The notes beneath the pieces are model-generated. The model saw only the letters and a list, made by a program, of their open reading frames with translations, did not search any database and was not told where the DNA came from. A stretch of DNA of 64,000 bases from Rhizophagus irregularis. Taxonomy: Eukaryota > Glomeromycota > Glomeromycetes > Glomerales > Glomeraceae. The DNA is taken from assembly GCF_026210795.1 (NCBI RefSeq), contig NC_089438.1:2563501-2627500 (forward strand), written 5' to 3'. Numbering within the stretch: the first letter of the stretch is position 1; every line of letters begins with the position of its first letter. The position numbers were made by a program, and so were the translations under genes. Positions 1-64,000 of the stretch are shown piece by piece.

Positions 1-527
1 TTAAATGAGTTTCTTTTTGTATTAGCAGTTATATTTCTTTTTCATAAATTTTTTAAGACCACTTTTTAGACCACTTTTTATATGTCAATTTTTTTTTTAA
101 CGTAATACCAAATAACTTTATTTAATTAAGAGATAGATTTTACAATTTTTTTATGATTATATATATTACTCTAACTACTATCTATATAGAATTTGCTATT
201 TATCAGGTATCACTTTTATCAATTAATTGTATACCAAATTTATTAGCGACATCAAAATACTTTTGATCGATTTTATGACTTCCAACAATTTCTAAATATT
301 TCAATTTACTATTGTTATTTAAACACTCTTCAAAGAAGCATTCTAAGTAATTAACTTTGAATACCGGATCAAACACATCTTTAAATTGAATCTTTTGTAA
401 ATTTTTAGGGATTGATTCACCTAAATTTTTAAATTTTATTCCAGTCCAAGATATATCATTTGTTAATGTTGTACTAAGATAAACTAATTGAGTACATAAT
501 TTAAATATAAGAATCAACTCATATGGA
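1..527 (-). pseudogene. Duplicate 3' end of the F-box gene
   Basis: As read by eye, this block matches 6482-7008 base for base. It holds the last 104 or so codons of the F-box/LRR gene (stop at 203-205, coding up to the gap) plus its 3' flank. The copy is cut off by a run of N. An identical copy that ends exactly at a scaffold gap is most simply a contig-end duplication made by assembly. A very recent real duplication is the alternative. Confidence 0.8.
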
Positions 528-727
528 NNNNNNNNNNNNNNNNNNNNNNNNNNNNNNNNNNNNNNNNNNNNNNNNNNNNNNNNNNNNNNNNNNNNNNNNN
601 NNNNNNNNNNNNNNNNNNNNNNNNNNNNNNNNNNNNNNNNNNNNNNNNNNNNNNNNNNNNNNNNNNNNNNNNNNNNNNNNNNNNNNNNNNNNNNNNNNNN
701 NNNNNNNNNNNNNNNNNNNNNNNNNNN
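528..727. other. Assembly gap of exactly 200 N
   Basis: The run of N is 200 bases, a round number typical of a gap of unknown size. Any open frame called across it is meaningless. Confidence 0.99.
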
Positions 728-2190
728 TAATTTCTATATTTACGGAAAAATAACTAAAAATCTATACATTTTGATGCTATAAATTCCGAGAATGTAATAC
801 ATTTACGGAAATAACAGAATAAAAAACACGGAATAAATTTATTACAGGGAATCCTATATTATTATTAAGATAAACACAAAGTTAATAATTAAAAACTATC
901 AGTATGTAAAGAGTCCTTTTATTGAGCTGCAAAAAAAACAAAAGTTTATGGATGAAAAAATTTTATTGCTAGCTGCGAGTGTAACGTTAGGAAATGAGCC
1001 CGGCTGACGCTTGTTCTTTCATGTTTAACGTATTTTTATTACGTAGCTGATTCTCAGACTAGACCTTCCCTTCGTATCAGATTGAACCCAAACCTTGAAC
1101 GTACGATATTAATTTATTTTCTTTAATAAATTACTGTTTTTGTCAGTTTAAACAAATTAATTAATATTATTTTTAAACATTAATTTGAAACGTATTGCGC
1201 TTAATAATTGATAAAATTGTAATTAAACGTTTTTAATTTCCTTTAATCCCTTTTAAAGAAATGAAATCCTTTAACTTTCAAAATATGAAAGATACAGGTA
1301 TTGTATGTTTGAAACAGTAAATGGGAAAAATGGGATAATATTCGCTTAATATCCGATTTGAGTATTAAGTTGACAAATTAAGCAATTTCATAGTAGACTT
1401 TCATCATTTTTTTATTTTTATCTTTATTTCACAGAGTAAAGAATGTTTCAGTAAAGACTACAAGAGACTTTATACAAATAGAATCGAAAGTAGTACAAAA
1501 TAGAAAACTGTAAACCAAGTCGCCTAGAAGACAACTTTTACGACACGTGATCATTTTTCTGGAAAATTTTTATAAGGGAATGGTTAACATAAACAAAATA
1601 GCACACACCAGAAAAATAAAATTGCGAAATAAAAACAAATTAATATGAAAAGACAGAGAAGAAAAAAATTAAATATAAGAACTTTACAGAAACTTCAAGA
1701 TCGTAGCGATGGCTTAATGCGCAGTAACTGCATATATGTAATTTCTTTACGATTACATAATGTGGTCACTGTGTATTTATAACGCAGTTACTGCGCATTC
1801 AGCCATCGCTACGATCTTGAAGTTTCTGTAAAGTAAAAAATAAATCTATTGTATGTAAAAAATTAGAAAAAGTCCATCGAATGTGAGCAGACTTAAATAA
1901 GGCTCTTTGATAAAAAATCTATAATACTTTCTTATTATCTGGGTCACGTGTTCTATTGTGAATTCAATAATCCGGTGGAAAATTCTTCATGTAATCGAGC
2001 ATCTAGTATGTCGGTTAATTACGAATAAGTTTCTTAGGTGTTTGAAATTTATAATATCATAATGATATAATGATTTTGGCTTGAGAAGTAAGTTTCAATA
2101 GGTTATCACGAATTATTTTATTGAGTTCTGTTGGACTATTTTATTTCGTAATTTAGCTTCAACTTGCTGCTTTGTTATTTTATTTGTTTC
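728..2190 (+). repeat. Left arm of large inverted repeat IR1
   Basis: Read in reverse complement, 728-1655 matches about 12167-13407 and 1880-2190 matches about 10080-10344, with scattered substitutions and small indels. The arms flank the membrane-protein and F-box genes. The left arm lacks the 189-bp element and its flanks at about 12930-13236, and lacks the 201-bp insert at 10345-10545, so it preserves empty sites for both. It is truncated on the outside by the 200-N gap. Confidence 0.85.
1681..1834. repeat. Palindromic hairpin with 51-bp arms (MITE-like)
   Basis: 1681-1731 and 1784-1834 are inverted copies of each other with a single mismatch, separated by a 52-nt loop. The outer sequence is ACTTTACAGAAACTTCAAGA. 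It sits between the two matching blocks of the IR1 left arm and has no counterpart in the right arm, so it probably inserted after the arms formed. No target duplication was evident. Confidence 0.8.
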
Positions 2191-2627
2191 TAGAGGGAAA
2201 ACTTGTTTATATTAAACTTTTACGTTATTTATTAATAGAATTGTACATTTTCTCTAAAAAAATTTAGATTTAAAATCCATTTTTAAATTTTATAATATAT
2301 TAATATTCAATTAGTTGTTTATTTAGACGATGTGTGAATACTTTGGCTCATTTGATTCTCTTATTACTAATTTTCTCCCGGATTCAAATTCCGGAGGAGT
2401 TGGTTCGTATGTTACTATTTAAAGAGTTAATTAGTTATTAGTATTGAACAAAAATGAATAATGATAACGAAGAACAGAATTTACATACTATATGTTGACA
2501 TATTTCTATTGAAATTTATATGACACCTAATAGTGTTCCATGTTGATAATGCCAAAACAATCCAACATAAACACGCTAATAATATATATATTTATTTTTA
2601 AAAAAGATTATTAGTATAATTTCATTA
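2191..2627. other. Intergenic, nothing recognised
   Basis: AT-rich DNA between the IR1 left arm and the 3' end of the membrane-protein gene. I see no open frame or repeat that can be supported. Confidence 0.5.
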
Positions 2628-3852
2628 CTAATTTAAAAACAATATAAAATATATGAAATTAGTATTACCGTATAATGAAAACATATCAAAAATCATATTA
2701 TACTGAAAGCATTGTGACAGGGAATCTAATTTTGCTAAAAAAGCATATCTTTTACAGTAACTATTCAGATCAATATATAGTAATATGGCTTGAATAACAT
2801 TTCCGACATATACGATAAACATCAAGTAATGTTTTTCGTCCCTCACCTAAATATGTTGGTATATTATTTTAGTATAATAACAATATATTATATTAAAGAA
2901 CAAAAAAATAATGTACTTACACCTTTGAGCATAAAAAACGAATAAAAATGAAATATTATGTTGAATGGCACTTGATAATTGATATATAAACCTCGAATCT
3001 TTATTTGTCTTTTTGTTAGTGATAGCAGGTTTAAACCAGTTATTCCTATAAAGTAAGTAACTAACCACAACCCTATCATCATAATTTGTGCATGGAACAA
3101 TGGAAATTGTACTTCATAAATCGCGTGCATTTCTAAGAGAAGAATTTAAAAATTAAACATATATATACTATGTTGAAGGATTTGAATAAATGGATTATTT
3201 ACCTTTAATCTCATCATGTCTGGAATGTTTGAATTCATATACTAAAGGCCATATTCTAAAATGAAATGAAAATAAATTTAATTACTATTATTTTTTTTGT
3301 TACATAATTGAAAGATATCAGATATTGTCACTTACTTTTTCTTCCATATTAAGTACACATATAATGTATATAGCAATTGAAATAAAAATACAAGTACGAC
3401 TAAAAGAGCTACACCCGCATAATATATTGGATTATTTGCGTTACATACGACAGTATGTTCTCTACAATGAAAATATTGAGTGTAAAAATAAGCTATTCCT
3501 GCAAAAATAGGAAACGAGTGTACACCAAGGAATGCTAATCCATGGTAAACAGTTTTACCATAGAACTATAAATAATAAAATAAATTAGTTACTAGTATTA
3601 AATATATTAAACAATCTTCAGTATAAAACATTATCATATTACCATAATTAACCCTGATATTATAGGAAAAAATAATATTGGAAAAAGTAAATAATTAACA
3701 TCGAATTTTCCACTTAAGTATAAAGTGCCAATGAACAGGAAACTATATGTGGCCATATCTATAATGTATGTATACAAGAAAATTTTTTCTATACGTTTTA
3801 ATTCTCTATAAAATTTACGAAGTATTTTATAAAGGACAACTAGTGAATTCAT
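2628..3852 (-). CDS. Five-exon multi-pass membrane protein
   Basis: Reconstructed from the sequence: exons 3852-3643, 3565-3336, 3255-3203, 3132-2921 and 2846-2628. Every intron is GT-AG with a good donor (GTAATA, GTAAGT, GTAAAT, GTAAGT), and the exon phases (0, 2, 1, 0) join without a stop to give about 307 residues ending in TAG. The product has at least six hydrophobic stretches, roughly residues 27-48, 54-70, 80-98, 118-140, 180-200 and 245-265, separated by short polar loops with basic residues, so it is an integral membrane protein. No family is recognised. The start is the ATG opening exon 1; an upstream exon cannot be excluded. The gene lies inside the IR1 palindrome on the same strand as the F-box gene. 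Confidence 0.72.
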
Positions 3853-5326
3853 TTTTAGGATAAGATAAATCCAAGAGACCAGCTGATGGAAAAGAAAAGA
3901 AGATAAGGGGACGAAAATTATTAAGAAGATAACAAAATTATTAAAAAATAACTGTGAAGTATCTTTTTTATCATGTCAACAATTTTTGTGAGCGGGTATA
4001 TATATTTTTAAATACAAAGAAAAAATATCCCGTTTTAGGCTGTTATATGATTAAACGTATTTAGTATTTACAAGAGTTTTATGTTTACAAAGAATCGTTG
4101 TTTTTTCTAAACCATGATGATCAAATTAAAACACCACAAACCAAAAAAACTTATTGTAAATAAAAAATTTAATTTTTTTGTTTTATGAGAAAATAATTTT
4201 CCGATATCAATTATGTAAGTAGAATATATATTTTTGATAGAACATTATAACACTAAAGTTCCCTATAAGTTATCACACGAAAATAAAGAACGTTCTTTAT
4301 GGTAAAGTCTAGATATTTTTTGAAAAAAATTTTTTTCGTTGAATTCTCTAGGAGCTTTATAAAATTTTCTTCTGTGCCGATAAAAAATAATAAGTTATGA
4401 TTTTTATTCGTTGAAGTTCTTTTGTTAAAGAAGTTATCGTTATCAAAAAAATTGAAGCACATTTACTGACTGTATGCGACTTGGGTATACCTGAAACCTT
4501 TGTCTTTTTTCTGTATTGTTAATAACAATCCGTTTTTTCCACATATTAATTATATTTTAAATATTTTGAGTAATCGAAAAATAGTTTGTCACACTGCTGT
4601 CATGAGTGCGTTTCTAAACAATAATTTAATACATTAAACATATTTAAACAAAGAATTTTTTTTGACCGTAATAATTTATTCTCTTTAATTCTAAAACTGG
4701 AAACAATGATGAAAATCTAAGAAATTGCCTATTTCGTTAACTTAATACTATTAAACGCATATTACGCATATTGCACTGTTTCAAGCGTACAACGCTTAGA
4801 TAAATTTGTAACATGCTGTTTGTCCTTAAAAAGGATGGCAAAACTGAATTAAAGTCAAAGCACTGTACGATAAAGTTTATTAATAAATTAAATGTAGAAT
4901 AAAGGTTATCATAATTAATTTAACCCTTTAAATTAATATTTCTTTTTCTCATTTGCATAACTTTTTCCTTTTTTTTAAATAGATTATACTCAAAAAAATT
5001 TATATATATATTACTATTTAAATTTATAGTATACTATACATTATTATATGTACGAAACTACAAATCAATTATTAACTGTACAATACTATCATAAAAAGTA
5101 GCTGTACGATGAACATTTAAAAAAAATATTTACTTCATTCATGATTATATGTAACACTACCTATATGATTCCATACCAAATAAATATATTAGACGTAACA
5201 CGTGTAAATTTTTAAATCCGTTTATTGGTCAGATTTCACATGATAATAAACACTGATTACCAATAAAAATTTATGATTTCACGTGATAATCAATTTTCAA
5301 TGAGTTAGTAAATCAAATTCATTTTC
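3853..5326. other. Intergenic, no gene seen
   Basis: AT-rich DNA between the membrane-protein gene and a small retro-insertion. Only short frames with skewed composition occur on the minus strand (for example 4462-4253), none with convincing coding character. The promoter of the membrane-protein gene presumably lies near 3853-4100, but no clear TATA motif is assigned. Confidence 0.45.
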
Positions 5327-5348
5327 AATGTTTTCAATGTCCGACTCC

Positions 5349-5478
5349 TCTACCAGTGCCTGGGGGGTTGGATAAACTCGCGTTAGCTTAGTTTTGTATC
5401 GTTTTTGTAATTCGTTCGTCTAGCAGTGGCTTGTTGTCCCAGTTCTCGTCTCTTATATGAAAAATAAAAATAAAATAA
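5349..5478 (+). mobile_element. SINE-like insertion with A-rich tail
   Basis: A 130-bp block that is more GC-rich than its surroundings ends in an A-rich tail (AAAATAAAAATAAAATAAA) and is flanked by near-identical direct repeats, 5327-5348 and 5479-5500 (AATGTTTTCAATGTC, then a few mismatches). A tail plus a target-site duplication longer than 15 bp indicates L1-type retrotransposition. I see no clear Pol III A and B boxes, so it could equally be a retroposed RNA fragment. Confidence 0.55.
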
Positions 5479-5500
5479 AATGTTTTCAATGTCAGATTCC

Positions 5501-6683
5501 ATTTTGTAAACGCTCATTAAATGATACCGAAAAAAATTTCAGATAAGCAGACGCAAATAAATTTTTTGTAAATTGTAATACTTCTTAATTTGCCTTGGGT
5601 GTTCATACATCATGTATCACGTGACTTTATTAAAAGTTATATAAAAAAATTTTTAATAAATATAATTTCAAAAGGAGCATGCAATATGTGTATTTTTGTC
5701 TGTTCTATAGTTTACTTAAAGCGTCAAAGCTGATTTCGAATGTCAATTTTGATTTATTTTTTTTTCTCGTTTTTTTTTCGTTAAATTTAATTCTGCCCAA
5801 CATTAAATGATCAGCATAGAAAATTTACTTTTTTGGAAACCCGTGTTGAACACCTACTTTTTTTATCCTATCCTATAAAAATTTTTATTCGAATATTTCC
5901 ATTATTTCTCCGTGACTTCCGTGAAAATTTACACGGAAAAAACATGGAACGATAAAACAAGGATCAAATTTTTTACAGGATATACACAAATACAATTTTA
6001 GATTTATTAAATAATACTAGAAATTTGTACATAGTATTGCAACATATAAACTTGTAATTTCGCAAGTCAAAAATCTCAACGTTTGCAAAGATCCTAACTC
6101 AGGAACTTAAATATAGCAAAAGATTATTGCTGAAAAATTTTATTTATTAATCTGAAAACAAAATAGAGTGTACTATTACGGACTTAGAATCATCAATTTA
6201 TTAATCAATATCCAAAATCACGAGATTACAAGCATTAGAAAATAACAGCCCTATAATGTGGGCTGGCACTATTGGGCTGGCCAGAATTAATATCATTACA
6301 CCGACACAATATCCTTATTTAGAAATTTCATAATTCTTGCCGAAGCTATGAATTTGGCCAACATTATTGCCGATCAGTATCTTTCGGGTAGATGTAACAA
6401 ATTTTTTTTTTAAAAAAACTGTTTAATAATAATAAAATAATTTTTATCAAATTGTTAATTGCAAATTTCTTTAAATTCAGCTTAAATGAGTTTCTTTTTG
6501 TATTAGCAGTTATATTTCTTTTTCATAAATTTTTTAAGACCACTTTTTAGACCACTTTTTATATGTCAATTTTTTTTTTAACGTAATACCAAATAACTTT
6601 ATTTAATTAAGAGATAGATTTTACAATTTTTTTATGATTATATATATTACTCTAACTACTATCTATATAGAATTTGCTATTTA
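5501..6683. other. Intergenic, 3' flank of the F-box gene
   Basis: No coding sequence recognised. The last 200 bp are also present, apparently unchanged, at 1-202, as part of the contig-end duplication. Confidence 0.5.
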
Positions 6684-8234
6684 TCAGGTATCACTTTTAT
6701 CAATTAATTGTATACCAAATTTATTAGCGACATCAAAATACTTTTGATCGATTTTATGACTTCCAACAATTTCTAAATATTTCAATTTACTATTGTTATT
6801 TAAACACTCTTCAAAGAAGCATTCTAAGTAATTAACTTTGAATACCGGATCAAACACATCTTTAAATTGAATCTTTTGTAAATTTTTAGGGATTGATTCA
6901 CCTAAATTTTTAAATTTTATTCCAGTCCAAGATATATCATTTGTTAATGTTGTACTAAGATAAACTAATTGAGTACATAATTTAAATATAAGAATCAACT
7001 CATATGGATAAATTCCAGTTAGATCTAAATGAATTAATGATTTTAAGCGAAGTGGAATTTGTTTTAATAATGATTGACAATCCCGTTCATTTGTCCTTTC
7101 ATAATTTATAATTAGTTTATTTAGAGTAGTTGAAGAAGACTGAATTAGTTGGTTCAGAAAATTTTCAAACCCGTCATCATATGTTGAGAATTCAAAAACC
7201 TCAAGTTTTCTTAGATGCTCCGCCCATGGAATTAAATTATTACCTATTCCTATGCAATAATTTAGCCTTAACTCTTTGATATTTTTAAGTGAACATAATG
7301 AGTTTAATACATTTCCATTTATTTTATCAAAAGGTATATTTTTCAGGTTTAATATCTGCAAATTTTCACTTTGTGTTGATAATGATTCAAATACAATATT
7401 ATAATAGTCACCATTATCATTATCCATTGGAAATTCCGATAATATAATATGTTGCAACTTTTTTTGTAAAGAAATAAAATGTGATAATGAATTTGCTTTT
7501 TTGATAGAATCGTTTCCCTCGTTGTGAAGTAAATTTAAGTTACGAACTTTATTCGAAAAAGCAGAGTAAAGATCAATTTTGCTATCATAATTGTTGATAT
7601 AATATAATTCTTTTAGTTTGGTCAATTTACTTCTTTCATCACAATAATTGATAGTTAACGGTTCAACGATGTTATTAAATAACTTGATATTATCATTTGT
7701 AAATACAATTTCTAATCTTGTTAAATTATTGTTGCAATGTGTACTCAAGGTTTTTGCAAGATGATTTAAAATTAAGGATGATATTTTTGGAATTTGATTT
7801 TTTTTTATATTATTTAAAACAAAAAGGGGTAACCATAATGATTTGTGATTGTTTAATTTTTCTAAAATTTCTAGATCAAAATTTAAACCACGAATAAAAG
7901 AGATATAATTAAATGTTGGATTAGACGAATCTGATAAGATCATCTGTTCAATTTCCGATTTAGGAGTACAACTTAATAGGGTACGAAGCAATCTAATATA
8001 AGAAAATGCTAAATCTGCTGAAGGGTTCCTACAATAACTTGAATAACTTGGGAATGGATATGCATATAAGATTGGTGTTGAAACTCTACACCAATGTTTT
8101 GATACTAACGTACAATAATATAAATCTTTAGTTGATATCTCTTTACGGAAACTATCAGTGGGAATTCCATAAATTCTATTAGGAAGATATAAAAATATTT
8201 TTTCTAGGCATTCTATTGGTAAAAATGACGCCAT
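6684..8234 (-). CDS. F-box / leucine-rich-repeat protein
   Basis: A single-exon gene of 516 residues. The N-terminus has an F-box-like segment (about residues 5-45: LPIECLEKIFLYLPN, then CTLVSKHWCRVSTPILY), the Skp1-binding module of SCF ubiquitin ligases. The rest is a series of irregular leucine-rich repeats (LKELYYINN, LQILNLKNIP, IKELRLNYC, LRKLEVFEF, LIHLDLTGI) expected to bind substrate. This architecture is a hugely expanded family in AM fungi (recalled). The start ATG directly precedes the F-box. A copy of the last 104 codons lies across the gap at 203-527. The gene sits in the single-copy centre of the IR1 palindrome. Confidence 0.88.
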   Translation of the reverse strand: MASFLPIECLEKIFLYLPNRIYGIPTDSFRKEISTKDLYYCTLVSKHWCRVSTPILYAYPFPSYSSYCRNPSADLAFSYIRLLRTLLSCTPKSEIEQMILSDSSNPTFNYISFIRGLNFDLEILEKLNNHKSLWLPLFVLNNIKKNQIPKISSLILNHLAKTLSTHCNNNLTRLEIVFTNDNIKLFNNIVEPLTINYCDERSKLTKLKELYYINNYDSKIDLYSAFSNKVRNLNLLHNEGNDSIKKANSLSHFISLQKKLQHIILSEFPMDNDNGDYYNIVFESLSTQSENLQILNLKNIPFDKINGNVLNSLCSLKNIKELRLNYCIGIGNNLIPWAEHLRKLEVFEFSTYDDGFENFLNQLIQSSSTTLNKLIINYERTNERDCQSLLKQIPLRLKSLIHLDLTGIYPYELILIFKLCTQLVYLSTTLTNDISWTGIKFKNLGESIPKNLQKIQFKDVFDPVFKVNYLECFFEECLNNNSKLKYLEIVGSHKIDQKYFDVANKFGIQLIDKSDT

Positions 8235-9480
8235 TTAAAATTGATAAATAGGTGTAAAAACTTAAAATTTTTTTATCAAGTGCAAGTTTCATTATATATT
8301 ATTTTTAACAAAGACTTTTTTTTTTTAATTATTCGTTTCACTTCTTTGTGAATTGCAATATAAAGACTCGCCATACTGCACCATTTTATTTTCATTTAAG
8401 GTTTTTATGGGAAACAAAAAAAAAATTGCTGATCTTTGTTTTAAATATAAAAAACAAAGACGATCTTTATATTTGGCTGCACAATAGTTGTTGCTGTAAC
8501 CATTCACCATTCAAGTCTTTGTTTTAATTTTTCAATTTCCTAAGTCGAAATTAGAAACTCAACATGATAAATTGATTTTTATTGGAATGGATATATTTTA
8601 AGTTTCACAATGCAAATAAATATAAAATTTATTTTTTTCTTTATCATAATTTACTTTGTGCGCTTAATAAGATCATATGGTAGCACGAATATATTTTCTG
8701 TGGCGCAGAAAACACAATATCCTTTTTTGTGCGACGTGAAAATAAGAACAAAATAACATTGTGATATATATTTACTATGTAACTTCAAATATAATTACAG
8801 AGTTCTAAAGAAAAAATATATATATATATAATTTTAACCTTTGTGGACATTATGAAACAGTTGAAACACTCTGGAACGATAGAAATAGACCATTTTTTCA
8901 TTTGATTATACCGTTTAATTTAAATAATATATTTTTAAGTTAAAATCATAATCTATATTATTATTTTCTAGTTACAATATTTTACATTTTTATATATGTT
9001 TAAGTGAAAATTACCGTGAGTTATTTACATAATAACTATCATTTAACTTCAACAGAAGGTACAGCAGAATGTATTGAAAAAAATTTTGATTATATAATAA
9101 AATTTAAGACTTAAAATACAATGGATGTGCTTTTCTAATAAAAGAACTACAGTACTTTTAATTTGTTTTGGGAAAATATATCGGATTATTAATTTAACTA
9201 AACCATTTGAATTAAAATCTTTATTCAAAAATCTGGTGATTATTTAGAATTTCGGATATGGATTTGGTTATAATAATCTATTATAAAATTGATATTTTTA
9301 CATGTTTTATAATTAATTGATTTTTATGAATTTGAAAATCAAACTATTTATCCAGCGTTCAATATAATTTGAAAAATCTTACTCATCATTCTATCAACGT
9401 CGGTCAATTTTCCTTTATCTATTACTATGTTATATTGATTTTTTTTAAAAATAATAATTTTGCAAATATATTTAATATAA
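8235..9480. other. Intergenic, 5' side of the F-box gene
   Basis: AT-rich with a short (AT)n run near 8817-8832. No gene seen; the upstream regulatory region of the F-box gene is presumably here. Confidence 0.45.
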
Positions 9481-9489
9481 TATTTTTAT

Positions 9490-9920
9490 TTTTATTTAAT
9501 AATAAAAAAAATTTAAAAAAAATTTGGAGGGAAGAAAAAGGATAAAGAAAAGAAATCAGTTTAAAAAAAAGGGGAAATTTCCGAAAAAAAGGAATCCGAA
9601 AAAAAAAATAAGTACGAAAAGGACAATAATCCGATCCAAAAAGAGTGAAAAAAAAATTTTTTTTAAAAAAAAAGATCGAAAAAAATAATATAAAAAAATG
9701 GGCTTAAAGGACGGAAACAATGGGGATTATTTAATAAAAAATAAAAAAATTTTTTTCAGTTTAGGAAAAAAAAATTAAACCTAAAGGGAAAAGAATGAGA
9801 AAAACAAATTTTTCGGTTTTAAAAAAAAAACTAAACTGAAAGAAAAGGGAGAAAAAATTTTTAAAAAAAAGGAACCAAAAAAAGTTAAAAAAAAAATTCT
9901 GATCAAGGTAAAATTTTATT
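9490..9920. repeat. A-rich, purine-rich low-complexity tract
   Basis: About 430 bp dominated by A runs with interspersed G on the plus strand. The Phe/Leu-rich frame it creates on the minus strand (9994-9761) is a composition artefact. It may represent low-quality or slippage-prone sequence. Confidence 0.6.
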
Positions 9921-10079
9921 AACTGAAGTTTTTGACCATTAATTATATGGCAAGTTACACAATTCAAATTATTTATGCACGTCAGAGTCGTCAAACAAAT
10001 TTTTTTTAGTTATATAGATGTACAATTATTAATAATAACGTAAAATTTTAATATAAATAAGTTTTCCTCCCTAACAAAT

Positions 10080-10344
10080 GAAATAACTAAAGCAGTAAGT
10101 TGAAGCTAAATTACGAAATAAAATAGTTCAATATACGTTAATTTAAAAATTCATGGCTCATTACGAACAGAACTCTATATCATTATGATATTATAAATTT
10201 TCAAACACCTAAGAAACTTATTGACATAGATGCTCGATTACATGAAGAATTTTTCTACCGGATTATTGAATTCACAACAGATCACGTGACTCAGATAATA
10301 CGAAAGTATTATAGATTTGTTATCAAAGAACCTTATTCAAGTCT
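10080..10344 (-). repeat. Right arm of IR1, inner block
   Basis: Reverse complement of about 1889-2190, with a number of substitutions and small indels. It is interrupted at 10345 by a retro-insertion and then diverges from the left arm until 12167. Confidence 0.75.
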
Positions 10345-10545
10345 CCCAGTGCGTTATTTTTGTTTATTTATTTAATCCATTTCCATCTTGGCCGTTTCTG
10401 ACGTGTTCTGGTCAAGGTCTTTCTTGGAACAACTTGATGGGTCTGGCTTAGCTAGATGGTGTTACTTTTAGATTTAGTACTTTGTACTTTATATCTCTTC
10501 ATGTATAAGTAACCTCCTGATTTACAATAAATAAATAAATAAATA
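10345..10545 (+). mobile_element. Retroposed SINE-like element, 16-bp TSD
   Basis: A 201-bp insert ending in an (ATAA)n tail and flanked by a perfect 16-bp direct repeat, AACCTTATTCAAGTCT at 10329-10344 and 10546-10561. The left IR1 arm around 1889-1910 shows the matching uninterrupted site, which supports the insertion interpretation directly. The body has no coding capacity. Confidence 0.78.
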
Positions 10546-10561
10546 AACCTTATTCAAGTCT

Positions 10562-10963
10562 AAAAAAACAACTCTTTCTTGAGCAGTAGAATTTTTTTTT
10601 TTTATTTTACGAAATAGACCTATTTTACTTATCTCGTTTGTTTGTTTTTTAACCTTAATACAACTTGCGAATACTTATGATACCACTTTATCCATATTTT
10701 TTAGTATATACATATGGTAAAAGTAATTTTTTAATAGAATTATACATCGTTTTACGATAAGGTCTTCTATATATCCCCCAAAACGTAATATTTTTGACCA
10801 ACTTCTTATCGAAAGAGTTAAAAAATTTTTTCTTTTTTGCTGCTTCGACATGTCGTCTACCAATTTTCAACCCACTCGCAATTTTACGAAAAATTCTTTT
10901 CAGGTCTCCCTGAATAAATTTCACGTGACTAAACAAAACCGATCAGGTTATAACAAGATATAG
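10562..10963. other. Non-coding, nothing recognised
   Basis: Two overlapping minus-strand frames (10936-10688 and 10863-10675) are short, lysine-rich and without a recognisable domain; I do not call them genes. Confidence 0.4.
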
Positions 10964-11630
10964 TGCACACAGTCTAAAGCCAGGTAATATTTTAACAATA
11001 TATATATCACGTGATTTAATATATAGATTACGTATCTTCCGCTCTTTTTCGGCGTTATGTTTTCAAAGAAATTCCAGTATAAGAAATAGGCTGAGTTGTT
11101 TGAAAAACACTAGGGTTTTTAACAGCTTTTAATATTGTTTCAAAAGCTATTTGGAAGAGTTCATTAAGTGTTTTTTCAAACTCCTTACAATATCCTCTAG
11201 TTCACTATTTGTTAGCAGTTAATTGATCATTTTTTTACTATTTCATTATTCTCTAACAAAAATATCCTCTTCAGTTCGTTTTTCTAATAAGTGCGTCTGT
11301 TTTTTTTTTATTTCTTGAGTGTATTTAAGTTGTACATTTAAAGATTAAGCGAAAAAGATTTCAGGATACAGGATGAAGATTATGCGACATGATTTCGCTT
11401 ATTGAAAAATCTGGCCGGAATTATCATTAAACCTTAACTCCGGTCTAATTTATTATGGCCAAGTTCTTCAACTTTAATATAGAATACATATAATAATAGA
11501 TTTCATGATCGAATTGTCTAATTGGAAAAAACTCTCTTTTATTATAATCACATAGTAATGTTCTATAAATAACAGGCTTAAATTTTTTTATAGCTTTCCA
11601 TTAAAGTTACCTGGCTTTAGATTGTGTGCA
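10964..11630. mobile_element. Candidate non-autonomous TIR element
   Basis: 10964-10987 (TGCACACAGTCTAAAGCC...) and 11607-11630 are 24-bp inverted repeats with one mismatch. The 667-bp interior has no ORF. No clear target duplication was found, so the superfamily is undetermined and the ends are provisional. Confidence 0.45.
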
Positions 11631-12166
11631 GTAAATACACTAATGAGCTTCATTTGAAGATACACACCAACGACTATTTCATGAAAAAAATCTTCCCCAG
11701 TTAGATTAACTCCCCGAGTTCTCTTCCGAACAACAAATACCAAATAAGTTGCATGTTCACACATTTCTTTTCCCTACAAAGAGTTATCCCCCGACGTATT
11801 CAGCAAAAATATTTTAACATGAATTACATGATTAGACACAAATTATTGGATCGTACCTATGTGATAGTGTCACGTGCCAATAAAAAGGATAAAAGAAATC
11901 TCACCACTCGAACTTTTTTCAATTTTTCCTACAAAAGGTATCGATTTTATTTTGGCATCTATATCCCTTGTTTGCACCTTCAAAAACAATCAGACTTCTG
12001 TTCGTTGCAACAGTGTTGCCAAATTCCATCCCCTTTTGTAATGTCACATGACCGACGCGCTTGCGTCACTCATCAACAAGCTCTTTGATAATTTCAAAGA
12101 TATCAAACCCAAGAATATAAAGAAGGATAAGGACACCACTAACGATTTCGTTAACGATAAAATCTC
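11631..12166. other. No supported gene
   Basis: A 111-codon plus-strand frame (11753-12088) has no homology I recognise and an unremarkable, basic composition; it is left uncalled. Confidence 0.35.
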
Positions 12167-13407
12167 TGTCTTTTCATATTAATTTGTTTTTATTTCGCAA
12201 TTTTATTTTTCTGGTGTGTGCTATTTTGTTTATGCTAACCATTCTCTATAAAAAATTTTCCAGAAAAATGATCACGTGTCGTAAAAGTTGTGACTTAAAT
12301 TAACAGTTTTCTATTTTGTACTGCTTTCGATTCTATTTGTATAAAGTCTCTTGTAGTCTTTACTGACTGAAACTTTATTTACTCTGTGAAATAAAGATAA
12401 AAATAAAAAAAATGGTGAAAGTCTACTATGAAATTGCTTAATTTGTCAACTAACTTAATACTCAAATCGGATATTAAGCGAATATTATCCCATTTTTCCC
12501 ATTTACTGTTTAAAACATACAATACCTGTATCTTTCATATTTTGAAAGTTAAAGGATTTTATTTCTTTAAAAGGGATTAAAGGAAATTAAAAACGTTTAA
12601 TTACAATTTTATCAATTATTAAGCGCAATACGTTTCAAATTAATGTTTAAAAAATAATATTAATTAATTTGTTTAAACTGACAAAAACAGTAATTTATTA
12701 AAGAAAATAAATTAATATCGTACGTTCAAGGTTTGGGTTCAATCTGATACGAAGGGAAGGTCTAGTTTGAGAATCAGCTACGTAATAAAAATAAGTTAAA
12801 CAGGAAAGAACAAGCGTCAGCCGGCTCATTTCCTAACGTTTCACCCGCAGCTAGCCATAAATTTTTTTCATCCATAAAACTTTTATTTTTTTTTTTCGCA
12901 CCTCAATAAAAGGACTCTTTACATACTGATATATTACATGAATGAAATCTTTCACTAGAAGCAATACAACATACAGTCAGCCCCCTTTATAGTCACACCC
13001 CTTGGGACCGAAAAAAAAGGGTGTGATTATAAAAAAAGTCATATGTTGTGATTATAGAGGAGGTATATTTATTAGTACATTGGGCCAAAATATGGTGTGC
13101 TTATAAAGGGGAATTTTATATGTTGTGATTATACGGGGGGTGACTATATAGGGGGTCGACTGTATATGTTTTAACTAGAATTATACTTTAGAGTTAAGAT
13201 GATCACTTACAATAATATATACTATTTTATCGAGTTTTTGATTATCATTACTTAGTTTGTGTTTAACTTAATAATAATTTAGGATTCCCTATAATAAATT
13301 TATTCCGTATTTTTTATTCTGTTATTTCCGTAAATGTATTACATTCACGGAATTTATAGTCTCAAAATGTATAGATTTTTAGTTATTTTTCCGTAATATA
13401 GAAATTT
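12167..13407 (-). repeat. Right arm of IR1, outer block
   Basis: Reverse complement of 728-1655, interrupted by about 300 bp (12930-13236) absent from the left arm that includes a small TIR element. It ends about 45 bp before IR2 begins. Because the left arm is cut by a gap just where it would continue into IR2, IR1 and IR2 may be one repeat unit of at least 2.6 kb. Confidence 0.82.
12974..13162. mobile_element. Pogo/Tigger-like MITE, 189 bp
   Basis: Starts CAGTCAGCCCCCTTTATAG, ends in the inverted version (TATAGGGGGTCGACTG) and is flanked by TA on both sides. It shares its terminal motif with the larger element at 31947-32908. The TA target and CAGT terminus point to the Tc1/mariner-pogo group. 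It has no coding capacity. Confidence 0.7.
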
Positions 13408-13452
13408 CGGATAAATCTTTTACAGAAATGATATCTTCTAACAAAAATATTT

Positions 13453-14820
13453 ACTTATAAAGATGATCAACTGGTCCTAATAAATATTGTGTATTTTGCA
13501 TCAAAAAGATTTTTTTTTCTTATTACGTGATCAGCATAGAAAATTTTCTGTGTACACTATTAGAAAATTAATTATGGTTTATTTTAAGGCAACCTCAAAC
13601 TTGCCAAAATTATTAGAATTTAAAACATTTTAAATAATGAATTTAAAGATGTGATTTTATTTTTGTAATTTTTAGAATACACAAACGATAAAATACTGAT
13701 AGGTATGGCACGTAATTTAAAACAACATGTTCTAAAACAGTTTTTGTTTTATTATATATGAATTGATTTTTAACCTAAATTTAAGATTTAAAACATTAAG
13801 CTTATAATATCGAAGTATTTTAAAACATTTTTTAACACATGTTTTAAAACACCGAAATCGGTTTAAAACATGTCCCTAAATACAGAATATAAGACAAAAT
13901 ATGTAATAGTGATTCGAATATTAAGTAATTTGATAATATAATAACACAGGTAAACTAACGAAATATATATATATAAAGTACAATGTATATTACAAATAAA
14001 TAGAATTTAAAAGTTGTAAACTATAGACAAATGATTATTTAACAATACATAAATGTTTAATTTCCAATCAGATCTGACGATAAAATTCGTAAATGTAATG
14101 AATTTTATTTTATTACATAATTGTACAGCCACCAGATTCACCCGGTTTTTCAGTGGCTTCAGCAGTTGCGATAGATGGAATGGATAGTTTAATGGTAACT
14201 TCAGTCTGATTCATTTTGTTAGGAAATTTAAAGAACTTAATTGATTTTAAGAGTTTTTAAAAATATGCGAAAAAAACTATCAAAGTATTTTTTCTTTTTT
14301 TTTTGATTGAATTTTAATTTTTTGTCTTCTTAAGAAAATTTTTTGCTAATTTATACTTTTCATACTTTTGGATTGAAAAATTTTTAATATTGTGTGCATT
14401 TATGCATGTCTCCGTGTTTGAAAAAACAATTAGTAATTGATCTACAATACGTCAAATTTTTAGTTACACTTTTTAGGAGCTGAAACATCACAACATACAA
14501 AAGAATTTTCATACAGACAATATTTTCACCATATTTGTGTGTTAACAATATTTTTTAAAATTCAGTATGAGTATTGTCCTAAAATACTATATTTTTGTAT
14601 TATTATTATTTTTTTTTTATATTGTTGTATTTGAAATCATTGCAATCATGTGGTGTCACGATAAGACTCCTTTGGTGTAATTGTGTAGCTTTTCTCCCAC
14701 TCGACAGTTATGTTACACAAACAAAAAAGAAATAGTATTCCTAAATTTTGTAGGTACCTATTCGGACAATAAATCATAAATGGATCAGATTCAACGGTAA
14801 ATGTGATCTGTAGAATTTAT
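13453..14820 (-). repeat. Left arm of long inverted repeat IR2
   Basis: Reverse complement of 62526-64000. I estimate about 95% identity where aligned by eye, with an indel near 14745. The arms enclose 47.7 kb of nested elements. The partner runs off the window end, so the full repeat is longer than seen. Each arm contains the CAAX-box mini-gene. Confidence 0.88.
14113..14214 (-). CDS. 33-residue CAAX-box peptide, copy 1
   Basis: A complete small ORF: ATG preceded by AACAAA (A at -3), ending in TGT ACA ATT ATG TAA, that is Cys-Thr-Ile-Met at the C-terminus. CAAX boxes with a final Met are farnesyltransferase substrates. The tail reads EKPGESGGCTIM. The length, polar N-terminal part and Gly-rich tail before the Cys resemble fungal lipopeptide (a-factor-type) pheromone precursors. 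The other copy (63231-63332) differs by a single base, giving Gln in place of Glu at residue 26. Alternatives: the last exon of a prenylated G-protein gamma or Ras-like protein, or a chance ORF. Expression is unknown. Confidence 0.5.
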   Translation of the reverse strand: MNQTEVTIKLSIPSIATAEATEKPGESGGCTIM

Positions 14821-14852
14821 TATGGAAAGCCGCCATGGTCAAAAGTGCGTAG

Positions 14853-15060
14853 CAAACATAGCATGTATATGCTATGTTTGTAGCATGTATACATTATATT
14901 TCATGGCGGGTTACCCCTGTTCTGTCTGTTTCAGGGGTAACCTGTTGCAAAAAATAGCGTTTAATACGCTATATTTCATAGCATTATATACATTATATGT
15001 TATGACAGGTACCCGTTATAAGAAACGGCGGGTACCCGTTATAAGAACTGGCAGTCAGCA
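14853..15060. repeat. Cluster of short perfect hairpins
   Basis: Successive palindromes just inside the IR2 boundary: 14853-14880 (12-bp stem), 14909-14942 (stem GGTTACCCCTG with a 12-nt loop), 14954-14972 (stem ATAGCGT), then two tandem copies of GGTACCCGTTATAAGAA around 15006-15044. A plus-strand frame (14822-15073) runs across them but its peptide simply reflects the palindromes, so I do not call it a gene. Confidence 0.65.
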
Positions 15061-15149
15061 TATTAACTTTTGATAAACATCAATAATGATAATTATTTAT
15101 TTAATGAAATTTTATTTGACAAATATTAAAATTTAAGTCCCACATTTAC

Positions 15150-15480
15150 GATTTTAAAGAAAAAAATCACCATATTTATTTTTATTGAAGTGTACAAATA
15201 AAATTAACAATAACAATAAATAAAAAAAGATAAGTAAATTACAATGATCAAGGAGAAAGATGCTAATAAAAAAATGAAATAACAGTGGAGTAATGGAAAG
15301 TAATAGAAGATGAAAGGGAGTAAAAAGAGTAATGAGAAGTGATAGGAAACAAAAAGGAAAATAGGACATAATGAGAGATGAAAACTGAAGGAGTAATAGG
15401 AGACGAAGAGAAGTGATGGGAGACGAAGAGGAGTGATGAGAAATAAAAAGGAGTTATGGGAGACAAAAAGAAGATGAAGA
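15150..15480. repeat. Purine-rich low-complexity tract
   Basis: Degenerate GA-rich repeats (GGGAGACGAAGAGGAGTGAT-like). The Ser/Phe/Leu-rich frames on the minus strand are artefacts of the missing stop codons in this composition. It resembles the longer array at 18370-19320. Confidence 0.6.
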
Positions 15481-15490
15481 GGAATGATTT

Positions 15491-15697
15491 GTCCCTATGT
15501 CCCTATGAGTCCCTATGAAATATAAAAGTTCTAGGAAAAAAATTCGACTTTCCTATGGTATTCTTATAGGTAAATATAGTCATGTATATGGTTGATATAA
15601 TTGATATAATTGATATATGATCGATGTATGGTATAAAAAAATAAAAAAAAAGGTAAAGAGTTCGAAAATTCATAGGGACTCATAGGGACATAGGGAC
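15491..15697. mobile_element. MITE-like element with 29-bp perfect TIRs
   Basis: 15491-15519 and 15669-15697 are perfect 29-bp inverted repeats made of repeated GTCCCTATG units; the interior is AT-rich and non-coding. A related motif recurs at 15926-15987. No target duplication is obvious. Confidence 0.6.
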
Positions 15698-15925
15698 GGG
15701 TAGTAAAAATCCCTTTCCAGAGTTCCAATATCGTCAAAAAAGATACTTCTAGCGTCCTTGTTAAGTTTTTTTGCCGTCTCTATAAATTTTTCATGGGGCC
15801 AAATTTTTGATAAGTCATTAGGGCCAACCTATAGCATTAGGCATTTTCATTCCATCGAGAGCCTCTCCTAATGCCTCTGAAGTCTGCCAGTCCTAGCTAA
15901 GAAGCCCAAAAATGATATCGAGATT

Positions 15926-15987
15926 GTCCCTATAAGCGTCCCTATGAATTTTTCTTATAGGGACGGAGAATTTTCATAGGGACGCTC
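15926..15987. repeat. Two overlapping alternative hairpins
   Basis: GTCCCTATAAG pairs with CTTATAGGGAC, and the interleaved CGTCCCTATGAA pairs with TTCATAGGGACG. The two stems interlock, so only one (or a pseudoknot) can form at a time. The motif is shared with the MITE at 15491-15697. Confidence 0.6.
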
Positions 15988-15999
15988 AAAAAAAAATAG

Positions 16000-16500
16000 C
16001 ATACACATTGCCTCAACCCGATTTAAACCATGATTGGACCTCGAAAGTGCTTACAACATCCCGCAAATAGAAAGGGGAGGCAACCGGGGGTACCATAGGT
16101 ACCGCATACAAAAAATAAGTAATGCATATATATTGGGTTGCGAGAAGGTTGCGAGAAAGTGACAGGGAAGTGCCCAGAACTGAAGGCGCAGTAAATTAAC
16201 AATCATTTCGGCCAGCACTATTCCATAATTTCGGCTAGATCTTTGGACATAATAACTCGAAATCCAAACCGGCAGATCGGATCTGCATGACAGTTGACAG
16301 ATGATCCTCAAATTGCAACTACTTCGGGAAATGTATTTTCAGCGAAATGTCACCAGATACCATGTGAAATTCACATTAATAAAGATTTCTTATACTGTAA
16401 ATGAAATAAAATAAAAATTCCATTTTTAATTCAATTAAAATAAGAGTACTTTCATGAATAAAATGAGACTTTATGAAAAAAAAAGGAAGATTAAAACAGA
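16000..16500. other. Upstream region, no gene called
   Basis: A relatively GC-rich stretch (16040-16320) contains an 86-codon minus-strand frame with no recognised domain. It may be a remnant of a gene or part of the 5' region of the secreted-protein gene. Confidence 0.35.
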
Positions 16501-16559
16501 TAATTTTTTTTACAGAATATATAAATAAGCACACTGGAAACATATAAACCGTATTCATC

Positions 16560-17039
16560 ATGAATCAAAAGTACTTTATTATTTCATTCACTTTGCTTGT
16601 ATTTTTTTTCCTTACAAATGTTGAAAAATCTCTCGGGTGTCATCCTAGTGGAGAAGGCGATCAAGGCGCACCCCACTATCCTGAAGTTACCAATGCCTCT
16701 TTTACAAGTGGAGAACTCACAATTACAATTCAAACTTGGGAAGGACGTACACCAGTTCAAGCACTCGGTCACTATACTTTCCACGCTGATAGTGGTGTTG
16801 AATGGAGATTTTTGAAGAATCCTCAGTTTGTTCAAGGTCATCATTGTGAAATAGATGGTAATGAGGTTAATCCATACACGGAAACCAGGTCATTTGATGC
16901 TTCTCAAACACCTTCTAATACCTGGTTTGATATTTGGGTTTCAGTATATACTAATTGTTACCATAGGGAATTTGGTTCTAGTGAAGTAGGCTGTTTATCT
17001 TTTGATATACATTATCGAGGCTGGCAACCTCCTCTTTAA
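16560..17039 (+). CDS. Small secreted protein (candidate effector)
   Basis: A 159-residue single-exon ORF. The N-terminus is a classical signal peptide (hydrophobic core about residues 6-19, probable cleavage just before Cys27). The mature part is rich in Thr, Ser, Trp and His, has four cysteines (27, 96, 133, 145) consistent with two disulfides, and one N-glycosylation sequon (NAS at 45-47). Regular alternation of hydrophobic and polar residues suggests a beta-sandwich. A TATA-like TATATAAATA precedes the ATG by about 40 bp and AT-rich 3' sequence with AATAAAATAA follows near 17182. No family is recognised; an apoplastic protein is likely, effector activity is only a possibility. Confidence 0.78.
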   Translation: MNQKYFIISFTLLVFFFLTNVEKSLGCHPSGEGDQGAPHYPEVTNASFTSGELTITIQTWEGRTPVQALGHYTFHADSGVEWRFLKNPQFVQGHHCEIDGNEVNPYTETRSFDASQTPSNTWFDIWVSVYTNCYHREFGSSEVGCLSFDIHYRGWQPPL

Positions 17040-17767
17040 ATTATTGTAACTGATAATTTCGATGTAGTCTGCCCTTTTTACAAATTAGCGTTTTATTGCT
17101 TCAATTCCCTTCTATTTGATTTCTACTTTAGTAATTTTTGTTTTGTTGTATTTCATTTATTTGTACCTTTTTTATTTTATTAATAAAATAATAAATTATC
17201 ATTAGTTTGAACGGCTAGTGTTGTTAAATTGACTTCGAATTCCGATCTTTTCCTTGATACGAATGATACGTGTACCCGCAAACTATATAAGGATCAAATC
17301 GATCAACGGCGCTAATTCTAGGTTTCGTAAATTTGAGTTTATGATGCAACTGAATATACATCCAGAAGATAAGTCTTCTTCGGCCTCACTCTTGGTGTCA
17401 AATAGAGGTCAAAAGCGGAATTAAATCTAGCCGGTAATATTGTGTAAGTAAAAGTATTACCACTTATTGTGATTTTTATTTCGTATATGCATTATCACGG
17501 GTATACATATAAACTGTACTGTACGAACCACAAAACTGTACTGTACGAATGATGATTGTACGATTACTTGATTTGTACAGTACAACCTATTTCACCACAT
17601 GACTTGATGATCGTATGATTGTGTCATTTGTGTAATAATAAACAAAAAAAAAATGACTATTCGCCAATCAAACTTTGATCAAAAAAAAATTCTTTGTTTT
17701 ATTTTTTTTGCTTTTCTTTGTAAAGAAACGCGTCCAAAAGACTTGTAAAACATAAATCTCCAATAAA
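17040..17767. other. Intergenic
   Basis: 3' flank of the secreted-protein gene and 5' flank of the broken spliced gene. Short repeats of AAACTGTACTGTACGAA occur near 17511-17548. No gene seen. Confidence 0.4.
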
Positions 17768-17950
17768 ATGGCAGAAGATTCCATAATAATCAACGAAGAA
17801 CTTGTTGAAGAAGTAAGTCAAGTATTAGAAAAGGTGTAAAATAGATATTTGTAGTCATTAGTGTCGGCAAATGCCGGAGTTTCTAATTATAGAATTTATC
17901 CTTGATATATTCGCCTAATATATGCTAAAATAGGCCAAAAAACGTTTATT

Positions 17951-19690
17951 AAAAGGATCATTTTAACGCTCACCGGAGGTTAAATTCACCGGAGGACTCC
18001 GGGAGGTGAATTTCACCATATCACGTGATATTTATTATTATATTAAAATTTTGCTAAGATCGGTAATTACGTAACTTCAAATTTTTATGTTTGAATAAAA
18101 ACGTGTAAAAAAGTTTTTCTATTGACCATTTAGCATGAACTTATAAAGTTTTATTAACGAAAAGTTTCTTTTTAAATTACAAGAATATACATAACTTTAA
18201 TTAAACTATTACACCCATCCACTAACCATTTAATCTAAGTTTTTTATTAATTTAAAACCTATAGTAATGCATAAGATATATAATCCTTTATAATTCAGTT
18301 AACAATTAATAATTTTATGACGGAAAAGAAATGAATATGTAAAAAAGGGATGAAGTGGATGATGAAATTAAAAAGACAATGTGAAAAATGAAATTGGAGT
18401 AAAGGGATGATGAAAAACAAAATGGGAGTGAAATGGGATGATGTAAATGAAATGAAATGACAAAAATGAAATGGAATGTTGCAAAACGAAATGGAGTGAT
18501 GAAAAACGATATGGAGATGATGGAAAATGATATGGAGCGATATGAAATGATGAAAACCGATATGGAGCGATATGGAATGATGAAAGATGACATGGAGCGA
18601 TATGGAGTGATATGGAGCGATATAGAACGATATGGAACGATATGGAGTGATGAAAAATGATATGGAGTATATAGAATGATATGGAGCGATATGGCGTGAT
18701 GAAAAATGATATGGAACGATATGGAGCGATATGGAGTGATGAAAGATGATATAGAGCGATATGGAGTGATGAAAAACAATATGGAACGATATGGGAAGAT
18801 ATGGTGTGATGAAAAACGATATGGAGTGATATGGAGTGATGAAAAAAACGATATGGAGCGATATGGAATGATGAAAAATGATATGGGTGATGAAAAACGA
18901 TATGGAACAATATGGAGTGATGAAAAATGATATGGAGAAATATGGAGCAATGAAAAATGATATGGGGCAATATGGAGTGATGAAAAATGATATGGAGTAT
19001 ATAGAATGATATGGAGCGATATGGCGTGATGAAAAACGATATGGAATGATATGGAGTGATGAAAAACGATATGGAGCAATCAGCAATATGGAGTGATGAA
19101 AAATGATATGGGAGCGAAAGGGACGATGATAAATGAAAAGGATAATTAAAAACAAAATGGGAGCAAAGGGAATGATAGAAAAATAAAATGGAGGCGAAGG
19201 GAATAATGAAATAATAAAAAACAAAAGGAGCGAAAAAAATAATAGCAAATAAATGAAAAGGGAGTGAAATGGATATAGAAAATGAAAAGGGAATAAAGTG
19301 ATGATAGAAAATAAAAGAAACTGTTAGTATTATTTTCAATAAAGAAAACAATAAAATAGCAAAATACTAGCAATAAAAGTGAGTCTTACCTTAAACCTCT
19401 TGAAGTTATTTGAAATTGTTTTCTGAAAAACAAGTTAACGAGTTAGCATAAGAGAAAAAGAACATTAAACTAGCGAAGTAATAAGAAAATAAAAAAAATC
19501 TTACCTTAAAGAAGTTCCAGCCATTTTGGAAATAATACTACAAGAAAGCAAAAAACAAAATATGCGCTACGCGTTTGTGTAATATGAAATCACCTGGTGA
19601 ATTTCACCGGGGTAAATTTAAAATTTTAATGCATTGCAGATCAAGGTGAAATTCACCGGAGGTGAATGTAAAATTAATCCTTATTAAAAA
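17951..19690. mobile_element. TIR element within intron 1 carrying a minisatellite
   Basis: Imperfect inverted repeats near 17951-18020 and 19600-19690 share AAGGAT(C/T)A-TTTTA and CACCGGAGG/CCTCCGGTG blocks and bracket a purine-rich array. The element accounts for the length of intron 1. The ends are approximate and no target duplication was fixed. Confidence 0.5.
18370..19320 (+). repeat. GATATGGAG minisatellite
   Basis: About 950 bp of degenerate tandem repeats built from GATATGGAGCGATATGG and GTGATGAAAAATGATATGG modules. Because the reverse complement of the unit has no stop, three overlapping frames stay open for 250-330 codons (His/Ile/Ser/Phe repeats); these are not genes. Confidence 0.85.
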
Positions 19691-20904
19691 TACTAAAATT
19701 AGTATTTATTTTTGTTAAAATTGGTTATCATTACTAAAAATATATATATTTTCGTATTGAATAAATCATAATTATTAATTTATATTTCATTTTTTATAGT
19801 GGCCTATTCAAAATATTACTAAATTTGGAAAGAATTTAACAGCTTCAGAGATTCGTTATTACTTAGAATTCCAGGAATATCCTAATACGTCCGAGACTGG
19901 TTTTGCGAGCATTTTTAATGTATCAGGATGGGATGAAAATGAAGCGCGAAAAGCATTTGCATTAACCAATATCCAATACTCATATGGAGGAAATGGAACA
20001 ATTCGCACAGTAAAAAACTGTGAATTTTTTCCAAATATTTCAGTAATTAAAGAACAGCGCGAATGTCTTAGTGTAAAAGTGTGTCAATATGCATCTAAAG
20101 AATTAGATATTGGCCACACATCTGTAGATTTTTCCACACCTCTTTTTGAAAATATGTTTAATGCAAATGAAGAGTTTCACAAAAAACTACACTTCGGTTA
20201 GTAAGATTTTTAAAGTCTAAATATATGTAGTTTGATTTTTAACCCTAATTTTGAATTTGTAGTTTTTTTGCCAAGGCGTATGAATATAAATGTAGCCATA
20301 TTAACAAAAATGGAAAATGATGTAACGGTGGACCAATTTTAGGCGAACTCACGCAGGTTCTTATTTTTATACTGTATATACAGTATATAAATATATATAT
20401 TTTTTATTTTTAATTGATTTTTTTTTAATTTATTATTCACAGGTAAATGGTTTGATATCATCAAAGAAGAAGTTTATTGGGTGCGAAAATTGGAAAGCTG
20501 GAGACAAAAATCATCGGTTTTTAACAATTCCAAATAATATTAATTTGGAACTGTTAGAAACTATGTTTAACGAAAATTCTTATCATTCTCATAATAATGA
20601 TTTTGAGGTAAAATTTAATTATCAATATATACAGATCACGATACAAAGTTGTTAGCAATCAGATGATCTAAATTTCATAGTGTTGTTTATTATGATTGGT
20701 CGTTGTAACAATAAGTTGTATTTTAAAAAAGGAAGGAAGTAGATCCTAATTTGGTTAGCAAATATGGCAAAACAGGGTCCATTTTTATATAAAATATATA
20801 TAAATTTCGTTTCATTGCAATGAATTTCAATTTCAATTTCAATTTCAATATATCAATTGATAAAATTGTTTTTTGGACAGCAGTTGTTTAAATAAATTTC
20901 GTGA

Positions 20905-21510
20905 ATTGAAGTTGATCATCATTTACGTCACAGTAAGTAAAAATAATCTAAAATTGGATTCACATGTTATAAAAATTGAAACTTGTATATAGTAACTATA
21001 AATAAATTAGTTATAATGAAGGTACTTTTTTTTATTAATAAAATTGTATTTTTTTATTTGTTTGTTAATTAAATTAAAAATTGTGATTTTTCCCATAAAT
21101 TACACATTTTTTTAATTAATAATAATAAAAAATAAATAAATTTACAAATTGAAAATCAATAGATGATCATCATTTACGTCACAATGAAAATAATCTACAA
21201 TTAAATTCACATGTTAATATTGGTTAAAAGAACTAAAGCCGCATTTAATAATTATAAATAAATTAGTTACAATAAAACCACCCTTTTTTTATAGCTATAA
21301 TTATAAAAGTGTGGTTTTATTCAACAGATTATTACACTTTTTTAATAATAAAAAATAAATAAATTTACAAATTGAAAAATTGAAAGATGATCATCATTTA
21401 CGTTACAATGAAAATAAACTAAAATTGAATTCACAGGTTAGAAAATTTAAAGCCGCATATAGTAACTATAAACAAATTAGTTCTAATAAAATTACCCTTT
21501 TTTTTATCAT
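20905..21510. repeat. Three direct repeats of about 220-250 bp
   Basis: The phrase GATCATCATTTACGT recurs at about 20914, 21164 and 21387, each followed by similar AT-rich sequence including TATAAATAAATTAGTTA. A (TTTCAA)n run precedes the first copy at about 20826-20850. No coding capacity. Confidence 0.6.
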
Positions 21511-21513
21511 TTA

Positions 21514-23308
21514 CTAGCTGGATGCCCACGTCTCACACGGGCCTGGCTAATTAAAATTATGAAAATCAGATACCTTTCTGCTAAGCTGTTATATAAAGTC
21601 TAGAATGGTTATTAGCATTAATTTAGAATTTTGTGGTAAATAGGGAATTATAGGCTGTGTATGGCAAGTGATTTTACAGCGCTCACAATCCTTGCAAAAT
21701 ATTTTAAAAATTATTACATATTAATAGGAATATTAATCATTACAAAGTATAACAGATAATGAGTGTCAGTATAAATAATATGCAATACATTTTTTATTAT
21801 AATAGTTATTATAATAGTCATAGTGGTTCATTAGGAAGCCGAGCAAACCTAAAAAACATCCAAAGAATCATTAGACCTAAAAAAAGGTACCAAAATTTAA
21901 AAAAAGAAAAGAAAAAATGATTAGTAATTATGAAAAAGAATTTTTTAAAAAAAATTAAAAATATAATTCAAACTAACCTTCACTCTGAAAAGTACCACCA
22001 AAACCTAAAAAAGAGAAAAGGAGTGTTCCCTACAAAAAAAAAGTTAAATTAGTGATATTTTTTAAAGTTTAAAATTCATTTTCAGAACTTACCCAAAGTT
22101 CTCAAAAATTGATCATCTACTAAAAAAAAGAAAAGAATGAATCATCAATAATGTTTCGTTAAAGAAATAATGTTAGGAAAATATTATTTACCAAAATTTA
22201 CATCTGTCCAAGGTGTTGCAGTAGTACTGTTTAAACTACAAAATATAGAACACAAAATGTTAGTTTTAATGTTTCATTTCATTAAGAAATAAAAAAAAAT
22301 TAATGAAAAACACTTACAAATTCCATGTCTGGAAAGAGCCAAAGAACCACCCTACAGAATGCAAAAATAAACATTAGTAAACATTTTGTTAACTAACATT
22401 ATGTTAAAAGAAGCATTTTAAAAGAACCTACTAAAATTTCACACGTCCAGAATCATGAATAAACCATATAAAAAAGGAAGAAACATGATGTTAGTAAATG
22501 TTTTGTTAAAAAATTTTTCAAAGAAAAAATACTCACCACAATTCTATTCGTGTATAAATTATTCCTTATTCAGTTATCTAAAAAAATGAAAAATCAAACT
22601 GTTAGAAATGGTTGATTAAAAGAAATGTATTAAATCCTTTCTTACCAAATTTCCACGCGTCTGAAGATAAACCAAGAAAACCACTGATACCTAAAAAAAG
22701 AAAGCTTTATTTTTTTTGGTTTTTTTTTGGTTTTTTGCATAGTTATTAAATACCTGTAATTGCTGTTATTAGAAATGTTCAATCCCCCTAGTAAAATCCT
22801 ACTTTGAGAGCTGTGCAGGCATTAGAAATTAAAAATTAAATGTAAAAGAAAAGGTGTATTTTTTTTTAAAAGAAAGGGATTTTTTTTTAAAAGAAAGGGA
22901 TTTTTTTTCGTCATATGGGAAAATTCAGAAACTGAAAAATATTTTTTTTTAAAAAAAAAAAAAGAAAATGTGTCGTATGGAAAAATCCAAAAAACTTTTT
23001 TTTAAAAAAAAACAATGACGATTGCTCAATAAATTTTTTATATTTTATATTACAATTAGTACTAATTGGATTAGTTGCTATAATTTGTTTTTACGCCAAT
23101 CATTTATGCAGCCTAATTCAAAATTGTATTGGGATTAGAGCTGCTAATCAATGTCAAATGATGCGCCACTCCGAATCCCTATATAAAAATCTGTAGCATA
23201 GGGCGCAGACACATGATGATGGATGATCCAATTTAAATCCACCTTTTTATGCAGGGTAGTCAGTCTTAACGTCACGGTCGCACAATGCTTTTTTTTTATA
23301 GATAGAGA
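21514..23308 (-). mobile_element. Non-autonomous Helitron, 1,795 bp
   Basis: On the minus strand the element starts TCTCTATCTATAAAAA at 23308, a typical Helitron 5' end, and finishes with a GC-rich hairpin region (AGGCCCGTGTGAGACGTGGG) followed by ATCCAGCTAG at 21514. The neighbouring host bases are A (23309) and T (21513), as expected for insertion between A and T without target duplication. There is no Rep or helicase. The interior carries a micro-exon-like array on the same strand (22720-21840), as if a spliced gene segment had been captured. Confidence 0.75.
21840..22720 (-). repeat. Micro-exon-like array inside the Helitron
   Basis: On the minus strand, 25-50-nt blocks are each preceded by a T-rich tract ending in TAG and followed by GTAAG, GTAAA or GTGAG. 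Examples are the block ending GACGCGTGGAAATTTG before GTAAG (about 22646) and one ending ACACGAATAGAATTGTG before GTGAG. Intervening sequences contain TACTAAC or CTAAC branch-like motifs. The organisation matches the arrays at 34250-39330 and 55570-57560. Whether it is transcribed or spliced is unknown. Confidence 0.5.
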
Positions 23309-23905
23309 TTTAATTAATAAAGTAATATTTAACAGTTAATGAGATTATGTTATTTCAATCATAGACTATTATATAAATTAATAAATTAATTTTATTACAT
23401 AAATTGTAATAAATTTGATAAAATTAAATTTTTTTCAATGTAAATAAATAATAAAATCGCAATTTTTCAATGAAAACTACTTTTTTTTAAATTTAAATAA
23501 ATGTAATAAAATCATCATAATTTTGCAATAAATTGTAATAAAATCGTAATTTTTTCAATAAAATTGCATTTTTTTTAATAAATTTGATAAAAATCAAAAT
23601 TTTTCATATATTAATAAATAATAAAATCGTAATTTAAAAAGTTTTAAATAAAATGTATCATAATTTTGTAATAAATTGTAATAAAATCGAATTTTTCTAA
23701 TAATCATAAATCATAATTATAAATAATAATCATAATTTTGCAATAAATAATTGTAATATTGTTACTTTTTTCTTCAAAAATAAAATATATTATAAATATA
23801 TAAAAGTCATAATTTTTTTTATAAATATAAGTAATTCATTTACTTTTTTTACTTTTATTCATTTTTCATTTTAATAAAAATAAATAACCAGATTCAAAAA
23901 TAATT
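23309..23905. other. Extremely AT-rich spacer
   Basis: Degenerate repeats of AATAAAATCGTAATTTTTC-like sequence. No gene seen. Confidence 0.5.
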
Positions 23906-24902
23906 TTGAAATATGATGAAACTATTAATAATGGTGTTTTGCAGAAAGGCATGGCTATATCCCGAATTGATAATGAAGATGCATTTCAAATATATAAATT
24001 TTACAATTATATGACCTTAATAAATAACACAGACCTTGATTCAGATGATGGATCTGAAGTAACTTCGCCACTTAAGGCAGAAAATGTATACTTAATTACA
24101 GGAAAATTTTTAACAACTCAAGATGGTTCAATAAACGTCTCTATTACAACTAATGTACAACTCCTTATCGATAAGGAAGATATTCCTATAATAAAACCAA
24201 TTGTACATCTTCTTGGAAAGACTTTGGGGGTATGCAGAATTAACAGAAAGTGGATATACTTTACAAATACAAGTAAAGCCATATTTATCTAAGGATCAAT
24301 TTACTCCATTTACTGTAAATTTAACTCACCCACCAAATGGGTGATTTAAGAACGTGTTAACAAAAGCCAGAAAAAATTCAACAGTTCATACAACAGGAGT
24401 ATTTTTTTTTGCAAAAGATCAATTATACTGTGAAATTTTGGAATTTCAGTTTGTATCAGCAAAAATAGAATCAGATATCAGTATTGCAGTTCCATGGAAA
24501 TCAAAATCTGATTCACATAATGAAGGATCTTCAAAATCTGTTATAGAACAAAGAATTTCTCTCATACAACAGAATTCACCAACACAACCATCATCATCAA
24601 TGACACCAACCAAAAATAAACGTAAAACAAATATGACTAAAATAGCAGATATTTCAAGATCTTTGCTATTGCAAAATCAACAAAGTGATGAAATTCATGA
24701 TAGTGAAATTTCTATTACAAATGAAGAAAATGAAGAAAGAATTAATGAAAATATTGAAGAAAATGAAGAAAGAAATGAAAATATTGAAGAAAATGAAGAG
24801 AGAAACGAAAATATTAAAAAAAAAAATAATACCCAAAAATTTCAAATTCAACAAGAGGTAGAAAAAAACAAAAAACTAAATAATATTTATGAACTAACGT
24901 AA
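23906..24902 (+). pseudogene. Helitron-associated ORF1, decayed copy A
   Basis: Two frames (23906-24292 and 24354-24902) correspond to the single 387-residue ORF on the minus strand at 53657-52494. Copy A is broken by a frameshift near 24228 (GGGGG) and by a TGA at 24342-24344, where copy B has CGA. The shared core reads KAENVYLITGKF, then STVHTTGVFFFA, then CEILEFQF, beta-rich and possibly an OB-fold. The C-terminus is a Glu/Asn-rich repeat. It lies 1.7 kb upstream of a Rep-helicase on the same strand, as does copy B. By analogy with plant Helitrons an RPA-like single-strand-binding role is possible, but no signature proves it. Confidence 0.7.
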
Positions 24903-25463
24903 CCCAGTAATAATCTTTTCTTTAATTTTTTTTATTATCCGTTCTTTATATTTTATATGTAATAAGTACTTTATTTATTTTTTAATGAAATAAATGAAAT
25001 AAAAAAAGTTGCATTTATTTTATTTTTATATCAAAGTATAATTAATTCAATAATTCAAAAAAAAAATTTGAAGTCAACGAAATCAACGTAAAATTTAATT
25101 GCTGATCGTATTACGCATGTCATAGATCACCTGACAAATACGAACTGTTTTTAAAATTCATTTTTATTATCTCGTATTTTTTATATCTTATATGTAATAA
25201 ACATTATATTTATTTATTTTTTATTATATTAAAAAAAAGTAATTATTTTTTTTTAAAAAAAAAATTGAAGTTATTGTAAAATTTAATTGTTGATCCTTAA
25301 TAATAATATATGTTATATATCACTGATCATAAATATACGAACTATTAATGATTTCGTAATAGTTTGATTACTAAATAAATTTATTACTAACATTAAATCA
25401 TAATTAATAATAAAACTGAATCAGATTAAACCAGATTAGTTACAATCTAATTATATATATATA
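24903..25463. other. Spacer between ORF1 and Rep-helicase remnants
   Basis: AT-rich; a stretch around 25065-25110 is loosely duplicated at 25260-25310 (AAAATTTAATTG(C/T)TGATC). No gene. Confidence 0.45.
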
Positions 25464-25465
25464 TA

Positions 25466-26401
25466 CAGTGGTCAAAAAAAGTCCTCAGAATTACAAAAAA
25501 TGCAAAAATTAAGCAACCAGTGATCAGAATTGCTTCAAATTTTGCAGATTTATTACCAAATGTGTGAATATTATGCATACAAAATTTCAGCCATTTATCT
25601 TATTTCCTTGTCTCACAATCGGTTTTTTAATTTCAAAAAAAAATCATTAAAAATTTAAGCAATACGATAACTTGAAATGATTAACATTTTGCGTTCAGTT
25701 ACTAAAAATCAGCTTGTATACTTATAATAAAAAATTATAAACGTAAAAAAATATATTTCTAATTAGTTTATTAAAAAAATTTGATTATAGTTTAATCAGT
25801 CAGTTTTCTGTAAAGTGAGATTAAAAATTGGCTCAAAAGCATTAAAGTCATTAAAATTAAAATAGTAAAATAGTACATTAAAATTATTTGTATTGATAAT
25901 TTTTTTCTATATTTGAATAATATTAATCTATTATTAAATAGTTTTTACAATAATTTATTTATAATTATTATAGTTTAACTTTGGTTATGAATTTTAGTTC
26001 TTTCAATTGATTTTAAGGGTTGAAAACAGTTGCGATCAATTGTGGTAGATAAACTTTGATTCCAATTTTCTTAACAACTAACAAATAATAAAGGGCCAAA
26101 TTTTTTTTGTTAAAATTATCATACCATAAACTATGATTTATAACTGTTCAATTTTTAATAAACTTCAATTTGAATATTATATCAGAATTTCAGATTTTTT
26201 GTAGGTTAAATTTTTGATAACTTACTTTTTTGAACTTAAAAAAATGATTGCGAGACAAAGAAACAAGATAAACAGCTGAAATTTTGTATGCATAATATTC
26301 ACACATTTGGTAATAAATCTGCAAAATTTGAAGCAATTCTGATCACTGGTTGCTCATTTTTTGCATTTTTTTGTAATTCTAAGGACTTTTTTCGACTACT
26401 G
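25466..26401. mobile_element. Tc1/mariner-like element, 936 bp, no ORF
   Basis: Long terminal inverted repeats of about 185 bp begin CAGTGGTCAAAAAAAGTCCT at the left and CAGTAGTCGAAAAAAGTCCT at the right (read inward) and are flanked by TA duplications (25464-25465, 26402-26403). The interior has no transposase, so it is a non-autonomous derivative with unusually long TIRs. It has landed in the spacer between ORF1 and the Rep-helicase remnant. Confidence 0.85.
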
Positions 26402-27289
26402 TATATATATTAAACAAATTAATTTTTGTTCGTATTAATATAACTAAATACTGACACTGATAAACTTTTCAACCAAACTTAAAAATATTTTTTTAATATA
26501 TTTTAAACTGATACATAAACTTTTCATTCAAACTTAGGAATTTTTTTAATACATTTAAAGATGTCTCACAACAAATTTAGAATCTATAGGTTTCAACCTT
26601 ATGAACCACAAGAATCTTCAGCTACTACACATATTCAAATAACTAATTCTCAATATACAAATAATTCTCACTCAATTTTAAATACAACCTCAGCATCATA
26701 TTCACATTTATCACAAACTAATACTCAAAACTTAACTACTCTTACATTCTCTCCTTGGAGACCTTCTCAACGCTTGCGTAGCCTTCACACCCATTTTTAA
26801 AATTCAATTCTTTGCCAATATATATGTTTACCTTGTGCATTTTGTGGAAAATTGTTATATCCTGCCAAAGCAAAATGGATTCCATATGTTGAAAATTATG
26901 CATATCCACTTGAAATAAACTTTCAAAACATTAATATTTATATAAGAGGTGAAGGTTCAACACGTACTGTATGTGTATGTGATAGTTGCAAAAATAATAG
27001 AAAACGATATCCATGTTCACAACTTTATCCTATACCCGATGTAATTGAAGCAATACCAATTGCACAAAGGAGATTCTTGTCACCAATATTTTTACATTGC
27101 TCTTTGGGTAGAAATTTGGATGCAAATAGTTATACTGAATATCGTGCTTTAACAGGAGATATGGAATTCTCAAAAAATATGTGTGCATTAAAGTTATATT
27201 CTGGTATATTAGGAGCATTTTTGACTAATCCTGGCAATCACAATCATAGTGAAAATTTATCATGGCTTACTCCACAATTGTGTTCTGCT

Positions 27290-27533
27290 TAAGGTTGCTT
27301 GCCGAAACCTAGAGGTTTAGGCAAGATAGCGTTTTGCCAAAAAGTGAAATTCTGCCGAAACTATATTAAAGTTATATTAAAAAACTGGCGAAACTTTGGA
27401 GAAAGGCGAAACTGCCGAAACTTATTATAAATGCCAAAACTGCCAAAACTCTGCCAAAACTATAATAAATCTATAGTAAAATTTTGACAAAACTAATCGT
27501 AGGATTTTGAAGAGGTTTAGACAAGCAACCTTA
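27290..27533. mobile_element. hAT-type MITE, 244 bp, 8-bp TSD
   Basis: Ends TAAGGTTGCTTG and CAAGCAACCTTA; flanking 8-bp direct repeats GTTCTGCT at 27282-27289 and 27534-27541. Removing the element and one repeat restores the reading frame of the Rep-helicase as seen in copy B. A second member lies at 59735-59968. Confidence 0.88.
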
Positions 27534-27761
27534 GTTCTGCTGCACAATGGCTTAAAGATAATAACAAATATTTAAGACCATATTCTAGGTTATTATCTGC
27601 ATCATCTCTTATTACAGAAACTTCTTATTTAGATCTATTTCCTACAGCATCTCATATACCCTCTGATACAAATGCTCCACCATTTCAGAAAGGTGATGTT
27701 GTTTTATCATCTACAGAGGACCCCGGATATCTCCAAAACAGGTCATAAGTCACACTTTCGG

Positions 27762-30155
27762 TAAACATGGCATAGCAGCCTTTATCTTTATTAATTATTT
27801 ATCAAACTTTACAAAATTACATAAAAGAAAAAAGAAAAATAAAATAAAAACTAACTAAAAACAAAGCTATATAGTCTCCTAGAAAGAAATTAAAATTAAA
27901 AGAAAATTCAAAAGAAAAATCACTAATACTAACACTTCCTAGATCTCCCCCCTTGATATATTCCAATCAAAGTAGAAGCAACTATGCTAACATAAGGCCA
28001 CGCAAATTCAATTTTTCGGTTCACGTAACATTGAAATTTAAAATTGACCTGGGGACCCGGAGTTTATTGTTTATTAATAAAAAAAGTTTATATATAAAAT
28101 CGTGACATTTGATTGGTTGACTTTTAAAGGGGAAAGATTTTATTTTCGCTCCAGAAGTTCTCAGCCACGTGATAAACTTGCCTGCCAATAAAATTACGTA
28201 TTGATCACGTGATAAACTTTTTATATATAAACTTTTTTTTATTGAAATTTGAAAAAGTGACCCGGCCGGGTGATGTGAACTAAAAAATCGAATTTGTGTG
28301 GCCTAATAACGAATGACGCGCCCACTATTAAAATCAACACTCCATCCTGCAAAAGCGGTTATTAAGTAGCACCGTTAGACGACCCATAAAACCCGAAATG
28401 TGATCAAACCAAGATAATCCATATTGCATCGAGTTTTTTAACCAATCGGTTCTGGAGTCACATGAATCAACATGGGTCGGAGGAGGTAAAGATGAGTAAG
28501 GTATATAAGAAGATTTAGACAAACCTTTAGGCCTTGGAGATTGTTTAAGTGTTGAAGTAATGTTCATCGCATGTTCCCATAATCCTTTATCATACGAACG
28601 CGGATTCCAAATTCGTTTACGGAATTTGTTAACAAAATTGTTATGTATAGCAGTAACTACATTCATGGCAGTGAGGCGAGGAATACCTAAGGTATCAAAA
28701 ACTTCCAGAAAGGTGGTAGGCAAACAGCCACGGACCAGACTATAGGACGACCAGTTACTAGATGAGAAAGACCAACAAGGAAGGGAAGTAATTCTATCCA
28801 CTAAAGGAAAATAGTCACAATTGGCATTATCACCCGCTTCTTTGATTTTATGGGTAAGGTGGTGAAGATAAGATGTTAAAAGTTGGTGTAATCTAACACA
28901 ACGCTTGTTGCATAAAAATAAATGCATAAAATCTTCTAAATGGTCTTCACAAGAACGACAAGTTAGAATTTCCACATATAAATCTGGTCGTGTCCTTTTC
29001 AGTAATTCCAAAGTGGGTAAGTCTTCCAGAAAAAGTTGAAATTTTAGCGTGTAATGTTTGGAGACATTTTCCTTAGTGAAAGAGTTATCAAATTTAGGTT
29101 GAAACATTAATGTGTGCCAAGTAAGAGCCCAGTCAATCATATAACGAGAAGGATCTGTTAAGAGAAAAACAAAACGGAAACGAGAAAGAGCTAAAAGGTC
29201 TTTCATATACAACATTTGATGATATTGTTTAAACAGATGTCTTGGATTGGATTCACAGGTTACGTCATCATAGATCATAATATAATCATGAACAGCTGCG
29301 AGATCGAGACGGGAGATGAGAACCGCATCGTCAGATGTATGGGCAGTATTGGCAAGAGAATCAGCAAAATCGTTCCAGTAAAAATTAGAGTGAGCTTTAA
29401 CTTTGAAAGGCAAAACCGAGAGTTGTTTATCCACAATCAGTTGTTGGATGATGGCTCAAAGTTCAAAATTGGTAGTCTTATAATAAAGACGAGAATCTGA
29501 ATAGTCAGATAAGAAACAATGTTTCAAACCCTCAATGGAAGACTGTGAGTCTATGTAAATATGAATAACAGAGTTGGCAGGAGAGGCTGATAAGGCAGCA
29601 TAAATAGCAGCAGCTTCGGCACGAGAAGAGGAAGGCCAGTCACGAATGATACCCCGCTTATAAGTGGCAATAGAATTAAGAAAGCCAGAGTCTTTGACAA
29701 TTTGAACCCAGCCCCATCCCATAGAAACATCACAAGTTCCTAGATTGATAAGAGAGCCATCAGTGTAAAAGGAGTAATGCGAATCTGAAGAGAGTACGAC
29801 CGATGAAGATGCAGCAACATCACCAGCTGTAAGTAAACGTGAAGTAGATAAAGCATTGTCGGCATTGTTGAAAGAAATATTAGGAATATCAACATCTAAA
29901 ACTGAACGAGTTGAAGGATTACAGTTTGAGGTGACAAAATCCATAATTTCTGCCCATGACACTGTAGCAGTCAAGCTGGATGTGTGACTCATAATGGATG
30001 ATTTCTTCATAGGTAAAATCCATGATTGACTAAGAGAGGCCGAATAGGAGCAGGGCACAGAGCTAGTGGCAACAAATTTCTTTGGATACAAAGATTTGTT
30101 TATATTCAAATTACAGCCGGGACAAGGTCGTAGAGTGATCAAGTCGCTCGGACAA
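27762..30155 (-). mobile_element. 5'-truncated LINE fragment
   Basis: Flanked by a perfect 15-bp repeat AAGTCACACTTTCGG (27747-27761 and 30156-30170), read as its target-site duplication. It carries the RNase H and C-terminal part of a LINE polyprotein on the minus strand but no reverse transcriptase, so it is truncated. The 3' part (27762-28333) is non-coding. Confidence 0.65.
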
Positions 30156-30202
30156 AAGTCACACTTTCGGCAGATTGGCCCATTTTTCAGGGGCTCAAAA
30201 AA
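28334..30202 (-). pseudogene. LINE-type RNase H and C-terminal region
   Basis: One continuous frame of about 620 codons broken only by a TGA at 29456-29458 after TTNFEL. RNase H catalytic residues are visible: Asp in FYTDGS, Glu in SSRAEAAAIYAAL, Asp in IYIDSQS, and the late His/Asp motif KAHSNFYWNDFADSLAN. A zinc-ribbon-like segment precedes it (KCDFCP ... CPGC). After RNase H come about 330 residues with a CRSCEDHLEDFMHLFLC motif, resembling the Cys/His zinc motif near LINE ORF2 C-termini. No reverse transcriptase domain is present. It is not a host gene. Confidence 0.8.
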
Positions 30203-31946
30203 TCATTTTTTGTAAATATCTCAGCATCCAGTGGTCCAATTTTGATGAACTTTTTTTTAAATTGTAGAGCTAATGAGGGCTACAAAATAAAAAAAAGTTC
30301 ATTAAAATTGAATTACTGGATGCTGAGATATTTACAAAAACCGATTTTTTGAGTTTCAGCAAAAAGGGGTGTTTTTGGCCAAAAGTCCATTATGACCTTT
30401 ATATTAGATATCCGGGGTCCTATCTACAGATTTTTCAACAGAAATCCATAATGAAGATTTTTACTACACTCACCTAATGGCTGGATTTATAAAAACACCA
30501 AATACAACACTTCCACTTGCATTTGATAATCCAGATCTTGAACCATTAATTTTTCCAGATTTATTTCCTGATGGTCAAGGACACTTTTATAGTCAAAATG
30601 CAGATGCTTTAGAGGATAATACAATAAAAACAGAAACATATGGAAAATATATAAAACACTGCCTATTATGTGTTGATCCACGCTTTCATCTGCATCCTTA
30701 TTGGCCTCACTATTCGTATTTAAGATTAGAAAAGTTACGAAATCATCAGAATACAATGTGACTCTGGCGTCAAAAACAATCAGATACAATATACTGTCCA
30801 CCAACAGCTTCAGAACTTATTACACGTAGTATATATACAGGAAAATGCATGATTAATGAAAGTAACACTACTACATTACCATCATTTATACGAACAGGAG
30901 ATACATATATACTTTAATGAAAAACTTTTACATATTAATGCTATGATAAGAGAATTTAGATTACCTCCTCTTTTTATTACATTAACTGCAGCAGAATCAA
31001 AATGGATACATTTAAAAGATATATTAAAATCAACAGATAATGGAAATGAAATACCAACAAATAGGCCATTACATACATCTCTTCATTTTACTCATCGCAA
31101 AAGAGAGCTTTGGAATCATGTTTGGAGAAAACCTGCAAATAGCAATTGGGAAATCTCATTCATTTTTTTGAATGTATTGAATTTCAAAATAGAGGAGCAC
31201 CACATACACATACAATACTTTGGATTGAAAAAACAATAGATGAAATGATTAGTGAAAATATAGTTAGATCTACCCTTTCTAATCCAGAACTTGAACCTGA
31301 ACTTTACCAATTAGTGGTGAATCATCAAATTCATACATGTAATCCTAGAAAATGTGGTGGTCCTGTACCTTCTGGCCAAACATGTAAAAAGAATTTTTCT
31401 CGTCCATACTCATTAATTACTTATTATAATGCTGATGAATTTAGATATGTTTACCAGTGTATAACTGAACAAGACAGATGGGTAGTTCCTTATCATGCAC
31501 CACCACTTTTAATATGGAATGCCCATATGAATGCTCAATATGTAAGTACTAAAGGACTTGGTAATTATCTATCTAAATATATTGTAAAATCAGAACCTTC
31601 GCATGTATTTAATATATTAGAAGGAGATAAATATCGTGAACATGTTGTTGCTAGACGTCTTAGTTCAATGGAATGCATGTTTTTATTACTTGGTGAACCA
31701 ATATGCAATTCATCAGTACAAGTAAAATACTTACCTACTGAACCACCAACTACACATTCACGTGCAATAAGACCATTATCAACAATTTCAGATGATGATG
31801 ATGATCCATACTGGAAAGATGCAGTTGAAAAATATTTTGCACGTCCATGTGCTCAACAATTTAACAATATAACTTATCCTAATTACTTCAAAAATTACAA
31901 TTTATTAACAAAAAGACCATCCAATATAATAATAATGAAGTGTATA

Positions 31947-32908
31947 CAGTCAACTCCCTCTATAGTCACTCCCGTTATAGTCACATTCTACTATATAGTC
32001 ACACCAGTTGAATGTTCAAAACACTTTATTATTAAAATCTATCCTATATAGTCACAATCTATCTATAGTCACTATCACACCTATCCTCAAAAATCTTATA
32101 TTAAAAAGAACCGTTTATAATCACAGTTATATAAAGAATATATTAAATAACTTGGCATCTAATAATCGTACAAAGATGTACCATAGCTTGTTAGAATCGT
32201 CTCACTGAGACGAATCGAATGGTGGTAGTTTTATCCTTTTATGATCACTGGCTGATGAGTTATTCAACAAAATGTTAAGCATCGGCATTATTATAATTCC
32301 TTAATTTACGTTTACTGCGCCATTTAACATTTTGCTAAATATCTCGGTACCTAGTGATTGTAAAAAGACGATTAATAGCTCGTTGGAATCGCCTCATCAA
32401 GACGAATCGAATAGTGGTAAGCTTATCTCTCTATGATCAATATTGACGGAGTTACTACTTAAAAACTATTTAATATTTTTTAATTTCGGAAATTGATCTA
32501 GTGATTGGATTTCGATGTATTTTATACCATTAGATTCGTCGCATCAAGACGAATCGAATGGTAGTAAGATCGTCTCTCTAGGATCAATATTGGCAGAGTT
32601 ATTACACAAAAACCATTAATATTTTTTTAATTTCGGAAATTAATCTAGTGATTGGATTTCGATGTATTTTATACCATTAGAACCGTCTCATTAAGACGAA
32701 TCGAATGGCGGTAAGATCATCTCTCTACGATTAATATTGGGGGAGTTACGATACAATAAAGTTTTAAGTATAATTTTGGCCAAAATTATGTTAATTTTTG
32801 GCTGGAATTATGATATACTAATATAAGAAATTTTTTATATAGTCACATCTCTTTATAATCACCAAATATGGACTGTCCCAAATGTGTGACTATAAAGAGA
32901 GTTGACTG
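31947..32908. mobile_element. Pogo/Tigger-like element, 962 bp, no ORF
   Basis: Ends CAGTCAACTCCCTCTATAG and the inverse, flanked by TA (31945-31946, 32909-32910), inside the Rep-helicase remnant. The interior is built from about four imperfect direct repeats of roughly 145 bp containing AGACGAATCGAATGG. The terminal motif is shared with the 189-bp element at 12974-13162. Confidence 0.8.
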
Positions 32909-33815
32909 TATAAATAACCTTAATTATTATGTTGTTAAAAGAACATCTCCATTAGTTGTACGATACAGATATCTTAAAGTCCAAAATGGAGAATTATTTT
33001 TTTACTAGCAACTATTACTTTCTATATCTTGCAGATCTGAAGAAGAATTACTTGGTAATTATACATCTTATAGAGAAAGATATCTAAGTCTTCATTCAGA
33101 TTTTCAAAGTAGCATTCAAAATTCTACAATTGTAACAGCAGAAGAACATAGGCATTCATTGCAAAACCAATTTAATACAATTGTAACTAATATATTAGAA
33201 GATCTTGCAAATCATATTACACCTCAAATAGCTGACATTCTTACAAAACAATTGGATGCTTTAAAATTAATTTCCCCAGTATTTTCACAATCTGCAATAC
33301 TTAATTTACCAGAAGAACAATGTATTGTTTATAATGCAATAACATCTAATCTTGGATTATTACAATCTAAAAAATACCCATTCTTTTTTATAACAGGCTC
33401 TGGAGGTACTGGAAAATCTTACATAATAAGATTAATTATTGACTGGATAAAATCTGAAAATAGAACTTACCTTTTAACAGCTCCAACAGGTGTTGCAGCA
33501 CAAAATGTTAGTGGAATTACAATTCATTCTGCTCTTAGAATAATACAATCAGGGTCAGGTTATCAATCACTAGCTCTTTATGATTTAGAATTTAAAAAAA
33601 AATTGCAAAGCATCCAAATATTAATCATAGAAGAAGTATCCATAGTATCATCATTTCTTTTTAACTTTATATCTAATTTATTTGCAAGAATTCATAATTC
33701 TGATATTGCATTTGGAGGTATTAGTGTGATAGCTGTTGGTGATTTAGCACAACTCCCGCCAGTAAGAGGTGAGGCTGTATTTTATTCATCAATATGGCAA
33801 TTATTTTACTTTTAT

Positions 33816-34249
33816 TTTTACGTAAATCTCAAAACCAACCACTGGTCGAAATCATTTATTTTGTCAATAAGACCTTTCAGCAACAATTCGGCAAATCGAT
33901 CACATGATTCGTCACACATTCAGCTAATTACAAAAATCAGAAAAAATTTGGCATAAATCAACTGGTCGATTTTAGGTCGATTTTTGGTTGAGTTGTAACA
34001 TAAAAAAATCCATAAATTGACCAATATTTTTTTTTATTGATTTTTATTAACAACAAACAATCAACTTAAAAACTTTTTTGACGATTTTTAAACGATTTTT
34101 TAATTAATTAATATCAATAATGGCAAAAGTTTAGCAGATCAGTGACATATAATGTACTAAGCCGCAGCCACAGTAATTAGTTGATCTATTACCGAATTTA
34201 GACTATTAATAATAGTTTAAACTATTTCGAAAAAAAAATCTTTTTTTCT
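33816..34249. other. Breakpoint region after truncated helicase
   Basis: Similarity to copy B stops near 33815. The following sequence has short repeats (AACTGGTCGATTTTAGGTCG) but no gene. The rest of the helicase is not found downstream on this strand. Confidence 0.5.
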
Positions 34250-35764
34250 CGAAATGGTTTTTTTGTTTAATCGGCTCTGGCATGGATACCGATATTCCAG
34301 GTAAAGTTTCGAAAAAAAATTCTGAAACTTTCTTTAATAAAACATTTTTAATACTAAAAAATGTTTTTTTTTTAATATTTTTTATATAGGAAATCGGTTC
34401 CGGCGTGGATACTGATATTCCAGGTAAAGTTTCGAAAAATTTTCGAAACTATTTTAAAAAAAAAACGTTTTTTACTAAAAAACGCCTTTTTTAAAATATT
34501 TTTTGTTTGGGGAATTGATTCTGGCGTGGATACCATTTCCCAGGTGAAGTTTCGAAAAATTTTCGAAACTATCTTAAAAAAAAATCGTTTTTTACTAAAA
34601 AACGTCTTTTTATAATATTTTTTGTTTAGGGAATTAGTTCCGGCATGGATACCGTTTCCCTAGGTAAAGTTTCAAAAAGTTTTGAAACTTTCTTAAAAAT
34701 AAACATTTTATAACTAAAAAACATTTTTTTAAATATTTTTTGTTTAGGGAATTGGTTCCGGCGTGGATACCATTTCCCTAGGTAAAGTTTCGAAAAATTT
34801 TGAAACTTACTTAAAAAAAACGTTTTAACGTAAAAAAACGTTTTTTTTTTGTTTTTTTTGCAGAAAATCGGTTCCAGCATGGATACTGTTTCCTAGGTAA
34901 AGTTTCGAAACTAAGTTTCGAAACTTCTTTAATAAAACATTTTTAATAAAAAAAATGTTTTTTTTATCATTTTTATTTAGGAATTCGGCTTCAACGTGAA
35001 CGCCGATATTCCAGGTAAGTTTCGAAATGTTTCGAAACTTCTTTAATAATAAAAAATGTTTTTTATTTTTTGTTTTTTTATATAGGAATTCAGCGACGTC
35101 GATATTCCAGGTAAGTTTCGAAACAAAATGTTTTGAAACTTTAAAAACGTTTTTTAATAAAAAAAAACGTTTTTTTTTTTAATATTTTTTATAGGAATTC
35201 GGTTCCAGCGTGGATACCGAATCCCAAGATAAGTTTCGAGATTTTCAAAACTTTAATAAAAAAAATGTTAATTTCTAACGTTTTTTTTTATATTATTGTA
35301 GGGATATCGGTTCCGACGTGAATACCGAATCCCAAAGGTAAGTTTCGAAGAATCTCTTCGAAACTATCTTTTTTTTAAAGAACAATTTACTAATCGTTTC
35401 TTTTTTTTTGTAGGTACGGAAAAAACTAAGATTCGTAAGTATATACGAATCTTGGTTTTGTTTTTTTTTTATTTTAATATTACAAACGGTTACTAATAAC
35501 CGTTCCTCTCTTTTTTTTTATAGGTCGGGTGGATTTCTGACGAATAGATGAATCAAGATTCGTAAGTACAAATACGAATCTTGGTTTTTTATTTTTATTA
35601 TATCTTTTTTGATTTTTTTTTCTTCTATTTTGTAGGTTTCGGCTTTCAGTTCTTGGGCTTTGGATATACAGGTGAGTTTCAAAGCGAAGGAATCGAAACT
35701 CTTTAAAATAAATTATTTTTTTTAAATTTTTTTTTATTTTTTTCTTTTATTTTGTAGGTTTTGG
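34250..35764 (+). repeat. Micro-exon/intron array, block 1
   Basis: At least ten tandem units of about 90-130 bp. Each has a 25-36-nt conserved block (for example 34390-34423 and 34630-34663, GGTTCCGGCGTGGATACC core) preceded by a T-rich tract and TAG and followed by GTAAG or GTAAAG. The intervening part begins with a hairpin (GTTTCGAAA ... TTTCGAAAC) and contains a second hairpin whose loop is ACTAA or CTAA, like a branch site. Some splice sites are mutated (GG at about 34509, ATAAGT at about 35245). One reading of the blocks is GSGVDTDIP, but 33-34-nt lengths do not keep one frame. It lies on the strand of Helitron copy A. Confidence 0.6.
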
Positions 35765-36814
35765 TGTAAACGGTCGAATATCAAGCATGAAAATATGATA
35801 AAATTCAACCACCAAATGTAATTGCCAAATATCAAGAACGAACAAATTAATTATGAATTGGCGTAGATGGATAAATAATTAGCCGAAAAGGATAAACATT
35901 TAGGAAGAGTAATGATCTACATGATGTAATATTTATTGAATGATTGACAAAGAACCAATAGAATAATTAGAGTCGATCAATTGCGGCTTAGCAATCTTTA
36001 ACAATAAGAACAATTAGAAAGAATAATTATAAGCCACAAAAGATAGATTATAAGTAAAACACATAAAGTGAATTAAAAGAACATATAAAATAATGTCAGA
36101 AAGATTAAAGAATATAAAATAACATAAAAGATAATATAAAAAGATAATACAAAGATATTATAAAAGATAATATATATATATAAAGATAGTGTATTTAAAA
36201 TATAGATAGTATATTAGAAAGATAGTTCGAAGATAATATGTAAAAAGAACATAAAAGATAGTATATAGATAGAATAAAAAGTAGCGTAAAATTTGTATAA
36301 ATAGAGAATGGAATTCAAAGTAATTCCATAGTTCTCATCTACAGAACTCAATAAAATATAAGTTTCATTTAATTATTTGTTAGTAAAGTTTAATGTTAAT
36401 TAAAGGTAATAGGTTCGCCCTAAACTTTAATTAATGTTTGCTTAATTAATTTTAATTGAATAAAATGGAAATTTCAAGATGAATTAAATATATATTCCAT
36501 AAAGTAATAATTCGTAGCGGGAGCTATCGAAGTTTGAAATTAAAGGTAAAAGTGGATATAATTTGGGGAAAATTTAGAGAAGTTAATTTTATTTTATATC
36601 GTTTGATGTTTTATATTATAACGCTATTATGTTATAAACTAAGAATATTGTTGTATGTTGTTCGTTAATTATGTTGTTTGTTAATTATGCAGTTGATTAT
36701 TTGCTTGTTCGTTTAATTGTTCGTTTGTTCGATTATTAGTTCGTTCGACCATGAGAATGCCTATTCGATGTGGCAACTCTGTAAATTGATGACAGAGAGA
36801 ATTGGGGGATCTCA
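35765..36814 (+). mobile_element. Candidate solo LTR, 1,050 bp
   Basis: Interrupts one unit of the micro-exon array. It begins TGTAAACGG and ends GGATCTCA (TG...CA), and has a TATA box (TATAAATAG at 36296-36304) followed about 55 bp downstream by AATAAA (36350), the U3-R layout of an LTR. Flanking bases (TTTGG and TCGGC) do not give a perfect target duplication. No internal retroelement genes. Confidence 0.5.
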
Positions 36815-37163
36815 TCGGCTTTCGGTTTTTTATTCGTTGGATATATGGGTAAGTTTCGAAGTAAAACTTCGAGAAAAATTATTTTAATTTTTTTTCTTCC
36901 ATTTTGTAGGTTCGGCCTTCGGTTCTTGGGTGTTGAATATACGGGTGAGTTTCGGAGTAAAATCTTCGAAACTTTTTTTAAAAAAAATTATTTTTTTTAA
37001 TTTTTTTTAAAAATTTTTTTTCTTCTATTTTGTAGATTCGGCCTTTGGTTCTTGGGCATTGGATATGGGTAAGTTTCGAAGTAAAACTTCAAAACTTATT
37101 CTAAAAGAAATATTTTTTTTTAACTTAATTTTTTTTTTGTAAATTTCTTTCGGTTTTTGGGCG

Positions 37164-38624
37164 TAGAGCTCCGCACGGGTAAGGGTCAATTCGGGTGACC
37201 CGTCAGGTTAACCCGAAATATTCAGGTCAGGTTGTCAAATTCGTGACCCGGTATCAGGTCGGGTTACAGGTTTGACCTGACCCGATTGACCTGTTAACCC
37301 GAATACTTTAGTTTAAAAAAATGTTTAATACTCTGAAACGGCATTTTTTCATGTTACCTTATGAAAAAAATGCCGTTTTGGCATTGTTTTTTATAAACAA
37401 ATACGCCGAAATGGCGTTTTTCATTTTATTTTATGGAAAAATGCCATTTCGGCATTTTTTTCACTTCTTTTATGAAAAAAATCGCCAAAATGGCATTGTT
37501 TCATATTATTTTATGGAAAAATGCCGTTTCAGCATTTTTTTTTACTTCTTTTATGAAAAAAAATCGCCAAAACGGCGTTTTTTCATATTATTTTATGGAA
37601 AAATGCCGTTTTGGCATTTTTTTTCACTTCTTTTATGAAAAAAATCGCCAAAGCGGCTTTTTTCATATTATTTTATGGAAAAATGCCGAAACGGCATTTT
37701 TTCCCACTTCTTTTATGAAAAAAATCGCCAAAACGGCGTTTTTTCATATTATTTAATGGAAAAATGCTGAAACAGCATTTTTTTCCACTTCTTTTATGAA
37801 AAAAATCGCCAAAGCAGCGTTTTTTCATATTATTTAATGGAAAAATGCCAAAATGGCATTTTTTCCCACTTCTTTTATGAAAAAAATTGCCAAAACGGCG
37901 TTTTTTTATATTATTTAATGGAAAAATGCCGAAACGGCATTTTTTCCCACTTCTTTTATGAAAAAAATTGCCAAAACGGCGTTTTTTCATATTATTTAAT
38001 GGAAAAATGCCGAAACGGCATTTTTTCTACTTCTTTTATGAAAAAAATCGCCAAAGCAGCGTTTTTTCATATTATTTAATGGAAAAATGCCGAAACAGCA
38101 TTTTTTTCCACTTCTTTTATGAAAAAAATCGCCAAAGCGGCATTTTTCCATATTATTTAATGGAAAAATGCTGAAACAGCATTTTTTTCACTTCTTTTAT
38201 GAAAACATCGCCAAAGCGGCATTTTTTCATTTATCTTATGAAAAAATGCCGTTTTGGCATTTTTTTTCACTTCTTTTATGAAAAAAATCGCCAAAACGGC
38301 GTTTTTTCATATTATTTTATGTAAAAATGCCAAAACGGCATTTTTTTTTCACTTTTTTTATGAAAAAAATTGCCAAAGCGGCGTTTTTTCATATTATTTA
38401 ATGGAAAAATGCCGAAACGGCATTTTTTCCCACTTCTTTTATGAAAAAAATCGCCAAAACGGCATTTTTTCATATTATTTTATAGAAAAATGACCTGAAT
38501 ACTTTCAGGTCAGACGGGTCAGGTCGGGTCAGAGCAGGTTACCCAACCTGACCCGACCTGATAAAAATTTTTCAGTTCAGGTCAGACAAATTACCCGACC
38601 CGACCCGACCCGTGCGGAGCTCTA
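37164..38624. mobile_element. hAT-like element filled with palindromic repeats
   Basis: TIRs TAGAGCTCCGCACGGGT and ACCCGTGCGGAGCTCTA, flanked by 8-bp repeats TTTGGGCG and CTTGGGCG (one mismatch), interrupting an array unit. The subterminal regions are rich in repeated CAGGTCAGG/GACCCGACC motifs. No transposase. Confidence 0.75.
37330..38490. repeat. 81-bp tandem array, two palindromes per unit
   Basis: About 14 copies of a unit with TGCCGAAACGGCA and CGCCAAAACGGCG hairpin cores joined by CACTTCTTTTATGAAAAAAA and CATATTATTTAATGGAAAA. It stays open in several frames (peptides such as FFYEKNRQNGVF), which are artefacts of the repeat. Confidence 0.85.
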
Positions 38625-39329
38625 CTTGGGCGTTTGGATATTTAGGTGAGTTTCGAAGTGAAAGAATCGAAACTTTTTAAAAAGAATAATAATTTTACTT
38701 TTTATTTTGTAGGTTTCAGCTTTCGGTTCTTGGGCTTTGGATGTACGGGTGAGTTTCGAAGTAAAAACTTCGCAACTTTTTTTTTAAAAGAATTATTTTT
38801 TAAAAATTTTTTTTATTTTTTTTGTAGGTTTCGGCCTTTGGTTCTTAGGTATTGGATATACGGATGAGTTTCAAAGCTTTGTTTCTTTTCGAAACTTTAA
38901 AAAAAAAAATTTTAATTTTATTTATTTATTTTTTTACTTTGTAGGTGTCGGTTGTGATATCCTTGGACTTTAGATGGGTGAGTTTTAAAATTTCACTTTC
39001 TTTTCAAAACTTTTTTAATAAAAAACTAATCATTTCTTTCTTTTTTTTTGTAGGTTTCCACTTCGAACTTATATTGAATGGATCGGGTAAGTTTCATATT
39101 TTGAAGCATATTTTTTTTTTTATCGAAGAAACTTTAACTAATTGTTTCTTCTTTTTTTTGTAGGTTTCCACTTCGGATTTTTGGTTGGGTAAGTTTCGAA
39201 ATATATTTCGAAACTTAATTTTTTTTATTGAAATAATAATGGTTTACTAACCGTTTCTTTATTTTTTTTTTGTAGGTTTCTCTTTCAGATTTTTGTCAGA
39301 TTGCTGAGTAAGTTGTTGGATGGTGAATA

Positions 39330-39510
39330 ATGGGTAGTAGACGAGATGTGAACGATGGTTGATGGTGGTTGACGATGATTGACAATGAATGGTGGATGAT
39401 GGGTAGTAGACGAGATGTGGACGATGGTTGATGGTGGTTGACAATGGATGGTGAATGGTGAATGGTGAATGGTGAATGGTAGATGGTGAATAGTGGATGG
39501 TAGGTGTAAA
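39330..39510. repeat. GATGGTTGA-type minisatellite
   Basis: Two copies of a roughly 70-bp unit (GGGTAGTAGACGAGATGTG ... GATGGTTGATGGTGGTTGAC), then short GTGAATG(A)TG repeats. Non-coding. Confidence 0.7.
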
Positions 39511-40383
39511 TAGACAGATACTATAGATATTAGTTATTTAATATGATAATTTTTAATGTGTAATTTTATTAATAAAGCAAAATAATAAAATATAATTAAT
39601 TGATTGTTATTATAAAATTAAAAATAAGCTAAATACATAAAAATCATTAACAATTAGACAAAATTAGACTTAATTTCGTCTAACATTTGGCAATTTGAAA
39701 TTTGAATGAATGTTTAGTAAAAGGTTGACGAATAGTTTATTTCCAATTTTTTAATGAATTTTTGCCGATTTGTGATTGCCAAGTGGCAGGCGAACTGTGC
39801 AAATCGTCCATAATAATTTTGACGATTTTTTTGGCAATGATTGGGCAGATTGGCCAAAATTAGATCAACTTTCGTCCAACATTCATCAATTTGAAATTTG
39901 GACGAAATGGACTATTCTGACCAGTGTTTTATTAATTTTAGTCACGCGTGATGATTGTAGGGTAAGGAGAAACTTACCTACGTATCGTAGAAGAAGATAA
40001 TTATTTTTATTTTTTTATTATTTATTAAGTGAGTAGCTAGGCCCAGTCTGTACCAAATATCGGCTGGAGACTCACGTTTTTTTTGGGCTGTGACTGATAC
40101 TAACATTCACACTGTACAGCCTGGTACTATTTTATAAAATAGTAGCAAACAAGTAAATGTGTATTTTTTTATTAGGTTATAATAAAAATTAGAATTTACT
40201 TTAATTTTTAACATAAAAATTGTAAATAATAAAAAATTCATAAATAAAAATAAATTTGCTTTCCCAAACTTAAAAAAAAGGTGTTTATATAAAAGAAAAG
40301 GTGTTTATATTATTTTTGATTATTCAATAGTATCACATGCCCCTTGTATACGTTCTACTGCATACTCAGCTTTGACGATCAAA
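39511..40383. other. No gene seen
   Basis: AT-rich, with two loosely related segments (around 39660-39720 and 39855-39910) sharing GAAATTTG and TCGTC(T/C)AACATT motifs, probably old element fragments. The 74-codon frame at 39776-40000 has no recognised features. Confidence 0.4.
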
Positions 40384-40800
40384 TAGTAATATTACACAGG
40401 TTTACAATCTCATAAATTTTCGAAATATTTTAACCGTAATATTACGCAGGTTTACAGTCTTATAAATTTTTGAAATATTTTAACCGTAATATTACGTAGG
40501 TTTACAGTCTCATAAATTTTTGAAATATTTTAACCGTAATATTACGCAGATTTACAGTCTCGTAAATTTTCAAAATATTTTAACCGTAATATTACGCAGG
40601 TTTACAGTTTCATAAATTTTCGAAATATTTTAACCGTAATATTACGCAGGTTTACAGTTTCGTAAATTTGCAGAATATTTTGACTGTAATATTGCGTAAA
40701 TCTTACGATATTGAAAACTTGTGTAATATTTTAACCATAATATCACATAAATCTTATGAAATTGTAAACTTATGTAATATTTTGAAATTTTTTAAAATAT
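40384..40800. repeat. 50-bp tandem repeat, about 8 copies
   Basis: Unit TAACCGTAATATTACGCAGG, TTTACAGTCTCATAAATTTT, CGAAATATTT; six good copies, then degenerate ones. There is no spacer/repeat alternation, so it is a minisatellite and not a CRISPR array. Confidence 0.85.
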
Positions 40801-40977
40801 TATGCCATAAACTTTCATAAACTTATAAAATCGTAAACTTATGCAATTTTTCGTGCTATAAAATTTCCTGATACAAGTTGTTTCAAGAATACCTTGTCTA
40901 ACAAAATATTATTACAATATTTTGGTTAAATAATCATATCTGTCAATTGAAAGCTGAAATGAAAAAAAAAGAAATAA

Positions 40978-41211
40978 TTACTTGTTTCTTTTTTCTTCAA
41001 ATGAATTGACCAATCTTTCTATCTTGTCGAGAAACTTGTTTCTGAAATCTCCAAATTGTCTAAACCCGATCTTTAACCATTTTAAACTTTCAACTGGGTT
41101 AAGATTCTACTTGATTATTTGTCATATCAACTCCTCAAGAGCATGTTTTGAAGGATTTCTGACACGCAAGAAGAGACATTTTAGTTCTTCTAAAAAATCA
41201 CGACTGGTCAT
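40978..41211 (-). pseudogene. Gene fragment with two nonsense codons
   Basis: After a possible acceptor (TTACAG) the minus strand encodes MTSRDFLEELKCLFLRVRNP and then HALEELI-stop-QIIK-stop-NLNPVESLKWLKIGF, continuing open to a TAA at 40978. The two stops (TGA 41122-41124, TAG 41107-41109) would be Trp after a single G-to-A change. No family recognised. It lies just outside the Helitron. Confidence 0.5.
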
Positions 41212-41311
41212 TGACTGTAAGTATTAAAATAATATTGTTAATGACTTTTAGTGGCTTTTTTAAGCAATTAAAACAAAAAATCAAAGAATTCTTATTTTAT
41301 CTTTTTGCAAT

Positions 41312-42075
41312 AGTGGTCAGGTCAGGTTATTGCCATTTTCAAAATTACTGACAAATTCTGATTTGCGAGGTTTAATATATGATTTTTTGTATAACAAAAG
41401 TGAATCACATTTTTACGCGAATTTTTAATATTTTCATATCAAATTTTTTTTGTGAATCATCAAATTCAAGATAAAATGTGTATCAATGCAAAATTTTAGC
41501 ATATATTTAATATAAAAATTTTGAACTTTTACTATGCAGATATCATTTATTATAGTCATTTATATATAAAAATAAAGTGAATCACTGAATTTTTAATATT
41601 TTTGTGTCAAATTTTTTTTGTGAATCATCAAATTCAAGTCAAAATGTATATCAATGCAAAATTTCAGTATATATTTAATATAAAAATTTTGGACTTTTAT
41701 TATGCAGATATCATTTATTACAGTCATTTATATATAAAAATAAAGTGAATCACATTTCTACATAAATTTTTGATATTTTCATGTCAAATTTTTTTTGTGA
41801 ATCATTAAATTCGAGACAAAATGAGTATCAGTGCAAAATTTCAGCATATATTTCATATAAAAATTTTGGACTTTTACTATGTTAATATTATTTATTGCAA
41901 TTATTTACATATAAAAATAGTGACATAGAAAAGTCCAAATTTTAAATGAAATATATATTGAAATTTTGCCTTGATATACATAATGTCTTGAATTTGATGA
42001 TTCACAAAAAAATTTTAATATAAATATATTAAAAATTTATGTAGAAATGTGATTCACTTTATTTTTATATATAAA
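41312..42075. repeat. Fold-back repeat element, left half (split by Helitron)
   Basis: Two to three tandem units of about 170 bp (GTGAATCAC ... TGTGAATCATCAAATTC ... AGATATCATTTATTA) followed by an inverted copy ending TTTTTATATATAAA at 42075. The sequence continues without loss at 58016, so the element was cut by the Helitron. The outer end carries GGTCAGGTCAGGTTATTGCC, mirrored at about 58530-58570. Confidence 0.75.
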
Positions 42076-42277
42076 CTAGAATTTTATATTATGGCCGGCC
42101 TAATTATTAGGAATATAATATATAAATTTTAATAATTAAACTTATATTTATAATTTATATTATATATAGGATATTTATATAATTTGCAAATACTTTTATT
42201 AATTATGTAAATTATTTAATACAATTTGATCTAATGTATTTATATGAAAAATGAAATATATTGCATATGTTTGATGT

Positions 42278-45200
42278 TTATGAAATTGGTAATGGTTGTG
42301 ATGCTATTTGTTTTAAACGGGAGTATTCTTTAACTACATTTGGATCTACTATAAATGAATCTTTACTTAAGTTCATTATTTGAATATTATCCCATTTAGG
42401 GCATCTACTGAGTGCAGTATATGCTTGACCAGGTGCAAACAATTGGCTAAGATCTAGTGAAATGAGAGGTAAGGTTAGACTTTGTGTTTTGTGCACTGTT
42501 AGAGAAAAAGAATTTTGTAATGGAAACTGTGTCCTTGAAGCATGTTGGCCAGTTGAATAAAAATATGCTGTTTCTCTAGTGATCCATTTTTGAATTATAG
42601 CACCTTGAATACAAAAAGCTACCTGAACACTTGGTTGTTGTTTATTGATGTCTGTAATTACACCAATTGTTCCATTACATATTCCATGATTTATTAATGA
42701 GTTGTTCAAATACATAATTCGTGCACCTTGTTGAAGTCTGACTGTAGGTGGCATATTAGTCTTTAATTTAAATTGTGATTGAACATGTTCAGAAGGCACA
42801 CGTTTTCCTTCTAAAAAATCTATAGATTCTGCTATTAGAAATTTGTCACCATTAATTGGAAGTAAGTTACATATTGTATTATTAATTTGTTTTGATGTTT
42901 CACAATATCCAACTATATTTGTTGTTGTTAATAGTGAATCTAAAGATTGATTATTATTGTAATTTGCTGCTTTTTCCACAAGTTTTGCCCAAGTAGCATC
43001 TGATATTGTACCAAATCTAATTTCCTCTAACATTTGGTAAAATTCTCTATCTTCTTGTTGTCTTTGAGATTTATATAAAAATAAAGGATAAAATAGTTGC
43101 CATACTGATAAATAAAATACAGCTTCTCCTCTTACTGGAGGAAGTTGTGCTAAGTCACCAACAACAATTACACAGATACCTCCAAATGCAATGTCAGAAT
43201 TGTGAATTCTGGAAAATAAATTTGAGATAAAGTCAAATAGTACTGCAGATACCATTGATATTTCTTCTATAATTAATATTTGAATTGATTGTAATTTTTT
43301 TTTAAATTCTAAATCATAGAAAGCCAATGATTGGTATCCTGATCCTGATTGTGTTAATCTAAGAGCAGAATGGATAGTTTGTCCACCAACATTTTGTGCA
43401 GCAACACCTGTTGGTACTATTAGAAGATAAGTTTTATTTTGAGAATTTAGCCAATCAATAATTAATTTTGTTATATATGTTTTTCCAGTACCACCAGAGC
43501 CTGTGATAAAGAAGAATGGATACTTTTTAGATTGTAGTGATCCAAGGTTAGATACTATTGTATTATATAAAATGTATTGTTCTTCTGGTAAGTAAAGCAT
43601 TGCATTTTGTGGAAATATTGGTGAAGTTAGTTTTAAAGCATCCAATTGTTTGGCAAGAATATCAGCTATTTGTGGGGTAATATTATTTGCAAGATCTTCT
43701 ATTATGTGAGTTATAATTGTATTGAATTGATTTTGTAATGAGTACCTATTTTCATTTTCTGTAGTATCTGTAATATTTTGAATAGAATTTTGGAAATTTG
43801 GATGTAAACTCAAATATTTTTTTCGATATGATGTATAATTACCAAGTAGTTCACTTTCAGATCTGCAAGTGGTTGTAAGTAATAATTGTTGATAAAAAAA
43901 TGACTCTCCATTCTGAATTTTAAGATGTCTATAGCGTACAACTAATGGAAATGTTCTTTTAGTAACATAATAATTAAAATCATCTTTGTAGTATATTTTG
44001 TTACTTGATGGTCTTTTAGTTGATAAAGTGTAATTTTTAAAGTAATTAGGATAAGTTATATTGTCAAATTGCTCATCATGTGGACGTGCAAAATATTTTT
44101 CAATTGCATCTTTCCAATATGGGTCTTCATCATCATCTGATATTGTTGATATTGGTCTTATAGCACGTGAGCGAGTAGTTGGTGGGTCAGTAGGTAAATA
44201 TTTTACTTGTACTGATGAGTTGCATATTGTTTCACCAAGTAATAAAAACATACATTCTATTGAACTAAGACGTCTAGCAACAATATGCTCACGATATTTA
44301 TCCCCTTCTGATATGTTAAATACATATGTAGGTTCTGATTTTACTACATATTTAGTCAAATATTTTCCTAAATTTTTACTACTTACATATTGAATATTCA
44401 TGTGGGCATTCCATATTAGAAGTGTAGCTGGATGGTATGGAACTACCCATCTATCTTTTTCAGTTATACATCGATATATATATCTTTGTTCATTAGTGTT
44501 ATAGTAAGTAGTTGATGAATATGGTTGGGGAAATTTTTTTTGCATACTTGACCATGAGGTGCAGGGCCACCACATTTTCCAGGACGGCATGTATGGATTT
44601 GATGAGTTATTACTAATTGGTAAAGTTCTGGTTCAAGGTTTTGATCTGGTAAATCAGCTCTGATAAGATTTTCTTCTATCATTTCAATTATACTTTTTTC
44701 AACCCAAAGTATTGTATGTGTATGTGAAGCTCCTCTATTTTGAAATTCAACACGTTCAAAAAAATGATTAAGGTATCCCCAGTTACTATTTTCTGGTTTT
44801 TTCCAAACATGATTCCAAAGTTCTTTCTTTCGATGAGTAAAATGATGAGTTGTATGTAATGGCCTATTAGTTGGATTTGTATCTCTATTATCTGTTGATT
44901 TTAATATGTCCTTTAAGTGAGTCCATTTAGTTTCTGCTGCAGTTAAAGTAATAAAAAGGGATGGTAAATTGTATTCTCTCATCATAGCATTTATATGTAA
45001 TAATTTTTCATTAAAATATGTTTCTCCTGTTCGTATAAATGATGGTAATGTAATGGTTTTTGTTTCATCAACTATACGGTTTCCTGAATATACACTATGT
45101 GTAATAAGTTCTGAAGCTGTTGGTGGACGAAATATTTTATCTGATTGTTTTTGACGCCAAAGAAGTGTTGTATTTTGGTGATTTCGTAATTTTTCTAATC

Positions 45201-46392
45201 TTAAGTATGAATAATGTGGCCAATAGGGATGTAAACGAAAGCGTGAATCAACACATAATAATCGATATTTTATATATTTGCCATATGTTTCAACTTTTAT
45301 TGAATTATCTTCGGAACTATTAATAGTTTGATCAAAAAAATGTCCATTTCCATCAGGAAATAGATCTGGAAATATGAGTGGTTCAAGATCTGGATTATTA
45401 AAAGAAAGTGGAAGTGTTGTAGTTTGAGTTTGCACGAAACCAGCCATTAGATAAGTGTAATGAAAATCTTCATTGTGAACTTCAGTTGGAAAATCAGCAG
45501 ATGATAAAACAATATCACCTTCTTGAAAAGGTGGAGCATTTGTATCTGAAGATAAATGTGTTGCTGTAGGGAATGGATCTTGATAAGTTTCTGTAAGAAG
45601 TGATGATGTAGAAAGTAATCTGGAAAATGGCTTTAAATATTTGTTATGTTGCTTAAGCCAATGTGCAGCAGTACATAATTCTGGAGTAAGCCATGATAAG
45701 TTTTCATTGTTATTTTGACTTTCAGGATTAGATAAAAATGCCCCTAATATATCAGAATATAATTTTAATACGCGCATATTTTTTGAGAATTCCATATCTC
45801 CTACTAGCGTGCGATATTCAGTATACCTATTCGCATCTAAATTTCTACCTAGTGAACAATGTAGAAATACTGGAGATAAAAACTTTCTTTGTGTAATTGG
45901 TATGGCTTTAATTACATCTGGTATAGGATGGAGCTTTGGGCATGGATATCATTTTTGATTGTTTTTACAACTTTCACATACACATACAGTGCGTATTGAA
46001 CCATCATCTTTTATATAGATATCAATGTTTTGAAAGTTTATTTCAAGAGGATAGGTGTAGTTTTCATCATATGGAAACCATTTAGCCTTGGTAGGATATA
46101 ATAATTTTCCACAAAATGCACAAGGTAAGCACGTGTATTGAGAAAGAATTGTAGTTTGAAATTGAGTGTGAAGTTTACTTAGACGTGTAGAAGGTTGCCA
46201 AATAGGTAATGGAGCAACATCTAAGTTTAATGGATTTTGAATAATTTCTGAGGGTTGTGAATCAGAATTAATGTTATTTGTTAAATTTGATTGAGAACTG
46301 GTAGCAATATGTGTATTAAGTGAAGAATAAAGATCAGATGAATTATAAGATTGAAATCTATAAGTTTTACTTTTAAATCTGTGTTGAGACAT
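42278..46392 (-). pseudogene. Helitron Rep-helicase, nearly intact copy B
   Basis: About 1,371 codons collinear over the whole RepHel protein. Visible parts: N-terminal zinc motif (CLPCAFC ... CVCESC, about residues 95-145), HUH nuclease (FQNRGASHTHTILW, about 550), two-tyrosine motif (KYLTKYVVK, about 675), then a PIF1-type SF1B helicase with Walker A GSGGTGKT (about 964), IIEEISM, GDLAQLPP (about 1076), VHKTQSLTL and YTALSR (about 1326). Only two lesions are seen: TGA at 45949-45951 (copy A has CGA) and a 1-nt frameshift near 44540 in a run of C. Either could be a recent mutation or sequencing error. The stop lies only 200 bp from the element's 3' end. Confidence 0.92.
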
Positions 46393-47755
46393 TTTAATTT
46401 AATAAAATTAATAAAAAATTTTTGTTTTGGTAGGGAAGAATGCAATTGATATTATTTATATATTTTTCTATGAAAAATTTTTCGATATGTTGGCACAATA
46501 TACCGTTTGATTTATATTATTTGACGTTGATTAGAATTTTAATATTTTCAATATTCTGTTTTATTCCGATACAATACTCCGTTCTATTTTGATACAATAT
46601 TCCGGTCTATTCCGACTCAATATTCCGGTCTATTCTGACAATACTTCTGACTCAATATTCCATTCTATTCCGATTCAATATTTCCGTTCAACTATATTAC
46701 GTTCTATTCCGATTTATTTATTTATTATTGTTAAAAAAAAGTCTTATTAAACAAAAAGGTGTTAATGTTGATTATTTTATTACTTATTAGTATTAGTAAA
46801 ATACTTCCAACTCAATATTTCCGTTCAACTATATTACGTTATATTCCGATTTATTTATTTATTATTGTTAAAAAAAAAATCTTATTAAACAAAAAGGTAT
46901 AATATTAACTTTAATGTTGATTATTTATTACTTATTAGTATTAGTAAACGTTGGTTACCGAGAACTTAAAAATAATTTATTAGTATTCAACATGTTAACC
47001 AAAAAATAATTAGCCGTGATCCGAACCCAGCTCAGGCGTAGATCGTTGTGGAATTCCAGTGTAATTAAACTGGGTCCAGATGATCGGTAATCAGGAATTC
47101 AGCTCCGTTTTTCGGCTAACTACACCATTATTTTTTGAGTTACCCATATTAGTAGTATTATTCTAAAAATAAGTTAACTCGACATAGTCACATTATATTA
47201 AATTGGAAAACAATTGCACATTAGTTATTGTTTATCTTTATTGTGGTACTCGTGTTGATCATTTATCAATTCGAAAGAAAATAAAACTATAGTATGACAA
47301 AATGACAATATGCGAATTAAAATATGTGAAAAAAAATCAAACTACATATTTGAAGAAAAAAATTCGAAAAAAAAAAATTATCACGAAATGAAAATTATTA
47401 AATATGTTATTTAATATAGGACGTTACAAATTATAATCAGTCTATTAAACTTTTTGTCAAACTTGTATTTATCCTATAAATTTGCTATTAATTAGGATCG
47501 TTCTGTTTCGAATAAAATCGATATTTTTATATATCACATAATGATGGTATAATACAGTTTAGATTTTGTCAAGAGGAAAAAATAAATTAATTATAATAAA
47601 CTGTTTTGCTGTGTCGAATACTTTATTTTAAATGTTTAATCATGATGATCGGTAAAAAAAAATGTGAAAAAAAATCATGTACTAATAATATACTTTTTTA
47701 TTGGTTAAAAAAAATAAATTTATTATTTATATTTAAAAATATATGAAGAAATAAA
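46393..47755. other. Helitron interior between Rep-helicase and cargo gene
   Basis: Contains short tandem CAATATTCCG(G)TCTATTCCGA repeats (46545-46700) and a direct duplication of about 137 bp (roughly 46670-46800 and 46807-46945). On the minus strand, 47145-47010 has GGTGTAGTTAGCCG and GGGTTCGGATCA, loosely like Pol III A and B boxes, but the spacing is too long for a tRNA; it could be a tRNA-derived SINE remnant. No gene. Confidence 0.45.
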
Positions 47756-49936
47756 TTAATATGTTGTGGATAATGACATAAAAGATTGTGATTTTTCATC
47801 TTCAACTACTTCAACTATAGTGGGTAAACGATCAATTTTATCTTTAATTCGTACAAAATCATTAAATAATCCCTCTAAATAATATTTCACTTTCAACGAA
47901 CTTTTCAAAAAATTTTCTACGACTTGATAATTGGAAATTGTTAAAGGAATGTAAAATTCACAGATTTTAAAGGATCGATAAAAAGAATTATTATAGTAAT
48001 CGATCCCAAATACTAAGATACGATTATCTATTACTTGAATTCCTATGAAAGGGAATTGATGAAGTTCGTTAATAAGACATTTTGTTTCATTATTTTCAAC
48101 ATCTTTCCCCTTGAATAATTCATTAAATCTTGCATCGAATCCGTCTTTACATAAACGATTTAATTTTTTCCAATCATGATCCTGTTTATCTGGACGAGGA
48201 TCTAATCGTGAAATTTCAGCAAATACTGACTCCCACTCAATTGAATCGAGAATCAACAGAATCTGAAAGTCTGGTCTATCTCCATAATGAATAGAACCCA
48301 TTGATTCTTTCCGATCCCGAGATGAATTAGATACCTGTTCCCTAAAATAAGATATATTAGTTTAAGAAGGGTTAAAGGAGACAATAAAGACAATAAACTA
48401 AATTATTTAAATTACATACCACGAGCGTTTAAGTTTCAAATTGTAATAATTAAATATCGGATCAATTATCCTAGAGACTGAATGTATTGTATAAGACGTT
48501 TCACTATATTCGCCTTCAGTTAAAGATGGCGTTAAATTCCAACAATTTCTCCTAATTTAGTTTAATTTAGTTAATTTAATTAAAAAAAAAGATACAAATA
48601 GGTTTATTTCAACTTACAATCCTTCTAACAGGTCGAATGTTGTTAATAACGTTCTGCGTATACTTAAATTAGATTCATTTTGTGGAAACGTTATAGGTCC
48701 AGCGAGAGCAGGGTCAGAATTGGAATTTTGTGGATCATAGATATTAATAAATTCATCTAACATGGTTTTCACGTCCTTTGGAAATTCTTGTTCGCTTAAT
48801 TTGAAATTTGTGAGGACTTGTTTTGTTTTTGTTGGTAATGTATCCATCACATTATCTGCTCCTTCACAAATATCCAAAATTCCAGACGCTATCAGGTCGT
48901 TAGAATTTATTAAAGTTAAATCAAGTTGTTGTAAGCATTTACAGATTTCGTTTAACACCTCTCCGACTTCAACAGAAACATTATTCGCTACATTGATCTT
49001 TTAAGAGTTTAGTATTAGATTTCATACTTTGCTTTTCAATTTCTGAGATGATAAAATGGATTTGTTTCTTACACAATTATTAATTATTTTGGTAACATTG
49101 GTTCGAATAATTTCTTGGTTTTGCTGCTTTTCATAACCTTCACGCTATCAACATTGCGTTAATGGAATATATGAATTGACAACGAAGTAGAGTATTAGTA
49201 TAGTTATAAAGCTTCCAGGTTGAAATCATATGATATTTACCCGTTTTTTTTCTACGTTGTATGCATCGCTGAATATGAATTGTTTCTGCGTCTGTAATGT
49301 ATAATAGGTAGTTAGAACACTATATTTTTGATGAATATATCATGAATGGTTTTTTTTTGGAAATCAGGATTGCTTTTGAAGTATTTCATGGTTCAATATT
49401 TTAGAAAGTTAGCACGCCGATGGTTGACGATGAGATACACGAAGGCATTGCCCATATCAAACCTAGCAAAATGCCCGGATGATGCCACTTATGCACCTGA
49501 ACCCTTCGGTGAATACAGAGTCGACTTCTGCAGAGCTAAGGCGTACACTTATATTTGTTGTATACGTCCGGGAACAAGGCATTAACATAGATCTATGTTA
49601 TATTTAACCACACCCCATAATATTTGGTGAACTGCAACATCACTTTTTAGTAAATGTGACACAATTATCATTTAAATTACTTGCCTGAGGTATATTCGAA
49701 AACTGTAGAGATACATCTTCCAATTTCTTTATAATCTTCTTATTTAAATTTTGTAGTTGACACATTGTTATCGCATCGTTGAGCTCGTAATTGTACTGTT
49801 TTATAGCCCCTTCTAGAGAGGCTTTTTTTAATAGCTCTAAGGTTGAAAAGTATATTTTTGGTAACCATGATATAAAAAAGAATTTACTTGGTTTCTCATC
49901 GCGATTTCGAAAAAAGAAGTTAGTGCTATTAGACAT
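47756..49936 (-). CDS. Four-exon protein with PD-(D/E)XK-like C-terminal domain
   Basis: Exons 49936-49685, 48997-48618, 48551-48420 and 48341-47756 join in phases 0, 2, 2 to give 449 residues. Introns 2 and 3 are GT-AG (GTAAGT, GTATGT). Intron 1 begins CAG|GCAAGT, a GC-AG intron, and is about 690 nt, unusually long here. The N-terminal half is helical and unassigned. The C-terminal half (from about residue 235) has W-E ... SSRDRK ... GDRPDFQI ... FAEISRLDP ... KKLNRLCKDG, the layout I recall from an expanded AM-fungal family with a degenerate PD-(D/E)XK nuclease fold; the usual Lys in the E-x-K position is Ser here. The gene has no stops and lies within the Helitron on its strand, so it is captured cargo or an earlier host gene carried along. 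Confidence 0.72.
49346..49585 (+). other. Unexplained GC-richer ORF segment in intron 1
   Basis: A 79-codon plus-strand frame (ARRWLTMRYTKALPISNLA ... CIRPGTRH) in a locally GC-richer stretch opposite intron 1 of the PD-(D/E)XK-like gene. The composition differs from the surrounding AT-rich DNA, suggesting a small insertion that lengthened the intron. No family recognised; not called as a gene. Confidence 0.3.
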
Positions 49937-52239
49937 TTTAGAAGAAGTAGATTATTAGTGTGGTTTACAAATAACTATAAAGCAACAAATATTATAAATT
50001 TCACTGTACCCTTTTTAAATGCTTCACAATTTCCATTCACATCTTCTTTGAGCCTGAATTCCTGTTAGAAATGAAGCAGAAAGTATGCAATAGACTCTGT
50101 GCTTGAGAAAGAGAAATGCAGATTGACGATCTCAATATTTACAAAGTTGATGGCGTTTATGCATACAAGCTTTTTTCGCTCGCTTGACCCTTATACTAAG
50201 GCCAGCGAATGCTATACAATGCGCTTTGATTGAAAATGTAACAAAAAATAGTTGTAGTTTCGGAGTAAATGTACTTATCAATAAATACTAAATACATTAC
50301 TGTTTGTTTAAGCTGGAGCGAAAGGAATAATTTGTATAATTACACGAAGTTTACGGTAGGTAGTATCACAGATGATTAGCGTACAATTACATCATATTCG
50401 ACCTGAAAACGTGTATTTATGTCGCACATGGAAAATTTGAATGCATATGTTTAACATACGTGTATAAAAAATTGATCATTTTTTTTTTTTAACATATTAC
50501 AAATAATATATATGGTAAATAACATGTTATTTTATCAAATACATTTTTTTTTATTTAATTAAAATATTATAAACCACCGTTTATTTTCTCAACATTGTAT
50601 GTGAATTAAGATCAAACATGCCATAATAGATACGGTTCATAAATCATTGCCGAAGCAATTTATACAAGAAGAATAATATTTACAAATATATTTCGTTACA
50701 TGATGCGAATAAAAGTTTAACCCATCCCTTTTACGATGGAATTTGCTAATTATGCTTCTCTGATACCTTGATTTTTATAAAATAAGATTATAAGAACAAT
50801 GTTCAATAAAATAAAGCCATAATGTAATCATTACTCGCTTAGCGCCTTAATATAATCATGAAGTTTTATAAAAAGTATTGTCAAGTTTTAAACTTTTTAA
50901 TTCATAATCTCCCTGCAAAAAATTTACCGGTTTCCATTCTTTCATCATCTTGCTAGCTTCAGCGGGAAGACATCTTGCTTTCCTAAATACGGGACTATAG
51001 TGAGAAAATATTTAATTTGCATGTAAGCCACAATTCTTGGCACATATAGTACATACCTTAAAAGTTTGCGGGAATGTTGGCTGAACCTTCACATATTTTT
51101 CATACTTTATATCTTGCTGAAAATGGAGGAAATGAGATATAAATGGAATTAATATCTATCGTTTGATGCTAGAAACCTTCGAAAGCATATGAATATGGAT
51201 CTCTCATACTTTTTCACATGAGGATCTACCTCGTAAGACGCAAAGTTGGACTAACGCCTAGCGATCTTGAAATTGCAAAGTTCTCAGCCCTTCATAACAT
51301 ACGCTTTTGACATCATTCTATACTTATAGGGTAGGTTCCGTGTTGCATGTGGACCTTCTTTACATTATTCTTACAATTGTTTGGGAAAAAACAGAGGTAC
51401 TGGTTATTAGCAATGTATATATATTTTTTTCTTAATATGTCGTACAGACCTGTCTGGTGATCTATTTAATTTTGTCGTACAAGAGTGCGTCATTTATCAT
51501 AAAATTTTTAAAAATTTATGTCGATTAGGTAACGTATCCCGTACTTCTACCTGTCCTTATTTGGTTAGCTTAAAAGCTACGGCTAATTTTTTCATAATAG
51601 AACTGCGGCTGATCTAATGATTTTAGAAAATTGATTATTTTTTGTACCCGGAAACTGAAATTTTTACTAATACTAATAAGTAATAGACAATTAACTTATT
51701 AAGTTAATCTACTTTTTTTTTTTAATAAGATTTCTTGACTTATTTACATTTAGTAATTTATTTTCAGCCTTTATAATTAAAGAATTTTCAATTCTTTTAA
51801 TGAATACGATACTTAATTCGTAATACACTTGAGGAGTGATCAGCGATCAAATTTTTTAATACAAAATTCGTATTCATTTAAATTAACACATTTACACGTG
51901 AAAATTGTTAATATTACTTAATTAATTATTTAACAATATTATAAATAAAAATTTCTTTTTTAAAAACTGAATCAGGTTTAAGGCAGCTTTTAAAAATTTT
52001 ATGCAATCTTTAAAGTATAATATGCAATAAAATAATTGTACCTGCATAATTTGACTTTAAACGTAAATAAATCGTGAATATTATACCTTGCATAATTTAT
52101 TATGATATAAATTTCCTAAATAGTTCGTAACAAACAATATATAATATTATTAAAATTAAAATTTTTTATTGGATAAATTTAAAAATTAATACAAATTTAT
52201 TTCTCCTAATAATATCATAATTAATTTTGGCAGCAAATA
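49937..52239. other. Helitron interior with exon-like scraps
   Basis: No complete gene. On the minus strand, TTTCAG|CAAGATATAAAG ... CAAACTTTTAAG|GTATGT (about 51122-51060) and a block encoding PVFRKARCLPAEASKMMKEW (about 51000-50930) look like exons of a captured gene. Their phases do not join cleanly, so I treat them as fragments. Confidence 0.35.
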
Positions 52240-52447
52240 AGATAAAAAGAAAATAAAAATAAAAATAAAAATAAAATTTCAATAGCTTTAGGAACAGTAT
52301 CAGAAACATCGAAACTAATTCTCGAAATAATTGACTCCCAAGGATCAGGATTAACAGAACAATTATATAAACTTTGTTGTAATATTTTACATATATGACC
52401 TATTGAAATACTATCTAATTGTAAATCACTTTTACCTGTTCGCTCTT
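52240..52447 (-). pseudogene. Captured gene fragment
   Basis: An open minus-strand segment reads SDLQLDSISIGHICKILQQS, then WESIISRISFDVSDTVPKAI, ending in A/T-rich simple repeat (TTTTTA)n. It has coding-like composition but neither start nor stop. It follows ORF1 on the same strand inside the Helitron. Confidence 0.45.
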
Positions 52448-52493
52448 ATTGAAGATAAATATAATATATCACATTCACTAATTAAAATTAATT

Positions 52494-53657
52494 TTATACT
52501 TTTCTTCTTTTTGATTTTCTTGTTTTATTTGGAATATCTACTGGCGGGTCATCTTTTTCAATTTCTTCAATACTATCATTTGCTTCTTGATCGGTGTCAC
52601 ATTCAATTTGCTGATTCTGAGATAGAAAAGATCTTGTAGTAGCTTCACGTCTTTTACGATTTTGTTTTGAAGCGCTATCTGATGATAGTCTTTTTGATTT
52701 TCTTGTTTTACTTGGAATATCCATTGATGTGTCATATTTTTTATTATTTTCTTCAACGACACTTTCATTATCATCATCATCAATTTCTACAATATCATTT
52801 GCTTCTTGATCGGTGTCACGTTCAATTTGCTGATCCTTAGACAGCAAAGACCTTGATATATCTGATATTTTTGTTGTAAAAGCTTCACGTCTATTACGAT
52901 TTTGTTTTAAAGTATTAGTTAATGGTGGTGTTGGTGGTGTTTTTTCTAAATTTTCTCGTATGAGATCAATTCTCTTCTCTATAGAAGATTTAGTTTTTGA
53001 TGAAGATGCCGGTGATGAATCTATTTTACTTTTCCATGGAACAGATATAGTATTATCTGTTTCGAATTTAGCTGCAATAAATTGAAATTCTAATATTTCA
53101 CAAAACAGTTTCTTATCTGCAAAGAAAAAAATTCCTGTTACATGAATTGTAGAATTTTTCTTAGCTTTCATTAGGGCATTTTTAAATCGCCCATTTACTG
53201 GATGAGTTAGATTTACTGAAAATGAATTAAACTGATCTTTTGAAAGATATGGTTTTACTTGAATTTCTAAGTTATATCCAGCTTCTGTTAACTGAGCATA
53301 ATTCATTGTTTTTCCAAGAAGGTGAACTGTAGGTTTCATTACAGGTATATCATCTTTGCCTAGAGGAACATGCACATTTGATATAATCGTCACGTTAATT
53401 GAACCATCTTGGGAGACAAAAAATTTTCCTGTTATTAAATATATTTTCTCCTCCTGAAATGGTATTATTTCCATACCATTGCTTGGATCAGAATCAGTAT
53501 CGCTTGTTGAAGTTAAATAATTAGAATATTTAAATATTTGAAACCCATCTTCTTCATCAATCCGGGAAATAGCTGTGCCTTTCTGTAAGGTACCATTACT
53601 GATACTTTCATCGAATACAGTTATTACATGCAATATAGTCATAATATTTGCAATCAT
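52494..53657 (-). CDS. Helitron-associated ORF1, intact copy B
   Basis: A 387-residue ORF homologous to the broken copy at 23906-24902. Conserved core: residues about 25-200, with IYLITGKFFVSQDGSINVTI, KPTVHLLGKT, STIHVTGIFFFA and CEILEFQF, mainly predicted beta strands. The C-terminal third is low-complexity and acidic/basic, with an internal duplication of an IPSKTRKSKR-type motif ending KTRKSKRRKV, a good nuclear localisation signal. It lies 5' of the Rep-helicase in the same Helitron and on the same strand. A single-strand-binding (RPA-like) accessory role is plausible by analogy with plant Helitrons. The start is uncertain; the first 13 residues have no counterpart in copy A. Confidence 0.75.
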   Translation of the reverse strand: MIANIMTILHVITVFDESISNGTLQKGTAISRIDEEDGFQIFKYSNYLTSTSDTDSDPSNGMEIIPFQEEKIYLITGKFFVSQDGSINVTIISNVHVPLGKDDIPVMKPTVHLLGKTMNYAQLTEAGYNLEIQVKPYLSKDQFNSFSVNLTHPVNGRFKNALMKAKKNSTIHVTGIFFFADKKLFCEILEFQFIAAKFETDNTISVPWKSKIDSSPASSSKTKSSIEKRIDLIRENLEKTPPTPPLTNTLKQNRNRREAFTTKISDISRSLLSKDQQIERDTDQEANDIVEIDDDDNESVVEENNKKYDTSMDIPSKTRKSKRLSSDSASKQNRKRREATTRSFLSQNQQIECDTDQEANDSIEEIEKDDPPVDIPNKTRKSKRRKV

Positions 53658-53989
53658 ATTTGTTAGTTTTTTTTTTAAAAAAAAATTAAATAAATGAACA
53701 ATTAAGAAATAATATATGAATTATTTTATTTTTGACTTTTTCAGAAGTTTTCGAAGTTTGGAAATTTTTAAATTCAATAAAATAAATTGAATAAAGAAGC
53801 AGTAAAGGAGGAAACAAACCTCTTTTATATGTTTTTGCTAAAGATTTTTTACTTATTGAATTTTATTTATTTACTAAATAAATTATTAGATAAATAAACA
53901 ATTTATAATTATAAAAATTATTTTTGAAAATCGTTCAAAATTCAGTGAGAAATTATTCTATAATTATTATTCTATAATTAAACAATCCA

Positions 53990-54960
53990 CAAAGATTTGG
54001 TGTGGTTGTTTTCAAATTAATTTTATTGTTAAATAATTGAACAATGAACCTTGAAAACCTCCAGACACATGCAAATAATAAATAATAAAAAATTCCCATA
54101 ATACAATTCAAATCAAATGGAATTTTTGCATGTCAAATTACCAAAAATATATGACAAAAAATTTTTAAAAAATTATTCTGAATCCGATTATTTAATTGTT
54201 AACAATTGAACAATGGATCTTGAAACCTTCAGACACATGCAAATAATAAAAAATTCCCATAATACAATTCAAATCAATTGGAATTTTGCGTGTCAAATTA
54301 CCAAAAATATGTGACAAAAAATTTTTAAAAAATTATTCCGAATCCAGTATTAAAAATAATTTTTAATTATTTAATTGTTAACAATTTGAACAATGAATCT
54401 TGAAAACATGCAGATAATAAAAATTCCCATAATACAATTCAAAATCAATTGGAATTTTTGCGTGTCAAATTACCAAAAATATGTGACAAAAAATTTTTAA
54501 AAAATTATTCTGAATCCGATTATTTAATTATTAACAATTGAACAATGGATCTTGAAACCTTCAGACACATGCAAATAATAAAAAATTCCCATAATACAAT
54601 TCAAATCAATTGGAATTTTGCGTGTCAAATTACCAAAAATATGTGACAAAAAATTTTTAAAAAATTATTCTGAATCCGATTATTTAATTGTTAACAATTG
54701 AACAATGGATCTTGAAACCTTCAGAACACATGCAAATAATGAAAAATTCCCATAATACAATTCAAATCAATTGGAATTTTGCGTGTCAAATTACTAAAAA
54801 TATGTGACAAATAATTTTTAAAAATTATTCCGAATCCAGTATTAAAAAATAAGTTTTAATTATTTTAATTAACAATTGACTTGAAGCCTTCAGACACATG
54901 CAAATAGTAAAAAATTCCCATAATACAATTCAAATCAATTGGAATTTACCAAAAAAAAAC
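53990..54960. repeat. Satellite, about 6 copies of 150-180 bp
   Basis: Units share CTTGAAACCTTCAGACACAT, CCCATAATACAATTCAAATC and TTACCAAAAATATGTGAC. They occur inside the Helitron, 5' of ORF1 on the minus strand. Non-coding. Confidence 0.85.
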
Positions 54961-55569
54961 AACAAATAATTTTAAAAACACCTTTTTGTAGATCACGATT
55001 AAATCTCAATATTCAAATATTTTTGATTATTAATTAATAACTGAAACAATGAATTTCAGATAATATACCAAATGAAAATTCAGCTGATCTGCAGATCATG
55101 ATCGAAAAAACAACAATTGAACCATGAACCTATTGAACTTTGGCTCTTCAGACAATAATATAATTCATATCAATTGGAATTTTTGCATTAATGTCGCACA
55201 AAATTACCAAATTAAGCGATAAATAATTTTTAAGCTAGCGATGTTCTGCAGGTTCCATTTTCTGCGCAGATCTTTGACCTGGCGCAGTAATTCAGAAAAA
55301 AACATTTTCAAAGTGTAAAATTTCTGCGAAAATTTTATATATTAAAATATTAAATCTGCAATGGCTAATATAAACTTTACATTATTTTAATGATAACTAA
55401 CATCAACTATTTTATTTATTAAAAGCATTTACAACATTTACAAATAAATGGTACGAAAATCAATTAACTACACTATTTATTAAATACACTATTATTCAAA
55501 ACTTCTAAAACTTCTATTTACTGCAAAATTATATGATGTTGTTAATGGTTTGGACATTGCTCCAGTTGG
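54961..55569. other. Degenerate repeat flank, no gene
   Basis: Fading copies of the satellite near 55080-55230, then AT-rich sequence. No gene seen. Confidence 0.4.
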
Positions 55570-57560
55570 TTCGATTCCAACAAACAACTGACAAAATAGA
55601 TGCTTTCAAAATCCTTCTAAATGAGAACCAAAATCCAAATGGAAAAAATAAACGAACGTTAGTAAAATGATCGTTAAAATAAAGTAAAAAAAGAAAATTT
55701 CGAAGTATTATTACCTTTGAAATTCTTTTAAGTAGGAACCGGGACCTAAAAAATGAAAGAAAATGAACATTAGTAAAACGTTCGTTGAAAAAAAGTGAAA
55801 AAAAAAGAAAAATTTCGTACCCGTGAATCTACGAAAAGAAGAAAATCAAAACATTAATCAACATTTCTCTAAAAAAATATAGAAAAAAATTTCAAAGATA
55901 ACTACTTTCGAAATTTTCCAAGAAGCATCCAGCCGCAGACCTATAGAAAGAAGAATATCGAAATGTTAGCAAATGTTTCGTCAAAAGAAAAAAATACAAT
56001 AAAACTTCAAAAAATACCTTCGAAGTTCCGTCCAGAAGCCATCCAGGAATCCATAGATCTACAAAAGAATAAAACGAAATGTTAGTCGACGTTTCGTTTA
56101 ATAAATAAAAACAAAATATAAAATATAAAAGAATTTCAAAGATTTACCTTCGAATTTTTACAGGAAGTGTCCAAACCTAATAAAAAGAAGAGAACGAAAC
56201 GTTAATCAACGTTTCATTAAAAAAAAAAAATTGAAGAATTTCGAAGGATACTTTCAAAGTTCCTTTCAGGAGCTATCCAGGAACGCGTATGAAAAGAAGA
56301 GAAACAAATGCTTCATTAAAAAAAGAAAAAGAGGAAAAAATTGAAATATTAATAAAATGTTTTGATAAAACAAAAAATTTTAAAAAAAAAAATTCCAAAG
56401 ATTCTTATCAAAAATCTACGTGTCAAAGGTTAATAAAATGTTTCAATAAAGGAAAAAATTTTTTTCCTTCCGAAATTTTACGCATGGCCTCATATTTTCT
56501 TTCCAGAGTATTTCTAACCGCTCTTTTCTGTAAAGTTTCTTCTAAAATAATTCTAGTAGTTAGAGAGTATGTCTAGTCTAAAAAATTGAACCTTTGTCAA
56601 TATTCTACGCGTCCAATGATCCAGCCCCTAAGAAAAAAGATAAATATTTTCACTTTACCCACTTTACCAAAATCCACATCCATAGATATTTGAAGAAGCC
56701 ATCTTAAAAAAAGAAAAATAAAAGAAATATACTAAAAAAAGCTTGATCGATCTCTCACTAAAATCCCTCGTCCAGATAATTGTCGAGTTCTGAGTTTCAA
56801 CTTAAAATCCCGCTCTGACACTTGTCTAAAAAAAAAGAATGAATGAAGCGTTAGATTCGTTAAAAAAATAAATTTGAAAGAACCCCACCGAGTTTTCCAT
56901 ATATCCAAACACCTTGGTTCTCCGAAAGTTCTTCAAGTTCGGCTTTTGACTTGATGAAACCGGAAATTCTCCCCTTTCTTATCTAAAAAAATTAAAAGAA
57001 CAAAGGATAACTTCAAATTCTATCTAAGAATTTAACAGGAAACCGTGAACCTACAAAAAGAAAGAAAATCGAAACATTAGTAAACGTTTCATTAAAAAAA
57101 CCATTTTTTACAATTTTTTCGAAGTTTTTTTTACCTTCAAAATTGAAGACTAGAATGGTTTCCAGTACCTACAAAAAAGAGTACTTCATTTGATCAAGAA
57201 ATTTTTTTGCATTTTTACTACAAACCGTTTCGTTAAATAAACGAAAAAAAATAAAAAAATAAATTTCTAAGTCTTTTTTACCTTCGAAAATAAAAATCCA
57301 GAGCTGTGCTTCAGCGTCCAGGATTTAAAAACGAACGTCAGTAACGTTCATTAAAAAAAAATTTTTTTTTTTTTCGAAGTTTACTAACTTTGAAATGAAG
57401 GCCAGAACTTGTACCTTCAGCGTTCTGGACCTACAAAATATAAAAATGAACGTTAGTAAAGAAAAAATGAAGTTTAATTTCAAAATGGTAGTAGAGAAGA
57501 CTGGAAACTTACAAAAATAATAAAAACGAAATATTAATTAACGTAACGTTTCGTTAAAAA
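55570..57560 (-). repeat. Micro-exon/intron array inside the Helitron
   Basis: On the minus strand, T-rich tracts ending TAG alternate with 25-45-nt blocks and GTAA donors, for example TTTTTTAG|GTCCCGGTTCCTACTT ... TTTCAAAG|GTAATAATAC around 55770-55735. Introns repeatedly contain a stem with TTTACTAA in its loop, flanked by GAAACG and TGTTTC or ACGTTCG. The layout and branch-site hairpins match the plus-strand array at 34250-39330 and the array in the small Helitron. No continuous reading frame was established. Confidence 0.55.
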
Positions 57561-57719
57561 TGAAAAATTTGGTTTTCGAAATTGTTGGAGTAAAATATGA
57601 AAAAAATATTTTTTTTTTATTCCGATATGCTGTTGCAGATTATCAAAGTATAATCCGTAGATCATGATCGAAAAAAATTTTTTTTTTTTTTTTCCTATAT
57701 AAATGACCACTATTCGTAT

Positions 57720-57840
57720 GATATTAAAGCAATATCAACTCAATATCAATATCAATATCAATATCAATATCAATATCAATATCAACTCAATATCAACTCA
57801 ATATCAACTCAATATCAATATCAATATATATATATAATAT
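57720..57840. repeat. (ATATCA)n microsatellite
   Basis: Tandem AATATC/AACTCA repeats, then an (AT)n run. Confidence 0.9.
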
Positions 57841-58015
57841 ATAATATAAAATGCTCCCAGTACTTGGCGCAAAAAAACTAACCAAATTAGTAAATTTCTC
57901 CTTCCTTTTTAGGATAACATGGTTAGCATAACAACCAATCATAAAAAATATCACTACTAAAATGAAGATCACCTGATAATGCCAACTATATAGCGTATTC
58001 TGTATTTGGTGTTAA

Positions 58016-58570
58016 TAACTGTAATAAATGATATCTGCATAATAAAAGTCCAAAATTTTTATATTAAATATATGCTGAAATTTTGCACTGATACTCATTT
58101 TATCTTGAATTTGATAATTCACAAAAAAAATTTGACATGAAAATATTAAAAATAGTGTTCCGCACGAATCGATTCATGACACGGTGTGACCTTGATCACT
58201 CCTGAATAATAAAAATGTATTTTGCGAATAACTTTTGATCTAGTGGTCCGATTTTGATGATCTTTTTTATTTTGATCAGGACAACAAGACTTATCGATTA
58301 AAAAAAGATCATCAAAATTGGATTACTAGATCTTGAGATAATAATATTTGGAGGTTGAATCAAGTTCGAATCGAGTCCAAATCAAATCGAATTTCAGAGA
58401 AGAAATTTGATTCGTGTGGAACACTAATTAAAAATTCGCGTAAAAATGTGATTTACTTTTGTTATACAAAAAATCATATATCAAACCTTGCAAATCAGAA
58501 TTTGTCAGTAATTTTGAAAACGGCAATAATTGATAAACCTGACCTGAAATTTTTTTTCAGATCAGGTCAG
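58016..58570. repeat. Fold-back repeat element, right half
   Basis: Inverted counterpart of 41312-41560 (shared GATATCTGCAT, GCAAATCAGAATTTGTCAGT and ACGGCAATAA...CCTGACCTG). It resumes exactly where 42075 stops and is itself interrupted by a hAT-type MITE. Confidence 0.75.
58153..58426. mobile_element. hAT-type MITE, 274 bp, 8-bp TSD
   Basis: TIRs TAGTGTTCCGCACGAATC and GATTCGTGTGGAACACTA (18 bp), flanked by ATTAAAAA at 58145-58152 and 58427-58434. Its removal restores the fold-back repeat sequence (ATATTAAAAATTCGCG). It has an internal hairpin around GATCATCAAAATTGGA. Confidence 0.85.
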
Positions 58571-58889
58571 GTCAGGTTATATCAGATTATCTGTTTGACC
58601 TGACCTGAACTGAAACCTGAAAATTTTCAGGATTTATATTAAAATATCAAAAAAAAATGGGGCAAAACATTTTTTTGAATATTGTGATTCAGTTTTTTAA
58701 AAGTTTTATAATTATAGGGGGGCAGTGACAAAGCTTTAAGGTCATCTATTGCTAAATTTTGTCCAAACCTTAAAAGTCTTTTCATAATATTTAGAAATAG
58801 TGAGCTAGAGGTACTAAAAAATACACTTAGCAGTTGTAAATACTTAGAAAGTATTAAAATTTGGTGTGGTACAGATTATTTATATTAAA

Positions 58890-59145
58890 ATCATATAAAA
58901 AGGTGAATTCTGATACCGCAACTAACTTTTTATATATAAAATTGATATAAAAAAGTGAATTCCGGTACCGCAATTCACTTTTTATATATAAAATCAATAT
59001 AAAAAAGTGAATTCTGGTACCACAATTCACTTTTTATATATAAAATCAATATAAAAAAGTGAATCCCAATATCGCAATTCACTTTTATTATATAAAATCA
59101 ATATAAAAAGTGAATTATAATACCATAACTCATTTATTATATAAA
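58890..59145. repeat. Tandem array of hairpins, about 62-bp unit
   Basis: About five copies of AAAAAAGTGAATTC, GGTACCGC, AATTCACTTTTTATATATA; each unit is itself a stem-loop with a 10-12-bp stem. The loop sequence varies (CCGGTACCGC, TGGTACCAC, CCAATATCGC) while the stem is conserved. Confidence 0.85.
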
Positions 59146-59344
59146 ATCAAAGTTTCAGGTCAACAGGTCATTCGGGTTATACTGATGTTACAACCTGAAC
59201 TGATGCTGAATTGCAATTGCTAAACCTGACCTGAAAAATTCAGGTCAACCTGTCAGATTACCTGAATTTGGTCAACCTGTTCAGAACTCTAGTGTGAACT
59301 GTTGCCTATTTGCGAGAGATGTTTGCATTGATGAATATATAGCA

Positions 59345-60480
59345 TTAGCAAATTGAAGAACATTTGGATTCACATATAGCCAAGTGGCGAGCTGGAAAAT
59401 CATATCCATACATGTTATTGAAACATGGTGGAAGTATAGGAAAAGTAGACGCATTAAACGAACGTAAAGAAGCTGAGAAATTCAAATCTCTCAATTCTGG
59501 GCACGAAAGAACTGAAAAATTTTCAAGTTCATTACTTTGAACTTCGTGTAAAGGAGTTGATGTATTCAAATTCCTAGATGCTAGATGTTCTGGATGCGAA
59601 GGAGGCAAGGAGCTGATAAATTTTCAAATTTATTACTTTGAACTTTGCAAATTCCTAGATGCTGGATGTTTTAAATGTGAAGGAGCTGATAAATTTTCAA
59701 GTTCATTACTTTGAACTTTATGTAATGTTGATGTTAAGGTTGCTTGTCTAAACCTCTTCAAAATCCTACGATTAAATTTTACTATAGATTTATTATAGTT
59801 TTGGCAGAATTTCAGCAGTTTCAGCATTTATAATAAGTTTCAGCAGTTTTGTCTTTCTCCAAAGTTTTGCCAGTTTTTTAATATAACTTTAATATAGTTT
59901 TGGCAAAATTTCGCTTTTCAGCAAAACGCCATCTTGCCTAAACTTCTAGGTTTCAGCAAGCAACCTTAGTTGATGTATTCAAATTCCTAGATGCTGGACA
60001 TTCTGGATGCGGAGGAGCTAATAAATTTTCAAGTTCATTACTTTGAACTTCATGTAAAGGAGTTGATGTATTCAAATTCCTAGATGCTAGATATTCTGGA
60101 TGCGGAGGAGCTGATAAATTTTCAAGTTCATTACTTTGAACTTCACGTAAAGAAGTTGATGTATTTCTAAATTCCAGATGCAGAGCCAATGCACTATCAA
60201 GTTCTTCTAAATCCATATTATTTAGAGGTAACAAATTAAAAGGTCTGGATAATGATAGTTCTATTGTATCCTCATAATCACTATCTTCTAAAATTTCATT
60301 TAAGAGATGTGATTTCTTGTTACTTTATCTATGACCATATCCACGGCCTCGTCCACAGTTAGCAGTTTGAAATTGTTTATCTTGAGATGTATTATTTTGT
60401 CCACATCCACGTTTGGTTTTAGATTTTTCATGAGAAGATTCATTCTTTTTAGTATTGCTACATCCATGAGTTAAAGGCAT
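59345..60480 (-). pseudogene. Broken tandem-repeat protein gene
   Basis: From an ATG at 60480 the minus strand encodes a basic Cys/Gly-rich N-terminus (TKRGCGQNN ... CGRGRGYGHR), an in-frame TAA at 60327-60329, an acidic stretch (NEILEDSDYEDTIELS), then about five imperfect repeats of a 26-residue unit (VQSNELENLSAPPHPE ... ASRNLNTST). The last frame ends near 59345. A hAT-type MITE splits the repeats and at least one frameshift follows it. RGG-like and Cys/His residues suggest nucleic-acid binding, but no family is recognised. Confidence 0.6.
59735..59968. mobile_element. hAT-type MITE, 234 bp, second copy
   Basis: Ends TAAGGTTGCTTG and CAAGCAACCTTA, flanked by the 8-bp repeat GTTGATGT (59727-59734 and 59969-59976). 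It is the same family as 27290-27533 in the opposite orientation and splits the tandem-repeat protein gene. Confidence 0.88.
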
Positions 60481-61069
60481 TTTTAATTATTGAATATTTG
60501 TGTAAATGAAATATTTATTATATTTTATTTGTTAAATATCTCTTGATTAAAAATTAAATAATATTTTTTTTTTAATCATATACTTTTTTTTTGTTTTTTT
60601 TTTGCTAATCACATTTTTTAATTTTAAAAATAGTATTTTTTTTTCTAATCATGTATTTAAAAATTATCTTAAATAGTATTTTTTTTTCGCTAATCTTTTT
60701 AATTTAGTATAAAAATTAATCAAATTATGTCAGTACGTAATTTTTATTTTAATTAGTCTATATTTAATTAGTTTAATTCAATACGCAGTACTTTTTATAC
60801 TTTTTTAATTTAGTATAAAAATTAATCAGTACGTACTTTATTTAAATTAGTCTATATTTAGTTAGTTTAATTCAATATACAGTATTTATTTTTCGTATGC
60901 TTTTTTTTATTTAATATAAAAAGTTAGTTTAGTTAATTTCTACTGACTATTTAATTAATTTATACTATAATAAGCTAGTTTAATCAATATACAGTATTTA
61001 TTTTTGTATACTTTTTCAATTAATATAAAATTATTAGTCAAATAAAGTTAGTCTATACTTTTAAATATT
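60481..61069. other. AT-rich upstream region, no gene
   Basis: Upstream of the repeat-protein gene. TAGTCTATATTTA(A/G)TTAGTTTAATTCAATA-type repeats recur between 60750 and 61000. No coding sequence. Confidence 0.45.
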
Positions 61070-61145
61070 AGTTATTTGATGGGGGTTAGAATATCACTGA
61101 ACTGCTTCGCAGTTGGTGATATTCTAACCCCTCTATCGAATAACT
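61070..61145. repeat. 76-nt, three-stem perfect hairpin
   Basis: Nested stems: AGTTATTTGAT with ATCGAATAACT (11 bp), GGGGTTAGAATATCAC with GTGATATTCTAACCCC (16 bp, 61082-61097 and 61116-61131), and AACTGC/GCAGTT around a TTC loop. Only small bulges separate them. It could be a miniature transposon relic or a structured RNA. Confidence 0.8.
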
Positions 61146-61515
61146 GTGTTATTCTGCAAGCCGCCAGTGATCATATAAATACAATAAACTATTGATTAAA
61201 CAATGTCAAAAATATCAATAATAATTATGCAATAGTAATTTATTTATAGCTTAATAAAAAATATCAGCATGATAAAAAAAGCATGATCCTATTTGGCTGT
61301 AGAATAACACTTAATATCATTATTTATTTTTCAGATTATTGTCAATAAATATCATTAATGTTAAATATCGTTATATTTTTCCAGTTGTTTATTGATGATC
61401 ATCATAATACGTTAATTATCAATTTATTTAGTACGATAAAATGTGATAATTATCGATAAAGTAATAATTATCGATATTTATCCTCCAAAAAAATTTTCTG
61501 GCTTAAAATTCAGTA
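61146..61515. other. No gene seen
   Basis: AT-rich DNA with ATTATCGATA motifs near 61440-61480. Confidence 0.4.
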
Positions 61516-61760
61516 TTTCTAAAGAAAAAGAAAAAAGTAAAAATGATATTAATATTACTTCTACATAATTTCATGTCTCGCCTATTTCTATTTTCCTTAA
61601 AAGCATTTCTAAAGAAAAAGAAAGAGTAAAAGTGATATTATTAAATAAATGTTAAAAAATCAATCTCACGCCTATTTACCTTAAAATTTGGTTATGTCGG
61701 CATTTCCAAAGAAAAAAGAGAGTAAAATGATATCAGTATCGTTTCTTTAAATAAATATGA
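61516..61760. repeat. Three direct repeats of about 100 bp
   Basis: Units beginning CATTTCTAAAGAAAAAGAAA and containing GTAAAA(G)TGATAT and CGCCTATTT. Non-coding. Confidence 0.65.
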
Positions 61761-62525
61761 AAATATAATGTTTTTTAAAGTTTATCTCCATTTTAAGGAG
61801 TTTGTCATTTCAGAGGTCTTCAAAAGCAAAAATTCACTTCAATATTAGGATGTTAATCTAAAAAAGAAAAGTTCTAAATGTCAATAAAAAAGTAAAAAGC
61901 GTTAATGATGGTAAGTACAGTCAGACCTCTATGTACCGATATTCTATGTACAATTGCCTGTACCGACAAAATGATAAATTTTCCGTGAATCCCATTTCAC
62001 AATTAACCATACTGTAGTAAGATGTATCGATATTTTATGTTACATTGATATATATAATTCAGGCCAACACTATAAATTGGCCTGAGTTAACATACTATAT
62101 AAAGGTTACCATTCAAATCACTGACATTTTATAAACTAATAAACTATATATCTGAAGTTTGCATAATGCTGGTAAGAATTGGATTTTGGCTCGCACTATG
62201 GTTTATGTCATATTTAACTAAAACACATTCATCTGTAATAAGAAAAATTAATATATTATATAAACGAAATAAAAAAACCATGTATTTTGAAGTTAAAAAT
62301 ATTAAAGTTTTCGTCTGGTTAAAATTTTACTTCAATTTATATAAATTCTAATACTACCTCCCATTCTCCAATAATAATTATTTATATTATCTGTTATGTA
62401 TAAAATTAAAGAAACCGGAATTTCCTTTTTTTGAAATTTTGTGCAACACATCTTTTCAATTCTATCATCACAAATTTGCCGATCATTTATTGACATTGTC
62501 ACAAAAGAAAAGGTGACTATTTTTA
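61761..62525. other. No supported gene
   Basis: Contains CAGTCAGACCTCTATGTACC near 61919, resembling a single pogo-type terminus without an identified partner. Short frames at 62166-62351 and 62547-62332 are not convincing. Confidence 0.4.
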
Positions 62526-64000
62526 TATAAATTCTACAGATTAACATTTACCGTTGAATCTGATCCATTTACGATTTATCGTCCAGATAGATACCTACAA
62601 AATAAAAAAAAAAAGGCGGAACATCCCCTGTTGCTGAAAAACGACGTGCGACGATATTTCCTTTTTGGAAATTAATGTAACCAAACTTTCCTTAGGAATA
62701 CTATTCCTTTTTTGTTTGTGTAACATAACTGTCGAGTAAGAGAAAAGCTACACAATTACACAATTTAAAGGAGTCTTAACGTGACACCACATGATTGCAA
62801 TGATTTCAAATACAACAATATAAAAATAAAAATAAAAATAAAAATAATACAATAATATAATATTTTAGGACAATACTAATACGAATTTAAAAAATATTGT
62901 TAACACACAAATATGGTGAAAATATTGTCTGTGTGAAAATTCTTTTGTATGTTGTGATGCTTCAGCTCCTAAAAAGTGTAACTAAAAATTTGACGTATTG
63001 TAGATCAATTACTAATTGTTTTTTCAAACACGGAGACATGCGTAAATGCACACAATATTAAACATTTTTCAATCCAAAAGTATGAAAAAAGTATAAATTA
63101 GCAAAAAATTTTCTTAAGAAGACAAAAAATTAAAATTCAATAAAAAAAAAAAGAAAAAAATACTTTGATAGTTTTTTTCGCATAATTCAAACTCTTAAAA
63201 TCAATTAAATTCTTTAAATTTCCTAACAAAATGAATCAGACTGAAGTTACCATTAAACTATCCATTCCATCTATCGCAACTGCTGAAGCCACTGAAAAAC
63301 CGGGTCAATCTGGTGGCTGTACAATTATGTAATAAAATAAAATTCTTTACATTTACGAATTTTATCGTCAGATCTGATTGGAAATTAAACATTTATGTAT
63401 TGTTAAATAATCATTTGTCTATAGTTTACAACTTTTAAATTCTATTTATTTGTAATAATACATTGTACTTTATATATATATATTTCGTTAGTTTACTTGT
63501 GTTATTATATTATCAAATTACTTAATATTTGAATCACTATTACATATTTTGTCTTATATCATTCTGTATTTAGGGACATGTTTTAAAACGATTTCAGCGT
63601 TTTAAAACATGTGTTAAAAAATGTTTTAAAGCACTTCGATATTGTAAATTTTAAATCTTAATTTTTGGTTAAAAAATCAATTTATACAGTATATAATAAA
63701 ACGAAAACTGTTTTAGAACATGTTGTTTTAAATTACGTGCCATACCTATCTGTATTTTATCGTTTGTGTATTCTAAAAATTACAAAAATAAAATCACATC
63801 TTTAAATTCATTATTTAAAATGTTCTAAATTCTAATAATTTTGGCAAGTTTGAGGTTGCCTTAAAAGTTGTCTAAACCATAATTAATTTTCTAATAGTGT
63901 ACACACAAAATTTTCTATGCTGATCACGTAATAAGAAAAAAAAATCTTTTTGATGCAAATACACAATATTTATTAGGACCAGTTGATCATCTTTATAAGT
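62526..64000 (+). repeat. Right arm of long inverted repeat IR2
   Basis: Inverted copy of 13453-14820. It contains about 100 bp more near 62600-62700 than the left arm and runs to the end of the window, so its outer limit is unknown. Confidence 0.88.
63231..63332 (+). CDS. 33-residue CAAX-box peptide, copy 2
   Basis: ATG in the context AACAAAATG, ending EKPGQSGGCTIM and TAA; the stop runs into AATAAAATAAA, a possible polyadenylation signal. It is 101/102 identical to copy 1, more conserved than the flanking arm sequence, which shows several substitutions and indels in 500 bp. The C-terminal Cys-Thr-Ile-Met predicts farnesylation, cleavage of TIM and carboxymethylation. A secreted lipopeptide pheromone precursor is the most interesting reading; a terminal fragment of a prenylated signalling protein is the main alternative. 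Confidence 0.52.
   Translation: MNQTEVTIKLSIPSIATAEATEKPGQSGGCTIM

Follow-up and report, generated by a model that had tools for sequence, protein, structure and literature searches.

DNA transposons of the CACTA (CMC-EnSpm) type have CACT- termini, make 3-bp target duplications, carry internal or subterminal repeats and capture gene fragments. Micro-exon effector genes exist outside the fungus considered here. Nanopore RNA data and small RNA data have been described for R. irregularis DAOM197198 (PMC10234402). Multiplied introns have been described in the Hypoxylaceae, whose introner-like elements and internally symmetrical stwintrons show inverted-repeat symmetry; according to that report, the stwintrons contain a short A/T-rich palindrome, 5'-WTTCTAGAAA, and their symmetry fades in older copies and is unnecessary for splicing (PMC8469720). 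The accessible portion of a transposon survey of Rhizophagus irregularis makes no mention of interior arrays like those reported here (PMC11075540), and in a study of introners of diverse eukaryotes the terms Rhizophagus, Glomero-, tandem, hairpin, palindrom- and CACTA do not occur in the main text (PMC9860276). A search of the open literature found no description of transposon-borne arrays of hairpin mini-introns, in agreement with an earlier sequence-only reading, which had known of none.

The array in question lies in a 64,000-nucleotide stretch of R. irregularis DNA (the window; NC_089438.1, positions 2,563,501 to 2,627,500). At 34301-35757 and 36849-39275, intron-like units of 67-91 nt alternate with exon-like blocks of 21-38 nt. 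The units have GTTTCGAAA/TTTCGAAAC hairpins at the donor and ACTAA-type ones at the branch, and their acceptors are T-rich. The sequence-only reading had described these features as micro-exon arrays across 34250-39330. The features themselves stand, but the array is not continuous, being broken by about 1 kb of other sequence (35760-36780) and by a nested TIR element (37164-38624), and it has four unit types (classes I-IV) rather than one. The array is real, and its transposon setting is new information: judged by its ends and relatives, it fills the inside of a CACTA-type DNA transposon of R. irregularis that is non-autonomous and is laid out as follows.

33840..39926, forward strand: non-autonomous CACTA-type element around the array, 6087 bp with later insertions counted in
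34301..35413, forward strand: class I units, with exon blocks of 25-36 nt, intron-like segments of 71-89 nt and GTTTCGAAA donor dyads
35414..35635, forward strand: class III units, with a donor hairpin across the exon/intron boundary (AAGATTCG, TAAGTATATA and CGAATCTT in succession) and the branch hairpin AACGGTTACTAATAACCGTT
35636..35757, forward strand: class IV unit, exon GTTTCGGCTTTCAGTTCTTGGGCTTTGGATATACAG
36780..37163, forward strand: class IV units resumed
37164..38624, no strand assigned: nested TIR element, TAGAGCTCCGCAC...GTGCGGAGCTCTA, inserted into an exon block
38625..39310, forward strand: class IV, then class II units (GTAAGTTTCGAAA..., an ACTAAC branch within a hairpin, TTTTTTTGTAG)
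39311..39926, forward strand: tail, with a GATGGTGA-type repeat, AATAAA-like sites and the right subterminal region common to sister elements

The left end of the element is CACTGGTCGA, at 33840, and its left subterminal region, a variant, is 94% identical to positions 237-370 of the sister element L029. The right end is G000:C10:2603404-2603426, and the final 460 bp are 86.5% identical to the sister element L031. The outer ends, CACTGGTCG...CGACCAGTG, are common to the window copy and a 7.8-kb copy, L035, that encodes a tnp2 transposase (PF02992, E 9.7e-10), and the terminal inverted repeats start with CACT (CACTGGTCGAAAT...ATTCCGACCAGTG). With up to two mismatches, the ends were found at no fewer than 139 (71+68) and 103 (57+46) places in the genome, and reversed controls gave 0; because the genome searches scored best candidates only, all such counts are lower bounds. 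Identical 3-bp flanks, as in 3-bp target duplication, surround 9 of the 13 elements compared (L007, L012, L029-L035), three of the nine being homopolymers (aaa or ttt). They are absent at L009, L011, L014 and the window copy, whose flanks showed no matching target duplication. L035 matches five array elements essentially only at its outer ends, over 268-272 bp on the left (106 bp for L009) and 138-159 bp on the right, with one extra 45-bp piece in L031; it has no array and no GT-donor dyads. Array units were present in all five elements that were first picked by their ends, with arrays disregarded (L029-L033).

Splice signals are well kept in L032, a copy that is presumably young, to judge by its little CpG decay. 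When positions 751-1930 of this element are cut into units at TTTGTAG, a GT donor, a branch motif and an AG acceptor occur in order, with GTAAGT donors in 10 of 11 units and CTAA[CT] branch sites in all 11, though its exons and loops differ; GTTTCGA is still in 8 of the 11 donor arms. Because L032 retains these donors and branch sites, splicing is plausible, and we regard the units as putative spliceosomal introns. Some class I donors and acceptors in the window have been lost (for example GATAAG at 35228 and TTTGG at about 34510), and 66 of the 259 donor dyads scored, mis-parsed ones included, lack GT. Such losses would suit AT-rich tandem repeats that have no meaning, are decayed at CpG sites and look like introns by accident, but that reading is improbable, given that donor, branch site, T-tract and AG follow in order across several classes and that L032 keeps its signals although its exons and loops differ. 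A genome search for one junction of a spliced class I retrocopy gave a single match, with 3 mismatches and in unrelated sequence, which we attribute to chance.

The exons look mostly non-coding. Lengths of 123 exon blocks divide 51/42/30 by remainder modulo 3, and no conserved open frame runs across them; when blocks of the related arrays L001 and L011 were matched by eye, lengths differed by 1 or 2 nt (34 against 32, 27 against 28). The exception is a sub-lineage of 36-nt exons, which may encode a repeat peptide: in L008, 16 consecutive blocks, 12 of them 36 nt long, have one stop per frame, where shuffling gives a minimum of 8.1 on average, and L006 and L014 likewise have exons mostly of 36 nt with few stops or none. 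Block lengths near 36 nt and the L008 run could speak for a micro-exon gene family, coding for a secreted repeat protein or effector, that was captured by transposons, and SP7-like effectors of the same fungus do have repeats (PMC11333574). Those genes, however, are described there as having a conserved intron before the first repeat (PMC11333574); block lengths here run from 33-37 downwards, and a stop-free repeated 36-nt unit is not improbable by chance. Outside the 36-nt sub-lineage the length phases rule out a coding micro-exon gene as a general explanation, and we hold gene capture of this kind to be very unlikely.

The arrays are strongly palindromic. Watson-Crick stems of at least 8 bp number 4.45 per kb in the window array against 0.14 after shuffling, 5.7-9.9 per kb in four sister arrays (L007, L009, L029, L031), 0.33-0.41 per kb in three other parts of the window and 0 in four chaperonin gene loci. 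The nested TIR element, whose flanking 8-mers, TTTGGGCG and CTTGGGCG, agree at 7 of 8 positions, reaches 11.8 stems per kb; it contains its own 81-bp palindromic tandem repeat without splice signals, which serves as a control lacking them. When G-T pairs are admitted in a looser count, the contrast is less sharp: L007, L009, L031 and L033 have 5-22 stems per strand, and the 14 chaperonin loci, which include the four just named, have 0-3 each per strand. None of the window and six further loci matched Rfam 15 at the gathering score.

In a genome search, a loose donor-hairpin pattern gave at least 1796/1781 matches against 29/29 for its reversed control, and the arrays are dispersed. The same pattern had 0 matches in the 14 chaperonin (TCP1) loci (44,526 bases including overlaps; one gene family and a small sample), which leaves the idea that dyads are a general trait of this genome's introns unsupported. 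Among 23 gaps between exon matches in five of the chaperonin loci, a GT-AG pair was found in 10. The dispersal of arrays inside transposons supports the earlier proposal of a multiplied intron-exon cassette. Its further label, introner-like, is not supported. Symmetric structure is known from introns and from introner-like elements of fungi (PMC8469720), and the units here are intron-like, so single units might be imagined to enter genes as new introns; yet mobility is a property of the whole TIR element, not of the intron, and at the 14 chaperonin loci no unit was seen as a host-gene intron. We give this possibility almost no weight.

Do the paired changes in the stems reflect selection on RNA structure? 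Donor (259) and branch (182) dyads were extracted with regular expressions in which the outer AAAC or AA..TT is held constant, the first fit being kept; outer pairs are therefore paired by construction, and only CpG and inner pairs were tested. Because units are related by descent, the p values are inexact. At donor pair 5, counts of CG 147, TG 49, CA 44 and TA 19 show no association (Fisher p 0.42), and C.A breaks are nearly as frequent as T.G wobbles. Donor pair 6 gave p 0.06 over all donor dyads and, in GT units only, p 0.037 with an odds ratio of 2.2, the strongest association of any CpG pair; the branch CpG pairs gave p 0.47 and 0.10. Pairing was equal with and without a GT donor (0.824 and 0.831). 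Donor dyads comprised 36 compensated (29.4 expected), 96 wobble and 71 broken, and compensated dyads were somewhat above expectation in two further sets (18 against 13.7, and 3 against 1.3 in the nested element); class V donors had 0 against 0.9, and branch dyads 1 against 1.5. A per-position swap test gave 0.826 against 0.796 +- 0.016 at pair 6, small excesses at pairs 7 (0.941 against 0.914) and 9 (0.752 against 0.695), and no clear excess at pairs 5 and 8. When ten class I units from the window were folded with RNAalifold, nine donor pairs were recovered, one of them changed on both sides in one sequence; covariation contributed -0.22 of the -7.96 kcal/mol, and the branch gave no consensus stem.

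CpG decay thus strikes both arms of the dyads, with no association or a weak one. The two-sided changes that the sequence-only reading cited for the donor, together with CGTTTTT/CATTTTT among those that it cited for the branch, are CpG transitions (CG to CA or TG) of this kind, and most of the paired changes that hinted at hairpin selection look like ordinary decay. Selection for structured introns, as first proposed, is consequently unshown by the evidence quoted for it, the CpG associations being weak or absent and pairing being independent of GT.

Non-CpG stem pairs behave differently in part: three tests put them above controls with swapped partners, and a fourth does not. Class III arms (21 units) paired at 10.10 of 11 positions with their own partner against 9.36 +- 0.17 when swapped, with 0 of 500 swaps doing as well. 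Inner pairs were 82/88/76% Watson-Crick against 50/26/34% swapped in 17 dyads, those with unique inner segments of at least 9 nt among 59 strings taken by hand from 100 rows of contig C1 only; when much the same test was applied to the retrieved loci (17 unique), no clear excess emerged, which counts against covariation. In classes II, III and V the donor dyads are of different sequences and registers, a pattern that selection on structured splice sites would produce as well. Among dyads at donors, GTTTCGAAAC stands directly after the donor, whereas CCAAGATTCG followed by TAAG..CGAATCTTGG, and TATTTCGAAG followed by GTAAAGTTTACCTTCGAAATA, lie across it. As covariation appears in most tests and dyads recur in different sequences and registers, the founder units were palindromic, either through mutation templated by the hairpins or through selection acting in active copies.

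Three positive tests, set against a negative fourth, lend some probability to selection in active copies. It would act on RNA in the active transposon lineage, donor and branch hairpins tuning splicing (so that transposon RNA is, for example, spliced out or hidden from silencing), and dead copies would then decay. The class III arms, the 17-dyad test, the recurrence of dyads at both donor and branch, donor pair 6 in GT units and the intact L032 signals all favour it; the other CpG pairs, the equal pairing with and without GT, the second inner-pair test, the class V and branch counts and the comparable dyads of a nested element that has no splice signals count against it. We rate it as a serious though not a likely explanation.

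The sequence-only reading had also pointed to similar arrays elsewhere in the window.

55069..58010, reverse strand, right boundary approximate: a further mobile family, whose intron-like array (about 57560-55570) is comparable
21840..22720, reverse strand: intron-like array that has no strong hairpins and no stem of at least 8 bp

The likeness holds for the first, which belongs to another mobile family and has few long stems (1.0 per kb); a copy at C23:2326410-2327937 (L042) matches in two pieces at 88% and 97%, with different flanks. The second shares the intron-like signals and not the stems. As to cargo, L029 carries a MULE transposase gene convergent with its array. Relatives at 80% identity or more occur at no fewer than four further sites, one of which touches a left end (C11:2933947). 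None of the best 106 of 557 candidates, those that were scored, falls within the remaining paired-end elements of roughly 8 kb that were listed; we therefore read this MULE as a nested element and reject it as autonomous partner. Other ORFs, in L030, had no Pfam family above cut-off. L003 holds a fragment of a WD40 gene.

Overall, the account that we think probable joins a CACTA-type interior, spliced units, hairpin-templated palindromes and little selection after insertion. Transcription of the element would run rightwards, beginning at a pyrimidine-rich leader and ending at the AATAAA-like sites near its right end, and in young copies the units would be removable spliceosomal introns, so that most of the element's RNA is spliced away. 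Units may have multiplied by slippage or unequal exchange. Replication or repair templated by hairpins in founder copies may have been the main process that perfected the palindromes and spread them, and it would also favour array expansion; selection on pairing would be slight once a copy has inserted. A bolder version, which we consider doubtful, is that at least two transposon families carry and amplify arrays of working spliceosomal introns whose donor and branch hairpins are selected in active copies. The arrays would then allow the transposon to be removed from transcripts by splicing, would trap host exons (such as the WD40 fragment) and would be a nursery of new introns and exons.

If the units are spliced, these would be DNA transposons built almost entirely of introns. 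Because donor and branch hairpins occur in many natural variants within a single genome, they would form a ready mutational series for relating local structure to splice-site choice, and the elements would offer a concrete path that leads from a transposon through an intron array to a captured host exon. If the units are not spliced, they still show clearly how palindromic tandem arrays can imitate RNA covariation, and they caution that seemingly compensatory changes arise when dyads decay at CpG sites.

Among known systems, SP7-like effectors share short repeated blocks and the same fungus, but they are coding, with their conserved intron, whereas the arrays have no general reading frame (PMC11333574). 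Introners of diverse eukaryotes share the link between transposable elements and introns; there one element makes introns in many genes, whereas here each transposon holds many intron-like units (PMC9860276). The Hypoxylaceae stwintrons are alike in multiplied intron sequences with inverted-repeat symmetry, but they stand singly in host genes and lack flanking duplications, whereas dozens of units lie here in tandem within TIR elements that have 3-bp duplications in most copies compared (PMC8469720). Micro-exon genes in general also have short repeated blocks and, unlike the arrays with their want of a general frame, are coding. Non-autonomous derivatives of CACTA / CMC-EnSpm elements are alike in their CACT- termini, 3-bp duplication and ends common to a tnp2-encoding copy; what sets the present elements apart is their interior, where intron-exon cassettes whose splice signals have dyads are repeated in a long tandem array.

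The array of exon-like blocks in the window is the inside of a transposon. Blocks of 21-38 nt alternate with intron-like segments of 67-91 nt, which carry inverted-repeat hairpins at the donor (donor dyads) and around the branch site (branch dyads) as well as T-rich acceptors, so that the alternation described in the sequence-only reading is borne out. Four unit types, classes I to IV, can be distinguished. The array had been drawn as one tract over 34250-39330; its units stand, but it is not continuous, being broken by other sequence and by a nested TIR element.

Features of the window
33840-39926, window copy of the element
34301-35413, class I units, exons like GGAATCGGTTCCGGCGTGGATACCGAATCCC
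35414-35635, class III units, donor hairpin straddling the splice site
35760-36780, a stretch of about 1 kb that holds no array units and divides those of class IV
37164-38624, nested TIR element with TAGAGCTCCGCACGGG ends and an 81-bp tandem repeat composed of two palindromes
Window array, class IV units, exons like TTCGGCTTTCGGTTCTTGGGCTTTGGATATACGG
Right end of the window array, class II units, branch sites of canonical ACTAAC type
About 55069-58010, minus strand, element of a second family, from comparison with locus L042; flanks differ

An end of the form CACT[AG]GTCG[AG], or its complement, is present at 8 of the 14 loci first fetched from this genome (L001, L006-L009, L011, L012 and L014); none lies within the fetched spans of L002-L005, whose outward flanks fall beyond those spans. 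Searches over the whole assembly (146,748,485 bases, 32 contigs) with at most two mismatches placed the left end at 139 sites and the right end at 103, and the controls at 0. When the flanking 3 bp of 13 elements were compared, they were identical at L007 and L033 (cta/cta), L031 (tat/tat), L032 (tct/tct), L029 (ata/ata), L030 (ttt/ttt), L012 and L035 (aaa/aaa) and L034 (ctt/ctt), and unmatched at L009, L011, L014 and the window copy. L035 encodes a tnp2 transposase (PF02992, 9.7e-10) and contains no GT-donor dyad. With five array elements it shares 268-272 bp on the left (92-94%; 106 bp at 95% with L009) and 138-159 bp on the right (91-99%); a 45-bp piece of L031 matches in addition. Autonomous CACTA elements and their deletion derivatives are usually related in this way. 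Array units are present in all five elements (L029-L033) that were initially retrieved through their ends, arrays disregarded; other sequence interrupts L030.

Neither a tRNA nor an Rfam match at gathering score turned up in the window (G000:C10:2563501-2627500). Helitron-like ORFs occur to either side of the element (28337-33953 and 42281-45948), with Helitron_like_N on the right and PIF1 on both; the PIF1 ORF at 33009-33953 reaches past 33840, where the element has its left end. In L029, a FAR1-MULE-CCHC transposase (4686-7400, minus strand), convergent with the array and within the same outer TIRs, is probably a nested element.

The donor hairpin, proposed earlier as part of a search profile, does recover matches across the genome: a strict pattern gave 138/141, mostly clustered among the 100 matches listed, and its reversed control 0. 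A looser class I/II/IV pattern gave 1796 forward and 1781 reverse matches (controls 29 and 29); since the pattern itself is almost symmetric, many sites are counted twice. It had none in 14 chaperonin (TCP1) loci, L034 or L035. For the second family, window 55540-57560 (minus) as query gave 223 genome matches in total, among them a copy at C23:2326410-2327937 that aligns at 88% over query positions 1-1453 and at 97% over 1851-2021. A relative of this element, L041, is an array with donor dyads straddling the splice site (TATTTCGAAG/GTAAAGTTTACCTTCGAAATA) and near-perfect branch dyads (ACGAACGTTAATTAACGTTCGT). For the core of this donor dyad, CGAAGGTAAA..TTTACCTTCG, the genome has 36 sites (control 0), with array location checked for part of them.

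Watson-Crick stems of at least 8 bp number 4.45 per kb in the window array versus 0.14 after shuffling. The sister arrays L007, L009, L029 and L031 have 5.7-9.9, L005 has 2.6, and L041, an array of class V, has 7.5. Of the two other window arrays described as similar, that at 55570-57560 has 1.0 and that at 21840-22720 has 0. Four chaperonin loci have none, and three other window stretches 0.33-0.41.

In L032:751-1930, GTAAGT stands in 10 of 11 units and CTAA(C/T) precedes TTTGTAG in all 11, the acceptor being given by construction because units were cut there; exons and loops vary from unit to unit. Over all loci, GT was scored absent in 66 of 259 dyads, mis-parsed ones among them. Exon-block lengths fall 51/42/30 into phases modulo 3 (n=123), which rules out a general protein; the 36-nt sub-lineage (L006, L008, L014) may be an exception. 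The minus-strand L008 array is near-uniform, with units of about 128 bp and blocks mostly of 36 nt; in-frame splicing would give a coding repeat of 12 residues.

Between array introns at L003, an array of the same kind at which no element ends were found, a 179-nt piece (1773-1946, minus) aligns with 203 nt of a WD40 gene of the host (G000:C12:2024976-2025171), which we take to be PWP2-like. Lacking 24 nt and otherwise nearly identical in alignment, the piece looks like a gene fragment captured as an exon. An exon in the left part of the L032 element (640-725) resembles, by eye, an FG-repeat (nucleoporin-like) fragment and is possibly another captured piece.

Two-sided stem changes at CpG pairs had been read as a possible sign of selection. 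None is needed: with CpG in both arms of a symmetric dyad, CpG transitions (cytosine is presumably methylated in this genome) often look compensatory. Across 259 donor dyads from 18 loci, pair 5 is CG 147, TG 49, CA 44 and TA 19 (Fisher p 0.42), and pair 6 is GC 138, GT 50, AC 31 and AT 21 (p 0.06; in GT-donor units only, p 0.037, odds ratio 2.2); the CpG pairs of 182 branch dyads give p 0.47 and 0.10. Compensated, wobble and broken pairs number 36, 96 and 71 in donor dyads (29.4 compensated expected if arms are independent), 0, 8 and 6 in class V donors (0.9), 1, 10 and 7 in class V branch dyads (1.5), and 18, 19 and 26 at 59 sites on contig C1 (13.7). At CpG positions, the 188 units with GT show a mean pairing of 0.824 and the 65 without it 0.831. 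Ten class I units from the window hold one double change, in one sequence.

Non-CpG stem positions covary in most tests. Inner pairs of 17 unique long C1 dyads are Watson-Crick in 82, 88 and 76% versus 50, 26 and 34% with swapped partners (values reached by 7, 0 and 1 of 2000 shuffles); those of 45 unique dyads from fetched loci in 62 and 58% versus 50 and 33% (33 and 0 of 2000); and class III arms (21 units) pair at 10.10 of 11 positions with their own partner versus 9.36 ± 0.17 with swapped ones (0 of 500). Pairing exceeds the swapped-partner controls in these three tests but not in a fourth, comparable one, where 17 unique long dyads from fetched loci gave no clear excess (0.53 v 0.53, 0.41 v 0.27, 0.53 v 0.35, 0.12 v 0.31). 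Donor and branch dyads also recur across classes differing in sequence and register. The founder units were therefore palindromic, and were made or kept so by some process before decay.

That process might be selection acting, within active copies, on the structure of splice sites, which we think rather unlikely; the occurrence of dyads in differing registers at the splice signals points to it. The nested element, with a relative at L029:~456-1549, demonstrates that palindromic tandem arrays occur in an unrelated element too. That its palindromic repeat lacks splice signals favours array growth by slippage or unequal exchange with hairpin-templated copying. Over 21 dyads of that repeat, taken from the window and from L029, compensated pairs number 3 (1.3 expected), wobble pairs 4 and broken pairs 5. 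Most likely these are non-autonomous transposons whose cassette arrays would expand through slippage or unequal exchange, their palindromes originating in hairpin-templated replication or repair and later decaying.

Judged by titles and abstract starts, searches of open-access literature yielded no description of such arrays. CMC and Plavaka families are reported from R. irregularis in the part of PMC11075540 consulted, where a term count of the main text gave 0 occurrences of palindrom-, intron and tandem; a term search of PMC4457414 and PMC9860276 gave no matches. The nearest parallel, going by part of PMC8469720, is the symmetric, proliferating introns of Hypoxylaceae.
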